A DNA stretch of 62,394 nt from Longimicrobium sp. (GCA_036389795.1 DASVWD010000242.1:1-62394); one strand, 5' to 3'; counted from the stretch's first letter, positions 1 to 62,394 are shown. The notes: generated by a model from the letters alone, not told the origin. Numbers and translations: made by a program.

Positions 1-16
1 TCCGGCCGCCGCGCTT
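1..16 (+). terminator. 3' half of an array-terminating hairpin, cut by the window edge
   Basis: Bases 1-19 are identical to bases 1771-1789, which are the loop end, 3' arm and tail of the hairpin that closes array A. The 5' arm lies outside the window. The simplest reading is that another mini-gene array ends just before base 1. Confidence 0.75.
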
Positions 17-111
17 CGCGTCGGGGCCACGGCTCGGCCCGCCTCCGCTCGACTCGGCCCGGGGGACCGCGACCCGTCCCCCCGGGCGCGCCGCCCGCGG
101 CCGCTTCCGCG

Positions 112-117
112 TAGAAT
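112..117 (+). promoter_or_regulatory. Putative -10 hexamer of array A
   Basis: TAGAAT sits in the context CTTCCGCGTAGAATGGAT, which aligns with CTTCCGCTTACATTTGAT in front of array B. Both lie 30-36 nt before the first (remnant or intact) peptide start. No convincing -35 is visible here, so the -10 rests on its conservation between the two leaders. Confidence 0.45.
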
Positions 118-147
118 GGATGCGCCGCGCCCCCGCCCGAGGGGAGC

Positions 148-190
148 CGTGTGATCCGGGCGGCGTCGGCCCGGCGAGGAAACACCGACC
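148..190 (+). pseudogene. Decayed first unit of array A
   Basis: This stretch aligns with the first gene of array B (1926-1991). Shared pieces are GATCCGGGCGGCGTCGG and the following GAGGCATCCATG. About 12 nt are missing after the start codon, one base from the RAG codons and about 13 nt around the DP codons. No family peptide can be read. Confidence 0.6.
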
Positions 191-204
191 CGCGAGAGGC
201 ATCC

Positions 205-263
205 ATGCACGTCACACCGTCGTCCGCGCCGGCCTCGGCCCGGGAATCGACCCCAACGGCTGA
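205..263 (+). pseudogene. Frameshifted mini-gene, array A unit 1
   Basis: The ATG at 205 follows GAGAGGCATCC, but one base is missing after codon 3 (HV). The rest of the peptide, TVVRAGLGPGIDPNG and its TGA at 261, is in another frame with no start of its own. It corresponds by position to gene 2 of array B (2009-2074). The first two units of array A are therefore both broken while the 18 units behind them are intact. Confidence 0.7.
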
Positions 264-287
264 ACCTTTCAGCCAGAGGAGACCGCG

Positions 288-353
288 ATGCACGTCGACA
301 CCGCGACCCGCGCCGGGCAGGGCGCCACGGTGGACCCCAACGGAAGACCCTGA
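288..353 (+). CDS. DPNG-family micropeptide A2
   Basis: Residues 2-21 are HVDTATRAGQGATVDPNGRP. A GAGGAG Shine-Dalgarno stands about 7 nt before ATG. This is the first intact unit of array A. It carries T in place of the usual V/I before RAG. Function is unknown, as for all members. Confidence 0.85.
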   Translation: MHVDTATRAGQGATVDPNGRP

Positions 354-369
354 TCCACGGGAGGCGCCC

Positions 370-429
370 ATGTACGTCCGCACGGTCGTCCGCGCCGGCG
401 CCGGCTCGGAGATCGACCCCAACGGCTGA
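370..429 (+). CDS. DPNG-family micropeptide A3
   Basis: The 19-residue peptide is MYVRTVVRAGAGSEIDPNG. It belongs to the short form that stops right after the invariant NG and lacks the x-P tail. A GGGAGG site lies 6 nt upstream of ATG. Confidence 0.85.
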   Translation: MYVRTVVRAGAGSEIDPNG

Positions 430-451
430 CCTCGCGCCGCGGAGGCGCCTG

Positions 452-517
452 ATGCACGTCGGCACGGCGACCAGGGCGGGGCAGGGCTCCGCCATCGACC
501 CCAACGGCAGTCCCTGA
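452..517 (+). CDS. DPNG-family micropeptide A4
   Basis: Residues 2-21 are HVGTATRAGQGSAIDPNGSP. GGAGG stands 7 nt before ATG. The N-terminal half nearly matches A2 (HVxTATRAGQG), which suggests recent local duplication. Confidence 0.86.
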   Translation: MHVGTATRAGQGSAIDPNGSP

Positions 518-533
518 CCAGAGGGAGACAGCG

Positions 534-599
534 ATGCACGTCGATACCGCGATCCGGGCCGGGCAGGGCTCCGGCATCGATCCCAACGGCACACCCTGA
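534..599 (+). CDS. DPNG-family micropeptide A5
   Basis: Residues 2-21 are HVDTAIRAGQGSGIDPNGTP. A GGGAGA site precedes ATG. DPN is encoded GATCCCAAC here but GACCCCAAC in A2-A4, a synonymous change inside the conserved motif. Confidence 0.87.
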   Translation: MHVDTAIRAGQGSGIDPNGTP

Positions 600-613
600 C
601 CTCGGAGGAGGCG

Positions 614-679
614 ATGCACGTCCACGCCACGATCCGCGCCGGGCAGGGCGTGACGCTCGACCCCAGCGGGAAACCCTGA
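614..679 (+). CDS. DPNG-family micropeptide A6
   Basis: Residues 2-21 are HVHATIRAGQGVTLDPSGKP. GGAGGAGG lies 2-9 nt before ATG. It is the only member with S in the N position of DPNG and one of two with L before the D. Confidence 0.85.
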   Translation: MHVHATIRAGQGVTLDPSGKP

Positions 680-692
680 CCAGGAGCCGGCG

Positions 693-758
693 ATGCCTGT
701 GCACACGACACTGCGGGCCGGGCAGGGCGGCCTGATCGATCCCAACGGCAAGCCCTGA
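693..758 (+). CDS. DPNG-family micropeptide A7
   Basis: Residues 2-21 are PVHTTLRAGQGGLIDPNGKP. AGGAG lies 7 nt before ATG. Proline at residue 2 is unique in the family. Confidence 0.85.
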   Translation: MPVHTTLRAGQGGLIDPNGKP

Positions 759-770
759 CCGGAGGAAGCC

Positions 771-836
771 ATGCACGTCCGCGCAACGGTCCGGGCAGGC
801 GAGGGCGGCCTGATCGACCCCAACGGAAAGCCCTGA
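771..836 (+). CDS. DPNG-family micropeptide A8
   Basis: Residues 2-21 are HVRATVRAGEGGLIDPNGKP. GGAGG lies 5 nt before ATG. The GGLIDPNGKP end is shared with A7, but GAC and GGA replace GAT and GGC at silent positions. Confidence 0.87.
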   Translation: MHVRATVRAGEGGLIDPNGKP

Positions 837-849
837 GCGGGAGGAAGCC

Positions 850-909
850 ATGCAGCTCCAGACGACGGTCCGCGCCGGTGAAGGCAGCGCGATCAACCCG
901 AACGGCTGA
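850..909 (+). CDS. DPNG-family micropeptide A9
   Basis: The 19-residue short form is MQLQTTVRAGEGSAINPNG. GGGAGGA precedes ATG. N replaces D of the DPNG motif, as in A15 and A16. Confidence 0.86.
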   Translation: MQLQTTVRAGEGSAINPNG

Positions 910-925
910 CCGCGGGAGGCGCGAG

Positions 926-991
926 ATGACGGTACGTTCCACGATCCGGGCGGGAGAGGGAGGCCTGATCGATCCCGACGGAAGGCACTGA
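926..991 (+). CDS. DPNG-family micropeptide A10
   Basis: Residues 2-21 are TVRSTIRAGEGGLIDPDGRH. GGGAGG lies 8 nt before ATG. It has DPDG instead of DPNG and a final H instead of P. Confidence 0.85.
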   Translation: MTVRSTIRAGEGGLIDPDGRH

Positions 992-1008
992 GCCTACGGA
1001 GGAAGCCG

Positions 1009-1074
1009 ATGCACGTCCAGACGACGGTCCGCGCCGGGCGGGGCGCGATGATCGATCCCAACGGCGCCCCCTGA
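1009..1074 (+). CDS. DPNG-family micropeptide A11
   Basis: Residues 2-21 are HVQTTVRAGRGAMIDPNGAP. GGAGGA lies 6 nt before ATG. It starts a run of five units (A11-A15) with M before I-D/N-P. Confidence 0.87.
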   Translation: MHVQTTVRAGRGAMIDPNGAP

Positions 1075-1089
1075 CCGACGGAGGCAGCC

Positions 1090-1155
1090 ATGCGCGTCGA
1101 CACGACGGTCCGCGCCGGGCGGGGTGGGATGATCGACCCCAACGGGACCCCCTGA
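1090..1155 (+). CDS. DPNG-family micropeptide A12
   Basis: Residues 2-21 are RVDTTVRAGRGGMIDPNGTP. GGAGG lies 7 nt before ATG. It is very close to A11 and A13, typical of local copying within the array. Confidence 0.87.
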   Translation: MRVDTTVRAGRGGMIDPNGTP

Positions 1156-1170
1156 GCCACGGAGGCGGCC

Positions 1171-1236
1171 ATGCGCGTCCGCACGCCGGTCCGCGCCGGG
1201 CAGGGCGGGATGATCGACCCCGAGGGGAAACCCTGA
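1171..1236 (+). CDS. DPNG-family micropeptide A13
   Basis: Residues 2-21 are RVRTPVRAGQGGMIDPEGKP. GGAGG lies 6 nt before ATG. It is the only member with E in the N position of the motif (DPEG). Confidence 0.85.
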   Translation: MRVRTPVRAGQGGMIDPEGKP

Positions 1237-1252
1237 GCCACGGAGGAGAGAG

Positions 1253-1318
1253 GTGAGCGTGAGAGCGGCGGTCCGCGCGGGGCACGGCGGGATGATCGAT
1301 CCGAACGGGAAACCCTGA
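1253..1318 (+). CDS. DPNG-family micropeptide A14 (GTG start)
   Basis: Residues 2-21 are SVRAAVRAGHGGMIDPNGKP. The start is GTG at 1253, chosen because it aligns with the ATG of all other units and follows GGAGGAGAGAG. A second GTG two codons on is possible. Confidence 0.8.
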   Translation: MSVRAAVRAGHGGMIDPNGKP

Positions 1319-1331
1319 CCGGGAGGGCGGG

Positions 1332-1397
1332 ATGAAAGTGAGCGCCACGGTCCACGCCGGAGAGGGCGGGATGATCAACCCCAACGGGACGCCCTGA
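1332..1397 (+). CDS. DPNG-family micropeptide A15
   Basis: Residues 2-21 are KVSATVHAGEGGMINPNGTP. GGGAGG lies 5 nt before ATG. H replaces the near-invariant R of RAG, shared only with B10, and N replaces the motif D. Confidence 0.85.
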   Translation: MKVSATVHAGEGGMINPNGTP

Positions 1398-1413
1398 GTG
1401 AGCGAGGCGAACG

Positions 1414-1479
1414 ATGAACGTGAGAGCGACGGTCCGCGCCGGAGAGGGCGGGGCCATCAACCCCAACGGCAAACCCTGA
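1414..1479 (+). CDS. DPNG-family micropeptide A16
   Basis: Residues 2-21 are NVRATVRAGEGGAINPNGKP. The Shine-Dalgarno is weaker (GCGAGGCGAACG before ATG). It has N in place of the motif D, as in A9 and A15. Confidence 0.85.
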   Translation: MNVRATVRAGEGGAINPNGKP

Positions 1480-1494
1480 GCGGTGGAGCGAGAG

Positions 1495-1554
1495 ATGAAC
1501 GTGAAGGCCACGGTCCGCGCCGGGTACGGCTGCGGGATGGACCCCGACGGATGA
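1495..1554 (+). CDS. DPNG-family micropeptide A17
   Basis: The 19-residue short form is MNVKATVRAGYGCGMDPDG. GGAG lies 7 nt before ATG. It is one of the few members with a cysteine (residue 13), and it has M-D-P-D-G. Confidence 0.84.
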   Translation: MNVKATVRAGYGCGMDPDG

Positions 1555-1578
1555 TCCCCCGGGCCACGGCGGCTCCCG

Positions 1579-1638
1579 ATGCAGACCCGGACGACGGTCC
1601 GGGCCGGTGCGGGCGGCGGCGTAGACCCGAACGGCTGA
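1579..1638 (+). CDS. DPNG-family micropeptide A18, penultimate unit
   Basis: The 19-residue short form is MQTRTTVRAGAGGGVDPNG. No clear Shine-Dalgarno is seen (CGGCGGCTCCCG before ATG). It corresponds to B11, the penultimate unit of array B, and has the same 23-nt spacer behind it. Confidence 0.82.
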   Translation: MQTRTTVRAGAGGGVDPNG

Positions 1639-1661
1639 CCACACACGAAGGAGACGATTCG

Positions 1662-1727
1662 ATGCGATGCAGCACGAACGTGCGCGCCGCCACCGGCGGT
1701 GCCATGGACCCCAACGGCGGCCCCTGA
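1662..1727 (+). CDS. DPNG-family micropeptide A19, last unit of array A
   Basis: Residues 2-21 are RCSTNVRAATGGAMDPNGGP. AAGGAGA lies 8 nt before ATG. The form MRCST-x-VRAA-x-GGAMDPNG is shared only with B12, the last unit of array B. It has cysteine at residue 3 and RAA instead of RAG. Confidence 0.86.
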   Translation: MRCSTNVRAATGGAMDPNGGP

Positions 1728-1753
1728 GCCAGGGTGTCCCGTACGCGAAACAG

Positions 1754-1786
1754 GCGCGGCGGCCGGTGAGTCCGGCCGCCGCGCTT
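1754..1786 (+). terminator. Hairpin closing array A
   Basis: The 5' arm GCGCGGCGGCCGG (1754-1766) pairs perfectly over 13 bp with 1772-1784, leaving a 5-nt loop. Only TT follows, so termination may rely on stem strength or be Rho-assisted. The same hairpin ends array B and, in half, begins the window. Confidence 0.7.
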
Positions 1787-1867
1787 CGCATACATGCCCC
1801 GTGCGCACAGCCCGGCCCATCCCCCGATCCGCTCGACACGGCCGCCGCGCCGCCCATCCCCATCGCG

Positions 1868-1895
1868 TTGGCCCGCAACGCCTTCCGCTTACATT
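1868..1895 (+). promoter_or_regulatory. Putative promoter of array B
   Basis: TTGGCC (1868-1873) and TACATT (1890-1895) are separated by 16 nt. The -10 aligns with TAGAAT of the array A leader. It lies 30 nt before the first start at 1926. Confidence 0.5.
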
Positions 1896-1925
1896 TGATC
1901 GTGCCGCGCCAACCCTGGAGGAGCC

Positions 1926-1991
1926 ATGCGCGTACGCCTGACGATCCGGGCCGGCGTCGGCTCGGCGATCGACCCCGACGGGAAACCCTGA
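1926..1991 (+). CDS. DPNG-family micropeptide B1
   Basis: Residues 2-21 are RVRLTIRAGVGSAIDPDGKP. GGAGGAG lies 3-9 nt before ATG. It is the first unit of array B; its counterpart in array A is decayed (148-190). Confidence 0.86.
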   Translation: MRVRLTIRAGVGSAIDPDGKP

Positions 1992-2008
1992 TTCGACGGG
2001 AGGCATCC

Positions 2009-2074
2009 ATGCTCGTCCGCACGCTCGTCCGGGCCGGCGACGGCTCGCACCTCGACCCCTACGGCAAGCCCTGA
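2009..2074 (+). CDS. DPNG-family micropeptide B2
   Basis: Residues 2-21 are LVRTLVRAGDGSHLDPYGKP. GGGAGG lies 7 nt before ATG. It is the only member with Y in the motif (DPYG). The array A counterpart (205-263) is frameshifted. Confidence 0.84.
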   Translation: MLVRTLVRAGDGSHLDPYGKP

Positions 2075-2088
2075 CCACGGAGACAGCG

Positions 2089-2148
2089 ATGCACGCCAAC
2101 ACCGCGATCCGGGCCGGAGCAGGCTCGAGCATCGACCCCAACGGATGA
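2089..2148 (+). CDS. DPNG-family micropeptide B3
   Basis: The 19-residue short form is MHANTAIRAGAGSSIDPNG. GGAGA lies 6 nt before ATG. The stop is GGA-TGA. Confidence 0.85.
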   Translation: MHANTAIRAGAGSSIDPNG

Positions 2149-2163
2149 GCAAAGGAGGCAGCG

Positions 2164-2229
2164 ATGCACCTCGAGACTGCGATCCGCGCCGCCTACAGCG
2201 GCACGGTCGACCCCAACGGAAAGCTCTGA
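2164..2229 (+). CDS. DPNG-family micropeptide B4
   Basis: Residues 2-21 are HLETAIRAAYSGTVDPNGKL. AAAGGAGG lies 6 nt before ATG. It diverges in the centre (RAAYSG for RAGxGx) and ends in L instead of P. Confidence 0.84.
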   Translation: MHLETAIRAAYSGTVDPNGKL

Positions 2230-2243
2230 GCCGGGAGGAATCC

Positions 2244-2309
2244 ATGCAGATCCAGACGACGGTCCGCGCCGGCCGCGGCGGCGCCATGGACCCCAACGGC
2301 CAACCCTGA
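2244..2309 (+). CDS. DPNG-family micropeptide B5
   Basis: Residues 2-21 are QIQTTVRAGRGGAMDPNGQP. GGGAGGA lies 5 nt before ATG. It has M in the I/V position before D. Confidence 0.86.
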   Translation: MQIQTTVRAGRGGAMDPNGQP

Positions 2310-2322
2310 CCAGGAGACGGCC

Positions 2323-2382
2323 ATGCACGTACATGCAGCGATCCGGGCCGGATACAGCGCCTGCATCGACCCCAACGGATAG
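2323..2382 (+). CDS. DPNG-family micropeptide B6 (TAG stop)
   Basis: The peptide is MHVHAAIRAGYSACIDPNG. It is the only unit ending in TAG. CCC-TGA follows directly, so an ancestral AAG-CCC-TGA (K-P-stop) seems to have been cut by an AAG to TAG change. This shows one way 19-residue forms arise. YSAC adds a cysteine at residue 14. Confidence 0.85.
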   Translation: MHVHAAIRAGYSACIDPNG

Positions 2383-2401
2383 CCCTGACCAGGAGGCGGC
2401 C

Positions 2402-2467
2402 ATGCAGGTTCGCACGACGATCCGGGCCGGATACAGCGCCTGCGTCGATCCCAACGGAACGCCCTGA
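2402..2467 (+). CDS. DPNG-family micropeptide B7
   Basis: Residues 2-21 are QVRTTIRAGYSACVDPNGTP. AGGAGG lies 6 nt before ATG. It shares the YSAC centre with its neighbour B6. Confidence 0.86.
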   Translation: MQVRTTIRAGYSACVDPNGTP

Positions 2468-2480
2468 CCTGGAGGCGGCC

Positions 2481-2540
2481 ATGCAGGTCCAGACGACGAT
2501 TCGGGCCGGGCAGGGCGGAGCGATCGACCCTGACGGCTGA
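2481..2540 (+). CDS. DPNG-family micropeptide B8
   Basis: The 19-residue short form is MQVQTTIRAGQGGAIDPDG. GGAGG lies 6 nt before ATG. It has DPDG, with proline encoded CCT here against CCC or CCG elsewhere. Confidence 0.86.
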   Translation: MQVQTTIRAGQGGAIDPDG

Positions 2541-2561
2541 CCCTGGAGCCCGGAGCGGGAG

Positions 2562-2627
2562 ATGAAGGTGAGAGCCACGGTCCGCGCCGGAAAAGGCGCG
2601 GGCATCGACCCGAACGGCAAGCCCTGA
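2562..2627 (+). CDS. DPNG-family micropeptide B9
   Basis: Residues 2-21 are KVRATVRAGKGAGIDPNGKP. GGAG is followed by CGGGAG before ATG. Its lysine-containing centre is shared with B10. Confidence 0.86.
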   Translation: MKVRATVRAGKGAGIDPNGKP

Positions 2628-2638
2628 GCGAGGTGGAG

Positions 2639-2698
2639 ATGAGCGCGACGACACGCATCCACGCCGGAAAAGGCACGGGCGTCGACCCCAACGGATGA
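2639..2698 (+). CDS. DPNG-family micropeptide B10
   Basis: The 19-residue short form is MSATTRIHAGKGTGVDPNG. The spacer is the shortest in the arrays (11 nt), with GAGGTGGAG next to ATG. H replaces R of RAG. Confidence 0.83.
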   Translation: MSATTRIHAGKGTGVDPNG

Positions 2699-2721
2699 TC
2701 CCTGAGCCACTGAGGATCCCG

Positions 2722-2781
2722 ATGCGAACACAGACGACGGTCCGGGCCGGGCGGGGCGCTGGCGTCGACCCGAACGGCTGA
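2722..2781 (+). CDS. DPNG-family micropeptide B11, penultimate unit
   Basis: The 19-residue short form is MRTQTTVRAGRGAGVDPNG. GAGGATC precedes ATG. It is the positional counterpart of A18. The spacer behind it (ACACGAAGGAGACGAT) is almost identical to that behind A18. Confidence 0.84.
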   Translation: MRTQTTVRAGRGAGVDPNG

Positions 2782-2804
2782 CCGGACACGAAGGAGACGA
2801 TCGG

Positions 2805-2870
2805 ATGCGATGCAGCACGAGCGTGCGCGCCGCCGGCGGCGGCGCCATGGACCCCAACGGCGACGGCTGA
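2805..2870 (+). CDS. DPNG-family micropeptide B12, last unit of array B
   Basis: Residues 2-21 are RCSTSVRAAGGGAMDPNGDG. AAGGAGA lies 8 nt before ATG. It is the counterpart of A19 and ends in DG instead of the usual x-P. Confidence 0.86.
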   Translation: MRCSTSVRAAGGGAMDPNGDG

Positions 2871-2895
2871 GCCCGCCGGCGGTCCCACGACGAAA

Positions 2896-2930
2896 CGGCG
2901 CGGCGGCCGGGTGTCCCGGCCGCCGCGCCG
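2896..2930 (+). terminator. Hairpin closing array B
   Basis: A perfect 16-bp stem (2896-2911 with 2915-2930) closes a 3-nt loop, with core GGCGCGGCGGCCGGG. It lies between the array and the convergent MBL gene and may serve both. Confidence 0.7.
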
Positions 2931-2955
2931 CGTCCGCCGCCGATCCGGCCCGCGC

Positions 2956-3912
2956 TCAGCGGCGCCGCGAGCGCAGGCCCAGCGCCACGCCCACCGCCGC
3001 CACGGCGCCCACCCCCAGCAGCAGCGGCAGCCGGCCGTCGTGCACCGGCGGCGGCACCGACACCACGCCGTTCGCGTCGGAGAGGGCGGGGGCGCGCACG
3101 TACCGCCCGTCGCGCGGCACGGCCAGCGTCTCGAAGTCGTCGGCGAGGGTGTGCAGCGCCGAGCGCAGGGGGCCGCCGCGCATCGGCATCCCGTGGCCCG
3201 TGGCGGCCACCACCGGCTCCAGGTTGGCCAGGAGCCGCACCGACGCCTTCGCCCGGTCCCAGTCGGTGGTGTAGTAGGCGGGCGGCCCGTGCACCTCGGG
3301 GCTCTGCCGCAGCACCGCCAGCATCGACTCCTGCTTCGTGGTCACGAAGGCGTCGCCCGCCAGCAGCACCCGGTCCTCGTCGCGGAAGAGCGACACGTGC
3401 CCGGGCGAGTGCCCCGGCGTGTGCACCCAGCGCCACCCCTCCATCCCCGGCACCGAGCCGTCCTCGGGGAGCGGCCAGGCGCGGTTCCCCAGGTCGATCG
3501 GCCCGCGCGGATAGAGCTTCGACAGCCGCGCCATCATCCCCCCGCCCACGCTCGGGTCCGGCGGCGGATACGCCGAGCGCCCGGTGACGTACGGCAGCTC
3601 CAGGCGGTGCGCGTACACCGGCGCGTCCCACTCCTCGGCCAGCTCGGGGAGCGCGCCCACATGGTCGAAGTGCCCGTGGGTGAGGATGATGGCCGACGGC
3701 CGCGAGCCCACGCCGAAGCGCTCCTCGGCCGCGCGGCGGATGGTGCGGGTGAAGCCCGGCATCCCCGCGTCGACCAGCGTCCAGCGGCGGTCGCCCGCGC
3801 CGGGCTCGCCGCACAGGAAGCAGTTGACGATCCCCGTCCGCAGGCACTCCACGTCGCGCCGGATGTGCGTCTCCGGGTTGCCCCGCACCAGCTCCAGCAG
3901 CTCGGTCGCCAT
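2956..3912 (-). CDS. MBL-fold metallo-hydrolase with C-terminal membrane anchor
   Basis: A metallo-beta-lactamase-fold hydrolase of about 318 residues. The metal motif HGHFDH lies near residues 79-84, and HTPGHSPGH, GDAF and the late GHG supply the remaining metal ligands of the family. The last ~25 residues form one hydrophobic segment ending in RSRRR, so the enzyme is probably tail-anchored with the catalytic domain in the cytoplasm, which is an inference. The start at 3912 is chosen because AGGAG then lies 7 nt upstream; an in-frame ATG at 3918 is only one base from that site. The substrate cannot be told from sequence. It converges with the micropeptide array 85 nt away, but nothing proves a functional link. 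Confidence 0.88.
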   Translation of the reverse strand: MATELLELVRGNPETHIRRDVECLRTGIVNCFLCGEPGAGDRRWTLVDAGMPGFTRTIRRAAEERFGVGSRPSAIILTHGHFDHVGALPELAEEWDAPVYAHRLELPYVTGRSAYPPPDPSVGGGMMARLSKLYPRGPIDLGNRAWPLPEDGSVPGMEGWRWVHTPGHSPGHVSLFRDEDRVLLAGDAFVTTKQESMLAVLRQSPEVHGPPAYYTTDWDRAKASVRLLANLEPVVAATGHGMPMRGGPLRSALHTLADDFETLAVPRDGRYVRAPALSDANGVVSVPPPVHDGRLPLLLGVGAVAAVGVALGLRSRRR

Positions 3913-4012
3913 CGCCATGCTCCTTCTCTCGCAGGACTTCTCGCGCCTCCCGGTCATCCGCAAAACGCGCAGGGGCAAACGGCTGCTTCAAGCCGCGTGC
4001 CCCTGGAACTGC

Positions 4013-4231
4013 AAGTGCGTGAGTGCGTTAGTGCGTTAGTGAGGTGAGGCTCTCGCGAGTCTCATCAGGAATTCGTAGGGGCGAGGACTGCCTCGACCGG
4101 CGGATGCCGGCTCACGCGCGGCAGGCGGCATTTTGCGCCGATGCCGCCTGTGCTCGGCCTCGCATGCTCGCCCCTACGGAACATCACGCGTCGACAGCCT
4201 TCACCACGCACTCACGCACTCACGCACTTCC
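4013..4231. repeat. MITE-like inverted-repeat element between the PLD and MBL genes
   Basis: The outer ends are AAGTGCGTGAGTGCGT and its inverted copy near 4212-4230. An inner perfect pair is GTAGGGGCGAG (4076-4086) with CTCGCCCCTAC (4169-4179). It contains no gene. The related end sequence ACTCACGCACTCACGCACT recurs near 56889-56908. Confidence 0.65.
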
Positions 4232-4233
4232 GT

Positions 4234-5550
4234 TCAGTACTGCTCCGCGAACATCACGAAGAATCGCTCCGCCAGCTTCTGCACGAACGCGCGCTGGCGC
4301 CACTCCAGCAGGCGGATCTCCCTCGCCTGCTCCAGGTCGGCGAAGAAGGTGTCGACCAGCTGCGTGCCGAACTCCTGGTCCAGGATGCCGATCACGCTCT
4401 CCTGGTTCAGCTCCTTGGAGCGGATGTCCATGTTGGCCGAGCCCACGATCGACCACTTCCCGTCGACCACCACCATCTTCGCGTGGATCATGGTGGTCTG
4501 GTACTCGTAGATCCGCACCCCCGCCGCCAGCAGCTCTTCGAAGTAGTGGTGCCCGGCCAGGCGCACCACCTTGGCGTCGGTGTAGTGGTTCGGCAGCAGC
4601 AGCCGCACGTCGACGCCGTTCCTCGCGCGCTCCATCAGGATCTGCCGGGTGTCGCGGTCGGGGGCGAAGTAGGCCGAGGTGAGGTAGATGCTCTCCTTCG
4701 CGCAGGCGAACGAGGTGTAGAAGAACACGCGCAAGGGGTGCGACGCCTGGGCGGGGGAGCTGACGACGTTGACGTGGCGGGCGAGCGCCTCGCCGGGGAG
4801 GTGCTCCGCCTCCTCGGGCTCGTCGGGGAAGAAGGCGTCGCCGATCAGGATCTCGCCGGTGGTGTTGGTCCACAGCTGCACGAACGCCGACTGCATGTTG
4901 CCGGCGAGGCAGCCGCGCACCTCCACCATGATGTCGCGCCAGTGCTTCTCGTCCTGGGCGTCGCCCATCCACTTGTCGGCCACGCTGGCGCCGCCGGTGA
5001 AGCCGACCCTCCCGTCCACCACGATGGCGCGGCGGTGGTTGCGCTTGTAGAAGGTGGCGATCTTCCCCAGGCGGAAGGCGGCGAACCAGCGCACCCGCCC
5101 GCCCGCCGCCTCCAGCTCGCGGAAGCGCTTGAGCGGCGCCCGCCATGCGCCCATCCCGTCCAGCATCACCCGCACCTGCACGCCGGCCTGCGCCCGCTCG
5201 CACAGCACGTCGAGGATGGCGTCGGAGACCTTCCCCGGCTCCCAGATGTAGGTCATGAAGTTGATGCTCCGCCGGGCGCCGCGCAGCGCCTCCAGGAGCG
5301 CGGGGAAGATCTCGACCCCGTTGTTGAGCACGCGCGCCGTGCCGCCCCTCTGCAGCGACGCGTTCACCACCCCCGAGACGCCCAGCAGGAACGCCTCGGA
5401 GCCCACGTCGGGGTGCTCGTAGAGCGTGAAGCGCCGGGGGCGGCGCCCCAGCGCGAAGAAGAGGCTGACGACGACCGATACGGTGCCGAGGACGCCGGCC
5501 ACGAAGAAGAGCGTGACCCACCACGGCCAGGAAGGCAGAGGCCAGCTCAC
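4234..5550 (-). CDS. Cardiolipin synthase-like phospholipase D family protein
   Basis: A two-domain PLD protein of 438 residues that would join phosphatidylglycerol units into cardiolipin at the inner membrane. The N-terminus has a hydrophobic stretch (about residues 5-33). PLD box 1 reads HRRAIVVDG and box 2 HAKMVVVDG followed by GSANMD. Box 1 has arginine where HxKxxxxD expects lysine; the codons (CAC CGC CGC) are clear. The start is GTG, sharing GTGA with the stop of the upstream RDD gene, so the two are translationally coupled. Family assignment is firm. Activity is less sure because of the box 1 change. Confidence 0.88.
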   Translation of the reverse strand: MSWPLPSWPWWVTLFFVAGVLGTVSVVVSLFFALGRRPRRFTLYEHPDVGSEAFLLGVSGVVNASLQRGGTARVLNNGVEIFPALLEALRGARRSINFMTYIWEPGKVSDAILDVLCERAQAGVQVRVMLDGMGAWRAPLKRFRELEAAGGRVRWFAAFRLGKIATFYKRNHRRAIVVDGRVGFTGGASVADKWMGDAQDEKHWRDIMVEVRGCLAGNMQSAFVQLWTNTTGEILIGDAFFPDEPEEAEHLPGEALARHVNVVSSPAQASHPLRVFFYTSFACAKESIYLTSAYFAPDRDTRQILMERARNGVDVRLLLPNHYTDAKVVRLAGHHYFEELLAAGVRIYEYQTTMIHAKMVVVDGKWSIVGSANMDIRSKELNQESVIGILDQEFGTQLVDTFFADLEQAREIRLLEWRQRAFVQKLAERFFVMFAEQY

Positions 5551-6827
5551 GGACCCGTTCTGCGGATCCCCCCGGCGCCGAGCGGCGCGCCGTACGAGGG
5601 CGCGGGGCGCGGCGCCGGCTGCGGCACGGAAGCGTCCTTGCGCTCGCGGATCACCACCGTCTCCGTGATCTTGTCGTGGATCGCCTGGCGGTTGCGGTCC
5701 CAGAACACCTGCACGAACCCCAGCAGCCCCGTGAGCAGCCCCGCCGCGTAGCCGCCGAAGCGCTCGAAGCTCATCCACAGCGTCATCGGCTGCCCGTTCA
5801 GCCGCACCACGCGGAGCCCCAGGAGCCGCTTCCCCGGCGTCTGCCCCTTCCAGAGCGCGGTGAACGCGGTGAAGTACAGCGCGTTCCACCCGAAGCCGAG
5901 CCCCAGGTCGTCCAGCCACTTGAGCAGCGAGTGCAGGAAGCCGCGGTCGCGCTCCTTCTCCAGCTCCCCACGCAGCTCGTCCCGGCTCTGCCGCAGCTCG
6001 TGCACGCTGCCGCGCAGCTCGTCGAGCGAATCGCGCGCCAGCGCCGAGCCCAGGCGCGAGCCCAGCGAGTCCGCCGCCGCCGAGTCGCGCGCGCCCACCG
6101 CGGCGGCGTAGAGCACGGCCAGCGAGTCGGGGGTGAGCGGGCGGACGGAGTCGCCGGGGAGCACGCCCTCCACCGCCCGGAGCCTCCACCCGCCGTCCTC
6201 GCCCTCCTCGCCCGCGGAGGCCGCCTGGACGACGGCGTCGCGGATGTCGGCGTCGGAGATCCCCATCTTCCGCATCTCGCGCACCATGCGCCGGGCCGCG
6301 GCGCGCGCCTCGGTGGTGTCGTCGGCGCCCTCCAGCTCGGCCATCCCGCCGATCATCCCGATCGTGGCGCCGAGCGACGGCTTCGGCACGTCGCCGCTCT
6401 GGCCCCCGCCGCCCGCCAGCCCGGCCTGCTGTGCGGCCGGGCGCTCGCCGTCCTCGTCGCCGCCGTCTCCGCCGAAGGCGCCGGCGACGCGGTGGATGAG
6501 GCTCAGGGTGACGCCGAAGAGGATGACGGCGCCCACGGAGCGGAAGGCGAAGCGCGCGCTCCTGCCGAAGAAGCCGCCGCCCTTGCCCAGCTTGCGCGAG
6601 GCGAAGACGAAGAACGCGATGGAGGCCAGCAGCCCGAAGAGCACGGCGCCGCCCACGTTGGCCAGGACGGCCACCAGGAGCAGGTCGAGGAGGATCGCCG
6701 CGAGGCGCCGCGACGGACGCGCGAGCGGCAGCCCCAGCAGGTGCGGCGCCACGGAGAACGCCTCCTGCGTGATGACGCGCCGGGGGTCGAAGCTCGGCGG
6801 CGGGGTCGCGTGGACGTAGCCGGACAT
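5547..6827 (-). CDS. RDD-family membrane protein with large internal insertion
   Basis: A 426-residue membrane protein. The RDD signature is split. ARPSRRLAAILLDLLLVAVL stands near the N-terminus, while GQTPGKRLLGLRVVRLNG and the helix ending FWDRNRQAIHDKITETVV come after residue 300. Between them lies a ~170-residue insert rich in D, E, S and A with a coiled-coil-like stretch (ELRGSVHELRQSRDELRGEL). RDD proteins are generally taken to be transporters or membrane-enzyme partners; the role here is unknown. It overlaps the downstream PLD gene by 4 nt, suggesting a joint membrane-lipid or envelope function. Confidence 0.82.
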   Translation of the reverse strand: MSGYVHATPPPSFDPRRVITQEAFSVAPHLLGLPLARPSRRLAAILLDLLLVAVLANVGGAVLFGLLASIAFFVFASRKLGKGGGFFGRSARFAFRSVGAVILFGVTLSLIHRVAGAFGGDGGDEDGERPAAQQAGLAGGGGQSGDVPKPSLGATIGMIGGMAELEGADDTTEARAAARRMVREMRKMGISDADIRDAVVQAASAGEEGEDGGWRLRAVEGVLPGDSVRPLTPDSLAVLYAAAVGARDSAAADSLGSRLGSALARDSLDELRGSVHELRQSRDELRGELEKERDRGFLHSLLKWLDDLGLGFGWNALYFTAFTALWKGQTPGKRLLGLRVVRLNGQPMTLWMSFERFGGYAAGLLTGLLGFVQVFWDRNRQAIHDKITETVVIRERKDASVPQPAPRPAPSYGAPLGAGGIRRTGP

Positions 6828-6911
6828 GCGCGCGCTGGGATTCGGGGACGATTCCGCGCGGGGAATCTACATCCTGCGCGGCCCGGCGTACAATCGTCGT
6901 GCCAGATGGCG

Positions 6912-7553
6912 TCAGGGGGAGAACGCCTCGAGCACCATCAGCCGCCACAGGCCGCCCGCGGAGCCGCCGCCCCGGCGCGCCACGCGGAAGCCGGCTTCCT
7001 CCAGCAGCGCGGCGGCCTCGGCGCGCGAGTACATGCGCCGGTAGCGCACGCGGGCCAGGCGCATCGCCGCGTGCAGCAGCTTCATCGCGGGCGGGTCGCG
7101 CGACCAGTCGAGGAGCACCAGGCGCCCTCCGGGGCGCAGCACGCGCCGCACCTCCGCGAGCACCCTCCGCGGCGCCTCCCAGTAGTGGAGCGAGCTGGCG
7201 CTGACCACGGTGTCGAACGAGGCGTCGCGGAGCGGCAGCGCCTCCGCCGCCCCGGCCGCGAGCGCGGCGGCACCCAGCGCCCCCGGCAGCCTCTCGCGCC
7301 CGGCGGCGAGCATCTCCGGCGCGAAGTCGACGCCGACGTAGCGCGAGAGCCGGACGTCCCACGCGCGGAGCCGCGGCAGCAGCCCCGCCGTCCCGCACCC
7401 CAGGTCCAGCACCTCGCCGGGCGCCGCGCCCGCCAGGAACGGCCGCAGCAGCGCCAGGCTCCGCTCGACGTACTTCGCCCAGCGCCGGTCGTACTCCGCG
7501 GCGTGCGCGGCGTACTCGCGGCGGATGCGCTGGGCGGGCGGGGGACGAGTCAT
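6912..7553 (-). CDS. Class I SAM-dependent methyltransferase
   Basis: A methyltransferase of about 213 residues (Methyltransf_11/UbiE type). Motif I is VLDLGCGTAGLLPRL, followed by VGVDFAPEML (motif II), DASFDTVVSASSLHYW (post-motif) and LRPGGRLVLLDWSRD. The substrate is unknown. The start at 7553 (MTRPPP) is preferred over a GTG at 7577 that lies within a dispersed palindrome; no strong Shine-Dalgarno decides it. It stands alone, 84 nt before the RDD gene on the same strand. Confidence 0.85.
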   Translation of the reverse strand: MTRPPPAQRIRREYAAHAAEYDRRWAKYVERSLALLRPFLAGAAPGEVLDLGCGTAGLLPRLRAWDVRLSRYVGVDFAPEMLAAGRERLPGALGAAALAAGAAEALPLRDASFDTVVSASSLHYWEAPRRVLAEVRRVLRPGGRLVLLDWSRDPPAMKLLHAAMRLARVRYRRMYSRAEAAALLEEAGFRVARRGGGSAGGLWRLMVLEAFSP

Positions 7554-7980
7554 GCTGATATCACGGAAGGACCTCACACGGAGTCAGCGGAGTAACATCC
7601 TGTCGTTCTCCGGTCATTCCGTTTCCCCCGTGCAGTAATCCCACCCCGCGAGGCTCGCCGGCGTGCGCCGGCTCGAGTAATGCCATGGCAGCGGTTTACG
7701 CTGCCGTGGCATTCTCGCTCCCAGACCGGGGTGGTTGGAGGGCCGCTGTGTCCGGGATCAACTCCTCCTGGCGGAGCCATGCGGCGACCACGTAGAGGAT
7801 CACGCGCATCTTCCCGGCCGCGACCGCGCCCCGCCGGTTGCGTCCCTGCGCCCCGCCTGTCGGCGGGGCGCACGGTCGTCCCCGCCGGAAACCAGCCTGG
7901 CACGTCCGCCGGGAGCATGGTCTCGATCCCCCCGCACCCTGCCGTCTCCGTCGAACGGCGCCGCTGGAGGCGCCCGCGGT
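7554..7980. other. Intergenic region with a palindrome and a hairpin
   Basis: It holds a degenerate copy of the CTCACACGGAGTCA palindrome family (7572-7612) and, at 7679-7713, a 15-bp stem with one wobble pair (AATGCCATGGCAGCG, loop GTTTAC region). The hairpin is a candidate end signal. I see no gene here. Confidence 0.55.
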
Positions 7981-8331
7981 TCAGTCCAGCCGGCCGCCCT
8001 CCGACTCCCAGGCCAGCACGTTGTCCTCCGCAGGGATCCACCCGCCCGACCGGTCGAGCCGGCCGCGCTGCTCGGGTGAGAGCAGGCTGCGGATGTCGGT
8101 CTCCAGCATGGCGCGCAGCTCCGCGAGCTCCGCCGGCGTCGGCTCGTGCGCCACGCCAGGGGTGTCGGGCTCGGAGTACCATCCGCCGAGCCGGGCCGGG
8201 GTGTCCGACGCGTGCAGGAGCGCGTAGAGCCGCTGCTGGTACTTGCTGTCGATCGCCCGCAGCTGGGCGAGCTGACCGGCATCGAGCTCCAGCCCTCCGA
8301 GCATCTGCGCGGCGACGGTGAAAGCGTCCAT
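7981..8331 (-). CDS. Small protein of unknown function, faintly Spy/LTxxQ-like
   Basis: A 116-residue protein I do not recognise. It contains helical stretches LDAGQLAQLRAIDSKYQQRL and ETDIRSLLSPEQRGRLD that recall the LTxxQ repeats of Spy/CpxP chaperones, but there is no signal peptide, so the likeness may be superficial. It starts 21 nt behind the end of the glucan synthase gene on the same strand and may be co-transcribed with it. Confidence 0.65.
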   Translation of the reverse strand: MDAFTVAAQMLGGLELDAGQLAQLRAIDSKYQQRLYALLHASDTPARLGGWYSEPDTPGVAHEPTPAELAELRAMLETDIRSLLSPEQRGRLDRSGGWIPAEDNVLAWESEGGRLD

Positions 8332-8352
8332 TCCAACCCCCGGTTCCGAGTA

Positions 8353-11300
8353 TCAACGGCCCACCTGCAGCGGCCGCACCTCCACCTCGCGCCGCGCGCC
8401 GTCGTCCACCAGCGGGATCTCGGCCGAATCCAGCACGCGCCCGTCCACGCTCACCTCGGCGCCCAGGCGGCGCACGCCCGCCGGGTCGTGCACGGTGATG
8501 GCGTACACGCTCCGGCCGAAGCGGTATGCGATCGAGAACTCTCCCCACCCGCCGGGGACGCAGGGGCGGATGGCCAGGCGGTCGCCGCGGCGGTCGAAGC
8601 CGAGGATCGCCTCCAGGCCCACGCGGTACATCCAGCTCGCCGAGCCGGTGTACCACGTCCACCCGCCGCGCCCCACCTGTCCGGCGGCGGTGTAGACGTC
8701 GGCCGCGACCACGTACGGCTCCACCTGGTACGTGTCGACCTGGGCCGGCGTGCGCGCGTGGGTGAGCGGGTTGATCATCTGGTAGAGCTCGAAGGCGCGG
8801 TCCCCGTCCCCCGAGAGCGCCGTGGCCAGCACGGCCCAGAGCGCCGCGTGCGTGTACTGCGCGCCGTTCTCGCGCACGCCGGGAAGGTAGCCCTTGATGT
8901 AGCCGGGATCGCGCGGCGTGGCGTCGAACGGCGGCGCCAGCAGCAGCAGGAGGCGCTCGTCCTCGCGCACCAGGTGCTCTTCCAGGGAGCGCATGGCCGT
9001 CGCCCGCCGCTCTGGATCGCCCGCGGCCGAGATCACGCTCCAGCTCTGGGCGATGGAGTCGATCCGGCACTCGTCGCTCGTGGCGGAGCCCAGTGGCGCG
9101 CCGTCGTCGAAGTAGGCGCGGCGGTACCAGGCCCCGTCCCACCCGTGCGCCTCCACCGCCGCGGCATAGCGAGCGGCCGTCGCCCGCAGCTCCGCCGCGA
9201 CGCCATCGTCCCCCCGCGCGCCGGCGCGGACGGCGAAGCGGCGCAGCGTGTCGGCCAGGAACCACGCCAGCCACACGCTCTCGCCCCGTCCCTCCACCCC
9301 CACCCGGTTCATCCCGTCGTTCCAGTCGCCCGCGCCGATCAGCGGCAGGCCGTGCGCGCCGGAGGTGCACGCCTTCCGCAGCGCGCGCAGGCAGTGCTCG
9401 TACACGCTGGCGACCTCGTCCGAGACGGAGGGGAGGTCGTACACCTCGTGCTCGTGCGGCTCCAGCGCTCGCATGGCGAGGAAGGGGACCCGCTCGTCGA
9501 GCAAGGACGCGTCGCCCGTGACCCGCACGTAGTGGTCGGCGACGTACGGCAGCCAGGCGAGGTCGTCGGAGAAGCGGGTGCGCACCCCGCGCCCGCTCTG
9601 CGGGTGCCACCAGTGCTGCACGTCGCCCTCCACGAACTGCCGCGCCGCCGCGCGCACCACGTGCTCGCGGGCGAGCGCGGGCTCGGCGTGGACGAACGCC
9701 ATCACGTCCTGCAGCTGGTCGCGGAAGCCGTAGGCGCCGCTGCTCTGGTACAGCGCCGAGCGCGCCCACATGCGGCAGGCGAGCGCCTGGTAGAGGGTCC
9801 AGCGGTTCAGCATCGCGTCGAACGAGGGCTCCGGCGTGCGGACGGCGATCACCGACAGCCGCTCCGCCCATCCGTCCACGCTCCGCGCCGCCGCCGAGCG
9901 CGCGAGGGCGGGGTCGCGGTACGCGTCCACCAGCCGCCGCGCCTCGTCCTCCCCCTCCGCCGCGCCGAGGAGCACCACCACGTCGCGCGCCTCGCCGGGG
10001 GCCAGCTCCAGCACGCACCGCAGCGCGGCGCAGGGGTCCATTCCCGCGCCGTGCCGGCCGGAGAGCGCCTCGCCACGCAGGCCGGCCGGGGCCGCGAGCG
10101 TGCCGTTGCGGCCCAGGAACTCGCGCCGGTCGCCGGTGTGGCCGGCCAGCGGCTCGCTCAGCGCGCAGAAGGCCACCTGCCCGGCGAACTGCGGGTCGAA
10201 GAAGTTGCGCGCGAACACCGCGCCGCGACCCGCGTCCACCCCGGTCTGCACCTGGTGCTGCGTGTGCTCGCGCAGCACGCCCAGCGTCCACTCGGCGTAC
10301 GCGACGAGCGCGATGCGGCGCGGCGTGGCACCCGGGTTGGCGACGCAGAGCCGCGACACCTTCACCGGGTCGTCGCCCGCCATCGCCATCACGAGCCGCG
10401 TGGCGATGCCGGCGTGCTCGTGCGCGAACGAGGTCCAGCCGGCGCCGTGGCGCACGGTGTACGGCGCGTTGCGGCGGACGGGCGCGGGGGTGGCGCTCCA
10501 CGTCTCGCCGCTCTCCTCGTCGCGCAGGTACAGCGCCTCGCCCGCGGGGTCGCCCACGGGGTCGTTGTGCCACGGGGTGAGCCGGTAGAAGAAGCTGTTC
10601 TTCGCCCAGGTGAAGCCGCCGCCGCGCTCGGTGACCAGAAAGCCGCCGCGCGCGTTCGCCACCACGTTGGCCCACGGCGCGGGGGGAACGCGGTCGCCGC
10701 GCACCCGCACCTCGTAGTCGTCCTCCACGGTCAATCCCCCGAAGCCGTTGTCGAAGCGGAGCGCCGCGGCGCCGGCCTCCTCATCCGCGCCGTCGTCCGC
10801 GCCCGCCGGCAGGTCCGACGCCCGGCGCGCGGACGGGGAGGGCGGGTCCGCTGCAGAGGCGAAAGATGCGGAACGATGCGCGCCGCTGCGCCGGAGCGCG
10901 GGCGCGGGGACGATGCGCCGCTCGGGGGCGCGGACGACGAGGACGTCGGGCTCGCCGTCTTCGCCCACGTCGTCGGGCGCCAGCCGCGCGGCCAGGATGC
11001 GGCCCAGCGAGCGGCCGTCGCACTCCACGTGCACGCGGGCGGTGGCGCGCAGCATGAGGAGCTGCTCCGCGGGGAGCAGGTCGTGCTGCCGCACGAACAC
11101 GCCCCCTGGCTGGTCCAGCACGCCCGCGTCGCTCGAGGCGGCGAGCGCCTCGGCGATCCGCTCCGGGAGCTGCTGCAGGTAGCTGGCGGGCTGCCGGTCG
11201 ACCACCACCAGGTCAACCTTCATCCCGCGGCGCCGCCAGTAGTGGTGCGCGGCGAAGAGCTGGCGCAGCGTGGGCAGCCCCTCGGCCGAGTCGAGGGTGG

Positions 11301-14300
11301 CCAGCACCACCGGCAGGTCGCCCGAGACGCCGTTCGCCCACAGCAGGGGCTGCGAGCCGCGGCTCCGGAGCAGCTCCTCCGGGCCGGCGCGCAGCTCGGG
11401 GGCGGGATAGAAGAGGTAGCCGGCCAGCTCCTGGAAGACGGCGGCCTCGGCGGGGGTCACGCCCAGCTCGCGCAGCTCCACCTGGGTGCTGGTCCACGCC
11501 AGGTCGAGCGCGCGCTGGGCGGCGTGCGGGTCGTGGTAGCGCCCCGCCAGCTCGAAGGCGCGCTCGCGCGAGTCGGCCACCAGCGTGGTGAAGGCGGCGG
11601 ACGCCGACTGCCCCGGCTCCAGGCGGAGGCGCGCGCGCAGCGCGAAGACGGGGTCCAGCACGGCGCCGGTGGTCCCGGAGAGCGCGCCGTCCGCCTCCAG
11701 CGCCAGCGGCGCGCGGGTGGAGCGCCCGCGGCCCACGAAGCGCGCGCGGTCGGTCTCGCAGCTCACCTCGCCCGCGCGGTGGGGGCCGGCGTCCACCACG
11801 TGCACGCACCAGAGCGGCTTCTCGCCGGCCGAGCGCGGCCGGCGCGTGGCGGTCACCGCCGTGCACCAGGGGTGGTACTCGGTCTCCACGAACAGGTTGG
11901 CGAACGCCGGGTGCGCGCGGTCGGCGTCGGGGAGGCCCAGCACGATCTCGCCGTAGCTGGTGAGCTCCACCTCGCGGGGGCGGTCGCCCCGGTTGGTCAC
12001 GGTGACGCGCCGCACCTCGGCGTGGTCGCCGGGGACCACGGTGATCTCGGTGCGGGTCTCCACCTCGCCGTCGGCGCGGTGGAAGGTGACGCGGTCGGTG
12101 GCGAGGAGCGCGTGGTACACGTCGGCCGGGGCGCACACGGGCTGGTGCGCGGCCGACCAGGCGCGCCCCGTCGCCAGGTCCTTGACGTAGCAGAACTGCC
12201 CCGTGCTGTCGCTGGTGCCGTCGGCGCGCCAGCGGGTGACGGCCAGCTCGCCGTGGCGGCTGTAGCCGGAGCCGCAGTGGCTCACCATCAGCGTGTAGGG
12301 GAGGCGTCCCAGCAGCGCCACGTGCGGCTGCGGCGTGTCGGCCGCGTGGATCTCGCGCACGGCCGGCCGCTCCAGCTCGGGGTCGGGGAGCGCCTCGTCG
12401 GGGCGCGCGGCCTGCGGCTCCTGCAGCGCCAGCCGGCGCGGGATGCGCTCGTGCAGCAGCAGCTCGGCCGAGCGCACCAGGGGGTCGGCGTGGAAGCGCC
12501 GCTGCCACCGGTCGCCGTCCAGCACGTTGGCCAGCGCCACCAGCGTCATCCCCACGTGGTGCGCCATGTAGTTCTTCACCACGGCGTAGCGCGCCCCCGG
12601 CTCGGGGCGGGTGTAGTCGAGCGCGTCGCGGAAGCCGTACGGCCCCAGCGCGCCCATCTTCTCCAGCGCGCCCAGGTTGGCCAGCGCCCGCCGCGGCTCC
12701 ACCAGCGCCGCGAGCGCCGAGGCGTACGGGGCCACCACCAGATCGCGCCCCAGCCCGCGCTTCAGCGCCAGGTCGGGGACGCCGAAGGCGCGGTACTGGT
12801 AGGTAAGGTGGCGGTCGCGCAGGTTGTAGGCGCTCTCGCTGACCCCCCAGGGGACGCCGCGCGCGGCCCCGTAGGCCAGCTGGCGCCCCACCGCCCCCGC
12901 CGCGCTCTGGTCCAGCAGGGTGGAGGGGAGCGAGCGCATCACCAGCGCGGGCATCAGGTACTCGAACATGCTCCCGCTCCACGACACCAGCGCGGTGTGG
13001 CCGGCGGCGTGGGTGAGGGTGCGCCCCAGGTGGAACCAGTGCCCGGCCGGGACGTCGCCCCGGGCGATGGCGACGAAGCTGGCCAGCCGCGCCTCCGAGG
13101 CCAGCAGGTCGTAGGTGGACGGGTCCAGCGCGTGGGCCGCCTCCTGGTAGCCGATGGAGAACAGCTTCCGCTCGCCGTCGAAGAGGAAGCGGAAGTCCAT
13201 CTCCATGGCGTACCGGTACGCGCGGCTCCCCACCGCCTCCAGCCGCGCCACCAGCTCCGAGGCGGCGGTGCTGCGCTCCGCGAGCCGGCGGAGGGTGAGG
13301 GGCGGCGACTCTCCGTCCGCGCCGGCGTACGTCTGCCCCCCGTCTCCCATCGGGTTCGCCGCGTGCTCGTCGATGCGGCGCGCGCTCCACGCGATCCACT
13401 CCGCCGCCGGCGCGGAGCCGTCGGGCGCCAGGCCGGCCGAGTGCAGCCCTGCGAGCGCCCGGCGGAGGACGTCCCCCGCGGCGGCGAGCGGCGCGGGAGC
13501 GGGATCGGCGGAATCGGCCCCGTCCAGCAGCGCCCGCGCGGCGCGCACCTGCTCCGCGGCCCGCGCCACGGCCGCCCTCGCCGCGGCGTCGCCCAGCACC
13601 GCGGGCGAGGTGGCCAGCTCGTCCAGGCGGCCGAGCGCCAGCGAGAGCGCGGCGGCCAGCGCGCGCGCCACGCGCCCGTCCGCCACCGGGGCGTCGGCGA
13701 TCTCCAGGCACGCCTGCCGCAGCGCGATCAGGTGGCCGGCCAGGTTGCCGCTGTCGACGGTGGAGACGTACGCCGGCTCCAGCACACGCAGGTCGTGCAG
13801 GTCGTACCAGTTGTAGAAGTGGCCCCGGAAGCGGCGCATCCGCTCCAGCGCGCGGAAGGCCAGCTCCAGCCGCGCGGTCATCTCCGACGCGGTGACGAAC
13901 CCCAGGTCGCACGCGCTGGCGGTGGCCAGGAGCTGCAGCCCCAGGTTGGTGGGCGAGGTGCGCATCGCCACCACCGGAAGCGGGTCTTCCTGGAAGTTGT
14001 CGGGCACGAGCCCGTGCGTCTCGGCCGTGACGAAGCGGTCGAAGTAGCGCCAGTGCAGGAGCGCGTACCGCATCGCCTGGCCGGTGGCGGCGGCGGGCAG
14101 CCGGTGGGCGCGGCGCGCGGAAGGCTTCCCCAGCGCGTGGGCGATCGCCGGGGAGAGGGTCCACAGCAGGCTCAGGGGGAGGACCGCGGCCAGGAGCGGC
14201 GGCAGCGGGGCGTCGCCCGTCCGCGCCGCCAGCGCCAGCGCTCCGATCCCGACGGAGACCGCCACCGCCGGCCCCATCGTCCGCCACGCGGCGCGCGGCG

Positions 14301-17148
14301 AGTCCGACACGGTCCGCTCCGCCACCGACGCGGTCTGCCACTCCAGCAGGTGGCGCCGGGTGACGAAGAGGCGCCAGAGCGTGCGGGCGATGGCGTCGGC
14401 CGAGATCCAGGCCTGGTGCGGGAGGAAGGCCAGCGCCAGCCCCACCTGCCGCGCGCTGGTGGCGGCGTCGCGCCCCACGGCCGCGTAGTAGGCGCGCCAC
14501 GAGCGGTCCCGCGGCGGGCGGACGGCGGCCAGGAGGAGGGAGACGATCCACGGCGCGGCGACGGCGAGCGCCCCCAGCACCGTCCAGCAGAGCGGCGGGC
14601 CGGGGAGGAACAGCCACCCCGCCGCCAGGAAGGCGAGCTGGGCGATCTCCACCGTGCTGCGGCGGAGGTTGTCCAGGATCTTCCACCGCGACAGCAGCGA
14701 CAGCCGGTTGGGCTCGGGCCCGCTGGGGCCGGGAACGCGGCGTCCCAGCCAGCGCAGGAGCTGCCAGTCGCCGCGGATCCAGCGGTGCCGGCGGCGGGCG
14801 TGGGTCAGGTAGCGCGCGGGGTAGTCGTCGTACAGCTCCAAGTCGGTGGCCAGCCCGGCCCGGACGTAGCTCCCCTCGATCAGGTCGTGCGAGAGGAGCG
14901 CGTTCTCCGGGAAGCGGCCGTGGGTCGCCCGCTCGAACGCGTCCAGGTCGTAGATCCCCTTCCCCGTGAAGCTCCCCTCGCCGTACAGGTCCTGGTAGAC
15001 GTCGGAGACGGCCGTGGTGTACGGGTCCACGCCGGGGTGCCCCGAGTGGATGGCCGCGAAGCGCGAGGCGTGGGCGCTGGGGAGCGAGACGCCCACCCGC
15101 GGCTGCAGGATGCCGTAGCCGCGCGTCACCCGGCCGGCGCGGGGGTCGTACCCGGCGCGGTTCAGCGGATGCGCCAGCGCGCCCACCAGCCGCGCGGCGG
15201 TGCCCGGCGGCAGCACCGTGTCGGCGTCCAGCGTGATCACGTAGCGCACCCCGCCGAGCGCCGCCACGTCGCCGACGACCGTCGAGAAGGCGCCCTCCGC
15301 GCCGCCGCGCACGAAGCGGTTGAAGTCGGCCAGCTTGCCGCGCTTGCGCTCCCACCCCATCCACACGCCCTCGCGCGGGTTCCAGCGGCGCGGCCGGTGG
15401 AAGAGGTAGAAGGCGTCCTCCGCCCCCGCGGCGTACTGCGCGTTGAGGGCCCGCACCCCGTCCGCCGCCGCGGCCACGATCTCTGCGTCGCCCGGCAGCG
15501 CTTCGGCGGGCGCGTCGGTGAAGTCGCCCAGCACGGCGAAGTGCAGGTTGGGCTCGCGGTTGGCCAGGTACTGCACCTCCAGGTGCTCCAGCGCCTCGCG
15601 CACCCCCTGCACGCCGTCGAACAGCGTGGGGACGACGACGGCGGTGCGCAGCTCCGGCGGGATGCCGCCGTTCTCGCGCAGGTCCAGCCGGGGGAGGAGG
15701 CGCGGGGGGAGGAAGGCGGCCACCAGCTGGTTCACCACCCCCACGGCGATGTCGTTGGCCAGCACGGCGGCGATCAGGAGGACGACCGCCACGGCGGCGG
15801 CGGAGGCCCGCGCCTGTGGGCCCGCCAGCCAGAAGAGCGCCGCGAGCGCGGCCGCCGTCCCGGCGAGCATCCCGCCCACGAACACGGCGTCGGGGTGGCG
15901 CAGCACCCGGCGGTGCACCCGCTCGCCGGGCGTCGGACGGTACCCCTGGGCGCGCTCCAGCTCCGTGCGCCCCGCGTCGATCAGCCACCAGCCGACGTGG
16001 CCGCGCGGTGGATCGCCGGCCGCGCCGTCCGCGGCCGCGCCCGCGGCCAGGGCGACCGCCGCCCGCGCCACTTCGCTCTCGCCCCGCCCGCCGCCGCGGG
16101 CGATCCGCTCCACGGCGTGGCGGTAGCGGTCGCGGGTGGCGAAGGTCATGGCGGCGTAGACCCCGGCGGGGTCGCCGCGGAGCACCGCCTCCACCGCGCT
16201 GTGCCGCTCCACGAAGGCGCGCCAGTCCACCAGGGCGATGCCGCGCAGCGAGGTGATGCTGTTCGCCATCATCACCTGCGTGAGCGCCGTCCGCTGCGTG
16301 GCCTGCGCCGCGGCCTCCTCGGCGGTCACGCCCCGGCCGGCGATCCACCCCTCCAGCGCCGGCAGCGCGCCGCGCCCCAGCCGCAGCTGGTGCAGCAGGC
16401 GCGACACGAAGACCTCCGTGAGCGGGGGGTGCGCGGCCACGAACGCCCTGAGCGCCGCCGCCCGGGCCGGCTCGCCCTCGCCGCCCGCGTCGATGCGCGC
16501 GGCCCACGCGTCCGCCGCCTCCACCTCGTCCAGGCGCTGCACCGTGCGCAGCGCCATCCGCCGCACGCTCTCCAGCAGCCCCAGCCGCAGCATGGCGGGA
16601 ACCGCCCACAGCTCGCCCAGGGTGAGCGGCGCCTCTTCCTGGAACGCCGCCACGAAAGGGCCGGCGTTCCCGGGGTGCACGCGCCCTTCGCTGTGCGAGA
16701 TCAGGGTGATGGCCAGCTCGTAGACGCGCGGATACCCCGCCAGCGGCCCGCCCGCCAGCTCGGGGAGCTCGCGGTAGTAGCCGGCGGGGAGGCTCTCGCG
16801 CACCTCGCGGACGTGCTCGCGCACCACGTGGAAGTTGTCCAGCAGCCACTCGCCCGCGGGCCCCACGTCGGCGCCGGCGTCGGCCGCGGCGGCCAGCCGC
16901 GCGTGGGCGTCGTGCAGGATGCGGCGGGTGCCCGCGAGCCGCGCCAGCAGGGGCGTGCCGCGCGCCCGGCGCCCGGGCGCGCCCACGCGCTGGGCGCGCG
17001 CGGCGGCGCGGGCCCGCGCCGCCAGATCGTCGGCGCCCAGCAGCTCGCCGCGCAGGGGGCCCGCCAGTTCGGGCGGCTCGGCCGCGGGGAGGTGGAGGAG
17101 GCGCGAGAAGGCGCGGTACGACTTTCGTGCGGCGGTGCGGAGCGGCAT
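8353..17148 (-). CDS. ndvB: Cyclic beta-1,2-glucan synthase-like protein (NdvB family)
   Basis: A giant 2931-residue inner-membrane enzyme, close to the usual ~2800 of NdvB. Order from the N-terminus: a helical region; membrane helices near residues 423-475; a family-2-like glycosyltransferase core with DADTVLPPG near 650; more membrane helices; a glycoamylase-like domain; and a C-terminal GH94-type phosphorylase region with GAGDWNDGMNRVG near residue 2608 carrying the catalytic aspartate. In the family, the transferase builds a protein-linked beta-glucan, the phosphorylase module sets its length, and the ring is released to the periplasm for osmotic adaptation or host contact. Whether this one makes beta-1,2 rings is inferred. 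Confidence 0.93.
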   Translation of the reverse strand: MPLRTAARKSYRAFSRLLHLPAAEPPELAGPLRGELLGADDLAARARAAARAQRVGAPGRRARGTPLLARLAGTRRILHDAHARLAAAADAGADVGPAGEWLLDNFHVVREHVREVRESLPAGYYRELPELAGGPLAGYPRVYELAITLISHSEGRVHPGNAGPFVAAFQEEAPLTLGELWAVPAMLRLGLLESVRRMALRTVQRLDEVEAADAWAARIDAGGEGEPARAAALRAFVAAHPPLTEVFVSRLLHQLRLGRGALPALEGWIAGRGVTAEEAAAQATQRTALTQVMMANSITSLRGIALVDWRAFVERHSAVEAVLRGDPAGVYAAMTFATRDRYRHAVERIARGGGRGESEVARAAVALAAGAAADGAAGDPPRGHVGWWLIDAGRTELERAQGYRPTPGERVHRRVLRHPDAVFVGGMLAGTAAALAALFWLAGPQARASAAAVAVVLLIAAVLANDIAVGVVNQLVAAFLPPRLLPRLDLRENGGIPPELRTAVVVPTLFDGVQGVREALEHLEVQYLANREPNLHFAVLGDFTDAPAEALPGDAEIVAAAADGVRALNAQYAAGAEDAFYLFHRPRRWNPREGVWMGWERKRGKLADFNRFVRGGAEGAFSTVVGDVAALGGVRYVITLDADTVLPPGTAARLVGALAHPLNRAGYDPRAGRVTRGYGILQPRVGVSLPSAHASRFAAIHSGHPGVDPYTTAVSDVYQDLYGEGSFTGKGIYDLDAFERATHGRFPENALLSHDLIEGSYVRAGLATDLELYDDYPARYLTHARRRHRWIRGDWQLLRWLGRRVPGPSGPEPNRLSLLSRWKILDNLRRSTVEIAQLAFLAAGWLFLPGPPLCWTVLGALAVAAPWIVSLLLAAVRPPRDRSWRAYYAAVGRDAATSARQVGLALAFLPHQAWISADAIARTLWRLFVTRRHLLEWQTASVAERTVSDSPRAAWRTMGPAVAVSVGIGALALAARTGDAPLPPLLAAVLPLSLLWTLSPAIAHALGKPSARRAHRLPAAATGQAMRYALLHWRYFDRFVTAETHGLVPDNFQEDPLPVVAMRTSPTNLGLQLLATASACDLGFVTASEMTARLELAFRALERMRRFRGHFYNWYDLHDLRVLEPAYVSTVDSGNLAGHLIALRQACLEIADAPVADGRVARALAAALSLALGRLDELATSPAVLGDAAARAAVARAAEQVRAARALLDGADSADPAPAPLAAAGDVLRRALAGLHSAGLAPDGSAPAAEWIAWSARRIDEHAANPMGDGGQTYAGADGESPPLTLRRLAERSTAASELVARLEAVGSRAYRYAMEMDFRFLFDGERKLFSIGYQEAAHALDPSTYDLLASEARLASFVAIARGDVPAGHWFHLGRTLTHAAGHTALVSWSGSMFEYLMPALVMRSLPSTLLDQSAAGAVGRQLAYGAARGVPWGVSESAYNLRDRHLTYQYRAFGVPDLALKRGLGRDLVVAPYASALAALVEPRRALANLGALEKMGALGPYGFRDALDYTRPEPGARYAVVKNYMAHHVGMTLVALANVLDGDRWQRRFHADPLVRSAELLLHERIPRRLALQEPQAARPDEALPDPELERPAVREIHAADTPQPHVALLGRLPYTLMVSHCGSGYSRHGELAVTRWRADGTSDSTGQFCYVKDLATGRAWSAAHQPVCAPADVYHALLATDRVTFHRADGEVETRTEITVVPGDHAEVRRVTVTNRGDRPREVELTSYGEIVLGLPDADRAHPAFANLFVETEYHPWCTAVTATRRPRSAGEKPLWCVHVVDAGPHRAGEVSCETDRARFVGRGRSTRAPLALEADGALSGTTGAVLDPVFALRARLRLEPGQSASAAFTTLVADSRERAFELAGRYHDPHAAQRALDLAWTSTQVELRELGVTPAEAAVFQELAGYLFYPAPELRAGPEELLRSRGSQPLLWANGVSGDLPVVLATLDSAEGLPTLRQLFAAHHYWRRRGMKVDLVVVDRQPASYLQQLPERIAEALAASSDAGVLDQPGGVFVRQHDLLPAEQLLMLRATARVHVECDGRSLGRILAARLAPDDVGEDGEPDVLVVRAPERRIVPAPALRRSGAHRSASFASAADPPSPSARRASDLPAGADDGADEEAGAAALRFDNGFGGLTVEDDYEVRVRGDRVPPAPWANVVANARGGFLVTERGGGFTWAKNSFFYRLTPWHNDPVGDPAGEALYLRDEESGETWSATPAPVRRNAPYTVRHGAGWTSFAHEHAGIATRLVMAMAGDDPVKVSRLCVANPGATPRRIALVAYAEWTLGVLREHTQHQVQTGVDAGRGAVFARNFFDPQFAGQVAFCALSEPLAGHTGDRREFLGRNGTLAAPAGLRGEALSGRHGAGMDPCAALRCVLELAPGEARDVVVLLGAAEGEDEARRLVDAYRDPALARSAAARSVDGWAERLSVIAVRTPEPSFDAMLNRWTLYQALACRMWARSALYQSSGAYGFRDQLQDVMAFVHAEPALAREHVVRAAARQFVEGDVQHWWHPQSGRGVRTRFSDDLAWLPYVADHYVRVTGDASLLDERVPFLAMRALEPHEHEVYDLPSVSDEVASVYEHCLRALRKACTSGAHGLPLIGAGDWNDGMNRVGVEGRGESVWLAWFLADTLRRFAVRAGARGDDGVAAELRATAARYAAAVEAHGWDGAWYRRAYFDDGAPLGSATSDECRIDSIAQSWSVISAAGDPERRATAMRSLEEHLVREDERLLLLLAPPFDATPRDPGYIKGYLPGVRENGAQYTHAALWAVLATALSGDGDRAFELYQMINPLTHARTPAQVDTYQVEPYVVAADVYTAAGQVGRGGWTWYTGSASWMYRVGLEAILGFDRRGDRLAIRPCVPGGWGEFSIAYRFGRSVYAITVHDPAGVRRLGAEVSVDGRVLDSAEIPLVDDGARREVEVRPLQVGR

Positions 17149-17304
17149 GGGCGGCGGCAGCCTTCGTCGGGTGTGCGTTCAAATCAGCGACACCCAGGGT
17201 CCATCCAGGCCCCGATTGCGCTCCCGCCGGGTGCGACCCGGCGCGGCGTGGTGCTGCGGGCCGCCCTCGCGGGGGGCGGCGGCGGGAAAGATCGGGCGCG
17301 GGCG

Positions 17305-17517
17305 CTACTCCAGAGCGTCCAGGTGGCGGAGCGCGCTCTCCCACACCTCCGCGCGCGTCTCGCCGGGGTACACCCGCAGCAGGCGGACGGGCGGGGCGCC
17401 CTCCAGCGAGAGATACCACCAGGCTGCGTCGGTGGAGTGCCCGGCCGCCGGACTCCGCACGCCCCTCGTGCACAGCACCACGCGGCCGTCGTCCTTGAAC
17501 GTGAAGTCGTGCAACAT
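17305..17517 (-). CDS. Small conserved-looking protein of unknown function
   Basis: A 70-residue protein starting MLHDFTFKDDGRVVLCTRG and containing AWWYLSLEGAPPVRLLRVYPG. It has no signal or membrane segment and I do not recognise it. It lies 157 nt upstream of the glucan synthase on the same strand. The start was placed at the ATG where high-GC coding pattern begins; upstream extension gives Arg/Pro-rich nonsense. Confidence 0.6.
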   Translation of the reverse strand: MLHDFTFKDDGRVVLCTRGVRSPAAGHSTDAAWWYLSLEGAPPVRLLRVYPGETRAEVWESALRHLDALE

Positions 17518-17799
17518 CGAACCCGTCCGTTCCGCGGCTCCGCCGCTGCGATGGGAATTGCCGCCGGCGGTCGATCCGACCGACGTGTCACGCTCTCTCG
17601 AGCACGGAGATCCCGAGGCTCGATCGCCGCCCGGAAGGCGGCGGCTCCACGGTCTCGATACACTCCAGACGGGCGAAGGTCCGGTCCGCGGACGATCGTC
17701 GGCATCCACGTCTCTTCCGGCGCCGACCGCGTCCGCGCGGGTGCCGGAGATGCGGGACCCTGGACGCGCCGTCCGCCTTTCCCGCCGCGAACGAGCGGG

Positions 17800-18081
17800 C
17801 TACGGCCTGCCGGCCCGCGCTTCACCGCCCGCGGGCTCCGCCGGCTGCGCGAGCCCCGCTTCGACGTCGTGGCGCTTCCAGCGCTTGCGCGGGGCCCTGC
17901 CCAGCCAGTGGAGCGTCCTGTCGGTGGCCACGAGCGGCACGATCAGGAGCGCGGCGCCCAGCAGCAGGACCCACGAGTCGTGCGTGCGCCTCGCCAGCTC
18001 GAGCACCACGAGCTCGAGCACGGCTGCGCCGAGCCAGAGTGCCGCGAGGTACCGCCGCGTCCGCGTCCCGAATCTGCCCAT
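17800..18081 (-). CDS. Small two-helix membrane protein of unknown function
   Basis: A 93-residue protein with two hydrophobic segments (about residues 11-29 and 37-52) joined by a short loop RRTHDSW, followed by a basic cytoplasmic tail APRKRWKRHD. No family recognised. It stands 73 nt downstream of the receiver gene, on the same strand. Confidence 0.65.
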   Translation of the reverse strand: MGRFGTRTRRYLAALWLGAAVLELVVLELARRTHDSWVLLLGAALLIVPLVATDRTLHWLGRAPRKRWKRHDVEAGLAQPAEPAGGEARAGRP

Positions 18082-18154
18082 GTGAACCCTGGCGCCGTGA
18101 GTGAGGGGAAGGATGCCGGGTGGAAGGAGCGGGGCACGGGCCCCGCCGCCCGGC

Positions 18155-18550
18155 TCAGGCGAGCCGCCCGGCGACCCCGCGCCGCGCCGCGAGAACGCGG
18201 CGGACCTCCGCGGCCACCTTCCCGGGCTCGACGGGCTTGGACAGGAACGAGACGCACCCCGCCGCCTCCGCGGCCGCCCGGTCCTCCAGCATCGCATGCG
18301 CCGTCAGGGCGACGATCGGGATCGTGGAGGTCGCGGGATCCGCCTTCAGCATCCGCGTCGCCTCGAGACCGTCGACGACGGGCATCGTCAGGTCCATCAG
18401 GATCAGGTCGGGACCGTGGTCCCGGGCCATCCTCACCCCGTGCTCGCCGTCCCAGGCCTGCAGGACGGAGTATCCCTGATGGGTGAGGATGATGCGGTAG
18501 ATCTCCTGGTTGTCCGCGTTGTCCTCGACGAGAAGGATGGTCGTCTCCAT
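18155..18550 (-). CDS. Single-domain CheY-like response regulator
   Basis: A 131-residue receiver with no output domain. Acidic pocket LLVEDN, phospho-acceptor LILMDLTMPVVDG, switch threonine ALTAH and lysine SKPVE are all present. It follows the histidine kinase gene by 6 nt, so that kinase is the likely phosphodonor. Signal transfer to another partner, as in phosphorelays, is inferred. Confidence 0.9.
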   Translation of the reverse strand: METTILLVEDNADNQEIYRIILTHQGYSVLQAWDGEHGVRMARDHGPDLILMDLTMPVVDGLEATRMLKADPATSTIPIVALTAHAMLEDRAAAEAAGCVSFLSKPVEPGKVAAEVRRVLAARRGVAGRLA

Positions 18551-18556
18551 GGCGTT

Positions 18557-19948
18557 TCAGCCCCGCCCGCGTGAGAGGGTGACGGTGAAGGTGGAGCCCT
18601 GTCCCAGCTCGCTCTCGACCGACAGGCCGCCGCCCATGCCGATGGCCAGCTCCCGGCTGATGGCCAGCCCCAGCCCGGTCCCCTCGGCGTCCCGGGCAAG
18701 GCTGTCGTCCAGCTGCACGAAGGGCTCGAAGATCCTTTCCCGGTGCTCGGGCGCGATGCCGTTCCCGTCGTCCGAGACCCGGATCTCCACGCGGGGCCCC
18801 CGGGCGTGGAAGGTGACGTCGATCCTTCCCCCCGCGGGAGTGAACTTGACGGCGTTGGCGAGGAGGTTGACCAGGACCTGGAGGAGCTTGTCGGGGTCCG
18901 CGTACACCGACACCCCGCTCTCCGCGGCCAGGCGCAGGCCGCGGCAGGCGATCCCCTTCTTTTCGGCGAGGGGGGCGATGATCACCTCCGCTTCCAGGAG
19001 GACGCCCGCGAGCTGCACGTCCTGGAGGCCGATCTCGACCCTTCCCACGCTGACCCGCGCATAGCCGAGCACCGACTCCACCAGCCCCAGCAGGTGGCGG
19101 CCGTTGACCTGGATGCGCCGCACGTCGGCGAGCTGCGCTTCGGTGAGTGCGCCGCGGACCCCCGTCTCGAGCAGCTCCGCGTAGCCGCCGATGGCGTTCA
19201 GCGGCGTCCGCAGCTCGTGGCTCATGGTGGAGAGGAAGCGCATCTTGGCCAGGTTCGCCTCCTCGGCCCGCTTCTGGGCCGCTTCCGCCTCCGCCCGGGC
19301 CTGCTGCGCGCGCGCGAAGAGCCGCGCGTTGTCGATGGCGATGGCGCAGCGCGTGGCCAGATCCTCCGCCAGCGCCCGGTCCTCCGCGGAGAACGAGTCG
19401 CCGTGGTTGGGGCTCACGTAGGTGATCGCCCCCAGGACCTCTTCGCGGGCGAGGAGCGGGACGGTCATCAGCGAGCCGATCTCCAGGGCGCGCAGGATCC
19501 GGAGGTTCTCCGGCGACCGGGCGGCGGCGACCAGCATCTCGTCGGTGACCGGGAACACCACCTCGCTGCGCCGGGTGCGCACCACCGAGGGGATGCCGAG
19601 GGGATCGTCGCGCTGCGGCGGCCATCCCGAGAGCAGCCCCTGGGCCAGCCGCTGCCGCCCGGCGTCCGGGTGGATGACGGCGAGCCGGCGCATGTGGTCG
19701 CCCTCGCAGAGGTCCACGAAGCACCAGGAGCCCAGGTGGGGAAGGGAGAGCCGCGCCACGCTCGCCAGCGTCGTCTCGACGTCCAGCGAATCGGCCAGCG
19801 TCCGGGTGGCCGCCAGGAGAAAGGACAGGGCCGTCTGCGCCGCGACCCCCTTGCCGGCGCGCGGCGAATCCGTGGGCGGGGCTCCCGCCGCGGCCGACGT
19901 TGCAGGGGGCGATTCGCCCGGTGGCCGGGACGCCCGGATCGTGTCCAT
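18557..19948 (-). CDS. Soluble GAF-domain histidine kinase
   Basis: A 463-residue cytoplasmic kinase. After a disordered N-terminus comes a GAF domain (about 40-200). A short coiled coil follows, then HisKA with SHELRTPLNAIGGY and HATPase_c with N box LLANAVKFTPAGG, G1 DDGNGIAPEH and G2 GTGLGLAIS. No membrane helix is seen. It is a paralogue of the next kinase (20174-21439): both share WPPxRDDPLG and VPLLAREXVLGAIT in the GAF region. The ligand of the GAF domain is unknown. Confidence 0.9.
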   Translation of the reverse strand: MDTIRASRPPGESPPATSAAAGAPPTDSPRAGKGVAAQTALSFLLAATRTLADSLDVETTLASVARLSLPHLGSWCFVDLCEGDHMRRLAVIHPDAGRQRLAQGLLSGWPPQRDDPLGIPSVVRTRRSEVVFPVTDEMLVAAARSPENLRILRALEIGSLMTVPLLAREEVLGAITYVSPNHGDSFSAEDRALAEDLATRCAIAIDNARLFARAQQARAEAEAAQKRAEEANLAKMRFLSTMSHELRTPLNAIGGYAELLETGVRGALTEAQLADVRRIQVNGRHLLGLVESVLGYARVSVGRVEIGLQDVQLAGVLLEAEVIIAPLAEKKGIACRGLRLAAESGVSVYADPDKLLQVLVNLLANAVKFTPAGGRIDVTFHARGPRVEIRVSDDGNGIAPEHRERIFEPFVQLDDSLARDAEGTGLGLAISRELAIGMGGGLSVESELGQGSTFTVTLSRGRG

Positions 19949-20049
19949 GTCACGCCTTCGCGAGAGAGCGGTGTGGTTCGCCGCGTCCGTCCAGGGTCCT
20001 GACGGGGCGGTGGATTCCTTCTGGGGGAGGCGTCGCTGCCGCCGCCCCG

Positions 20050-20148
20050 CCTCCGACGATCCCGCGCACGGCGGCGAGGTACCCGCCGGTGTCGAAGCAC
20101 ACCGGGTCGAGCATGGCCCGCACCGCGCAGCCGTGGATCCAGCCCACG
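20050..20148 (-). pseudogene. Remnant of a TetR-family regulator C-terminus
   Basis: On the minus strand, WIHGCAVRAMLDPVCFDT and YLAAVRGIV can be read. They match WIHGCAVQAMIDPAQFDT and YLAAVRGVI at the end of the intact TetR gene at 21490-22089. Nothing of the DNA-binding half remains. The remnant lies upstream of one GAF kinase exactly as the intact tetR lies upstream of the other. Confidence 0.75.
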
Positions 20149-20173
20149 GGGGTGCCGGCCGGCTCGCGAGGAG

Positions 20174-21439
20174 TCACCCGGCGGGGATGCGGAAGTAGAA
20201 GGTGCTTCCCCGGCCCACCGTGCTTTCGGCCCAGATCGCGCCCCCGTGCGCCTCCACGATGCCTTTGCAGATCGCCAGCCCCAGCCCCGCGCTCCCCACG
20301 CCCTGCCGGCGTGCCTGCCAGAAGCGGTCGAACAGGCGCGGCATCTCGTCTCCGGGAATGCCGGCCCCGGTGTCGGCGACCGAGAAGAGCACCGAACCGT
20401 CGAGCCGGGCCGCGGCCAGCGTGATCACGCCGCCCGGCGGGGTGAACTTCGCCGCGTTCTCCAGCAGGTTCTCGAACACCTGCCGCAGCCGCCCGGGGTC
20501 GGCCCACAGAACCGGCAGCGTGTCGGGCACGGCCGCCTCCAGCCGCAGCGACTGTGCGGCGAGCCCCGGCGCGTAGGTGTAGAGGACGTCCTCCATCAGC
20601 GCGCCCGGCTGCACCGGCCGCGGGTGGATGCTGACGCCCCCGGCCCCGATCTGCGCCACCTCCAGGAGGTCGCCGATCAGGCGCTGCATGTGCACGGTGG
20701 CCGCCAGGATCCTCTCTACCGACGTGATTCGCTCTCCGAGGGAGAATTCCTCGCGGGGCACCCGGGATTCCGCGAGCATCATCTGCGTGGCCACCAGCAT
20801 GATCGCTCCCAGCGGGTTCTTCAGGTCGTGCGACACGTACCCGAGCACCTGGTCCCGCAGGAGCACGCTCTTCTTCAGGTCCTCCACCACCCGCATGTGG
20901 GCGATGGCCAGCGCGCACCGGCCGGCCAGGTCCTCGGCCAGCGCGAGATCCCCGTCCGTGTGCCCGCGGCCCGGCCGGCCGCTCACGAAGGTGATGGCGC
21001 CCAGGACCTGCTCCCGCGCCAGCAGGGGCACGGTGATGACGGAGGCGATCCCGAGCTGCCGGAGCGCCTCCAGGTGCTCCGGGTCGCGGGCCGCGCGGGC
21101 CAGGAAGTCGTCGGTGACGGGGCCGGTGGCCTGCGGCGCGCGCGTGCGCACCACCACCGGCACCCCCAGCGGGTCGTCGCGCTCCGGGGGCCAGTCCACC
21201 TCCAGCCGGCGCGCCAGGGCCTGCTTCCCGGGGTCGGGATGCACCACGGCCAGGCGGCGCACCGAGCCGTCGGCCTCGGCCAGGTCCACGATCGACCAGT
21301 CGCCCGGCCGCGGCAGCGCCAGCCCCGCGACGGTCTTCAGCGTCTGCTCGTAGTCCGCCGCTTCGGCCAGGCGGCGGCTGGCCTCGGCCAGGAACGAGCA
21401 GCGCTCGAAGTCGGCTCCGGCAGCAGGGTTCACGGACAT
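20174..21439 (-). CDS. Soluble GAF-domain histidine kinase
   Basis: A 421-residue cytoplasmic kinase with GAF, then HisKA (SHDLKNPLGAIMLV), then HATPase_c (N box LLENAAKFTPPGG, G1 ADTGAGIPGD, G2 GSAGLGLAICKG). The start at 21439 is set by AAGGAGG 8 nt upstream. It lies 50 nt downstream of tetR on the same strand, so the regulator may control it. No receiver gene is directly adjacent; the CheY-like protein at 18155 could be shared. Confidence 0.9.
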   Translation of the reverse strand: MSVNPAAGADFERCSFLAEASRRLAEAADYEQTLKTVAGLALPRPGDWSIVDLAEADGSVRRLAVVHPDPGKQALARRLEVDWPPERDDPLGVPVVVRTRAPQATGPVTDDFLARAARDPEHLEALRQLGIASVITVPLLAREQVLGAITFVSGRPGRGHTDGDLALAEDLAGRCALAIAHMRVVEDLKKSVLLRDQVLGYVSHDLKNPLGAIMLVATQMMLAESRVPREEFSLGERITSVERILAATVHMQRLIGDLLEVAQIGAGGVSIHPRPVQPGALMEDVLYTYAPGLAAQSLRLEAAVPDTLPVLWADPGRLRQVFENLLENAAKFTPPGGVITLAAARLDGSVLFSVADTGAGIPGDEMPRLFDRFWQARRQGVGSAGLGLAICKGIVEAHGGAIWAESTVGRGSTFYFRIPAG

Positions 21440-21489
21440 CCCGCGGCCTCCTTGAAGAGCGGCCGGGTTCGCGCGCAGCGGCCGCGGCA

Positions 21490-22089
21490 TCACGCCAGCT
21501 GGCCGATCACGCCGCGCACCGCGGCCAGGTACTCGTCGGTGTCGAATTGCGCGGGGTCGATCATCGCCTGCACCGCGCACCCGTGGATCCAGCTCACGGC
21601 CACGGCCGCCATCCCGTCGGCCGTCACCCCGGCGGAGGTCGCCGGCTCGGCCAGGAGAAGCTCTTCCATGATCGTCCGGAACGCCGCGCGGTAGCGCTCC
21701 AGCTCCGCGCCGATCCGCGCCCGGACCCACTCCTGCCGCGCGCCGAGCGCCCAGAACTCGAAGAACAGCCGGGTGTGCCGCGGCTGGTGGGAGAGCCGGG
21801 CCATCTCCTGCTGGAGGAGCGCGTGCAGCCGGTCGAGCGCCCGCGGGAAGCGGGCGACGTCGTCCGAGACGCGGAGGACGGAGGTGGTCGCGATCAGCCA
21901 GTCGAGGAGCGCGTGCACCAGCCGCTCCTTGCGCTGGAAGTGGAAGAGGACCAGCGCATGGCTGAGCTCCGCTTCCGCGGCCACGGCGCGGATGGTCAGG
22001 CTGCCGATCCCGCCCCGTGACGCCACCTCGAACGCGGCGCGCAGGATCTGCTCGCGCCGCACCTCCTCCGCAGCCCGCTTCCCCGGCAT
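21490..22089 (-). CDS. TetR-family transcriptional regulator
   Basis: About 199 residues. The N-terminal helix-turn-helix reads REQILRAAFEVASRGG through LTIRAVAAEAELSHALVLFHF. The C-terminal half is the ligand and dimer domain. The start at 22089 (MPGKRAAEE) follows GAGAGGAAAGG; a TTG at 22149 would extend into the operator region. It is transcribed divergently from the lipoprotein-kinase operon, with an inverted repeat between them, so auto-regulation and control of both sides are likely. The ligand is unknown. Confidence 0.88.
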   Translation of the reverse strand: MPGKRAAEEVRREQILRAAFEVASRGGIGSLTIRAVAAEAELSHALVLFHFQRKERLVHALLDWLIATTSVLRVSDDVARFPRALDRLHALLQQEMARLSHQPRHTRLFFEFWALGARQEWVRARIGAELERYRAAFRTIMEELLLAEPATSAGVTADGMAAVAVSWIHGCAVQAMIDPAQFDTDEYLAAVRGVIGQLA

Positions 22090-22139
22090 CCTTTCCTCTC
22101 CCGTTCCCGAGTCCGATCCGCCGGCGCCGCCGCCGTGGT

Positions 22140-22191
22140 TATTGACCAATCGTACAATATAAGATAGCTTCTATTTACCGACTGGTCAATA
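22140..22191. promoter_or_regulatory. Divergent promoters overlapping a TetR-type inverted repeat
   Basis: TATTGACCA (22140-22148) and TGGTCAATA (22183-22191) are perfect inverted copies. Each contains a TTGACC -35. Rightward, TTGACC is followed after 17 nt by TAGCTT; leftward, TTGACC is followed after 17 nt by TATCTT. The stretch is strikingly AT-rich for this genome. Binding of the neighbouring TetR protein here would cover both -35 boxes. Confidence 0.65.
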
Positions 22192-22260
22192 TCTTGCGTC
22201 CCCTCAGCCGTGGGAACCAGGTCGAAGGTGTTCCCCGCTCTCTCCCGAGTAGGAGGTCCC

Positions 22261-22731
22261 ATGCCCGGCCACCGCAGCCTCGCGCTCGCCCTCACCGCAC
22301 TTTCGCTCGTGGCCTGCCGCGAGCCGGACGTGGAGGTGAGCGATCGGGACGCCAACCTGAACACCCGCTGGCACGCGAGCCTCGCCAGCCCCGGGGGCCT
22401 CGCGGGCGTGGTCCAGATGAAGGGCGTGGCCACGATGGTGCCGGCCGAGGACGGCGGCACCGGCGTCTCCCTCGTGCTCGAGAACGCGACGGCCGGCGGG
22501 GTCCACCCCTGGCAGGTGCACCGGGGGGCGTGCGGCGCCGACGAAGGGGTGCTCGGCCCCGCGGACTCCTACGCGCCGATCGAGGTGGGAGACGACGGCC
22601 GGGCCTCCGCGTCCGCCACGCTCCCGCTCCCGACCCCCACCACGGGCCGGTACTTCGTGAGCGTGCAGGCGTCGCGCGCCAACCCGGCCCTGGTGGTGGC
22701 GTGCGGCAACCTGGCCGCGCCGACCCGCTAG
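22261..22731 (+). CDS. Small lipoprotein, possibly related to Cu/Zn superoxide dismutase-like proteins
   Basis: A 156-residue secreted lipoprotein. The signal peptide ends in the lipobox LSLVAC (Cys near residue 19). The body has beta-rich segments such as GVSLVLENATAGGVHPWQVH and ends VVACGNL, loosely like the SOD-type or CHRD fold. It lacks the full set of copper and zinc histidines, so enzyme activity is doubtful. The start at 22261 follows TAGGAGG. It heads the operon with the CheB-CheR kinase 8 nt downstream and may be an envelope sensor or target. Confidence 0.72.
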   Translation: MPGHRSLALALTALSLVACREPDVEVSDRDANLNTRWHASLASPGGLAGVVQMKGVATMVPAEDGGTGVSLVLENATAGGVHPWQVHRGACGADEGVLGPADSYAPIEVGDDGRASASATLPLPTPTTGRYFVSVQASRANPALVVACGNLAAPTR

Positions 22732-22739
22732 GCGCGGCG

Positions 22740-25700
22740 ATGTCCGTACACCCCCGGCACCCCGGCGCGCGCGCGCGTCTCCGTGAAGCCACCCTGCAGC
22801 GGGCGGCACCCGCTCCCGCTCCGCTTCCGGAAGCGGGCCCGCCGGGGCGCGCTCCGCTCGCGGTGGTGGGGATCGGGGCGTCGGCGGGAGGGCTGAAGGC
22901 GCTGCAGCTCTTCTTCGAGGCCGTGCCCCCCGGCAGCGGCATGGCCTGGGTGGTGATCATCCACCTGGACCCGGGGCGGGAGAGCCGGATCGCCGCGCTC
23001 CTGCAGGACCGCACCGCGCTTCCCGTGACGCAGGTCACCCGCCCGGTCGAGCTGCAGGCCGACCACGTCTACATCATCCCGCCGGGGCACGACCTGGCGA
23101 TGCACGACCGCGGCATCCGCGTGCACGAGCGCGGCGCGGGGCTCCACGTGCCCGTGGACCTGTTCTTCCGCACCCTGGCCGACGCGTACGGCCCTGACGC
23201 CGTGGGGGTGGTGCTCTCGGGCACCGGCTCGGACGGCACCTCGGGCGTCCGCTCCATCAAGGAGCGCGGCGGGATCACCGTGGCGCAGGAGCCCGCCGAG
23301 GCCGAATACGACGGGATGCCCGCCAGCGCCATCGCCACCGGGCACGTGGACCTGGTGCTCCCCGCGGGCCGCATCCCCGCCGAGCTCCTCCGCCTCCGGA
23401 AGGCACCCTCCGCGCTCTCCGCCGGCGCGCCGCCGGCCGACACCGAGGCGCTGCTGGCCCGGGTCTTCGCCGCGCTGCGCGCCCGGACGGGGCACGACTT
23501 CAGCCTCTACAAGCGCTCCACGGTGCTGCGCCGCCTGGACCGCCGGCTGCGCTTCAACGGCGTGAGCACGCTGGAGGAATACCTTCCCCTGCTGCGCGCG
23601 GGCGAGGCGGAGCCGGCGGCGCTCGTGCGCGACCTGCTGATCTCGGTCAGCGGCTTCTTCCGCGACGCCGACGCGTTCACGGCGCTGGCGGATGCGGTGC
23701 CGGCCCTCTTCGCGGGCAAGGGGCCCGACGACGCCGTCCGCGTCTGGGTGGTGGGGTGCGCCACGGGCGAGGAGGCCTACTCGATCGGCATCCTGCTGCG
23801 CGAGCATGCGGCCACGCTGGAGAGCCCGCCGCAGATCCAGATGTTCGCCACCGACATCGACGAAAAGGGGTACGCGTGGGGGCGCGAGGCGCTCTACCCG
23901 CCCGCGGCGGTGGCGGAGATCTCGCCCGAGCGGCTCCGCCGCTTCTTCGTGCAGGAGCCGGGGGGCTTCCGGGTGGGAAAGCCGCTGCGCGAGGCGGTGC
24001 TCTTCGCCGTCCACAACGTCCTGCACGACCCCCCGTTCTCGCGGCTGGACCTGATCAGCTGCCGCAACCTTCTCATCTACCTGCAGCCCGAGGCGCAGGA
24101 GCAGGTGGTGGAGACCTTCCACTACGCGCTGCAGGCGGGCGGGCTGCTCTTCCTGGGCGCCTCGGAGTCGGCCGGCGAGAGCGGGCTGTTCGTGCCCGCC
24201 GCCGGCCCGCAGCGGCTGTACCGGAGGAACGCCGCGCCGCACCGGGTGCCGCCCCGGCTCTCGGCCGCCGACCCGCCGGCACGGGCGGGCCCGCGCGCCG
24301 CCGATGCGGAAGGCCCGGGCCGGACCGCGTTCGCCTACGGCCCGCTGCACCTGCGCATGCTGGAGGAATACGCACCGCCCAGCCTGGTGGTGAACGAGCG
24401 GCTGGAGGTGGTCCACCTCTCCGGCGGGGCGGGGCGCTACCTGCACCTGGGCGAGGGCGAGCCCAGCCACGACCTGATCGCCCTGTCGCGCGGCGACCTC
24501 CGCCTGGAACTGCGCGCGGCGCTCTACCAGGCCTTCGAGAAGGGGCTCCCGACCACCCGGCGCGTCCGGGCCGACGGCGACGGCGGCCCCCCGGTGAGCC
24601 TGCGCGTGCACCCGCCCGTGGAGGGCGGGGAGGCGGGGCGGTACGCCCTGGTCGTCTTCGAGGAGCAGGCGCGGACGGAGGCGGAGGAGCCGGAGGCCCC
24701 CCCGCAGGCGCCGGACGGCTCGGGCCACCGGCGGGCCGTGACCCGCCTGGAGGAGGAGCTGCGGCGCACCCGGGAGCAGCTCGAGCACGCCAGCGCCGCG
24801 CGCGACCGGACCGTGGCGGAGCTGCAGGCGGCCAACGAGGAGCTGCGCTCGATCAACGAGGAGCAGAGGGCCGCGGCCGAGGAGCTGGAGACCAGCCGCG
24901 AGGAGATCCAGTCCGTCAACGAAGAGCTCACCACCATCAACCAGGAGCACCAGACCACCATCGAGGAGCTGAAGCGGACCAACGCCGATCTCCGCAACCT
25001 GATCGAGTCCACCGAGATCGGCACCATCTTCCTCGACCGCGAGATGCGGATCCGGCGCTTCACCCCCGCGGTCGAAGCGCTCTTCAACTTCGTCGGCACG
25101 GACGGGGGCCGCCCCCTTGCCCACATCACCCACCGGCTCCACTACCCGGCGCTGGTGGAGGACGTGCAGGGCGTGCTCACCTCGCTGCGGCGGATCGAGC
25201 GCGAGGTGCGCAGCGAGGCCGGCGCGTGGTACGTCGTCCGCATCAACCCCTACCGCGCCTTCGACGACAGGGTCGACGGCGTCGTCCTCACCTGCTACGA
25301 CATCACCGCGCAGAAGCGCGTGGAAGAGGAGCTGCGCGAGGCGAAGCTCGCGGCCGAAGCGGCGAACCTGGCCAAGGGGGCCTTCCTGGCCACGCTCTCG
25401 CACGAGTTCCGCACCCCGCTCAACGCGATCCTGGGCTTCGCCGACATCCTCCACCTCGACGGGCCCCTCACCGAAGCGCAGGAGCGGAAGATCGAGCGGA
25501 TCAGGGCGGGCAGCTGGCACCTCGCCTCCATGATCGACGAGATCCTGAGCTTCGCCAAGCTGGACGAGGGGCGGGAGCAGGTCCGGTCCGAGCGGTTCGA
25601 CGCGAGGAGCGTCGCGCGCGAGGCCGAGATGCTGGTGGAGCCCCTCGCCGCGGCGAAGGGCCTCGCCTTCGTCCTCGACCTGCCCGGCGAGGCCGCCTGG

Positions 25701-26050
25701 CTGGAGACGGACGCGGGGAAGGCCCGCCAGATCCTGGCCAACCTGTGCGGGAACGCCGTGAAGTACACCGAGCGCGGGGAGATCCGGCTCTCCGTGCGGG
25801 CGGAGGGAGAGCAGGTCGTCTTCGAGGTGGCCGACAGCGGCATCGGCATCGCCCCCGAGCACCAGGCCCGCATCTTCGACCGCTTCTGGCAGGTGGACAG
25901 CGCCTCCACCCGCTCCTTCGGGGGGATGGGGATCGGGCTGGCGGCGGCCCGGGAGTTCAGCCGGCTGCTGGGGGGCGACGTGGAGGTCGAGAGCGAGCCG
26001 GGGCGCGGGAGCACCTTCCGCGTCCGGCTTCCCCGCACGCAAGGAGACGG

Positions 26051-26054
<4 letters not shown>
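22740..26054 (+). CDS. CheB-CheR-PAS-histidine kinase fusion protein
   Basis: A 1104-residue fusion. The CheB methylesterase part has GIGASAGG (S49), IIHLDP (H75) and SGTGSDG (D165), a complete catalytic triad. The CheR methyltransferase part has YKRSTVLRRLDRRL and the SAM motif GCATGEEAYSIGILL. Next come a long coiled coil full of NEELRSINEE-type heptads, a PAS domain (IGTIFLDREMRIRRFTPA), HisKA (SHEFRTPLNAILGF) and HATPase_c (G2 GMGIGLAAARE). Such CheB/CheR kinases are known in myxobacteria and other complex signallers. The downstream kinase gene overlaps by ATGA. Confidence 0.92.
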
Positions 26055-28060
<2,006 letters not shown>

Positions 28061-28078
28061 GCGCCTTCCGAACGTGCC

Positions 28079-28483
28079 ATGCCGAGAATCCTGCTGGTGG
28101 AAGACAACGAGATGAACCGCGACATGCTCTCGCGCCGGCTGCAGCGCAAGGGGTTCCAGGTGGTGCTGGCGGTGGACGGGAGGGAAGGGGTGGAGATGGC
28201 CGCGCTGCACGCGCCGGACCTGGTGCTGATGGACATGAGCCTTCCCGTCCTCGACGGCTGGGAGGCGACGCGCCTCCTGAAGGCCGCGCCCGCCACGCGG
28301 CACGTCCCGGTCATCGCGCTCACCGCGCACGCCATGTCCGGCGACCGCGAGCGGGCCCTGGAGGCCGGCTGCGACGACTACGACACCAAGCCGATCGAGC
28401 TGCCGCGCCTGCTCGGCAAGATCGAGGCGCTCCTGGGCGGGGCGCCGGGCGCGGCGGCTTCCGCGGGGGAATCGTCCTCATGA
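28079..28483 (+). CDS. Single-domain CheY-like response regulator
   Basis: A 134-residue receiver. It has LLVEDNEMNRD, LVLMDMSLPVLDGWEATR (acceptor Asp), ALTAHAM and the lysine in DTKPIEL. The C-terminal tail is a short Ala/Gly/Ser linker with no output domain. It lies 18 nt after the hybrid kinase and overlaps the next kinase by ATGA, so it is part of the same operon. Confidence 0.9.
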   Translation: MPRILLVEDNEMNRDMLSRRLQRKGFQVVLAVDGREGVEMAALHAPDLVLMDMSLPVLDGWEATRLLKAAPATRHVPVIALTAHAMSGDRERALEAGCDDYDTKPIELPRLLGKIEALLGGAPGAAASAGESSS

Positions 28484-29940
28484 ACGAACCGCGACCTCCC
28501 CTCGACGCCGCGGCCCGGCACGCGGTGCCCGCGGAGCTGATCCACGACCTGCGCACGCCGCTCGGCCAGATCATCGGCTACTCCGAGATGCTGGTGGAGC
28601 AGGCGCGGGAGGCGGGGCAGGACGGCTTCGTGCCGGACCTGCAGAAAGTCGGCGCCGCGGCCTGGCGGCTGCTGGAGCTGATCAACGACCACTTCCATTC
28701 CGTCCCCACGCCGCCGGGCGGGCCCGCGGCATCCGCCAACGGCCGTGGACGCGAGCACGCGCCGCAGCGGGCCGGCGGGGTGCCGGCGCCGGGCGGAGGG
28801 GCGATGCGGCTGTCCGACTTCATCGTGGCGAACCGCGAGCCGATCCTGGCGGAGTGGGAGGCGTTCGCGCGGACGTGCACGCCCGCCAGCGGCGCGATGG
28901 ACATCACGGCGCTGCGCGACCATGCCAGCGAGATGCTCACGGTCATCGCCGCGGATCTCGACACCCCGCAGGACGCGTTCGAGCAGTCCGAGAAATCGAA
29001 GGGGAATGCGCCGGACGATGCTGCCGGCGCGGACACCGCCGCCGAAGAGCACGGGGCGGGCCGGGCGGAAAGCGGATTCACCGTCGAACAGATGGTCTCC
29101 GAATACCGCGCCCTGCGGGCCAGCGTGATCCGGCTCTGGACGAAGGAGCGGGGAGCGCTCGCGCCCGCCGACGTCGACGACCTGACGCGGTTCAACGAGG
29201 CCGTCGACCAGTCGCTCGCCGAATCGATCACGCGGTACACGGCGGACCTGGAGTATTCGAAGGAGATGTTCCTCGCCGTCCTGGGGCACGACCTGCGGAC
29301 GCCGCTCGGGGCGGTCATCACCTCGGCGAAGTTCATGCTCGAGACGCAGGAGCTGAAGGAGCCGAGCCTGACGCTCACCTCGCGGATCGCCGGCAGCGCC
29401 ACCCGCATGGCCCACCTGGTCGGCGATCTCCTGGACTTCACCCGGAGCCGTCTCGGCGGAGGGATCCCGGTCGTGCGCGCGGACGCGAGCATGGGGAAGA
29501 TCGTGCACGACGTCGTCGACGAGATCGCGGCGGCGTACCCGCAGCGAACCCTCCAGGTCGATGCGCGCGGCGAGCAGCGCGGGGAATGGGACTGCGCGCG
29601 CATCACCCAGGCGCTGACCAACCTGATCGGCAACGCACTGGAGCACGGCGCCGAGGGGACGACCGTCAGGGTCGAGGTCGGTGGAGACGACGCGGAGGTC
29701 ACGATCGCGATCCACAACCGCGGCGCCGCGATCCCGGCCGACCGGCTGGACGGGCTCTTCAACCCGATGAAGGCGCGGGAGGCGACGGGAGGCACCGCGG
29801 CCGGCGGACCGTCCGGAAGCCTCGGCCTGGGCCTCTACATCGCCGAGCGGATCGTGACCGCGCACAACGGGCGGATCGGGGTGGAGTCGTCGGGAGAGCG
29901 CGGCACCACCTTCACGGTTCACCTGCCGCGCCGCGGATAG
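28480..29940 (+). CDS. Histidine kinase with two phospho-acceptor boxes and an RsbR-type N-domain
   Basis: A 486-residue protein with unusual order. Residues 1-75 carry an isolated HisKA-like helix with LIHDLRTPLGQIIGYSEML. A Gly/Pro linker is followed near residue 109 by MRLSDFIVANREPILAEWEAF, typical of RsbRD_N stress-sensor domains. A second HisKA (GHDLRTPLGAVITSAKFML) and HATPase_c (LIGNALEHG, LGLGLYIAERI) complete it. It looks like a fusion of a truncated kinase to a complete one; an internal start at MRLSDF is possible. It is the last gene of the operon. Confidence 0.85.
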   Translation: MNEPRPPLDAAARHAVPAELIHDLRTPLGQIIGYSEMLVEQAREAGQDGFVPDLQKVGAAAWRLLELINDHFHSVPTPPGGPAASANGRGREHAPQRAGGVPAPGGGAMRLSDFIVANREPILAEWEAFARTCTPASGAMDITALRDHASEMLTVIAADLDTPQDAFEQSEKSKGNAPDDAAGADTAAEEHGAGRAESGFTVEQMVSEYRALRASVIRLWTKERGALAPADVDDLTRFNEAVDQSLAESITRYTADLEYSKEMFLAVLGHDLRTPLGAVITSAKFMLETQELKEPSLTLTSRIAGSATRMAHLVGDLLDFTRSRLGGGIPVVRADASMGKIVHDVVDEIAAAYPQRTLQVDARGEQRGEWDCARITQALTNLIGNALEHGAEGTTVRVEVGGDDAEVTIAIHNRGAAIPADRLDGLFNPMKAREATGGTAAGGPSGSLGLGLYIAERIVTAHNGRIGVESSGERGTTFTVHLPRRG

Positions 29941-30031
29941 ACGCGGCAGACCTGATCGCGGAGGCCGCGGCGGGGAAGGGCCGCACCTGCACCCTCGTTC
30001 TCCCCTCCGCGCGGGCTCGAGCGGCGGAGCC

Positions 30032-30454
30032 GTGGCCCTCCCCACGAGCGCGGCGTCGGCCGGGGAGCACCCGCCGGCCGCCACGCCCACGGACCCTTTC
30101 CGGATCCCGGTGTATGGGACGCAGGCCGCTTTCGCGGCCGCGCAGGACCTCACGGCAAGCGAGGCTCCCTTGACACCTTCCGACGCTCCCGCCGGCATGC
30201 TCCCGCCGCCCGGCACCGACGCCTTTCCCCCCGCCGCTCCGCATTCGGTGCCCGCCTACTCCCGCCCGCGCTGGCCGGCGGCGATGTCCCGCTGGTGGCG
30301 GGCCGCGTTCGCGCACAACACCTACGCCCGACGCACCGACGCGGCAGGCTCCGGGCCTGGCGGCCACCGCTTCTTCGAGCACCTGATCGGGCCCGCCGCC
30401 GACGATCCCGTGGCGGCCGCCGTCGCGCCCGGCGGGCCGGTCCGGGAGGCGTAG
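30032..30454 (+). CDS. Hypothetical protein, Ala/Pro-rich
   Basis: A possible 140-residue protein with a GTG start. The first half is disordered and Pro/Ala-rich, the second has SRWWRAAFAHNTYARR and GGHRFFEHLIGP. Codon third positions are strongly GC, as in real genes here. There is no clear Shine-Dalgarno and no family is recognised, so it could still be a chance reading frame. Confidence 0.42.
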   Translation: MALPTSAASAGEHPPAATPTDPFRIPVYGTQAAFAAAQDLTASEAPLTPSDAPAGMLPPPGTDAFPPAAPHSVPAYSRPRWPAAMSRWWRAAFAHNTYARRTDAAGSGPGGHRFFEHLIGPAADDPVAAAVAPGGPVREA

Positions 30455-30919
30455 CCGCGGCGGTATCGTCGAGCGGGACGGTCGCAGGTTCGGACAATCG
30501 ATCCCGGAGAGCAGGTTTCGGCCATGACCCGCCCGATCAGGCGCTCGACCGGAGGGACATGGAGGTGGGCCTGCGCGAGGGGGAACAGCGATCCCTGATG
30601 GTCTCGTCTCGGTCGGGCTGGGCTTTCGCATGAGCTGAACCGCGCATGAAACCGGCTCTCAGAACGTCCCATTGCGTGTGCCGTCTTCGTGATCGCTGTG
30701 AAAATCTGGCATAATGGGCATGATAGGAAGGTCGTAGAACGCCGCCGGCGTGTGGACATCACGCTCCGGCGGCGTTGCCAGGGTGGGATAGGATTTGGGA
30801 CAGGCTGGGCGGCAGAGCCGGGCATTTTCGCCCGTGGAGTCCGGTAGGCTCTTCCGGAACACCCAAGATTCACAACAATTTACCGCACTCGCACGAATCT
30901 GATCGCGGACTCCGTGTGA

Positions 30920-31193
30920 TACCACCTTCCGAAACCGACCGTGCATCCATGCCCCACACGAAGTCATCCTGAGGGAGCGTCCGCGCGTAATTCGCTCCCG
31001 CGCCAATGGTTGGACGCGACCGAAGGATCTACTCCGCGTGTCTGGCGGCCAGATGCGGTGCGCAGAAGCCGGCCTCGCTCCGGGGGTGAGTAGATCCTTC
31101 GGTCGCCGCCAAGCATCGTTGCCGAGGCAGGTTCGGCGCAGCGGCTCCCTCAGGATGACATCTTCTTTGCACAGTCGATCGCAGAATCTGGTA
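30920..31193. repeat. MITE-like element, copy 1
   Basis: A 274-bp imperfect giant inverted repeat. The ends are TACCA...CGACCGTGCA and TGCACAGTCGA...TGGTA. Inside are perfect pairs GTCATCCTGAGGGAGC (30963-30978) with its complement at 31144-31159, and a 17-bp pair at 31018-31034 and 31088-31104. No coding capacity, so it would need a transposase supplied elsewhere. Related copies lie at 40904-41172, 43316-43496 and, diverged, 56583-56830. Confidence 0.75.
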
Positions 31194-31210
31194 AGGGACA
31201 TCGAAAATAT

Positions 31211-31269
31211 CTCACGCAGAGTCAGCAGAGTAATGCAGAGAACACCTTTCCTCTGCTGACTCTGCGCGA
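31211..31269 (-). terminator. Palindrome downstream of ETF-QO
   Basis: CTCACGCAGAGTCAGCAGAG (31211-31230) pairs with CTCTGCTGACTCTGCGCGA (31251-31269). It lies 24 nt beyond the stop of the ETF-QO gene, matching the placement of sister palindromes after other genes, so it probably acts as a terminator. Confidence 0.6.
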
Positions 31270-31292
31270 TCAAAAGCAGTCGCGGTTTGCGG

Positions 31293-32957
31293 CTACATCC
31301 GCTTGTACGCGGGGCCGCTGCCGCCCTCGCGCGGGGTCCAGCGGGGGCCCACCACGTCGGTGGCCTTGCAGTCGATGCAGTTGGGCGGGTTCACCACCAG
31401 CCGCTCTCCCTGGCGCTCGTAGACGCCCGCCGGGCAGACGTGCGCGTAGAAGTCGGCCAGCTCGCCCGTGACGTCCTCCCCCACGACCAGGTGGCTGGGG
31501 ATGTCGTCGCGCGTCTGGTTCCCCGACTTGAACACCGCGTCCACCTTGCTGAAGGTGAGCTTGCCGTCGGGCGTGAACGGCTCCTCGGGCGCCACCACCC
31601 GCTCCGCCTGGGCGTCGGCGTGCATGTCGATCTTCCCCCCGGGGAACCGGCCGCGGGTGAGCGTCATCAGCCCCGCCTTGAAGCCGCCCGCGTAGAAGCC
31701 GCTCTTGAACGCCAGCCGCATGTTGCGCGTGCGGTGCAGGTCCTCGCGGATGTAGCTGCCGTCCACGGCCCGGTCGTACGCCGCCAGCGCCGCGGCCGAC
31801 GTGTCGCCCGCCTTCAGCGCGTCGAAGACGGCCCGCGCGGCGAAGATCCCCGACTGCACGGCGTAGTGGACGCCCTTGAGCGAGGGCACGTCCACGAAGC
31901 CCACCGTGTCGCCCACCATCACCAGCCCGTCGCCCGTCTTCCGCTCGGGCAGCGCGTAGAAGCCGCCCTCGGGGATCGTCTTGGCCCCCCACTCCACCAT
32001 CTCGCCGCCGTCCAGGTACTTCCGGAAGAACGGGTGCGTCTTCATCCGCTGCAGGAGCACGTGCGTGTCCAGCGTGCTGCGCCGGTAGTCGAGGCCCACG
32101 ACGAGGCCCAGGGCGACCAGGTTCGGCTCCAGCGCGTACATGAAGCTCCCGCCGAAGGCGTCGCGCGGCAGGGGCCACCCCAGCGTGTGCACGATCCCCT
32201 CGAACGGCACCTTCGTCTCCCACAGCTCCTTCACCCCCAGCGCGAAGATCTGCGGGTTCTCGGAGCCGATGCCCCGCCACTTCCGGTACGCCTGCCCCAG
32301 CGCCCCGCGCGTCCCCTCGGCCAGCACCACCACCTTCGCGGTGAGGTCCGTCGGCGGCTCCGCGCCCGGGCCCGGCGTCCCGTCGCGCTTGAGCCCCGAG
32401 GGCGTCGTCCGCGCGCCGACCACCTTCTCCCCGTCCACCAGCAGCGAGTCGACGGGGAAGCCGGGGAGGACGTTGACCTCCAGCTCCTCGGCCTTGCCGC
32501 CCAGCCACCGCACGATCTCGCAGAGCGAGGCGACGTGGTTGCCGTGGTTCCGCATCGGCGGCGGCGTGGGGATGCGGAAATGCCCGCCGGCGGTGAGCAG
32601 GTAGACGGCCTCCTTCGTGACCGGGCCGCGGAAGGGGAAGTCGGCGTCGGTGAGCTCGGGGAAGAGCTCGCGGAAGGGGCGCGGGTTCACCACCGCGCCC
32701 GAGAGCTGGTGCTCGCCGAGCGCCGCGGCCTTCTCCAGCACGGCGACCTGCAGCCCGCCCAGCGCGCCGCCGGCCTCGCCGTCCTTGCGGGCCAGGCGCG
32801 CCAGCTCGATGGCGCAGGCGAGCCCCGCCGGCCCCGCGCCGACGATCACCACGTCCATCTCCAGCGCCTCGGCGTCGGGCGCCTCGGCCAGGATCAGCCG
32901 CTCCTGCGGCAGCTCGGGCTGGTGGGCGATCGGGAGCAGGCGTGCGTTGTCAGCCAT
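31293..32957 (-). CDS. Electron transfer flavoprotein-ubiquinone oxidoreductase
   Basis: A 554-residue FAD enzyme that passes electrons from ETF to the quinone pool at the membrane. FAD site VVIVGAGPAGLACAIELARL near residue 35; the membrane-binding and quinone region follows; GDTVGFVDVPSLKGVHYA is the second FAD contact. The C-terminal cluster domain has HVCPAGVYE and NCIDCKATDVVGP. Family members normally show NCxxCKTCDI with a further cysteine; here that position is threonine (codons TGC AAG GCC ACC), so one 4Fe-4S ligand is missing. It stands alone, with its own terminator palindrome. Confidence 0.92.
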   Translation of the reverse strand: MADNARLLPIAHQPELPQERLILAEAPDAEALEMDVVIVGAGPAGLACAIELARLARKDGEAGGALGGLQVAVLEKAAALGEHQLSGAVVNPRPFRELFPELTDADFPFRGPVTKEAVYLLTAGGHFRIPTPPPMRNHGNHVASLCEIVRWLGGKAEELEVNVLPGFPVDSLLVDGEKVVGARTTPSGLKRDGTPGPGAEPPTDLTAKVVVLAEGTRGALGQAYRKWRGIGSENPQIFALGVKELWETKVPFEGIVHTLGWPLPRDAFGGSFMYALEPNLVALGLVVGLDYRRSTLDTHVLLQRMKTHPFFRKYLDGGEMVEWGAKTIPEGGFYALPERKTGDGLVMVGDTVGFVDVPSLKGVHYAVQSGIFAARAVFDALKAGDTSAAALAAYDRAVDGSYIREDLHRTRNMRLAFKSGFYAGGFKAGLMTLTRGRFPGGKIDMHADAQAERVVAPEEPFTPDGKLTFSKVDAVFKSGNQTRDDIPSHLVVGEDVTGELADFYAHVCPAGVYERQGERLVVNPPNCIDCKATDVVGPRWTPREGGSGPAYKRM

Positions 32958-33208
32958 GTGTAGGAAGTCGGTTGTCCCCGCTCCTGCACGGACGCGCCGG
33001 AAGCGGATAAAGGATGTCCGAAACGCAGCCGAGTGGAGCGCGCGGCAAGATACAGGGGGCGCGTGGACACCGCAAACTAATGCGTAAAGCCCGGAGTGAA
33101 GGATGAGCGATCATCTCACGAAACGAAAATTTCCTTGACTCTCCCAATGGACGATGCTACGAATACGCCAGGAAGAGCGACTTGGACACGACAATAAGGA
33201 GATTAACA

Positions 33209-33487
33209 ATGGCCGTAATCATCCTAGAACCTGGCGAGATTTTCGAACACACTCATTCCCAGAACAGCACGACTGATCTGCAAGCAGGCCTCGTTCGATG
33301 CTCCTACGATGATGTTTCAATTGAACTTCGCCCCGGAAACACCGTGCTGATCCCTGCTGGCGTACCGCACGTTCTGGAAAATATCGGCGAAGTGCCTGCA
33401 CACGTTGGGTGCCGGCATATAGATGTGGATGTTGATGATTCGCCACCGAAGCGACCGCCGCCGCCGCCATCGCCTAAGCCTTTCTAG
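33209..33487 (+). CDS. Small cupin-fold protein
   Basis: A 92-residue single-cupin protein. FEHTHSQ and GNTVLIPAGVPHVLENIG match cupin motifs 1 and 2, with histidines that could bind a metal, and the tail is a proline-rich PPPPPSPKPF. The start follows AAGGAGATTAACA. Base composition is clearly lower in GC than all neighbours, with ordinary use of A- and T-ending codons, pointing to transfer. The next gene begins 4 nt later, so the two form a unit. Confidence 0.78.
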   Translation: MAVIILEPGEIFEHTHSQNSTTDLQAGLVRCSYDDVSIELRPGNTVLIPAGVPHVLENIGEVPAHVGCRHIDVDVDDSPPKRPPPPPSPKPF

Positions 33488-33491
33488 CACA

Positions 33492-34331
33492 ATGCCTCTC
33501 TTTAGAAAGAAGCAGCGAGCCGCAGAGGTGCCTGGAACACGTTCCTCTGGTCCACAGCGACTCGTCCAAGGTAGCCCGCTCGGCACGCTTCTGTTGTATA
33601 CGTTGATTGGCACTATGACTTTGTGCTTTGTTTATGCATTCCTTCAGGAGAACTTCGTTGCACCTTCTTGGTACCCGGACAGACTACGCGGTGTGAAGAT
33701 TCTCGACACAAACAATTCATTAACCCTCCTTGTGGCACTTTTAAGCCTTATTGCTGTGCGGCAACAGTTCATCGCGACTCTAACACCCTACCTGACATAT
33801 TCATCGGAAGAGGCGATCAAACAGGTAGACGGTAAATCTGAGACGTGGTGGCAGGTTCACGTGCGCAATGTAGGGTCAGGAATTGCAAGTATTCAGTCTG
33901 TGCTCTACCACGTTGCGGTTTCCAGCGACACAGTAAACTTTAGTACTCCACCTATGAATTTACACGCCCAAGTTGTTGAGAAAATAAAGAATAAAGGCTT
34001 GGAGGAGGGCAAGGACTATAGCTTGTTGCGTTTCTCGCATGGGGCAATCATTGGCCCGAATGAGTCAATTATGGTGTTCGAAGCACCGCTAGAAAAGGCG
34101 AGGCTTCTAACAATGCTTGACATGCGAATCCGATTCGAAAGCCGTTCCGGGGAAGTTTATGAGAAGGACGTTTACTGCATTCGGGCAGATTGGCTTCCAC
34201 AGCAGGAATCAGTGCCCCCAGCAGCACCTTCCCCACCGCCGGGAAACCAAGGGAATACAGAGAACGCCTCGACGGCGACTCAAAATCGGCAGCCCTTGGA
34301 AGGCGTTCCCCAAGAACCCCGGAAACAATAA
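33492..34331 (+). CDS. Membrane protein of unknown function, low-GC island
   Basis: A 279-residue protein. Two membrane helices lie near residues 31-50 (LGTLLLYTLIGTMTLCFVYA) and about 72-92 (NNSLTLLVALLSLIAVRQQF). A soluble beta-rich domain (WWQVHVRNVGSGIASIQSVLYHV) and a disordered Pro/Gln tail follow. No family recognised. It has the same low-GC, AT-ending codon usage as the cupin gene before it. The pair probably arrived together; a sensor or defence accessory role would be a guess. Confidence 0.75.
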   Translation: MPLFRKKQRAAEVPGTRSSGPQRLVQGSPLGTLLLYTLIGTMTLCFVYAFLQENFVAPSWYPDRLRGVKILDTNNSLTLLVALLSLIAVRQQFIATLTPYLTYSSEEAIKQVDGKSETWWQVHVRNVGSGIASIQSVLYHVAVSSDTVNFSTPPMNLHAQVVEKIKNKGLEEGKDYSLLRFSHGAIIGPNESIMVFEAPLEKARLLTMLDMRIRFESRSGEVYEKDVYCIRADWLPQQESVPPAAPSPPPGNQGNTENASTATQNRQPLEGVPQEPRKQ

Positions 34332-34382
34332 GTAAAGCATCACCTCCGCTTCACAATGCTTGTTGCGGAGGCCGCATTGGGC

Positions 34383-34595
34383 TCACGGCTGGGCCGAATC
34401 GCTCACCGTGTTCGGCGGCGGCAGCCCCGGGCGCGCGGGCGCGGTGTCGTTGGCGATGGTGCCCTGGCCGCGCTCCGGGCTCCCGCCCGCGCGCTGCTCG
34501 TCGGGGTTGCCGCCCTGGTGCCGGCTGCCCGCCTCGCACGCCGCCGCCAGCGCCGCCACCAGCGCCAGCGCCGGGATCGTCCGCAGCTTCCGCAT
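34383..34595 (-). CDS. Small lipoprotein of unknown function
   Basis: A 70-residue predicted lipoprotein: signal MRKLRTIPALALVAALAAAC with the lipobox cysteine at residue 20, then a short hydrophilic tail rich in G, N, P and S. GAGGACGGGGGACG precedes ATG. It converges with the low-GC island. Tiny lipoproteins of this kind are common in the envelope; no function can be named. Confidence 0.7.
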   Translation of the reverse strand: MRKLRTIPALALVAALAAACEAGSRHQGGNPDEQRAGGSPERGQGTIANDTAPARPGLPPPNTVSDSAQP

Positions 34596-35173
34596 CGTCC
34601 CCCGTCCTCTTTCGTCTCTCGATGGTCGATCCCTGGCCCGCATGCCGGCGCCGCCTACCGCACACACCGCGCCGGGACCGCAGATCAGTTGAGCTGTTGG
34701 TTTGGGCGTGTCCCTCCGCTGCGCTCCGGGCCGGGCTGCGCGCGCCGTAGGGCACGATACGACTGTGCCCAACGGCGCCGGGCCACCGCCGCGACGATAC
34801 CCCGTGTCGCGGCGGCGTCCCGGCCCTCCGGGCGCGCATCCCTCACGCGGGGCATCGCTCGAGCCGCTGGCGCCGCGAGTGCCTGAAGACACTCGCTGGA
34901 ACCACGGAAAGCCTCGCAAACCCCGCGAGGCTTCAACTGCAACCCGCTTCTCCTCCGCGATCGATTTCGTCGCGCGGAGCGCCGAGGTGTTTCCCCTCTC
35001 CCGCAGTCTGGGAGAGGGGAGCGCGGCCCCTGGTCGTGAGGAACGAACGACCGGAGCCGCGCGGGGGAGAGGGCCCCCGGCGGCCGCGCCGCCGGCGGTC
35101 GAGGCATGCCGCGACCCTGCGGAACGGTTCGGAATGCCGTCGCAGGCTGTCCCCTGTTCCCTGTACCCCGCCG
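34596..35173. other. Intergenic region containing one arm of a long inverted repeat pair
   Basis: Beyond the repeat at 34879-35073 I see only GC-rich sequence without a credible reading frame. The short stem CTCGCAAACCCCGCGAG around 34915 is part of the repeat. Confidence 0.5.
34879..35073 (+). repeat. Dispersed ~190-bp repeat, arm 1
   Basis: It reads CTGAAGACACTCGCTGGAAC through CCCCTCTCCCGCAGTCTGGG to GCGCGGGGGAGAGGG. The same sequence, inverted and somewhat diverged, is at 38436-38621. The pair brackets argF and the first HExxH lipoprotein gene. Confidence 0.7.
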
Positions 35174-36094
35174 TCACCGCCACTCGTGCATCAGCTTCGC
35201 CATGATCGCCTTCTGCGCGTGCAGGCGGTTCTCGGCCTCGTCGAAGACGCGCGAGCGGGGGCCCTCGATCACCTCGTCGGCCACCTCCTCGCCGCGGTGC
35301 GCGGGGAGGCAGTGCAGGAAGATGGCGCGCTCCGAGGCGCGGCCCATCAGCGCCTCGTCGACGCGGAAGCCCTGGAAGTCGCGCTCGCGCTTGGCCTGCT
35401 CCTCCTCCTGGCCCATCGACGCCCACACGTCGGTGTTCACCACGTCGGCGCCCTCCACCGCCTCGCGCGGGTCGTGGGTCAGGACGACGCGGGCGGCCGA
35501 GCGCGCCCGCTCCAGGATCTCCGTGTCCGGCTCGTACCCCGGCGGGACCGCCAGGCGCAGCTCGAAGCCCAGCCGGTACGCCGCGTTCAGCCACGAGTTG
35601 GCCATGTTGTTGCCGTCGCCCACCCAGGCCACCTTCACGCGCTCCAGGTCGGGGCCCAGGCTCTCCCGGACCGTCTGCAGGTCGGCCATGATCTGGCACG
35701 GATGCAGCAGGTCGGTGAGGCCGTTGATCACGGGGACCGAGCCCCAGCGCGCCAGCTCGTCCACGTCGGCCTGGGCGAAGGTGCGGATCATCACGCCGTC
35801 CACGTAGCGCGAGAGCACGCGGGCGGTGTCCCGGATCGGCTCGCCGCGGCCCAGCTGGATGTCGCGCGACGACAGGAAGAGCGCGTGGCCGCCCAGCTGG
35901 TAGGCGCCCACCTCGAAGGAGACGCGCGTGCGGGTGGATCTCTTGGTGAAGATCATGGCCAGCGTCTTGCCGGCCAGCGGCTGCTCGCGGTACTCGCCGC
36001 GCTTCATCCGCGCGGCCAGCTCCAGCGTGGCGAGCAGCTCCTCCCGGCTGAAGTCCGGGATGGCGGTGAAGTGGCGCACGGAGGCGTTCGGCAT
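35174..36094 (-). CDS. argF: Ornithine carbamoyltransferase
   Basis: A 306-residue enzyme of arginine synthesis: carbamoyl phosphate plus ornithine gives citrulline. Carbamoyl-phosphate loop STRTRVSFE near residue 56, HPCQIMADLQT, the ornithine loop VNTDVWASMGQE and HCLPAHRGEEV near the C-terminus are all present; length is normal. The start at 36094 (MPNASVRHF) begins just before conserved sequence; an upstream ATG gives a Pro/Ala-rich extension. No other arg gene is adjacent. Confidence 0.95.
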   Translation of the reverse strand: MPNASVRHFTAIPDFSREELLATLELAARMKRGEYREQPLAGKTLAMIFTKRSTRTRVSFEVGAYQLGGHALFLSSRDIQLGRGEPIRDTARVLSRYVDGVMIRTFAQADVDELARWGSVPVINGLTDLLHPCQIMADLQTVRESLGPDLERVKVAWVGDGNNMANSWLNAAYRLGFELRLAVPPGYEPDTEILERARSAARVVLTHDPREAVEGADVVNTDVWASMGQEEEQAKRERDFQGFRVDEALMGRASERAIFLHCLPAHRGEEVADEVIEGPRSRVFDEAENRLHAQKAIMAKLMHEWR

Positions 36095-36422
36095 GGCGTG
36101 GACGGGTGCGGGGTGCGGCCTCGCGGAGGCCCCGGCGGGGGCGCGGCAAGATAGCACGCCGCCCCGGCGCGGGGAACCTCGCCGCGCCAGCAGCGTACAA
36201 GCCCTTCCGCCGCAACGGGATACGCACCCCGGAGCGCGCGGCGCGGACCCCCGGCGGGGGACGCGGGGCGCCCTTCCTTTTTCGGACGAGCGTTCATACT
36301 ATTTCTGCTCCGCGACGGCGATCGCGCGCGAGGACGTCCGGTTCCGGCGCCCCCGCGCGTTCCCATGGGATGCCCGCGCCGCGTCCGGCCGAGCCGCCCG
36401 GTCCCTCATCCTCCGAGTCCCG
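36095..36422. other. Intergenic region between divergent argF and lipoprotein genes
   Basis: Very GC-rich, with no repeat or gene recognised. TACTAT near 36297 could be a -10 for the rightward gene, but no matching -35 is convincing. Confidence 0.3.
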
Positions 36423-38360
36423 ATGAAGCGCATCCTCCCGGTCTTCCTGCTCGCGGTGGCCTTCGCCGCGTGCAAAGACGGCTCCGGCTCCGGCCCCCGG
36501 CTCCGCTCGCTCACCCTGTCGCCGGAAGACGCCTTCACCTCGGTGGGCGACACCGCCGTGCTCACCGTCACCGCCACGGGCGAGAGCGGCGGCGCGGTGA
36601 ACCCCGACGTCGACTTCCGCAGCCTGAACCCCGCGGTGGCGCGGGTGGACGGCGAGGGCGTGATCACCGGCGTGGCGGTCGGCAGCACGCAGGTGATCGG
36701 CGAGGGCGGCGGCGCGGCCGACACCGTCGACGTGACGGTGTTCGCGCAGGGCACGCTGCTCCGGCTGAACACCAACGCCGACGTCGACTGCACCGCCCCC
36801 GACATCCGCAAGGGGCGGGTGGTGGCCAACTCGCAGTTCCTGCAGATCGTGGAGGACGTGCAGAACCCGGCGGGCGGCTTCACCCAGGCCGAGTACCAGG
36901 CGATCGGCGCGCGCTTCGACAACCTGAACTACCCCGTCAACGTGGCCAACTTCGGGGCGCCCACCGACATCGACAACAACGGCAGGATCATCGTCTTCTA
37001 CACCCGCGCGGTGAACGAGATGACCCCGCGGGGCGCCGGCTTCTTCGTCGGCGGCTTCTTCTTCGGCCGCGACCTCTTCCCGAAGACGGAGACCCCGCGC
37101 GCGGGGGCGTGCCCCGCCAGCAACGTGGCCGAGATCTTCTACGTGCTGGCGCCGGACCCCAACGGCGAGGTCAACGGCAACCGCCGCACGACGGCGTTCG
37201 TGCGCGAGCAGACCATGTCCACGCTCTCGCACGAGTTCGAGCACCTGATCAACGCCTCGCGGCGCCTGTACGTGAACACCAACACGCGCGTGTTCGAGGG
37301 CGTCTGGCTGGACGAGGGGCTGGCGCACATCGCCGAGGAGCTGGCGTTCTACGCGTTCGGCGGGCTGGCGCCGCGGCAGAACCTGCAGCAGTCCACGCTG
37401 TTCGACACCCAGCCGCACGTGGACGCCTACAACGAGTACGCGCGCGCCAACTTCGGCCGCCTGCGCACCTACCTGCAGAGCACCGAGAACCAGTCGCCGC
37501 TGGGCGAGACGCTGCGCGACGACGACCTGGAGACGCGCGGCGCCGCCTGGAGCTTCCTGCGCTACTCGGCGGACCGGCGGGCCGGCAACGACGCGCAGTA
37601 CTGGTTCGCGCTGGTGAACAACCCCGACAGCGGGGTGATCAACCTGCGCAGCGTGCTGGGGACCGACCCCTCGCCCTGGTTCCGCGACTGGACGGTGGCC
37701 AACTACGCCGACGACGGGGTGGCGGGGGTGGAGGCGCGCTTCACCCACCCGAGCTACAACTTCCGCAACCTGTACGCGCACCCGCAGGTGGCGGGCGCCT
37801 ACCCGCTGCTGGTGAAAAACCTGGTCGACGGGCAGACGGTCACCACCTCCATCCAGGCGCTCAGTGCGGGGTACTACCGCTTCGGCGTGGCGGCCGGCGG
37901 CACGGCCACCCTGCGCGTGACCGCGTCGGGGACCGGCGACGCCAGCGCGTGCGCCAACGTGGCGCTGGCGGTGGGGCAGGTGTACCAGGGCGGCCCCGAA
38001 GTGCCGGCGCTCTGCTTCTCCGGCGGCGCCGCGGGGGCGGAGTTCGTGCTGGTCCCGTTCAACGCCTCGCAGACCACGGGCTCCAACCTGGGGATCTCGA
38101 TCGTGGCCACGGGGATCGTGCCGGTGGTGGGCCCGCCGAGCCCGTCCCTGGCCCCCTCGTCGCTGGTGGCGGGGCTGGAGCGGGCCGACGCGTCGCTCTT
38201 CAACGACGGCGGCTTCCACATGCGCCTGCGCTACCGCGAGCGCGAGCTGGCCGAGGAGCTGCTGGGCGGCGGCGGGGGCACCCGGCTGCGCCCGATGAGC
38301 CAGGTGGCGGCCGCCCCGGCCCCGGCGGACATCCGCATCCAGGTGCTGCGGACCAAGTAG
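36423..38360 (+). CDS. Secreted HExxH metalloprotease-like lipoprotein with Ig-like domain
   Basis: A 645-residue lipoprotein with signal MKRILPVFLLAVAFAAC. A Big_2-type Ig-like domain (SLTLSPEDAFTSVGDTAVLTVTA) comes next. The catalytic region has THAT-type order STLSHEFEHLINASRRL (HEFEH, residues 270-274) followed by WLDEGLAHIAEELAFY, whose glutamate is the likely third zinc ligand, resembling hyicolysin-like M30 peptidases. The C-terminal part is beta-rich. It is a clear paralogue of the next gene, 495 nt downstream. An exported zinc protease is inferred from motif only. Confidence 0.85.
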   Translation: MKRILPVFLLAVAFAACKDGSGSGPRLRSLTLSPEDAFTSVGDTAVLTVTATGESGGAVNPDVDFRSLNPAVARVDGEGVITGVAVGSTQVIGEGGGAADTVDVTVFAQGTLLRLNTNADVDCTAPDIRKGRVVANSQFLQIVEDVQNPAGGFTQAEYQAIGARFDNLNYPVNVANFGAPTDIDNNGRIIVFYTRAVNEMTPRGAGFFVGGFFFGRDLFPKTETPRAGACPASNVAEIFYVLAPDPNGEVNGNRRTTAFVREQTMSTLSHEFEHLINASRRLYVNTNTRVFEGVWLDEGLAHIAEELAFYAFGGLAPRQNLQQSTLFDTQPHVDAYNEYARANFGRLRTYLQSTENQSPLGETLRDDDLETRGAAWSFLRYSADRRAGNDAQYWFALVNNPDSGVINLRSVLGTDPSPWFRDWTVANYADDGVAGVEARFTHPSYNFRNLYAHPQVAGAYPLLVKNLVDGQTVTTSIQALSAGYYRFGVAAGGTATLRVTASGTGDASACANVALAVGQVYQGGPEVPALCFSGGAAGAEFVLVPFNASQTTGSNLGISIVATGIVPVVGPPSPSLAPSSLVAGLERADASLFNDGGFHMRLRYRERELAEELLGGGGGTRLRPMSQVAAAPAPADIRIQVLRTK

Positions 38361-38385
38361 GCCGCCGGCCGGACGCCTGAAAGAG

Positions 38386-38421
38386 ACGGCACCCCTCGCG
38401 CGCGAAGGGTGCCGTCGTTTT
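38386..38421 (+). terminator. Rho-independent terminator of the first HExxH lipoprotein gene
   Basis: ACGGCACCC (38386-38394) pairs with GGGTGCCGT (38407-38415), extended by inner CGCG pairing, and is followed by CGTTTTG. It lies 25 nt after the stop codon. Confidence 0.75.
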
Positions 38422-38435
38422 GCGGACCGCGGGGA

Positions 38436-38621
38436 CCCTCTCCCCCGCGCGGCCCCGGTCGCTCGTTCCCCGCGACCAGGGGCTGCGCTCCCCTCTCGCA
38501 GACTGCGGGAGAGGGGAAACCCCCGGCGCTGCGCGCGACGAAACCACCTGGAGGTGCGGTTGAAGCCTCGCGGGGTTTGCGAGGCTTTCCGTGGTTCCAG
38601 CGAGCGTCTTCAGGCGCTTGC
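38436..38621 (-). repeat. Dispersed ~190-bp repeat, arm 2 (inverted)
   Basis: It contains CCCTCTCCCCCGCGCGG, GCGGGAGAGGGGA, GAAGCCTCGCGGGGTTTGCG and GGTTCCAGCGAGCGTCTTCA, the complement of 34879-35073. It lies in a 495-nt gap between the two paralogous lipoprotein genes. I see no gene in the rest of the gap. Confidence 0.7.
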
Positions 38622-38855
38622 GACCCCGGCGCTCGCGCTTCGGCACCTCGCGCCCGCTGCTCGCGCCCCGGCCTCGCGCCCGCCCCGCCATCGCCCTGCG
38701 CATTTTGTCGTTCCCCAGCTCAGGGTAGCGCAGGGGAGCGGGTGTCTGGTTACATTGGTGGGACGCTCCGCTCCACGTCACGAAGAGGGCCGGCCGGACG
38801 TTCCCAAGGGATCGCCTCCAGCCTCCCATCCGCCAACTTCCGCATTCCGGTCCTC

Positions 38856-40811
38856 ATGAAGCGCCTCCTCGCCCTCGCCGCCCCGGCGGCCCTGCTGCTG
38901 GCCGCCGCCTGCGACCGCGACCCCACCGAGCCCCCGGCCCCGATCGCCAGCGTGGCGCTGGCCCCCGACGAGCGCACCCTGGCCGTGGGCGAGACGATGC
39001 AGCTGGTGGCCACCGTGCGCGACACGCGCGGCGGCGAGCCCGCCGAGCCCGACCTGCGCTGGAGCAGCGACGCGCCCGGCGTGGCCGCGGTCGACGGAGG
39101 CGGCGTGGTGCGGGGGCTTGCGCCGGGGACGGCCACCCTGCGCGCCGCGGTGGGCGACAGGTCGGCCGCCGTGCGCGTGTTCGTGGCCGCCGCGCCGCCC
39201 GGCTGCGACCAGCCGGGGGCGGTGCGCGCCCTGGCGGTGGGCGAGGCGGTGGTGGCGGGCGGCGTCGGCGCCTCGGTGCTGTGCCTGGACGGGGGCGCCG
39301 GGGGGAAGGAGTACGTGGCCGTCCCCTTCAACTCGGCCGACGACTTCGGCCGCCTGCCGCTCGCGGTGAGCACGGCGGGGACGGTGCCCGTCTCGCCCGT
39401 GAGCCCCTCGCGCGTCCCGGCTTTCGACCTGGGCGGGGAGGGCGAGCCGGTGCCGGACGGCGGGTGGGAGGCGCGGCTGCGCGGGCGCGCGGAGCGGGAG
39501 CTGGAGCGCTTCGTGGGCGCGGCGCGCGCCCTGGCCGCCGCGCGCGAGGGGGGCGGCACGGCGCTCGCCCCGCGGCTGGACCTGGCCACGCGCAACGTGC
39601 AGCCGGGCGACCAGCTGCGCATCAACGCCAGCGTGGCCTCGTGCGACACCCCCAGCGTGCGCACGGGGCGCGTGGTGGCCGTCACCGAGCGCGCGGTGCT
39701 GGTGGCCGACGCGGCCAACCCGGCGGGGGGCCTGAGCGACGCCGACTACCAGGCGCTGGGCGCGGCGTTCGACACGCTCGCTTGGCCGGTGGACGTGGCC
39801 GCCTTCGGCGCGCCGGGCGACGTGGACGGCAACGGGCGGGTGGTGGTGTTCTTCACCCGCGCGGTCAACGAGCTCACGGAGCGGGGCGCGGGCGGCTTCG
39901 TGGCGGGCTTCTTCCACCCGCGCGACCTCTTCCCCACGCGCGACCGCGAAGGGCTGGACGCGTGCCGGTCCAGCAACTACGCCGAGATCCTGTACATGAT
40001 GGCGACCGACCCGGCGGGGCAGGTGAACGGCAACGTGCGCGCGCGCGACTTCGTGCTGCGCACCTCGCCGGGGACCCTGGCGCACGAGCTCCAGCACCTG
40101 ATCAGCGCGTCGCGGCGCCTGTACGAGCTCGAGACGCCGTTCTGGAACGAGGTGGCGTGGCTGAACGAGGGGCTCAGCCACGTGGCCGAGGAGCTGGCCT
40201 TCTACCGCGCCGCGGGGCTCGGCCCGCGGCAGCGCCTGACCTCGGCCGCGCTGGCCGCCCCCCGCACGCGCGCCGCGCTGCTGTCGTACCAGTCGGCGAA
40301 CCTGCAGCGCTACGCCCGCTTCCTGGCCGACCCCGAGACCGAGACGCCGCTGGGGAAGTTCGCGAACGACGACGCCCTGGAGACGCGCGGCGCCGCCTGG
40401 GCGTTCCTGCGCTACGCGGCCGACCGCCGCGGCGGCGACGAGACGGCGTTCTGGAAGAGCCTGGTGGAGTCGAGCTCGGTGGGGCTGGCCAACCTGCACG
40501 CCGCGCTGGGCGCCGATCCGCGGCTGTGGATGCGCGACTGGATGGCCTCGGTGTTCGCCGACGGCGTCGTGCCCGGCCTCGACGCGCGCTACACCATGCC
40601 GAGCTGGGACTTCCGCTCGGTGCTGGCGCCGCTGCCGCTGTGGACCCGGCCGCTGGACGTGAACGGCGCCACGGGCTTCACCCTGTCGGGCGGCTCGGGC
40701 GCGTTCGTGCGCTTCGCCGTCGCCGCGGCGGGCGTGGGGACCCTGCGCGTCGGCTCCGGCGCCGCCGCCCCGCCCTCGCAGGCCTTCGTGACGGTGATCC
40801 GGACGAAGTAG
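38856..40811 (+). CDS. Secreted HExxH metalloprotease-like lipoprotein, paralogue
   Basis: A 651-residue lipoprotein with signal MKRLLALAAPAALLLAAAC, then an Ig-like segment (VALAPDERTLAVGETMQLVA). After an extra ~130-residue region comes the catalytic part with GTLAHELQHLISASRRL (HELQH, residues 410-414) and WLNEGLSHVAEELAFY. Large blocks such as TRAVNE-TERGAGGFVAGFF and DALETRGAAWAFLRYAADRR match the preceding gene, so the two arose by tandem duplication and rearrangement. Substrate unknown. Confidence 0.85.
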   Translation: MKRLLALAAPAALLLAAACDRDPTEPPAPIASVALAPDERTLAVGETMQLVATVRDTRGGEPAEPDLRWSSDAPGVAAVDGGGVVRGLAPGTATLRAAVGDRSAAVRVFVAAAPPGCDQPGAVRALAVGEAVVAGGVGASVLCLDGGAGGKEYVAVPFNSADDFGRLPLAVSTAGTVPVSPVSPSRVPAFDLGGEGEPVPDGGWEARLRGRAERELERFVGAARALAAAREGGGTALAPRLDLATRNVQPGDQLRINASVASCDTPSVRTGRVVAVTERAVLVADAANPAGGLSDADYQALGAAFDTLAWPVDVAAFGAPGDVDGNGRVVVFFTRAVNELTERGAGGFVAGFFHPRDLFPTRDREGLDACRSSNYAEILYMMATDPAGQVNGNVRARDFVLRTSPGTLAHELQHLISASRRLYELETPFWNEVAWLNEGLSHVAEELAFYRAAGLGPRQRLTSAALAAPRTRAALLSYQSANLQRYARFLADPETETPLGKFANDDALETRGAAWAFLRYAADRRGGDETAFWKSLVESSSVGLANLHAALGADPRLWMRDWMASVFADGVVPGLDARYTMPSWDFRSVLAPLPLWTRPLDVNGATGFTLSGGSGAFVRFAVAAAGVGTLRVGSGAAAPPSQAFVTVIRTK

Positions 40812-40840
40812 CTCCAGGCGAGCCCCGGAAGACGACACAG

Positions 40841-40876
40841 CCCCGGCGCCGTTCGCGGTGCCGGGGCCGGTCTTTT
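40841..40876 (+). terminator. Rho-independent terminator of the second HExxH lipoprotein gene
   Basis: CCCCGGCGCCG (40841-40851) pairs with CGGTGCCGGGG (40856-40866) around TTCG; TCTTTTTC follows. Confidence 0.8.
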
Positions 40877-40903
40877 TCGTGGGATCGGGATCCGAATATC
40901 ACA

Positions 40904-41172
40904 TACCTTCCGAAATCGACTGCGCATTCCATACAACACGAAAGTCATCCTGAGGGAGCGTCTGCACATAACCCGCGCCCGCGCAAATGGTTGGACGCGA
41001 CCGAAGGATCTACTCCGCGTGTCTGGTGGCCAGATGCAGTGCGCAAAAGCCAGCCTCGCTCCGGGGTGAGTAGATCCTTCAGTCGCCGCCAGACATCGGT
41101 TCCGGGGCAGGTTCGGCGCAGCGGCTCCTTCAGGATGACATCCTTTTGCACAATCGGTTGCGGAATCTGGTA
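40904..41172. repeat. MITE-like element, copy 2
   Basis: It is closely similar along its whole length to 30920-31193, including GTCATCCTGAGGGAGC and the inner GACCGAAGGATCTACTC pair. It fills most of the 427-nt gap before threonine synthase; CAGAGCAGCAGAGTCAGCAG follows, as beside copies 1 and 3. Confidence 0.75.
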
Positions 41173-41238
41173 TCGCGCAGAGCAGCAGAGTCAGCAGAGC
41201 ACGAACCGCAGCCCTAACCGACGCCGCGTGGTCCCGAC

Positions 41239-42417
41239 CTACATCCCGACGTACTTGAGGCCGCTGCCGGTGTTGAAGAGGACGACGGAGTCTTCGGGGC
41301 GGACCGCGCCGGCCTCGCGCAGGCGGGCGACGGCGGCGGCGGTGGCGGCGCCCTCGGGGGCGCAGAAGATCCCGGTGTCGCCGCCGACGACGGGGGTCCA
41401 GCGGCGCATCTCCTCGTCGGCGACGGCCACGGCCGCGCCGCCGGAGGCGCGGACCGCCTCCAGGATCAGGAAGTCGCCCACGGCGCGCGGCACCCTGAGC
41501 CCCGACGCGTAGGTGTGCGCGTCCGCCCACGGCGCGGCGTCCTCCGTCCCCTCTTCCCAGGCGCGCACGATCGGCGCGCACCCGGCGGCCTGCACCGACA
41601 CCATCCGCGGGCGCTCGGGCCCGATCCACCCCAGGCGCTCCATCTCGTCGAACGCCTTCCACATCCCCACCAGCCCGGTGCCCCCGCCGGTGGGGTAGAC
41701 GATCACGTCGGGGAGCGTCCAGCCGAGCTGCTCGGCCAGCTCGTACCCCATCGTCTTCTTCCCCTCGACGCGGTACGGCTCCTTGAGCGTGGAGAGGTCG
41801 AACCAGCCGTGCTCGCGCGCGCCCTCGGCCACGCGCACCGCGCAGTCGGTGATGAGCCCGTCCAGCAGCTCCAGATCGGCGCCGAGCGCGCGCATCTCCT
41901 CCAGGATCGGCCCGGGAGTGTCGCGGGGGACCACCACGTGGGCGCGCATCCCCGCGGCGGCGGCGTACGCCGCGGTGGCGCTCCCCGCGTTCCCGGCCGA
42001 CGGCAGCGCCACCTCGGTGATCCCCAGCTCCTTCGCGCGCGAGACGGCCAGGCAGAGCCCGCGCGCCTTGAACGAGGCGGTGGGGTTCTGCCCCTCGTCC
42101 TTGACCCAGAGCCGGGCGACGCCGAGCCGCGCCGCCAGCCGGGGCGCCTCGACCAGCGGCGTCCATCCCTCGCCCAGGCGGATGGCGTGGGCGGGGTCGC
42201 GCACGGGGAGGAGCTCGGCGTAGCGCCAGAGGTCGGCGGAGCGCCCGGCCAGGTCTTCGCGCCGGAGCCGCCGCCCCACCGCCTCCAGGTCGTAGCGCGG
42301 GTACAGCGGCTTCTCGCAGCAGGGCGAGAGCCGGTGCGGCACCTCGCTCTCGTGGCGCGCGCCGCAGCGCGTGCACTCCAGGTGCGAGGCGCCGCCGGGG
42401 GGGATCACGTCCGTCAT
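41239..42417 (-). CDS. thrC: Threonine synthase
   Basis: A 392-residue PLP enzyme converting O-phosphohomoserine to threonine. An N-terminal zinc-ribbon-like segment has CTRCGARHES and SPCCEKPLYP. The PLP lysine is in NPTASFKARG (near residue 117), the phosphate-binding loop is YPTGGGTGLVG, and PSAGNAGSATAAYAA is typical. The related cysteate synthase-like or threonine dehydratase-like enzymes are alternatives, but the N-terminal ribbon and length favour ThrC. It lies 32 nt downstream of an unknown gene on the same strand. Confidence 0.88.
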   Translation of the reverse strand: MTDVIPPGGASHLECTRCGARHESEVPHRLSPCCEKPLYPRYDLEAVGRRLRREDLAGRSADLWRYAELLPVRDPAHAIRLGEGWTPLVEAPRLAARLGVARLWVKDEGQNPTASFKARGLCLAVSRAKELGITEVALPSAGNAGSATAAYAAAAGMRAHVVVPRDTPGPILEEMRALGADLELLDGLITDCAVRVAEGAREHGWFDLSTLKEPYRVEGKKTMGYELAEQLGWTLPDVIVYPTGGGTGLVGMWKAFDEMERLGWIGPERPRMVSVQAAGCAPIVRAWEEGTEDAAPWADAHTYASGLRVPRAVGDFLILEAVRASGGAAVAVADEEMRRWTPVVGGDTGIFCAPEGAATAAAVARLREAGAVRPEDSVVLFNTGSGLKYVGM

Positions 42418-42449
42418 GTCGAAACCGATCGTCGGGGTCGAGTCTTTCC

Positions 42450-43148
42450 TCACCGCCGGGCCGGCCGCGCGGCCAGCACCGTCTCCACCGGCCCGCCGCA
42501 CGTGCCGCAGGCCTCGCGCGGGCCCTCCTCCCAACGATGGCAGGCCAGGCAGAGGGTGACCAGGCGGCCCTCCTCCTCGCTGGCGGCGGGGAGGAGGAAC
42601 GCGGCGCCGTCCGCGCCCACCACGCGTAAGGCGGGGCCCGTGTAGAAGTGCGCCAGCAGGTCGCGCACGTCGCCGTCGGCGGCCTTCGCGGTCACCACGT
42701 CCTCGCGCGTGACGGCGGTGCGGTTGCGGAAGCGGCTGCGCTCGGCCGTCCAGGTGCGCTCCACCCCCGGCTCGGGCTCGAGCGTCAGCGTGAGCCCCCG
42801 CGCCTCCAGCGCGAACGGCACCGCCAGCCTGCGCCTGAGCCGCTCCGCCGCACGCCGCACCTCGGGGCCCGGCGCCAGTTGCCCGCGGTTGGCCGGGTGG
42901 ATCGACGGGTCGCAGAAGATCGTGGCGCGCGCGTGCGACCAGAGCGGGGTCTTCAGGTCGCCCACGTCGGTCTCCGCCACCGCCGTGTAGTCGTACGGCC
43001 GCTCCACGGGGCCCACCTCGATGCGCGTCCCCCGCACCCCCGGCGCGCCCTCCAGCTCCGCCAGCAACGCGCGGGCGAGCAGCTCCCGCCGCTCGCGGTC
43101 GGCCAGCGGGCACCACAGGTCGGGCTGCAGCAGCTCGGGGAAGTCCAT
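42450..43148 (-). CDS. Protein of unknown function with C-terminal zinc ribbon
   Basis: A 232-residue protein I do not recognise. The body has alternating strands and helices (TPLWSHARATIFCDPSIHPANRG). The end carries CLACHRW and CGTCGG, a four-cysteine zinc ribbon. An AAGGA site precedes the ATG at 43148. It is co-directional with threonine synthase, 32 nt upstream of it, so they likely share a transcript. Confidence 0.72.
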   Translation of the reverse strand: MDFPELLQPDLWCPLADRERRELLARALLAELEGAPGVRGTRIEVGPVERPYDYTAVAETDVGDLKTPLWSHARATIFCDPSIHPANRGQLAPGPEVRRAAERLRRRLAVPFALEARGLTLTLEPEPGVERTWTAERSRFRNRTAVTREDVVTAKAADGDVRDLLAHFYTGPALRVVGADGAAFLLPAASEEEGRLVTLCLACHRWEEGPREACGTCGGPVETVLAARPARR

Positions 43149-43315
43149 CGTCCTTCGGTCGTCGCGCGGGCGTCGGTCGTGAGCGCGCCAATCTACCCCC
43201 CGCGCGCCCGGCCTGCCATGCGACGCCCGTTCGGCGAGCCACATCCCGGCAGCGGGACGTGAAATGTCTCACGCAGAGCAGCAGAGTCAGCAGAGAATGC
43301 CACGTCGTTCTCTGC

Positions 43316-43496
43316 TACCACCTGGCGAAACCGACGTGCATTCCACGCGATACGAAGCAGGTCATCCTGAGGGAGCGTCCGCGCATAACTCGCTCCCGAG
43401 TAAATGGTTGACCCAGCCATTGGTGCCGGGGCAGGCTCGGCGCAGCGGCTCCCTCAGGATGACACCCCGTTGCACGATCGATCGTGGGATCCGGTA
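43316..43496. repeat. MITE-like element, copy 3 (internally deleted)
   Basis: The ends TACCA...ACGTGCA and TGCACGATCGA...CCGGTA and the GTCATCCTGAGGGAGC pair are kept. The central GACCGAAGGATC palindrome found in copies 1 and 2 is lost, leaving 181 bp. Confidence 0.7.
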
Positions 43497-43521
43497 TGCC
43501 GACTCTGCCGCCCGAACGCGA

Positions 43522-43552
43522 CGCGGCCCCGGCGGGGAGCGCCGGGGCCGCG
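43522..43552 (-). terminator. Hairpin downstream of the TonB-domain gene
   Basis: CGCGGCCCCGGCG (43522-43534) pairs with CGCCGGGGCCGCG (43540-43552) around a 5-nt loop. It lies 34 nt past the stop at 43587 but lacks a U-run on that strand. Confidence 0.5.
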
Positions 43553-43586
43553 TCGGTGGAGCGCCGAACGGTTGGGGCCGGTCGGG

Positions 43587-44246
43587 TCAGAACACTTCCA
43601 CGGCGTTGTCGCCCATCGGCTGGAAGGAGAGGGGCAGCGCCACCCAGGCGCTCACCGCGGCGCCGTCGAGCTCCGCGGGGCGGAAGCGCATCCGGTGCGC
43701 CACCCGCAGGGCGGCCAGGCCGAACGCGTCGTGGGTGGCGTGCTCGATGGAGACGCTCCCGGCGTCGACGCGGCCGTCCGGCAGCACGCGGAAGCGCACC
43801 ACCGCCTGGCCCTCCACGCCCGCGTCGCGCAGCAGCGGCGGGTAGGCGCGCTGCATCGTCCGCATGACCTCCGCCTGGTTCATCAGCTCCGGCGGCAGGT
43901 CCACGTCGGAGAGCTCCAGCGTGCGCACCAGGGGCGGGGCCACCACCACCTCGGGCGGCGGCGGGACGTGCATCGCCGGGGCCTCGACGCGGATGACCTC
44001 CACGGTGCGCTCGTGGTGGCGGCCGTGGAAGTGGTGGTGGCGCAGCGCGTGGAAGGGGCCCACGCCCATCCACGTCGCCCCGCCGATTCCGAGGAGCGCG
44101 AGCGCCGCCACGGCCGCGAGCGTCGGTCCCGTGCGGGCGCGGGGCGGCGGCGCGAACGCCTGGGCGGCCGGGTAGCCGCACCCGGGGCATGCGATGGCGG
44201 CGGTGCTGATCTGGCGGCCGCACTCGGGACAATCGATCAGGCTCAC
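43587..44246 (-). CDS. Zinc-ribbon/TonB C-terminal domain membrane protein
   Basis: A 219-residue protein. The N-terminal ribbon is CPECGRQ and CPGCGYP. One membrane helix (ALALLGIGGATWMGVG, about residue 50) and a His-rich linker (HALRHHHFHGRHH) follow. The last ~90 residues form a TonB C-terminal domain (YPPLLRDAGVEGQAVVRFRVLPDGRVD, VAHRMRFRPAELDG). The start is GTG at 44246 with GGAGG 7 nt upstream. A cytoplasmic ribbon joined to a periplasmic TonB domain without ExbB/ExbD nearby suggests energy coupling or envelope bridging; both are inferences. The His linker may bind metal. Confidence 0.82.
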   Translation of the reverse strand: MSLIDCPECGRQISTAAIACPGCGYPAAQAFAPPPRARTGPTLAAVAALALLGIGGATWMGVGPFHALRHHHFHGRHHERTVEVIRVEAPAMHVPPPPEVVVAPPLVRTLELSDVDLPPELMNQAEVMRTMQRAYPPLLRDAGVEGQAVVRFRVLPDGRVDAGSVSIEHATHDAFGLAALRVAHRMRFRPAELDGAAVSAWVALPLSFQPMGDNAVEVF

Positions 44247-44388
44247 GGCAGGCCTCCGCGCGGGGGGGACTTCAGGGCGAGCACCCTGCAACGAACGAGG
44301 GGGCGCGGCTCTGCCACGCCCGCGAATTCGATGCCGGGACGCGCGCTTTGGTTGGCGGCCGGGGATTCGTGCGAGATTAAGATGGAAA

Positions 44389-44463
44389 AGCCTCACACGG
44401 AGTGAACGGAGTCAACGGAGTTAACGGGGGAGCCGGTGTTCTCCGCTGACTCCGCGTGATCCT
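44389..44463 (-). terminator. Palindrome at the end of the FAD oxidoreductase gene
   Basis: CCTCACACGGAGTGAACGGA near 44390 pairs with TCTCCGCTGACTCCGCGTGA ending near 44460. It directly abuts the stop of the gene at 44463. It is a member of the CTCACACGGAGTCA palindrome family. Confidence 0.6.
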
Positions 44464-45815
44464 CATCCGGCCGCCGCCTGCGCCCGGGACAGGATCCGCT
44501 CCGCCGCCCGGAGCCCCGCCGTCACCGCGCCCTCCACCGTCGGGGCGTAGAGGTAGTCGCCCGCGAAGGCCACGCGCGGGTCCGTCTCCAGGCCCCCGGC
44601 GCGGAAGCGGGCCAGGTGCTCCAGCGAGCCCGGCCGGAAGAGCGTCCACCCGTGCGGCCACGGGTAGAGGCGCACCGCCTGCAGCATCGACTCGATGCGG
44701 GGGAACGGCTTCGCCAGGTCCGGCAGCGCCGCCCGGAGCGCCTCCTCCGGCGCCAGGCCGAGCCAGCGCGCGCCGGCGTCGGGGAGGGGGAAGACGACCA
44801 GTGCGCCCCGCCCCGGCGGCACCAGGGCGGCCGGCTTGGCCTCCAGCGCGCAAACGGCCGCCGCCGCGCGCGACTCGCCGCGGGCGAAGGAGAGTCCGAA
44901 CCAGCGCACCCCCAGCGGCCGGTCCGTGACCAGCCCCAGCGTGGCCGTGGGGCGCACCGCCACGCCCGCCAACCAATCCGCCAGCGCCGGCATCCAACCG
45001 CCCGCCAGCTCGCGGGCCGCGGGCGCGGGGACCGCCACCACGGCGGCGTCGAAGCGCTCCGACCCGGCGTCGCCCGCGACCTCGACCCCCGCCCCGTCCG
45101 CGCGCACGGCCCGCACGGGCGCGTCCAGGCGCACCTCGCCGCCCGAGAGGCCCACCGCGCGCGCCAGCAGGCCGCAGAAGGCGGCGGCGCCGCCCCGGAG
45201 CGCCAGCACCTGCATGTGGGTGCCCTGCCGCGCCAGCGCGTGGTAGAACCCCGCGCTCGCCTCCTCGGCCGCCAGCCCGTAGAGGGTGGCCAGGAGGGGG
45301 TGGGCCAGGAGGTCCACGAAGTCGCGCCCCAGCTCGCGCTCGCCCCAGCGGGCGATCGACTCGCGGTCGAGCCCCGCGCCTGCCGCGAGCTCCAGCGCGT
45401 CCATCCGCAGGCTCTCGGCGTGGCGCGAGAGGAAGGGGAGGTAGTGGGCGCCCAGCCTCAGCTTGAGCGTGAAGGGGAGCGCCCCCGAGGCCAGCATGCT
45501 GGTGGGCGAGCCGTAGACCACCTCGTGCGCCTTCCCCCCGCGCCAGAGCGCGTCGCGCCCGGGCGCCTCGGCGCTCAGCCCGTCGCCCCCGGCCTCGCGC
45601 AGGAGCCGCAGGAAGGAGCGGAACGCCGAGGAGAAGAGCTGCACGCCGGCGTCGATCCGCACGCCGCCCACCTCGTCGGTGAAGGTGCGGCCGCCGACCC
45701 GGCCCCGCGACTCGAAGACCGTGACCCGCGCGCCCGCGCGCGCCAGCCGGAAGGCCGCCGCCAGCCCCGCCGGCCCGGCGCCGGCCACCGCCACCCGCAT
45801 CGCCTCCGCGCTCAT
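44463..45815 (-). CDS. FAD-dependent amine oxidase/desaturase-like protein
   Basis: A 450-residue flavoprotein. The dinucleotide-binding motif AVAGAGPAGLAAAFRLARAG is followed by FESRGRVGGRTFTDEVGG. The C-terminal FAD motif is RVAFAGDYLYAPTVEGAVTAGLRAA. This is the amino-oxidase superfamily that includes protoporphyrinogen oxidase and phytoene desaturases; nothing adjacent points to heme or carotenoid synthesis, so the substrate is open. Its 5' end lies about 100 nt from the divergent tldD gene. Confidence 0.85.
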   Translation of the reverse strand: MSAEAMRVAVAGAGPAGLAAAFRLARAGARVTVFESRGRVGGRTFTDEVGGVRIDAGVQLFSSAFRSFLRLLREAGGDGLSAEAPGRDALWRGGKAHEVVYGSPTSMLASGALPFTLKLRLGAHYLPFLSRHAESLRMDALELAAGAGLDRESIARWGERELGRDFVDLLAHPLLATLYGLAAEEASAGFYHALARQGTHMQVLALRGGAAAFCGLLARAVGLSGGEVRLDAPVRAVRADGAGVEVAGDAGSERFDAAVVAVPAPAARELAGGWMPALADWLAGVAVRPTATLGLVTDRPLGVRWFGLSFARGESRAAAAVCALEAKPAALVPPGRGALVVFPLPDAGARWLGLAPEEALRAALPDLAKPFPRIESMLQAVRLYPWPHGWTLFRPGSLEHLARFRAGGLETDPRVAFAGDYLYAPTVEGAVTAGLRAAERILSRAQAAAG

Positions 45816-45919
45816 GGCGGGGCGGCGGACGCAACGCGCGCGCCGCCGGGCGCTTGCCGCCCCGGAACGTCCGCTCTAGTTTGCGCCGTACCACCGTCAC
45901 CTCCCCACCTGGAGCACCC

Positions 45920-47527
45920 ATGAAACGCAGAGAGTTCCTCCTGCAAGGCAGCGCGCTGGCGGCGGGCACGGCCCTGCTGCCGCGGCTGGCCCGGGCGAGC
46001 GAGCCGCGCGAGGACTGGTTGCAGGACCCGCAGACGCGCGAGCTGGCCATGCGCGCCCTCGACGCGGCCAGGAGCGCCGGCGCATCTTACGCCGACGTGC
46101 GCATCTCCCGCGCGCGCAACCAGGCGCTCGGCACCCGCGAGCGCCAGATCACCTTCTTCAACGACGCCGACACCTTCGGCTTCGGGGTGCGCGTCCTGGC
46201 CGGCGGGGCCTGGGGCTTCGCCGCCAGCCGCGACCTCACCCCCGACGAGGTGACGCGCGTGGCCCGCCAGGCGGTGGAGCAGGCGCGCGCCAACGCCCGC
46301 GCCATGCAGCGCCCGGTGGAGCTGGCGCCCGCCGAGGTGCACCGCGACGCGAAGTGGACCTCGCCGGTGGAGGTCGACCCCTTCACCGTCCCGATCGAGG
46401 AGAAGGTGGCGCTGCTCCTGGCCGCCAACGACGCGGCGCTCAAGGTGCAGGGGGCGCGCTTCGTCAACTCGCTGATGTTCTTCCTCAAGCAGGAGAAGAC
46501 CTTCGCCAGCACGGAAGGGTCCTACATCGAGCAGACCCTCTTCCGCTCGTGGCCCACGATGAACATCACGGCCGTGGCGCCCGACTTCTCCGACTTCCAG
46601 CAGCGCCAGTCCACCGACGTGGCTCCGCGCGGGCTGGGCTACGAGCACGTGCGGGGCGCCCGGCTGGTGGAGACGGCCCCGCGCTGGGCCGAGGAGGCGG
46701 TGCAGAAGCTCTCGGCCAAGCCGGTGCAGCCGGGGCGCTACGACCTGGTGCTCCTGCCCACGCACCTGTGGCTCACCATCCACGAGTCGATCGCGCACCC
46801 CACCGAACTCGACCGCATCATGGGGTTCGAGGGCAACTACGCGGGGACCAGCTTCATCTCGCCGATCCAGGACTACCTGGGGAGGTTCCGCTACGGCCCC
46901 GACTTCATGAACATCCAGGGCGAGCGCTCCATGCCCGGCGGGCTCTCCTCGGTGGGCTACGACGACGAGGGGGTCAAGCCCGACGAGTACCTGATCGTGA
47001 GGAACGGGATGCTGAACGACCTGCAGACCACCCGCGAGCAGGCGCCGTGGCTGTCCGACTGGTACCGGCAGAGCGGGCGGCCGGTGCGCTCGCACGGCAA
47101 CAGCTACGCCGAGAACTGGTCGGTGGTGCAGTTCCAGCGCATGCCCAACGTGAACCTGCTGCCCAACGCGCAGCGCGACGTGAGCGTCGAGGAGCTGGTC
47201 TCCGGCGTCCAGGACGGGATCCTGATCGACGGCGACGGGAGCTTCTCCATCGACCAGCAGCGCTACAACGCGCAGTTCGGCGGGCAGGTGTTCCGCGAGA
47301 TCAAGAACGGCCGGATCACGGGGATGCTGAAGGACGTCGCCTACCAGATGCGCACCCCCGAGTTCTGGAACTCGATGGATGGCCTGGGCGGGCGGGGCAC
47401 CTGGTTCGTGGGGGGCTCCTTCTTCGACGGCAAGGGGCAGCCCTCGCAGTCCAACGCCGTGTCGCACGGCTCGCCGGCCGCGCGCTTCCGCAAGGTCAAC
47501 GTCATCAACACCGGACGGAGGGGCTGA
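45920..47527 (+). CDS. tldD: TldD-family metallopeptidase with Tat signal
   Basis: A 535-residue peptidase. The zinc motif HExxxH is HESIAHPTELDR. The N-terminus KRREFLLQGSALAAGTALLP is a twin-arginine export signal, which is not a feature of classic cytoplasmic TldD. The start at 45920 follows GGAGCACCC. TldD/TldE heterodimers open short or leader peptides in known systems such as microcin B17 maturation. The partner gene follows after 6 nt. Export, possibly of both partners as one complex, is inferred from the signal. Confidence 0.9.
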   Translation: MKRREFLLQGSALAAGTALLPRLARASEPREDWLQDPQTRELAMRALDAARSAGASYADVRISRARNQALGTRERQITFFNDADTFGFGVRVLAGGAWGFAASRDLTPDEVTRVARQAVEQARANARAMQRPVELAPAEVHRDAKWTSPVEVDPFTVPIEEKVALLLAANDAALKVQGARFVNSLMFFLKQEKTFASTEGSYIEQTLFRSWPTMNITAVAPDFSDFQQRQSTDVAPRGLGYEHVRGARLVETAPRWAEEAVQKLSAKPVQPGRYDLVLLPTHLWLTIHESIAHPTELDRIMGFEGNYAGTSFISPIQDYLGRFRYGPDFMNIQGERSMPGGLSSVGYDDEGVKPDEYLIVRNGMLNDLQTTREQAPWLSDWYRQSGRPVRSHGNSYAENWSVVQFQRMPNVNLLPNAQRDVSVEELVSGVQDGILIDGDGSFSIDQQRYNAQFGGQVFREIKNGRITGMLKDVAYQMRTPEFWNSMDGLGGRGTWFVGGSFFDGKGQPSQSNAVSHGSPAARFRKVNVINTGRRG

Positions 47528-47533
47528 AACCCA

Positions 47534-48886
47534 ATGGCCAGCAAGTACTTCTCGCGCGAGGAGGCCGAGGCGCTCGCCCGCCGGGTGCTCGGCTTCTCCA
47601 CCGCCGACGAGGCGCGCGTGAACATCCAGAGCGGTACCCGCGGCAACACGCGCTTCGCCCGCAACCAGGTCTCCACCGCGGGCGACGCCTACGACGCCAC
47701 CCTGACCGTCACCAGCGCCTTCGGGAAGAAGGTGGCCGCGGCCACCACCAACCGCTTCGACGACGCGTCGCTGCGCCAGGTGGTGCAGACCAGCGAGTCG
47801 CTGGCGCGCCTGGTCCCCGAAGACCCCGAGTACCTGGGCGAGCTGGGGACGCAGCAGTACCCGACCTCGGCCGGCTTCTTCGAGACCACGGCCAACCTCA
47901 CCCCCGAGCAGCGCGCGGCGGCGGTCACCGCCATCACCGGGCCGGCCGAGCGCGCGGGGCTCGTCTCCACCGGGTTCCTGGACATCCTGGTGGGCTCGCA
48001 GGCGGTCGCCACCAAGCGGGGCCTCTTCGCCTACCAGACGGCGTCGATCGCGAACCTGACCACCACGGTGCGCACCCCCGACGGCACCGGCTCGGGGTGG
48101 GCGGGGACGGCGGCCAACGACTGGACGCGGCTGAACGCGGCCGAGCTGGGCGACCGGGCCATCCGCAAGGCGCAGCTGTCGCGCAACCCGCGGGCGGTGG
48201 AGCCCGGCGAGTGGACGGTGATCCTGGAGCCCACGGCGGTCGCCAACCTGGTGAACCTGCTGATGTTCTCGATGGACGCGCGCCAGGCCGACGAGGGGCG
48301 CTCGTTCTTCTCCAAGCAGGGCGGGGGCAACAAGATCGGCGAGAAGGTGATGGACCCGCGGGTGACCATCGTCTCCGACCCCTCCAACCCGCAGGCGCCG
48401 ATGGCGCTGTTCAACGGGCAGGGGCTGCCGAACAAGCCGATGCGCTGGATCGAGAACGGCACGGTGGCCAACCTGCAGTACTCGCGCTTCTGGGCGCAGA
48501 AGCAGGGGAAGGAGCCCACCGGCTTCGCCGACGGCTACGTGATGAGCGGCGGCAATTCCAGCGTGGAGGAGATGATCCGCTCCACCGAGCGGGGGCTGCT
48601 GGTGACGCGCATGTGGTACATCCGCGGGGTGGACCCGCGCACCATCCTCTTCACCGGCCTCACCCGCGACGGCACCTTCCTGATCGAGAACGGGCAGATC
48701 ACCACCGCGGTGAAGAACCTGCGCTGGAACGAGTCGCCGGTGTTCATGCTGAACAACGTGGAGGCGATGAGCCCGCCGGTGCGGGTGAGCGCCAGCGAGT
48801 CGGGCGAGGCCGACAGCGGCGCCGTGCTGGTCCCCGCCATCAAGGCGCGCGACTTCACCTTCACCTCGCTGTCGGACGCGGTCTGA
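47534..48886 (+). CDS. pmbA: TldE/PmbA-family protein
   Basis: A 450-residue TldE/PmbA homologue, the non-catalytic partner lacking HExxxH. Typical segments are GWAGTAANDWTRLNAAELGDRAI, LEPTAVANLVNLLMFSM and the C-terminal metal-side region GGNSSVEEMIRSTERGLLVTRMWYIRGVD. It has no signal peptide, unlike its partner. If the complex works outside the cytoplasm it must be carried through Tat bound to TldD; otherwise the pair is split between compartments. Confidence 0.9.
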   Translation: MASKYFSREEAEALARRVLGFSTADEARVNIQSGTRGNTRFARNQVSTAGDAYDATLTVTSAFGKKVAAATTNRFDDASLRQVVQTSESLARLVPEDPEYLGELGTQQYPTSAGFFETTANLTPEQRAAAVTAITGPAERAGLVSTGFLDILVGSQAVATKRGLFAYQTASIANLTTTVRTPDGTGSGWAGTAANDWTRLNAAELGDRAIRKAQLSRNPRAVEPGEWTVILEPTAVANLVNLLMFSMDARQADEGRSFFSKQGGGNKIGEKVMDPRVTIVSDPSNPQAPMALFNGQGLPNKPMRWIENGTVANLQYSRFWAQKQGKEPTGFADGYVMSGGNSSVEEMIRSTERGLLVTRMWYIRGVDPRTILFTGLTRDGTFLIENGQITTAVKNLRWNESPVFMLNNVEAMSPPVRVSASESGEADSGAVLVPAIKARDFTFTSLSDAV

Positions 48887-49222
48887 ACGGCGGTACGGGG
48901 TACGAAGTACGGGGTACGAAAGTACGAAAGTACGAAAGTACGGAGGGCACCCGGCCGATTCCCGGCCGGGTGCCCCTTTTCTCGCGCCTCGCCGCCGTCA
49001 TCCCGAGGGGCGCGGTAGCGACCCGAGGGATCTACTCGGCGTTCCCGGTGGCTCGCTCCCGGCGCAGGAGCCCGGTCCGCACCTCGCACCTCGCACTTCG
49101 TACTTCGGTTTGGCGACGGCGATGCTTGTCGATCGGATGGCGAAGATTACCTTGACATCCGCCTCCGTCTGCCGCCCGCCCGGGTGGCGGACACCGCCTC
49201 ACCCCCCGTCCTCCGCCCGCCC
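48887..49222. other. Intergenic region with direct repeats, terminator and half a MITE-like repeat
   Basis: GTACGAAA is repeated in tandem at 48915-48940. The terminator is at 48945-48981. GTCATCCCGAGGGGCGCGGT to GGGATCTACTCGG (about 48999-49037) is half of the dispersed inverted-repeat family. TTGACA at 49152 could be a -35 for the amidohydrolase, but no good -10 follows. Confidence 0.5.
48945..48981 (+). terminator. Rho-independent terminator of the tldD-pmbA operon
   Basis: GGGCACCCGGCCG (48945-48957) pairs perfectly with CGGCCGGGTGCCC (48963-48975), followed by CTTTTCTC. Confidence 0.85.
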
Positions 49223-50896
49223 ATGCCGACTCCCGCCCGCCCCGCCCGTCCGTTCGTGCGCCTCGCCCTGGCGCTGCTCCCGGCGCTGCTGCCCGCGGCC
49301 GGCCTGCACGCGCAGCGCGCATACCTGCTCCAGGGCACCGTCGTCTCCATGGACCGGCCGCCCTTCGAAGGCTACGTGCTGGTGCGCGACAGCGCCATCG
49401 CCCTGGTGGGCGCCGGGGCGCCCCCGGCCGAGGCCGCGGGCGCCGTCCGGGTGGGCACCACGGGCGTGATCTACCCGGGGCTGCTCGACTCGCACAACCA
49501 CCCCACCTACAACGTCCTCCCCCTGTGGAACGCCCCCCGCAGGTACGACAACCGCTACCAGTGGCGCCGCGGCGAGCCCGCCTACGCCACCTACATCACC
49601 CGGCCCTACGGCTGGCTGCGCGACTCGGTGCGCGTCTCCACGCAGATGGCGGTGTGGGCCGAGGTGCGCGCGCTGGCGGGCGGGACCACAGCCCTGCAGG
49701 GGTGGGGCCCCAGGGACGCCCTGCTGGTCGACGGCGACCTGGCCCGGGCCGTGGAGGCGGCCAACTACGGGCACCGGTTCGCGGGGGGCACGGCCATCGA
49801 CCTGCCGCAGGGGGCCGTGCTGGGCCCGAAGCACGACAGCCTGGCCGCGCTCTCGCCGTGGCTCCTGCACCTGGCCGAGGGGCGGCCCGGCGACTCGGTC
49901 TCCGTCCGCCAGGCCGACAGCCTGTCCCTGTCGGGCCTGCTCTCCCCGCGGCTCACGGTGATCCACGGCACGGCGGTGCCCGTGGCGCAGCTGCGGGCCT
50001 GGGCCGACAGCGGCGTGAGCGTCACCTGGTCGCCCATCAGCAACGGGCTGCTCTACGGCGCCACCACGCCCATCGACAGCGTGTGGCGCGCGGGGGTGAA
50101 CGTCTCCCTCGGGAGCGACTGGGGCCCGTCGGGCTCCAAGAACCTGCTGGGCGAGCTGAAGGCGGCGGACCTGTGGAACCAGGCCCACGGGCGCCCGTTC
50201 TCCGACTCGCTGCTGGTGGCCATGGTGACGGTGCACCCGGCGCGGGCGCTGCAGTGGCAGGCCTGGGCGGGAACGGTGACGCCGGGGAAGGCCGCCGACC
50301 TGGTGGTGCTCGACCGCATCCGGATGGACCCGTACCGCAACCTGATCGAGGCCACCGAGCGCAACGTGCAGCTCGTGCTGGTGGGAGGGCGCCCGATGTA
50401 CGGCGACGCCGACGTGCTGGAGCCGCTGTACCCCGGCGGGGTGGAAACGGTGGGGACGCTGCTGGGGCGCGCCAAGGCGCTGGCGCCCCCCGCCACGCCG
50501 GCGCGCCCGGCCTTCGCCGCGGTGCAGGGCGCGCTGCAGCGGGCGTTCGCCGACACCGTGCTCGCGTGGCGCAGCCACCTGGACCCGCTCTTCACGGCCA
50601 CCGACACCGCGTACTTCGGCGTGCTGGCCGCGAAGGCGGGCCCGCTCACCTGGCTGGCCGGGATCGAGAGCTACTACCGCCGGCCCGCCGCCACGGGGCC
50701 GCGGTCCACCTTCGCGTACGCCCGGCCCGACCTCTCGGCCCCGGTGGCGGGCGTGTTCCCGCCCGGCGTCCCGGTAACCGTCGTGGAGAAGGTGGAAGTG
50801 GCGCCGGGCCAGTGGTGGGCGCTCGTTTCTCCCGGCCTCGGGGCCACCCGCGCCGTCGGGTACGTGCCGATGCAGGACCTGGCCGCCGGCCCCTGA
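49223..50896 (+). CDS. Exported amidohydrolase-family protein
   Basis: About 557 residues. The signal peptide runs to AGLHAQ. The amidohydrolase fold shows YPGLLDSHNHPTYN (HxH metal motif), VIHGTAVPVAQLRAW (third His), VNVSLGSDWGPSGSKNLLGEL (metal Asp) and GTVTPGKAADLVVLDR at the end of the catalytic domain. An extra ~150-residue C-terminal part ends in an SH3-like stretch (VFPPGVPVTVVEKVEVAPGQ). The start at 49223 gives a clean signal peptide; a GTG at 49184 would precede it. Substrate unknown; imidazolonepropionase- or cytosine-deaminase-like enzymes are relatives. Confidence 0.85.
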   Translation: MPTPARPARPFVRLALALLPALLPAAGLHAQRAYLLQGTVVSMDRPPFEGYVLVRDSAIALVGAGAPPAEAAGAVRVGTTGVIYPGLLDSHNHPTYNVLPLWNAPRRYDNRYQWRRGEPAYATYITRPYGWLRDSVRVSTQMAVWAEVRALAGGTTALQGWGPRDALLVDGDLARAVEAANYGHRFAGGTAIDLPQGAVLGPKHDSLAALSPWLLHLAEGRPGDSVSVRQADSLSLSGLLSPRLTVIHGTAVPVAQLRAWADSGVSVTWSPISNGLLYGATTPIDSVWRAGVNVSLGSDWGPSGSKNLLGELKAADLWNQAHGRPFSDSLLVAMVTVHPARALQWQAWAGTVTPGKAADLVVLDRIRMDPYRNLIEATERNVQLVLVGGRPMYGDADVLEPLYPGGVETVGTLLGRAKALAPPATPARPAFAAVQGALQRAFADTVLAWRSHLDPLFTATDTAYFGVLAAKAGPLTWLAGIESYYRRPAATGPRSTFAYARPDLSAPVAGVFPPGVPVTVVEKVEVAPGQWWALVSPGLGATRAVGYVPMQDLAAGP

Positions 50897-50928
50897 TGCC
50901 GGATCCGGTAGAACGATCTGCGAAAAGC

Positions 50929-50989
50929 CTCACACGGAGTCAACGGAGTCAACAGAGAACCCCGCAGTTCTCCGTTGACTCCGTGTGAG
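50929..50989 (+). terminator. Long palindrome after the amidohydrolase gene
   Basis: CTCACACGGAGTCAACGGAG (50929-50948) is perfectly complementary over 20 bp to 50970-50989. It lies 32 nt after the stop. It is the best-preserved member of the palindrome family also seen at 7572, 31211 and 44389. Confidence 0.7.
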
Positions 50990-51048
50990 ACATGCAGTTA
51001 CGGGATCTCGCCCCCGACGATCCCCTGACGCCGCCGAGCGGACGAAAG

Positions 51049-51082
51049 AAGGGCGGCGGAGCCAGATCGCTCCGCCGCCCTT
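51049..51082 (-). terminator. Terminator of the 62-residue gene
   Basis: AAGGGCGGCGGAGC (51049-51062) pairs perfectly over 14 bp with 51069-51082. On the minus strand it is followed by CTTTCG. Four tandem ACTTCGC units (51095-51122) lie between it and the gene. Confidence 0.7.
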
Positions 51083-51128
51083 CGAGGTTCCGTACTTCGC
51101 ACTTCGCACTTCGCACTTCGCACCGCCG

Positions 51129-51317
51129 TTACGCCGCCTTCCCCGTCTTCCACCGCCCGAACGGGAGCGACGGCGCGGGGCTCACCTCGGGCGGGCCCCA
51201 CACGAAGGCCAGGTGCGGGTTCGCGGCCGGCGCCGCGCCGTCCTGCACCACGATCCCCACCGCCGTCGCATCGTCTTCGGCGGGCAGGTCGCCGGCCGCG
51301 TCGTTGGATTCGCGCAT
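51129..51317 (-). CDS. Small 62-residue peptide of unknown function
   Basis: An acidic N-terminal half (SNDAAGDLPAEDDATAVG) leads to a Pro/aromatic-rich C-terminal half (PHLAFVWGPPEVSPAPSLPF) and a basic tail GRWKTGKAA. This split layout recalls leader-core peptides, but no modifying enzyme is adjacent. It has its own terminator. The Shine-Dalgarno is not evident, and an upstream extension to 51407 is possible. Confidence 0.5.
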   Translation of the reverse strand: MRESNDAAGDLPAEDDATAVGIVVQDGAAPAANPHLAFVWGPPEVSPAPSLPFGRWKTGKAA

Positions 51318-51496
51318 CAGTTCGTCGCCCAGTGTCTCGTGGTGCCCCCGGCGCGCGGAACGGCGCCCGCCCGGGTGCAGGCACGACCCGTACCGGAACG
51401 GCCACAACCGTAAGCTGCTGCCGGATCGTGTTTTGGGAGGGGCGGTGCGGGCGCGCCGCGCCGGGGCTGTGTCAAAAGGAGATCACGCGGGCGTGT

Positions 51497-51868
51497 TCAA
51501 ACGACACAGGCGACGCGCCCCGGCTCGTCCACGGCTCCCGCGGCGGGCACGGCGGCCGGGGCCGGGGAGAGCTCGCGCAGGGGGATCACCAGCGGCGAGC
51601 GCGCCTCCATCTCGGCGCGGCGCTGGGCGGCCCAGGCGCGGTAGCCGGGGAGCTTGAGCATGCGCACCAGGTAGCGGTCCACCGCCGCGCAGAGCAGGAT
51701 CTCGGTGAGCTGGTACTGCCCGCCGCGGGTCACGCGCAGCTCACTGACCACCTGGTCCGCAATGGAGAGGAGGTGCGAGCGCGGTATGGATTCCTTGTAC
51801 TCCTCCACCTGCGCCTCCACCCAGTCCAGGTAGGCGCGGCGGAGCGAGCGGTGCGACGGTGCGCTCAT
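51497..51868 (-). CDS. Small helical protein of unknown function
   Basis: A 123-residue protein with GGAGG 7 nt before its ATG. The first 95 residues look helical (RAYLDWVEAQVEEYKESIPR, QLTEILLCAAVDRYLVRML) and the end is a Pro/Ala tail. No family is recognised. It lies 97 nt downstream of the archaemetzincin gene on the same strand. Confidence 0.75.
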   Translation of the reverse strand: MSAPSHRSLRRAYLDWVEAQVEEYKESIPRSHLLSIADQVVSELRVTRGGQYQLTEILLCAAVDRYLVRMLKLPGYRAWAAQRRAEMEARSPLVIPLRELSPAPAAVPAAGAVDEPGRVACVV

Positions 51869-51965
51869 GGACGTGCCTCCGCGATGCGGATCGCGCGCGT
51901 GGTCCGGTGCAATAGTGCGCTGGGGTGATTGAGGGGTCATGCCGGCGGATGGCCGCAAGGTAACG

Positions 51966-52526
51966 TCAGGTGCGCGCGGCATCAAGGGTTGCGTGCGAAA
52001 AGAGCTCGCGGCACCCCGCGCAGAAGTCGCGGCCTTTGCGGTCCGTGTCCTCAATGTCGCGCGAGGGGTACATGACGCACGACGGGTCCGCGCAGTGCTC
52101 CAGCCCCGCCGCGTGCGCCAGCTCGTGCACCGCCTCCTTGACCGCGCGGTCGAGGTAAAGCGAGGAATCATCCGGCTTTGCGGGCTTCAGCGCCGCGAGC
52201 CCCACCACCGCGCACCCGCCCCCCACCGCCGCCTCGCCGAAGACGCGCCCCTCCCCCGGCGCCACGAGCTCCGCGTCCGCCAGCGCCAGCCGGAGCCCCC
52301 CGCGCCCCTCCGCGTCCGCCCGAGCCAGCAACGCGTCGACCACCGCGTCCGAGCGCACCCGGCCCTTCGCGTCCACCCACTCCGCCGCGACCGGGAGCGG
52401 GGCGGCGACCACCGGGTCCACGCCGAGCCGCGCCTCCAGCTCCGGGCGCAGCCGCTCGACGAGGGACGTGGGAACGCCGCCGACCGGGACCAGCTCCAGC
52501 CGGCGGCGCGGGACGGGAGGCGTCAC
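51966..52526 (-). CDS. Archaemetzincin-type zinc protease
   Basis: A 186-residue protease. HELAHAAGLEHC (H134, H138, H144, C145), then C150 in SCVMYP, then CAGC (C169, C172) fits the archaemetzincin signature HExxHxxxGxxHCx4CxM...CxxC: a catalytic zinc, a Met-turn and a second structural zinc. The physiological substrate of the family is unknown. It starts 7 nt after the ANTAR regulator on the same strand, so the two are probably co-transcribed. Confidence 0.9.
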   Translation of the reverse strand: MTPPVPRRRLELVPVGGVPTSLVERLRPELEARLGVDPVVAAPLPVAAEWVDAKGRVRSDAVVDALLARADAEGRGGLRLALADAELVAPGEGRVFGEAAVGGGCAVVGLAALKPAKPDDSSLYLDRAVKEAVHELAHAAGLEHCADPSCVMYPSRDIEDTDRKGRDFCAGCRELFSHATLDAART

Positions 52527-52533
52527 GGATCGC

Positions 52534-53148
52534 TCAGGCGTCCGCGGCGGTGTCGGAGCCGGCCGGGCGCGCGGCGCGGCGGAAGACGCCCTGCGTGGCC
52601 ACCACGGCCCGGGCGATCTCGATCATCGCCTTGCCGCGCTGCTGGCTCTCGCGCTGCAGCAGGCGGTACGCCTCGCCCTCGGCGACCCCCCGGATCTCCA
52701 TCAGGATCCCCTTGGCGCGCTCGATGGTCTTGCGCTCCTCGATCTTGCGCGACAGCTCGCTCACCTGCCCGCTGAGGCGCGACCACTCCTCGAAGCGGGC
52801 GCTGGCCAGGCGGATGGCGGGGACCAGCTCGGCCTGGCCCGCGGGCTTGGTGAGGTAGTTGAACACCGGGAGCTCGGCGGCGCGGTCCAGGTACTCGGGG
52901 TCGGTGTGCGCCGTCAGCACGATGATGGGGATCGGGCGCGTGCGGGTGATCTGGTCGATGGCCTCCAGCCCCGTCATGCGCGGCATGTCGATGTCGAGGA
53001 TCGCCAGGTCGGGGTGCTCGCGGTAGGCCAGGCGCACGGCCTCGGCGCCGTCGGGTGCGGGGCCGATCACCTGGTGCCCGTGGTCTTCCAGGAACACCTT
53101 GAGCGCCTGCGCGCTCGCCTGCTCGTCGTCGGCCACCAGGATCCGCAT
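52534..53148 (-). CDS. ANTAR-domain response regulator
   Basis: A 204-residue regulator. The receiver (residues 1-120) has VADDEQ, LAILDIDMPRMTG, VLTAH and TKPAG. The C-terminal ANTAR helices are SRKIEERKTIERAKGILMEIRGVAEGEAYRLLQ and SQQRGKAMIEIARAVVA. ANTAR proteins bind paired RNA hexaloop hairpins and prevent premature transcription termination. GGAGG precedes the start. No kinase is adjacent, and no ANTAR target hairpin was identified in the window. Confidence 0.92.
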   Translation of the reverse strand: MRILVADDEQASAQALKVFLEDHGHQVIGPAPDGAEAVRLAYREHPDLAILDIDMPRMTGLEAIDQITRTRPIPIIVLTAHTDPEYLDRAAELPVFNYLTKPAGQAELVPAIRLASARFEEWSRLSGQVSELSRKIEERKTIERAKGILMEIRGVAEGEAYRLLQRESQQRGKAMIEIARAVVATQGVFRRAARPAGSDTAADA

Positions 53149-53466
53149 CTGCCACCTCCCGCACCCGGACGCAGCCTTCCTGCAGGGCGGAACCAGCGGC
53201 GGTCCCGTCGCTCCTTCCGCCGGCACACCGGCGCTGGAGCTGGTCACGCGGATGGGCAGATTCCGTACCGGTGCGCGGGCATCGCCGGAGCCTCGCGCGC
53301 AAGGTGTTGCGGGGGAAAAAGATCGGTGCAGGGGAGCCTCCACGCCGGCCCGCCGGGCCCCGGCGGGCCGGCGTGGAAGAGGGTCGGAACGGCGGGCCGG
53401 CGGGCGAGTCTCCCCCGGGTCCGCCGAAGGGAATCGGGCGCGCCCGCCTGTCCGCGCGGGGGAGCC

Positions 53467-56247
53467 TCACGGCTGGCCCGCGTTGTTCACCACCACGTAC
53501 GCGGGCGGCACGGTGTACGAGCCGCTCCCCGGCTGCGTGGAGACCTTCTCGTTCATTCCCCCGGCGTCGCGGGTGCGGACCCGGTAGTAGACCTTCACGT
53601 CGCCGCTCGCCCCGCCGAGGGCCGTCCAGTCGGCGGCGCTCGGGGTCCAGGTGCCGTAGCACTGCGGCTGCGCCGTGGCCGACACCGTCTGCCACCCGCT
53701 GCCCACGACGCTCGCGAACGCGGGCGTGCCGGAGAGCTCCACCTGGTACTGGGTGTGGCAGGGCGAAGGCGTCGCGGCCGACGGGGAAAACGAGCTCGCC
53801 ACGCCCGACGCGTTGAACCTGTAGCGCGGTCCCGTCCAGACGCGGAACGTCGGCGGAGCGTCGCCCCGCTGCGCGTAGTCGAACTCCGGGTGGACGATCT
53901 GGTCGATCGTGTTGTCGTCGCCGGCGTCGTTGTCGAACACGTCGACGATCGCGTCGCCGCCCATCTCGCCGCCGCCGGCCGCGGGGCAGAAGGTCGGATC
54001 GCCGGTGGCGGCGTCGCCGTCGATGCAGCTGGGCGGGATCAGGAAGACGCCGACGCGCGCCCAGCCGCTGAGGAGCTTGTTGGTGGTGTGGGCGCCGTTG
54101 TGGGCGAACCCCGGCGGCCCTCCCGGCTGCCCGGCGGTGGCCCACTGCTGGGCCATCTGCCGGAGCATGTCCTGCGCGTAGCGGTAGATGTCGCGGTCGC
54201 AGGTGCCGACGCACGTGTTGCTCAGGAACCCGTAGTTGTAGAGCGCGCGGTTGATGCGCACCCAGTACTGCGGCGTCCCCGAGGGGAGGCACTTGCTGCG
54301 CATTCCCTGGCGCGTCAGCCACATCGCCGTGGTGACGATCTGCATGTCCGCGTAGTCGCCGGTGAGGGTCGCCCGCCGCTCCGGGAAGTGGTCCTGCACG
54401 GACGCGGGGGAGAACGGCTCGCCGATGCTCGACAGGCGCGGAAGATACCCGTCTTCGTCGTGGGTGGCGCAGTTCTCCGCCGCGTCGGCGCCGCCGCCGT
54501 TCTTGCGCGACCACCCGGCCTGGCAGGGCGTCGACGCGTAGGCCTGCGCCCAGGCGTCGGCGAAGTCGTGGAACCTGTCGTGGGCGGAGGGGGTGGGCAT
54601 CGGGCAGGGAGACGCGCCGCACCAGTCGTCCGGCCGGCGCTCCTGCAGGCGCGGAGTGCTGATGTGGGCGAACTCGTGGGTCATGCTCGTCGGATCGGTC
54701 GTGCCCGGCAGGACCGCCGGGTCGGTCATCCCCGGCGGGACCGGGCCGAGGAAGCCGCCCGGGACGTCCGGGCAGGACGCCGCCGAGAAGCCGGTCCCCA
54801 GGGCCAGCCTCAGCCTGGAGGTCCCGCTGCCGCCGAAGGCGTCGTAAAGGGCGGAGTTGGACCCGCTGTGGTCCGTCCAGACGGTGGTCGCCGCCTCCGG
54901 GAAGGTCGGGAACGTTCCCGCGTTCATCAGCGTCTCGCGGTAGCTGTGCAGGTGGGCGTAGGCGTTGACCTGCCGGAAGGTGTTGTTGCCGCCGTTGGAG
55001 CAGAGCGCGTTCGCCGCGTCGTTCAGCGGGCTCTGGTTGAAGTTCGCGAAGGTGGCGCTGCCGGCCGGGATGCTCACCTCGCCGTCGTCGAAGTCGCCGT
55101 CGCCGAACCGGTCGAAGCGGTTGAACACCCCGCTGCGGCTGAGGACGTACTGGCCGCCGCTGGCCCCGTCCACCTGGAAGGAGCGCGTCTGCGTCGGCGT
55201 GTTCGGGTCGCGCCGCCACGAAGCGCCCGACGCGGAGACGTTGTCGAACTGCGGAGCGAGCTCCAGCAGCCGGCCGTCCCGCGCGTCGATCCACGCCATC
55301 CAGCTCAGCAGATTTCCCGGCTGCGGTGCGTCCGCGGGAAGCGCGAAGAGCAGCGTGCGGTAGGCGTAGCGCAGGCCGATCACCTGGCTCCCGTCGTCGG
55401 CCCGCGCCGCGCCGTAGGGGAGGAGGACCAGGACGGCGGGCGAGCGCCGGAGCTCCGGGAGGCGCTGGCTGATCCCGCGGAGCCGGAGCACCTGCGCCTG
55501 GCCCCGCTCGACCGCCTCCCGGGGCGGCAGCTCGACCGCGTTGGTGATCCGGTAGCGGTTCAGGACGGCGCCGTGGACGCTCGTGACGGTCTCCCCCTCC
55601 CACCGCGCGGCGATGACGCTGACGTGCTCGATGGGGATGCTGTCGACGCGCTGCGTGAAGACGTACTGGATCCGGGGGCGTTCGATGTCGGCCTTGAACT
55701 GGGCGAAGCTCATCCCGTAGGCGAGCTGGAAGACGCGCTCGGCGACGGGGTTCGACCTTCCCTCGATCATCGCCTGGCAGACGGCGTGGAACCGCCGGTA
55801 GCGGTCTCCCTCCACCTCCTTGCAGGTCTCGCCGGCCAGTCCGGAAAGGTTCGGCGTGGGAAGGGTCTCGCCCTGCGGCCGCGCGAGCGGCAGCCCGATC
55901 TCGCGGATGCGCTCCCCGTACCCCATCGCCCGCAGGAGCGGCGCGACGGTGCGGTCGAACACCTCCCGGGCCGTGAGCGGGGGAGCGGTGCGCGGCGGGA
56001 GGTTCACGATGAAGTTGTCGCCGTCGAACGACGGGAACTTGCCGCGCGCCCCGTCGGGGAGGCGGGAAGGATCGAACTGGAGCCGCCCCGTGATGGGAAT
56101 CGGCTCCGCCTGGATCTCGTGCTTCAGGTTCTCCTGGTCACGGTCCGGATCCTGGAAGCCGACGGCCGCCGGAGCCAGCGAAGGCCCCGAGCACGCCGAA
56201 CACGCGAGCAGGACCGCGGCGAAACCGGCGAGCTTGCCTGGGTTCAT
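53467..56247 (-). CDS. Large secreted lipoprotein with HEFAH motif, putative metalloprotease
   Basis: A 926-residue protein with signal and lipobox (AAVLLACSAC). The central region has TDPTSMTHEFAHISTPRLQE (HEFAH, residues 524-528), a HExxH-type zinc motif, after a fungalysin-like stretch with AYAHLHSYRE. Cys-rich segments (DWCGASPCPMP, NTCVGTCDRD) and a C-terminal beta domain with VYYRVRTRDAGGMNE (fibronectin-like) follow. The start at 56247 is set by GAGGAGG 7 nt upstream. M36-type peptidase is the nearest guess; confident only in 'secreted, HExxH'. Confidence 0.8.
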   Translation of the reverse strand: MNPGKLAGFAAVLLACSACSGPSLAPAAVGFQDPDRDQENLKHEIQAEPIPITGRLQFDPSRLPDGARGKFPSFDGDNFIVNLPPRTAPPLTAREVFDRTVAPLLRAMGYGERIREIGLPLARPQGETLPTPNLSGLAGETCKEVEGDRYRRFHAVCQAMIEGRSNPVAERVFQLAYGMSFAQFKADIERPRIQYVFTQRVDSIPIEHVSVIAARWEGETVTSVHGAVLNRYRITNAVELPPREAVERGQAQVLRLRGISQRLPELRRSPAVLVLLPYGAARADDGSQVIGLRYAYRTLLFALPADAPQPGNLLSWMAWIDARDGRLLELAPQFDNVSASGASWRRDPNTPTQTRSFQVDGASGGQYVLSRSGVFNRFDRFGDGDFDDGEVSIPAGSATFANFNQSPLNDAANALCSNGGNNTFRQVNAYAHLHSYRETLMNAGTFPTFPEAATTVWTDHSGSNSALYDAFGGSGTSRLRLALGTGFSAASCPDVPGGFLGPVPPGMTDPAVLPGTTDPTSMTHEFAHISTPRLQERRPDDWCGASPCPMPTPSAHDRFHDFADAWAQAYASTPCQAGWSRKNGGGADAAENCATHDEDGYLPRLSSIGEPFSPASVQDHFPERRATLTGDYADMQIVTTAMWLTRQGMRSKCLPSGTPQYWVRINRALYNYGFLSNTCVGTCDRDIYRYAQDMLRQMAQQWATAGQPGGPPGFAHNGAHTTNKLLSGWARVGVFLIPPSCIDGDAATGDPTFCPAAGGGEMGGDAIVDVFDNDAGDDNTIDQIVHPEFDYAQRGDAPPTFRVWTGPRYRFNASGVASSFSPSAATPSPCHTQYQVELSGTPAFASVVGSGWQTVSATAQPQCYGTWTPSAADWTALGGASGDVKVYYRVRTRDAGGMNEKVSTQPGSGSYTVPPAYVVVNNAGQP

Positions 56248-56582
56248 GATCCGCCTCCTCATTTTCCGGGTGATCCATATAAAATTGGCCAGTCGAGCGC
56301 TGCGTTGGGGCAACAATCACACCCGGCTTCATCTGTCTGGCGCATTCTCTCCAACTCGGCTCCGGCAGCGGCGCTACACGATCTCCCACCGCAGACCGGC
56401 GGTCCGCCGCCGTGGGGCGCGCGCGCCCCAGCCGGAGCTGGCGAGGGACAGCCATGGCCCAGTGCCGCCCGGCACGGAGCCTTCGTCGGCCGAAGCGGCG
56501 TCGATGGCCGCGGGCGGGGTGGGCGAGGCGGGATCGCTCCCGGGAGCCGGCGGAGTGCCGCGGAAGGGGGCATCCAGAACCG

Positions 56583-56830
56583 ATACCAGCTCTCGAAAAA
56601 GCATTGTGCATGTCATTCCGAGGGAGCCGCGCTCCATCGCCTGCGCACGGGCGAAAGGGAAAGGCGACCGAGGAATCTAACCGACGCCGCTGGAAGCTCC
56701 GCTGTTCGGCTCGAGCCGCTTTCCGCCGGAACCGACTGCGCGAGGTGGCAGCCCTCTGCCGGGGTCGGCTGGATTCCTCGTCGTTCCTCCTCGGAATGAC
56801 ATCATCAGTGGAGCGGAATGCACACTGATC
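56583..56830. repeat. Diverged MITE-like element, copy 4
   Basis: ATACCA...GTGCATGTCATTCCGAGG opens it; CCTCGGAATGAC (56789-56800) is the complement of GTCATTCCGAGG (56612-56623), and ATGCACAC follows near the end. Its ends resemble copies 1-3 but the interior differs. Confidence 0.55.
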
Positions 56831-56857
56831 CACCGGAACCGGGATGACATGCGAAAG

Positions 56858-56890
56858 TGCGAAAGCAACCACCGTTCGATTGCTTTCGCA
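56858..56890 (-). terminator. Hairpin downstream of the NtrC-type gene
   Basis: TGCGAAAGCAA (56858-56868) pairs perfectly with TTGCTTTCGCA (56880-56890). It lies 33 nt beyond the stop at 56923 and is followed outward by CTCACGCACTCACGCACT repeats on the gene side. Confidence 0.5.
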
Positions 56891-56922
56891 CTCACGCACT
56901 CACGCACTGACGCACTTCGGTT

Positions 56923-58290
56923 TTACTGCGCCGTCTCCATCCCGTAGCGCAGCAGCTTGCGGTAGAGCGTCGACGGGTCGATGCCGAGCACCTCGGCGGC
57001 GCGGGTCTTGTTGCCGCCCTCGGCGTGCAGCACCCAGTGGATGTAGGCGCGCTCGATGATCTCCAGCGTGGGGTTGGGCGGCAGGCTCGCCTGCACCAGC
57101 GGCTGCGGCGCGCGCTCGGTGATGCGCGACGGCAGCGCGGAGGGGAGGATCTCGCCGTCGGGGGTCATCACCGCGGCGCGCTCCAGCGCGTTCTCCAGCT
57201 CGCGCACGTTCCCCGGCCAGTCGTACGCCTGCAGCTCCTGCAGCGTCTCGGGGGCGAGGCGCAGCTCCCTGCCGCGCCCCTCGGAGAAGCGCTTGAGGAA
57301 GTACTCGGCCAGGAGCGGCACGTCGTCGGGGCGCTCGCGCAGCGGCGGCAGGTGCAGGGTGATGACGTTCAGGCGGTAGTACAGGTCGCTGCGGAAGCCG
57401 CCGCGGCGGATCTCCTCCTCCAGGTCGCGGTTGGTGGCGGCGATGATGCGCACGTCCACCGGCACCGGCTCGGTGGCGCCCACCGGGATCACCTCGCGCT
57501 CCTGCAGCACGCGCAGGAGCTTCACCTGGGTGGCGGGCGACATCTCGCCCACCTCGTCCAGGAAGAAGGTGCCTCCCTTGGCGGCGACGAAGAGCCCCTG
57601 CTTGTCGCGCACGGCGCCGGTGAAGGAGCCGCGCACGTGCCCGAACAGCTCGCTCTCCAGCAGGTTCTCGGGGAGCGCGCCGCAGTTGATGGAGACGAAC
57701 GGCCCGTCGGCGCGCCCCGACAGCTCGTGGATGAAGCGCGCCAGCACCTCCTTGCCGGTGCCGCTCTCGCCGGAGATGAGCACCGTGGAGTCGGTGGGCC
57801 CCGCGGTCTCGGCCAGCTTCAGCACGTCCAGGAACTTCTTGGCCTTGCCGGTGGGGCGGGCGGCGTCGGTGCGGTCGCGGCGGCGGATCTCGGTCTTGAG
57901 CGCCTGGTTCTCGCGCTTCAGCTGCCGGCTCTCGGCGGCGCGGCGGCAGATGGCCACCAGCTCGTCGTTGGCGAACGGCTTCTGGATGTAGTAGAAGGCG
58001 CCCTCGTTGACCGCGCGGATCGCCGTCTGCAGCGACGCCTGCGCCGTCATCAGGATCACCGGCATGGAGGGGTCGAGCTCCTTGGCGGCCAGCAGCACCT
58101 CCAGCCCGCCCACGCCCGGCATGCGCACGTCGGAGAGGAGCACGTCGGGGCGCACCTCGTGCATGCGGTCGATCCCCTGCTGCCCCCCCACCGCCGTCTC
58201 CACCTGGAAGCCCTCGCGCCGCAGCAGGATGCGCAGGGTGTCCAGGATCGCCGTCTCGTCGTCTACGATCAGGATCTTGGGCTCGCTCAC
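56923..58290 (-). CDS. NtrC-family sigma54-dependent response regulator
   Basis: A 455-residue activator. The receiver has LIVDDE, LLSDVRMPGVGG and QKPF. The AAA+ domain has Walker A GESGTGKE, the sigma54-contact loop as GSFTGA (the usual form is GAFTGA), Walker B GGTFFLDEVGEM and the R-finger region. A Fis-type helix-turn-helix, NKTRAAEVLGIDPSTLYRKL, ends it. The start is GTG at 58290, sharing GTGA with the stop of the kinase gene upstream, so the pair is translationally coupled. Its target promoters (-24/-12) were not found in the window. Confidence 0.93.
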   Translation of the reverse strand: MSEPKILIVDDETAILDTLRILLRREGFQVETAVGGQQGIDRMHEVRPDVLLSDVRMPGVGGLEVLLAAKELDPSMPVILMTAQASLQTAIRAVNEGAFYYIQKPFANDELVAICRRAAESRQLKRENQALKTEIRRRDRTDAARPTGKAKKFLDVLKLAETAGPTDSTVLISGESGTGKEVLARFIHELSGRADGPFVSINCGALPENLLESELFGHVRGSFTGAVRDKQGLFVAAKGGTFFLDEVGEMSPATQVKLLRVLQEREVIPVGATEPVPVDVRIIAATNRDLEEEIRRGGFRSDLYYRLNVITLHLPPLRERPDDVPLLAEYFLKRFSEGRGRELRLAPETLQELQAYDWPGNVRELENALERAAVMTPDGEILPSALPSRITERAPQPLVQASLPPNPTLEIIERAYIHWVLHAEGGNKTRAAEVLGIDPSTLYRKLLRYGMETAQ

Positions 58291-59978
58291 GTGGTGGCCT
58301 CTTGCCTCTGGGTCGTGGCGGCGGCCGGGACGTCGTGATCGTCCGCGGCGGCCGCGCGCAGGTACAGCGTGAAGGTGCTCCCCCAGCCGGGGAGCGGCTC
58401 GTCGACGAACACGGCGCCCCCGTGCGCCTCGGCCGCGCGCTGCACCAGGGCGAGGCCCAGCCCCGTGCCGCCGGGGCGCGCGGTGAAGACGGGGTCGAAG
58501 ACGTGCTCGGCGTGCTCGGCCGGCACGCCGGGGCCGCTGTCGGAGACGCGGATGCGTACGGCCCGGGTGTAGGCGAGCGCGGCGGAGAGGATCTCCGACT
58601 CCACCAGGTCCATCTCCACGGCCACGCGCCCCCCGGGGCCCGCCCACTGCACGGCGTTCAGCCCCAGGTTCAGCACCGCGCGGTGCAGCAGGTCCTCGTC
58701 GCCCTGCACCACGGCGGCGGCGGCGCTCTCGTCCACCTGGAAGCGGACGTCCATCCCCTCGGCCTGCGGGTGGGCGCGCACCAGGTCCACCGCGTGCTTG
58801 ACGAGCGAGGGCACGTAGAGCGGCGCCGGGGTGCGCACCTTCACGCGGGCGAAGTCCAGGAACTCGGTGAGCAGCCGCGACAGCCGGTCGCTCTCGCGCA
58901 CCACCAGCTCCTGCAGCAGCTGCCGGTCTTCGGGCTGCATCCCGTTGCCGGAGAGCTGCTCGGTGGCGCTGCGGATGGAGGCCAGCGGGTTCTTGATCTC
59001 GTGCGCCAGCGATGCCGAGAGCTCGGCCACGGCCTCCAGCCGCTCGGCGCGGCGGCGCAGCGCGTCCAGGCGCTTGCGCTCGGTGATGTCCTGGAAGATG
59101 GCGGTGACCGAGGGCGGGTCGGTGCGCTCCAGCAGCGTGGTGGAGACGCCCAGCACGGTGCCGTCGGCGCGCTCGCCGGTCTCCCAGCGCCGCACCGGCT
59201 CGTGGTTCTCGCGGGTGGCGCGGATCACCCGCCCCAGCCCCGGCGCGGCGCGGTCGAGCGCCTCCAGCACGGGCCGGCCGATCCAGGCGTCGGAGTCGAT
59301 GTCGAGGAGCTCCGCCCCGGCGGGGTTCATGTACGCCAGCCGCCCCTCGCCGTCCACGGTCAGCAGCCCCGTGGCGATGCCGGCCAGCACGTCGTCGGTG
59401 TCGAGCTTCAGCTGCCTCAGCTCGGTCTCCACCTCGCCCAGCACGGCGCCGGTCTGCCGCAGCCGGTCGCCGATGTAGCCGGTGACCAGCGCCACGGCGC
59501 CGAAGAGCGCGCACTGCAGCAGCACGCCGGGGTCCATCCCGTGCGCCGAGAGCGCCACGTCGGCGAAGTAGAGGATGCTGGCCAGCACGCCGATCACGAT
59601 GCCGCCCAGCATCGGCAGCAGCACCGCCCCGGCCACGATCACCAGCACGTAGAGCGGGGCGAAGCTGCTCTCCCGGCCGCCGGTGAGGTGGACGACGGCG
59701 GTCACCAGGAGCACGTCGAAGAGCACCTGGGCGAAGAGGTAGCCGCGCCCGGGCTCGCGCCGCGCCAGGTGCGTGTACCAGAAGGAGAAGACGGTGACGG
59801 CGTAGACGGTCGCCGTGAGCAGCGTGGTGGCCAGCGTGGTGGCGGGCGGCGCCTCCTTCCACGCCCAGGCGGCGGCCACGAAGATCCCGGTGGCGAGCGC
59901 CAGGCGCCCCAGGTACTCCCACGACAGCACGCGCCGCGGCTCGGGGAGGCTGCCGCCGGAGATGCGGCCGGTCACCAC
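58287..59978 (-). CDS. Membrane PAS histidine kinase (NtrB/ZraS-like)
   Basis: About 563 residues. Six or so hydrophobic helices fill the first ~180 residues (LALATGIFVAAAWAW to LFGAVALVTGYIGD). A PAS domain follows (LAGIATGLLTVDGEGRLAYMNPAG), then HisKA with SLAHEIKNPLASIRSAT and HATPase_c (LNLGLNAVQWAG, SDSGPGVPAEHAEH, GTGLGLALVQRA). The start is GTG at 59978 with GGAG 7 nt upstream; the longer frame would begin at a TTG that is really the -35 box of the promoter at 60091-60119. It is the cognate kinase of the NtrC-type regulator. Confidence 0.9.
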   Translation of the reverse strand: MVTGRISGGSLPEPRRVLSWEYLGRLALATGIFVAAAWAWKEAPPATTLATTLLTATVYAVTVFSFWYTHLARREPGRGYLFAQVLFDVLLVTAVVHLTGGRESSFAPLYVLVIVAGAVLLPMLGGIVIGVLASILYFADVALSAHGMDPGVLLQCALFGAVALVTGYIGDRLRQTGAVLGEVETELRQLKLDTDDVLAGIATGLLTVDGEGRLAYMNPAGAELLDIDSDAWIGRPVLEALDRAAPGLGRVIRATRENHEPVRRWETGERADGTVLGVSTTLLERTDPPSVTAIFQDITERKRLDALRRRAERLEAVAELSASLAHEIKNPLASIRSATEQLSGNGMQPEDRQLLQELVVRESDRLSRLLTEFLDFARVKVRTPAPLYVPSLVKHAVDLVRAHPQAEGMDVRFQVDESAAAAVVQGDEDLLHRAVLNLGLNAVQWAGPGGRVAVEMDLVESEILSAALAYTRAVRIRVSDSGPGVPAEHAEHVFDPVFTARPGGTGLGLALVQRAAEAHGGAVFVDEPLPGWGSTFTLYLRAAAADDHDVPAAATTQRQEATT

Positions 59979-60090
59979 CTCGGCGCTCCGCTGCACGGGC
60001 TTCGGCGCGGCCGCGCGCGAGTGGCGCGGCCCGGGAACGGGGTCATCGGGTTGTGCGACGGGAGGGATGGGACGTAAAACGTTGGGGCGT

Positions 60091-60119
60091 ATTGTCGGTG
60101 CGCGGGGGCCGGATGTCAA
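60091..60119 (-). promoter_or_regulatory. Promoter of the NtrB/NtrC-type pair
   Basis: On the minus strand TTGACA (60119-60114) and GACAAT (60096-60091) are 17 nt apart, a near-consensus housekeeping promoter. A leader of about 105 nt would precede the GTG at 59978. Confidence 0.65.
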
Positions 60120-60159
60120 GGTGGGCGCCCGCTGGCCTTAGCTGGCCGTCTCCACGTTT

Positions 60160-60396
60160 TCAAGGAAGGGAGCCACCGTTCCAGGTGTGCTCGGGATCAG
60201 GGAGAAACGTTAACCCAGCACCATCACATTGGTCTGCAACAATCAGCCACCCGCCCGGAACCTTCGCGCGGTAGAGCCTGCTGTACAGAGCAGAGCCTTC
60301 AGGAACCAGCGGGCTCCGGATCATGGCCTGCAGACGATCGAAGTGTAAGGTCTGGCTCACTCGCTGCTCGTCCTTTCCGATTGGCGTCAGATCCAT
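60160..60396 (-). CDS. Small protein of unknown function
   Basis: A 78-residue protein containing DLTPIGKDEQRVSQTLHFD, PEGSALYSRLYRAK and GGWLIVADQCDGAGLTFLPD. It looks like a folded domain but I do not recognise it. Third codon positions are less GC-rich than in neighbours, hinting at recent arrival. There is no clear Shine-Dalgarno. It starts 17 nt after the NHL-repeat gene on the same strand. Confidence 0.6.
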   Translation of the reverse strand: MDLTPIGKDEQRVSQTLHFDRLQAMIRSPLVPEGSALYSRLYRAKVPGGWLIVADQCDGAGLTFLPDPEHTWNGGSLP

Positions 60397-60413
60397 ACGT
60401 GTCTGATTGGATT

Positions 60414-61697
60414 TCACTCCCTGATCCGGAACTTCACGATCTGGTGGTCGTTGCGGTAGGCGGCGTAGAGCTCGTCGCGGTCGGTGATCGCCATGCCGAA
60501 GACGACCCCCCTGCCGCCGACGTCGCCGACGAGGTGGCCCTCGGGGGTGAAGACGCGGATCGCCCGGCCCAGGTCGCTCACGTACACGCGCCCCCGCCCG
60601 TCGAGCGCGAGGTCGTTCGGGGAGCGCAGCTGCTCGGGGCCGTCGCCGCCCTTCCCGCCGAAGCGGTCCACGAAGCGGCCGCTCGGGTCCAGCCGGTACA
60701 CCTCGCCCGTCCACTGGTCCAGCACGTAGAGGTCGCCCGTGCCGGCGACCGCCAGCCGCGCGGGCGACGCCTGATCGCCGATGGCCGCGTGGGCGTCGAT
60801 GGTGCGGAGCACGCGGCCGCCGGGGCCGAGCTGGACGATGCTCGACGGCCACTCGACGGCGTACAGGGTGCCGTCCAGCGCGAGCGCCACGTCGGAGTAC
60901 GTGGCGCTGCGCTGCCGCCGCCCGACCTCGCCGAGCAGGCGGCCGGTGGCTCCCTCGTAGCGCCGGATGCGCCCCGACTGCACCACGTACACGGTGCCGC
61001 CGCGGTCGGCCGCCAGGTCCACCAGCGGCATCTTCGGGTCCGCCATCCACTGGGTGACGAAGGTGCCGAGCGAGTCGAACACCTGCACGCGCCCGCCCTG
61101 GTACTCGGCCACGTACACCCGCCCCTGCCCGTCCACCGCCACGCCGCGGGCGTCGGTGAAGCGCCCCGCGCCGGTCCCCTTGCCGCCGAACGCCAGCACC
61201 CGCTCCGCCAGCCCGCTCTCTTCCGCCGCGCGTGCTCCCGGGCGCGCGGGCGAGGACGCGCCGCGCTCGGCCACGGGTGCCGCGCCCTCCCCGGCGGGCG
61301 CCGACTCTCGCCGGAGCAGCATCAGCGGCAGCAGGGCGCCCGCGCCCGCCAGCACCAGCAGGAAGAGCGCGCAGCCGACGAGCACCCTCGCGTTCGGGGG
61401 ACGCGGCACGGAGCCCGGTGGCTGCGCGGCGGCGATCCGCTCGACCGCCTCCTTCGCCTCCTTGAGCCCCACGCCCGTGCGCTCGCGGTACAGCTGTATG
61501 GCGGGGAGCCACTGCCCGGCGCGCAGCAGCCGCACGATCTCCGCGGTCGTGTCCGGGGCAACGCCGCGGGGGTGCCCGGCCCCTGCCTCGGACAGCAGGA
61601 CGGCGGCCCCGCAGTAGGGGCACTTCACCCGCGTCTCGCCGGCCGGCGGCAGGTCGAGGGGCGCGGAGCAGGTGGGGCAGTGCAGGGAGGCGGGCAT
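60414..61697 (-). CDS. Zinc-ribbon / L7-L12-like / NHL-propeller membrane protein
   Basis: A 427-residue protein. The N-terminal ribbon is CPTCSAPLDLPPAGETRVKCPYCG. A short helical domain with YRERTGVGLKEAKEAVERI resembles the ribosomal L7/L12 C-terminal domain. One membrane helix follows (ARVLVGCALFLLVLAGAGALLPLMLL). The C-terminal ~270 residues are NHL-type repeats (GRFTDARGVAVDGQGRVYVAE, LRSPNDLALDGRGRVYVSD), forming a six-bladed propeller outside the membrane. The ribbon and L12-like domain would be cytoplasmic. The function is unknown. Confidence 0.82.
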   Translation of the reverse strand: MPASLHCPTCSAPLDLPPAGETRVKCPYCGAAVLLSEAGAGHPRGVAPDTTAEIVRLLRAGQWLPAIQLYRERTGVGLKEAKEAVERIAAAQPPGSVPRPPNARVLVGCALFLLVLAGAGALLPLMLLRRESAPAGEGAAPVAERGASSPARPGARAAEESGLAERVLAFGGKGTGAGRFTDARGVAVDGQGRVYVAEYQGGRVQVFDSLGTFVTQWMADPKMPLVDLAADRGGTVYVVQSGRIRRYEGATGRLLGEVGRRQRSATYSDVALALDGTLYAVEWPSSIVQLGPGGRVLRTIDAHAAIGDQASPARLAVAGTGDLYVLDQWTGEVYRLDPSGRFVDRFGGKGGDGPEQLRSPNDLALDGRGRVYVSDLGRAIRVFTPEGHLVGDVGGRGVVFGMAITDRDELYAAYRNDHQIVKFRIRE

Positions 61698-61900
61698 CGG
61701 TCGGCGGCGTGGCGGGCGGGGAGGACGGAACCCGGGGAGCAAGATGGCGCCGCGTCCGCGGGCAGACAACCGTGCGGGCCGCCGGAACGGCGGCCGCTGC
61801 CCGCCGCGGGGCCTCGAATGTGCTGGGGCAATCGTGTTCCGCGGGTGTTGCGGGACGGTTCGCCCTCCCGTCAGATTCCAGATCCTACCGGATTGCACTC

Positions 61901-62371
61901 ATGCCGAGGAAGAGCTTCCGCGTACGCGAGCGCCTGGCGCTGCGCAGGTCGGGGATCCACGGGCGGGGGGTCTTCGCGCGGGAGCCCATCCCGGCGGGCA
62001 CCCGGCTGATCGAGTACGTGGGCGAGCGGATCACGCAGGAGGAGGGCGACCGGCGCTACCCGTGGGACGACTCCGCCCCCTACCACACGCTGCTGTTCAC
62101 GGTGGAGGACGACCTGCTGGTGGACGGCGGGGTGGGGGGGAACATCTCCCGCTGGATCAACCACTCGTGCGACCCCAACTGCGAGTCGGTGATCGAGGAC
62201 CGCCGCATCTACATCGACGCCGTCCGCGACATCCAGCCGGGCGAAGAGCTCACCTACGACTACCACTTCATCGTCCCGGGGCGGGTCACGCCGGCCGTCA
62301 AGCGCCGCTACCCCTGCCACTGCGGCGCCGCCGGCTGCCGCGGCACCCTCGTCCGGAAGAGACGGCGCTGA
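61901..62371 (+). CDS. SET-domain protein (putative protein lysine methyltransferase)
   Basis: A 156-residue single SET domain. GIHGRGVFAREPIPAGTRLIEYVGE is the SET-N part. NHSCDPNCES (residues 87-96) and GEELTYDYHF form the knotted SAM and lysine site. A post-SET cysteine set (CHCGAAGC) supplies the zinc-binding end. The domain is complete and stands alone. Bacterial SET proteins methylate histone-like, ribosomal or host proteins; the target here is unknown. The start ATG at 61901 begins just before the conserved basic lead-in. Confidence 0.9.
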   Translation: MPRKSFRVRERLALRRSGIHGRGVFAREPIPAGTRLIEYVGERITQEEGDRRYPWDDSAPYHTLLFTVEDDLLVDGGVGGNISRWINHSCDPNCESVIEDRRIYIDAVRDIQPGEELTYDYHFIVPGRVTPAVKRRYPCHCGAAGCRGTLVRKRRR

Positions 62372-62394
62372 CACACGATCGAACGACGGCAAGG

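Follow-up and report, generated by a model that had tools for sequence, protein, structure and literature searches.

The start of this stretch of DNA is crowded with genes of some twenty codons, and the question is what they encode and what their products are for. The window, by which we mean the whole stretch of 62,394 nt from Longimicrobium sp., forms the start of contig C242 in a 7.5-Mb genome of 285 contigs and begins exactly at the contig end.

Two arrays of very small genes

An earlier note on this DNA had described two tandem arrays with 30 intact genes of one family, and a check of the ORFs confirmed this. Of the span given there (148-2932), the intact units occupy only 288-2870, preceded by a remnant at about 148-190 and a frameshifted unit at 205-263. 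The features referred to in the following sections are these:

1-19, plus strand: match to 1771-1789, the right arm of the hairpin of array 1
112-117, plus strand: TAGAAT, a weak candidate for the -10 element of array 1; aligns with 1890-1895
148-190 (approximate), plus strand: remnant of a decayed unit, aligning with unit 1926 of array 2
205-263, plus strand: broken, frameshifted unit at the head of array 1
288-1727, plus strand: array 1, 18 intact putative precursor ORFs (residues 1-10 proposed leader, 11-19 proposed core, optional tail)
Starts in array 1, first half, plus strand: 288, 370, 452, 534, 614, 693, 771, 850, 926
Starts in array 1, second half, plus strand: 1009, 1090, 1171, 1253 (GTG), 1332, 1414, 1495, 1579, 1662
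1745-1789, plus strand: GC-rich terminal hairpin of array 1, without a T run (-39.7 kcal/mol, z -5.4)
1890-1895, plus strand: TACATT, a candidate for the -10 element of array 2; aligns with 112-117
1926-2870, plus strand: array 2, 12 intact putative precursor ORFs
Starts in array 2, plus strand: 1926, 2009, 2089, 2164, 2244, 2323, 2402, 2481, 2562, 2639, 2722, 2805
2889-2934, plus strand: GC-rich terminal hairpin of array 2, without a T run (-44.9 kcal/mol, z -5.1)

The 30 intact units have 19 or 21 residues, and the 18-residue units mentioned earlier were not found. All but one start with ATG (unit 1253 has GTG) and all but one stop with TGA (TAG in the remaining unit). A Shine-Dalgarno sequence had been claimed for each unit; an SD-like purine run indeed precedes 29 of the 30, but it is weak before unit 1579. 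Similarly, the claimed spacers of 11-24 nt are those within the arrays, whereas array 1 and array 2 are separated by 198 nt.

By their sequence, arrays 1 and 2 are duplicated operons, derived from a single module. The regions upstream of them can be aligned, with TAGAAT of the one against TACATT of the other, the last two units of array 1 match the last two of array 2, and array 1 opens with broken versions of the units that open array 2. A long GC hairpin ends both. Each array looks like one operon by virtue of the common upstream region and the terminal hairpin; a consensus scan of the window revealed no sigma-70 promoter and no T-run terminator. Bases 1-19 repeat part of the hairpin that ends array 1 and are thus probably the end of one more array operon, truncated by the contig start.

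The units are genes

The excess of third-position changes on which the earlier note had staked its reading is present in the window: the differences between nearest-neighbour units at codon positions 1, 2 and 3 number 83, 61 and 133, and the median dN/dS of nearest unit pairs is ~0.48 (NG86). Moreover, the invariant residues are written with several synonymous codons. The unit-to-unit periods are mostly not multiples of three, which rules out one degenerate long frame, and yet every unit keeps a frame of its own. That the units constitute a repeated DNA or RNA element, open merely by chance, would suit their tandem period of ~80 nt but has a negligible probability in view of the third-position excess, the synonymous codon variety, the preserved frames, the lack of an Rfam match for the units, and the fact that the cores identical in two species (see below) differ, all but one, in their codons.

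A known small-protein family was rejected, as none of the 21 units of at least 20 residues (shorter units were skipped) had a match in Pfam or NCBIfam. A structured RNA was rejected as well, there being no match in Rfam. The earlier description of real tandem genes, belonging to a family that has no name in these databases, is thereby borne out.

The family in its own genome and in a relative

The own genome (G000) contains 73 units of standard spacing, the window included, two of which have disrupted C-termini; a profile search of this genome returned 55 copies at E<=0.001, the best at 2e-13. Outside the contig of the window, C189 has two arrays of the family, C277 has 5 units, and C275 has a single one, situated at a contig end. 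A congener (G004) has 62 units on its contig C68, which reach the contig end. These two are the only carriers among 10 genomes of the genus and, according to the profile search, among 395 genomes of the phylum. One more genome, G038, gave a marginal match (E 7e-4), which falls within a frame of 334 aa and was taken as chance.

No two of the proposed cores (residues 11-19) are alike within a genome (73 of 73 differ in the own genome, 62 of 62 in the congener), an absence of duplicates that is not significant by itself against column shuffles. Between the two species, on the other hand, 14 cores, among them YSACIDPNG, EGWLIDPNG and QGGLIDPNG, are identical, where 2000 shuffles gave a mean of 0.56 and a maximum of 5, as compared to two identical leaders (null mean 0.42). 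The same core can carry a different tail in the two species (such as -KP), the optional tail being mostly x-P. Specific cores are, on this comparison, preserved while the free leader positions drift, and the arrays therefore look like a repertoire of distinct products rather than redundant dosage copies.

An exporter linked to the arrays

Both on C189 and in the congener, an array begins within ~210 nt downstream of a set of exporter genes that encode, in this order, an HlyD-like adaptor, a protein with C39-peptidase and ABC domains (~927 aa) and a second ABC protein (~700 aa). The exporter proteins of the two genomes are 69-71% identical. A query specific for the second ABC protein had matches in two of the 395 phylum genomes, the same two that have the peptide arrays. 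Within the own genome the operon was found once, beside the sister arrays on C189, and thus on another contig than the window arrays on C242. When the exporter was used to search plasmids, one record matched most of the query, at 35% identity.

The C39-ABC protein combines PF03412 (67 bits, cut-off 22) and PF00005 (80 bits, cut-off 25) in one chain, with the C39 domain N-terminal to the ABC ATPase, which is the PCAT architecture; in the C189 exporter the C39 domain has ~150 residues. Its residues Q19, C25, H105 and D121 align with the catalytic Gln, Cys, His and Asp of PCAT1 and are kept in both genomes. The scores against the NHLP/NHLM models stayed far below the curated cut-offs (180 vs 853, 87 vs 709 and 39 vs 156 bits). 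A comparison of the flanks of the C189 and congener operons yielded no common gene besides the exporter, so that the neighbourhood does not indicate a maturation enzyme.

A leader motif shared by unrelated precursors

With the first 620 residues of the C39-ABC protein as the query, a scan of GTDB species genomes gave 161 relatives, and 80 loci were kept. These exporters are 42-54% identical to the query and belong to Acidobacteria, Myxococcota, Chloroflexi, Planctomycetota, Proteobacteria and one Gemmatimonadales bin. Of the loci that could be tested, 51 of 76 have a gene for HlyD just upstream and 52 of 62 one for the second ABC protein downstream.

The small ORFs near these relatives have a common K/R-[T/S]-x-[V/I]-[R/K]-A-G, followed by C-terminal parts that are unrelated. 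The motif [KR][TS]x[VI][RK]AG occurs in 61 ORFs at 36 of the 80 loci, as compared to a mean of 2.0 and a maximum of 14 loci for 1500 permuted motifs; at the other 44 loci the scan found no motif ORF. A strict version that included a Shine-Dalgarno sequence retained 21 ORFs at 19 loci (permuted mean 0.45 ORFs, maximum 8). In the microviridin precursors of Sorangium, whose loci have adjoining MvdD-type ATP-grasp genes, the motif follows the PFFARFL leader and precedes the KYPSDSD core, and in multicore precursors (L143, L145, L156) it is repeated ahead of every core. MKVKTNVKAG-SVNWG is encoded three times in tandem at a locus from Anaerolineae (L091), and MRTKTKVRAG-NSSWGS at locus L095. In such ORFs of 15-16 residues the motif falls within the first ten residues, and in MKVKTNVKAGSVNWG and MRTKTKVRAGNSSWGS the leader is exactly ten residues long.

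The array peptides on C189 and in the congener have [T/S]-x-[V/I/L]-[R/K]-A-G beside the exporter; those of the window have the motif too, but not the adjacent exporter. Because unrelated precursors beside related exporters have the same motif, the window peptides can be read as a putative 10-residue leader, M-x-V-x-T-x-V-R-A-G, followed by a core x-G-x-x-I-D-P-N-G, the last 9-11 residues being the core with its optional tail, as in EGGLIDPNG(KP). The peptide MHVRATVRAGEGGLIDPNGKP, for example, has T5, V7, R8, A9 and G10 at the proposed leader positions.

The invariance claimed earlier for A9, P17 and G19 holds for the 30 window units, where M1 is invariant as well. Across 135 copies only M1 remains so, A9 being present in 133, G19 in 130 and P17 in 121. 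The conserved residues of the N-terminal half are 5 and 7-10. Counted back from the predicted cleavage site, these copies have T(-6) in 113, V/I/L(-4) in 129, R(-3) in 116, A(-2) in 133 and G(-1) in 120 cases, with A-A at the end of the leader in 13. G12 and D16-G19 are conserved to the same degree as the leader motif, so the constraint extends beyond the proposed leader.

The earlier note had also stated that no leader favoured one role over another. This no longer stands: residues 1-10 form a leader-type motif common to unrelated precursors, and the arrays of two genomes follow a C39-peptidase exporter operon. The leader was missed because the window itself is without that operon. Among the roles guessed at, a multi-product peptide locus agrees with the present reading of secreted peptides.

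A proposed mechanism

We consider it likely, from the motif and the linked operon, that the 30 ORFs are minimal precursors, of which a C39 exporter cuts the 10-residue leader and exports the cores of ~9 residues. Each array would be transcribed as one operon, from which many mini-precursors are translated. T-x-V-R-A-G would serve as the recognition tag for the C39 cysteine-peptidase domain in the dedicated ABC exporter, and a cut after A-G would release a presumably unmodified core for transport by the C39-ABC protein, its partner ABC protein and the HlyD adaptor. The operon on C189 would act in trans on the products of the window arrays. Arrays grow by duplication while some units decay, with ~70 distinct peptides per genome as the predicted outcome.

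Several points count against this reading: the window arrays and the operon lie on different contigs, 44 of the 80 exporter loci gave no motif ORF in the scan, and conservation reaches past the proposed leader to G12 and D16-G19. The leader also departs from the usual form. Canonical C39 leaders have GG, GA or GS at -2/-1 and hydrophobic residues at -4, -7 and -12 (PMC10885120). Here the usual pair is replaced by A-G in most units or by the A-A mentioned above, and the hydrophobics at -7 and -12 are missing, -7 being mostly polar and the leader stopping at -10. Of the three hydrophobic positions -4 alone is preserved, and a leader of this length has no -12, so that recognition must differ from the canonical mode. 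We know of no shorter C39 leader.

The products and their role

The cores probably act as extracellular signals or as (narrow) antimicrobials, two roles that are not separable here. The foremost alternative to plain cleavage and export, which we take seriously without favouring it, is that the peptides are true RiPPs, with cores that are modified (e.g. at D-P-N-G) by a maturase encoded elsewhere before the same cleavage and export. Indeed, other users of the exporter family are RiPPs, namely the Sorangium microviridins with their ATP-grasp genes, and the conserved D-P-N-G suggests a chemical constraint; yet the exporter is all that the surroundings of the two operons have in common. A search for maturases covered MvdD-type ATP-grasp and SPASM radical-SAM proteins. 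The own genome, a draft that is 98% complete, has one SPASM radical-SAM protein, but such proteins occur in 8 of the 10 genus genomes and do not track the peptides; as a partner it was rejected for want of specificity. A graspetide was rejected as well, there being no MvdD-type ATP-grasp at E<=0.001 in this draft genome.

That the exported cores are antimicrobials, a set of bacteriocins rather than signals, we regard as rather unlikely. Bacteriocins are often carried by C39/HlyD exporters, a large number of distinct products is consistent with an arms race, and a subset (L041, L059) has Gly/Ser-rich tails. The cores in question, however, are very short and neither clearly amphipathic nor clearly cationic, the arrays have no evident immunity gene next to them, and the cores identical in two species argue against a fast arms race. 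It is very improbable that the peptides are retained in the cell, where they would serve as small regulators or binding partners, and that the adjacency of the exporter is coincidental. The exporter is indeed absent from the contig of the window arrays and the peptides have no classical signal peptide, but an array adjoins the exporter in two genomes, peptides and exporter co-occur exclusively there, and unrelated precursors beside related exporters share the leader motif.

To return to cleavage and export by the C39 system, we tentatively propose, with somewhat less than even confidence in the claim as a whole, that the HlyD/C39-ABC/ABC cassette is a widespread and undescribed secretion system with a 10-residue leader, which has been expanded here to a non-redundant extracellular vocabulary of ~70 peptides, some of them individually conserved between species. 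A text search with the leader strings, most subscription papers being outside its scope, gave no relevant paper (its one match was a scanned journal page of 1891), and nothing relevant was found on Gemmatimonadota RiPPs or on the exporter cassette.

An unnamed gene family is hereby tied to a testable mechanism, and a short tag finds precursors of many peptide types beside one exporter family in several phyla. If the proposal is true, ORFs of 15-21 residues, passed over in routine annotation, would be a rich source of secreted peptides, and the C39 domain would here be a protease that needs just a 10-residue tag. With ~70 peptides per genome and some cores kept between species, a function is wanted, be it a signalling code or an antimicrobial set.

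Comparison with known systems

The system works, as far as can be read from its genes, like that of the C39-exported double-glycine peptides but is a member of no named family, because two canonical leader features are absent and the assignments to NHLM and to the graspetides fail. The prochlorosins and the LahT cluster (covered in part by PMC10885120) likewise have a single processing system that serves the many precursors of a genome, whose cores are distinct. Their leaders are long and they have lanthionine synthetases, whereas the present family has 10-residue leaders, constrained cores and no maturase that was found. NHLP/NHLM systems (TIGR03794, TIGR03796, TIGR03797) share the arrangement of HlyD adaptor, C39-ABC protein and second ABC protein; here the scores are far under the curated cut-offs and there is no nitrile-hydratase-like leader. 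The microviridins/graspetides of Sorangium (NF033738, PF12559) have V-K/R-A-G at the border of leader and core and related exporters, but the long PFFARFL leader, the KYPSDSD core and the ATP-grasp enzymes of the Sorangium microviridins have no counterpart in the window family. The PCAT/AMS transporters (LahT, PCAT1, ComA) correspond in the catalytic C39 residues, the ABC exporter and the location of precursors beside the transporter, and their double-glycine leaders in the small residues at -1/-2 and the hydrophobic residue at -4. In contrast to those, the leader described here has only 10 residues, ends in A-G and has no hydrophobics at -7 and -12, while it adds a conserved T(-6) and R/K(-3) and is carried by dozens of precursor genes.

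Variation within the peptide arrays

Broken units are found in the sister arrays (further arrays of the window's peptide family) as well as at window 205-263, and together they constitute a birth-and-death pattern. Both the window's own genome and that of the congener G004 also contain a subfamily in which the core residue D16 is replaced by Cys (I-C-P-N-G), and to which a Gly/Ser-rich tail of 10-17 residues is added.

Units of the family outside the window, by locus
L039:9305-9379, broken unit
L039:9724-9810, broken unit
L041:3408-3540, broken unit
L041:2147-2528, I-C-P-N-G subfamily
L041:1252-1362, I-C-P-N-G subfamily
L059:16470-16895, I-C-P-N-G subfamily

Elsewhere in the window, a TldD/PmbA-type metallopeptidase pair (45920-48886; Tat-like N-terminus on the first member) lies 43 kb from the arrays. 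Some peptides in other systems are processed by TldD/E enzymes; the pair seen here is probably unrelated to the arrays. A single minus-strand ORF of 2931 residues (8353-17148) may, to judge from its length, encode a cyclic beta-glucan synthase.

Precursors beside relatives of the exporter

In the multicore precursors, for which no database family was found, every core contains an N-H-N-Q/A-type motif and is preceded by its own copy of the leader-end tag K/R-[T/S]-x-[V/I]-[R/K]-A-G. In three Burkholderiales loci, MKIKSNVRAG...VPPVSRCVGI precursors adjoin a protein of 609-635 residues, which may be a novel maturase for these peptides; the L120 protein, the one of the three searched, had no Pfam match.

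Exporter-relative loci
L143:7979-8380, multicore precursor
L145:3302-3757, multicore precursor
L156:8461-8721, multicore precursor
L124:8404-8595, multicore precursor
L120:4580-6409, large protein, Burkholderiales
L136:4645-6510, large protein, Burkholderiales
L142:4458-6365, large protein, Burkholderiales

The tag is also carried by microviridin-type precursors in Sorangium (L102, L109, L112) and Planctomycetota (L155), which pair graspetides with this exporter family.
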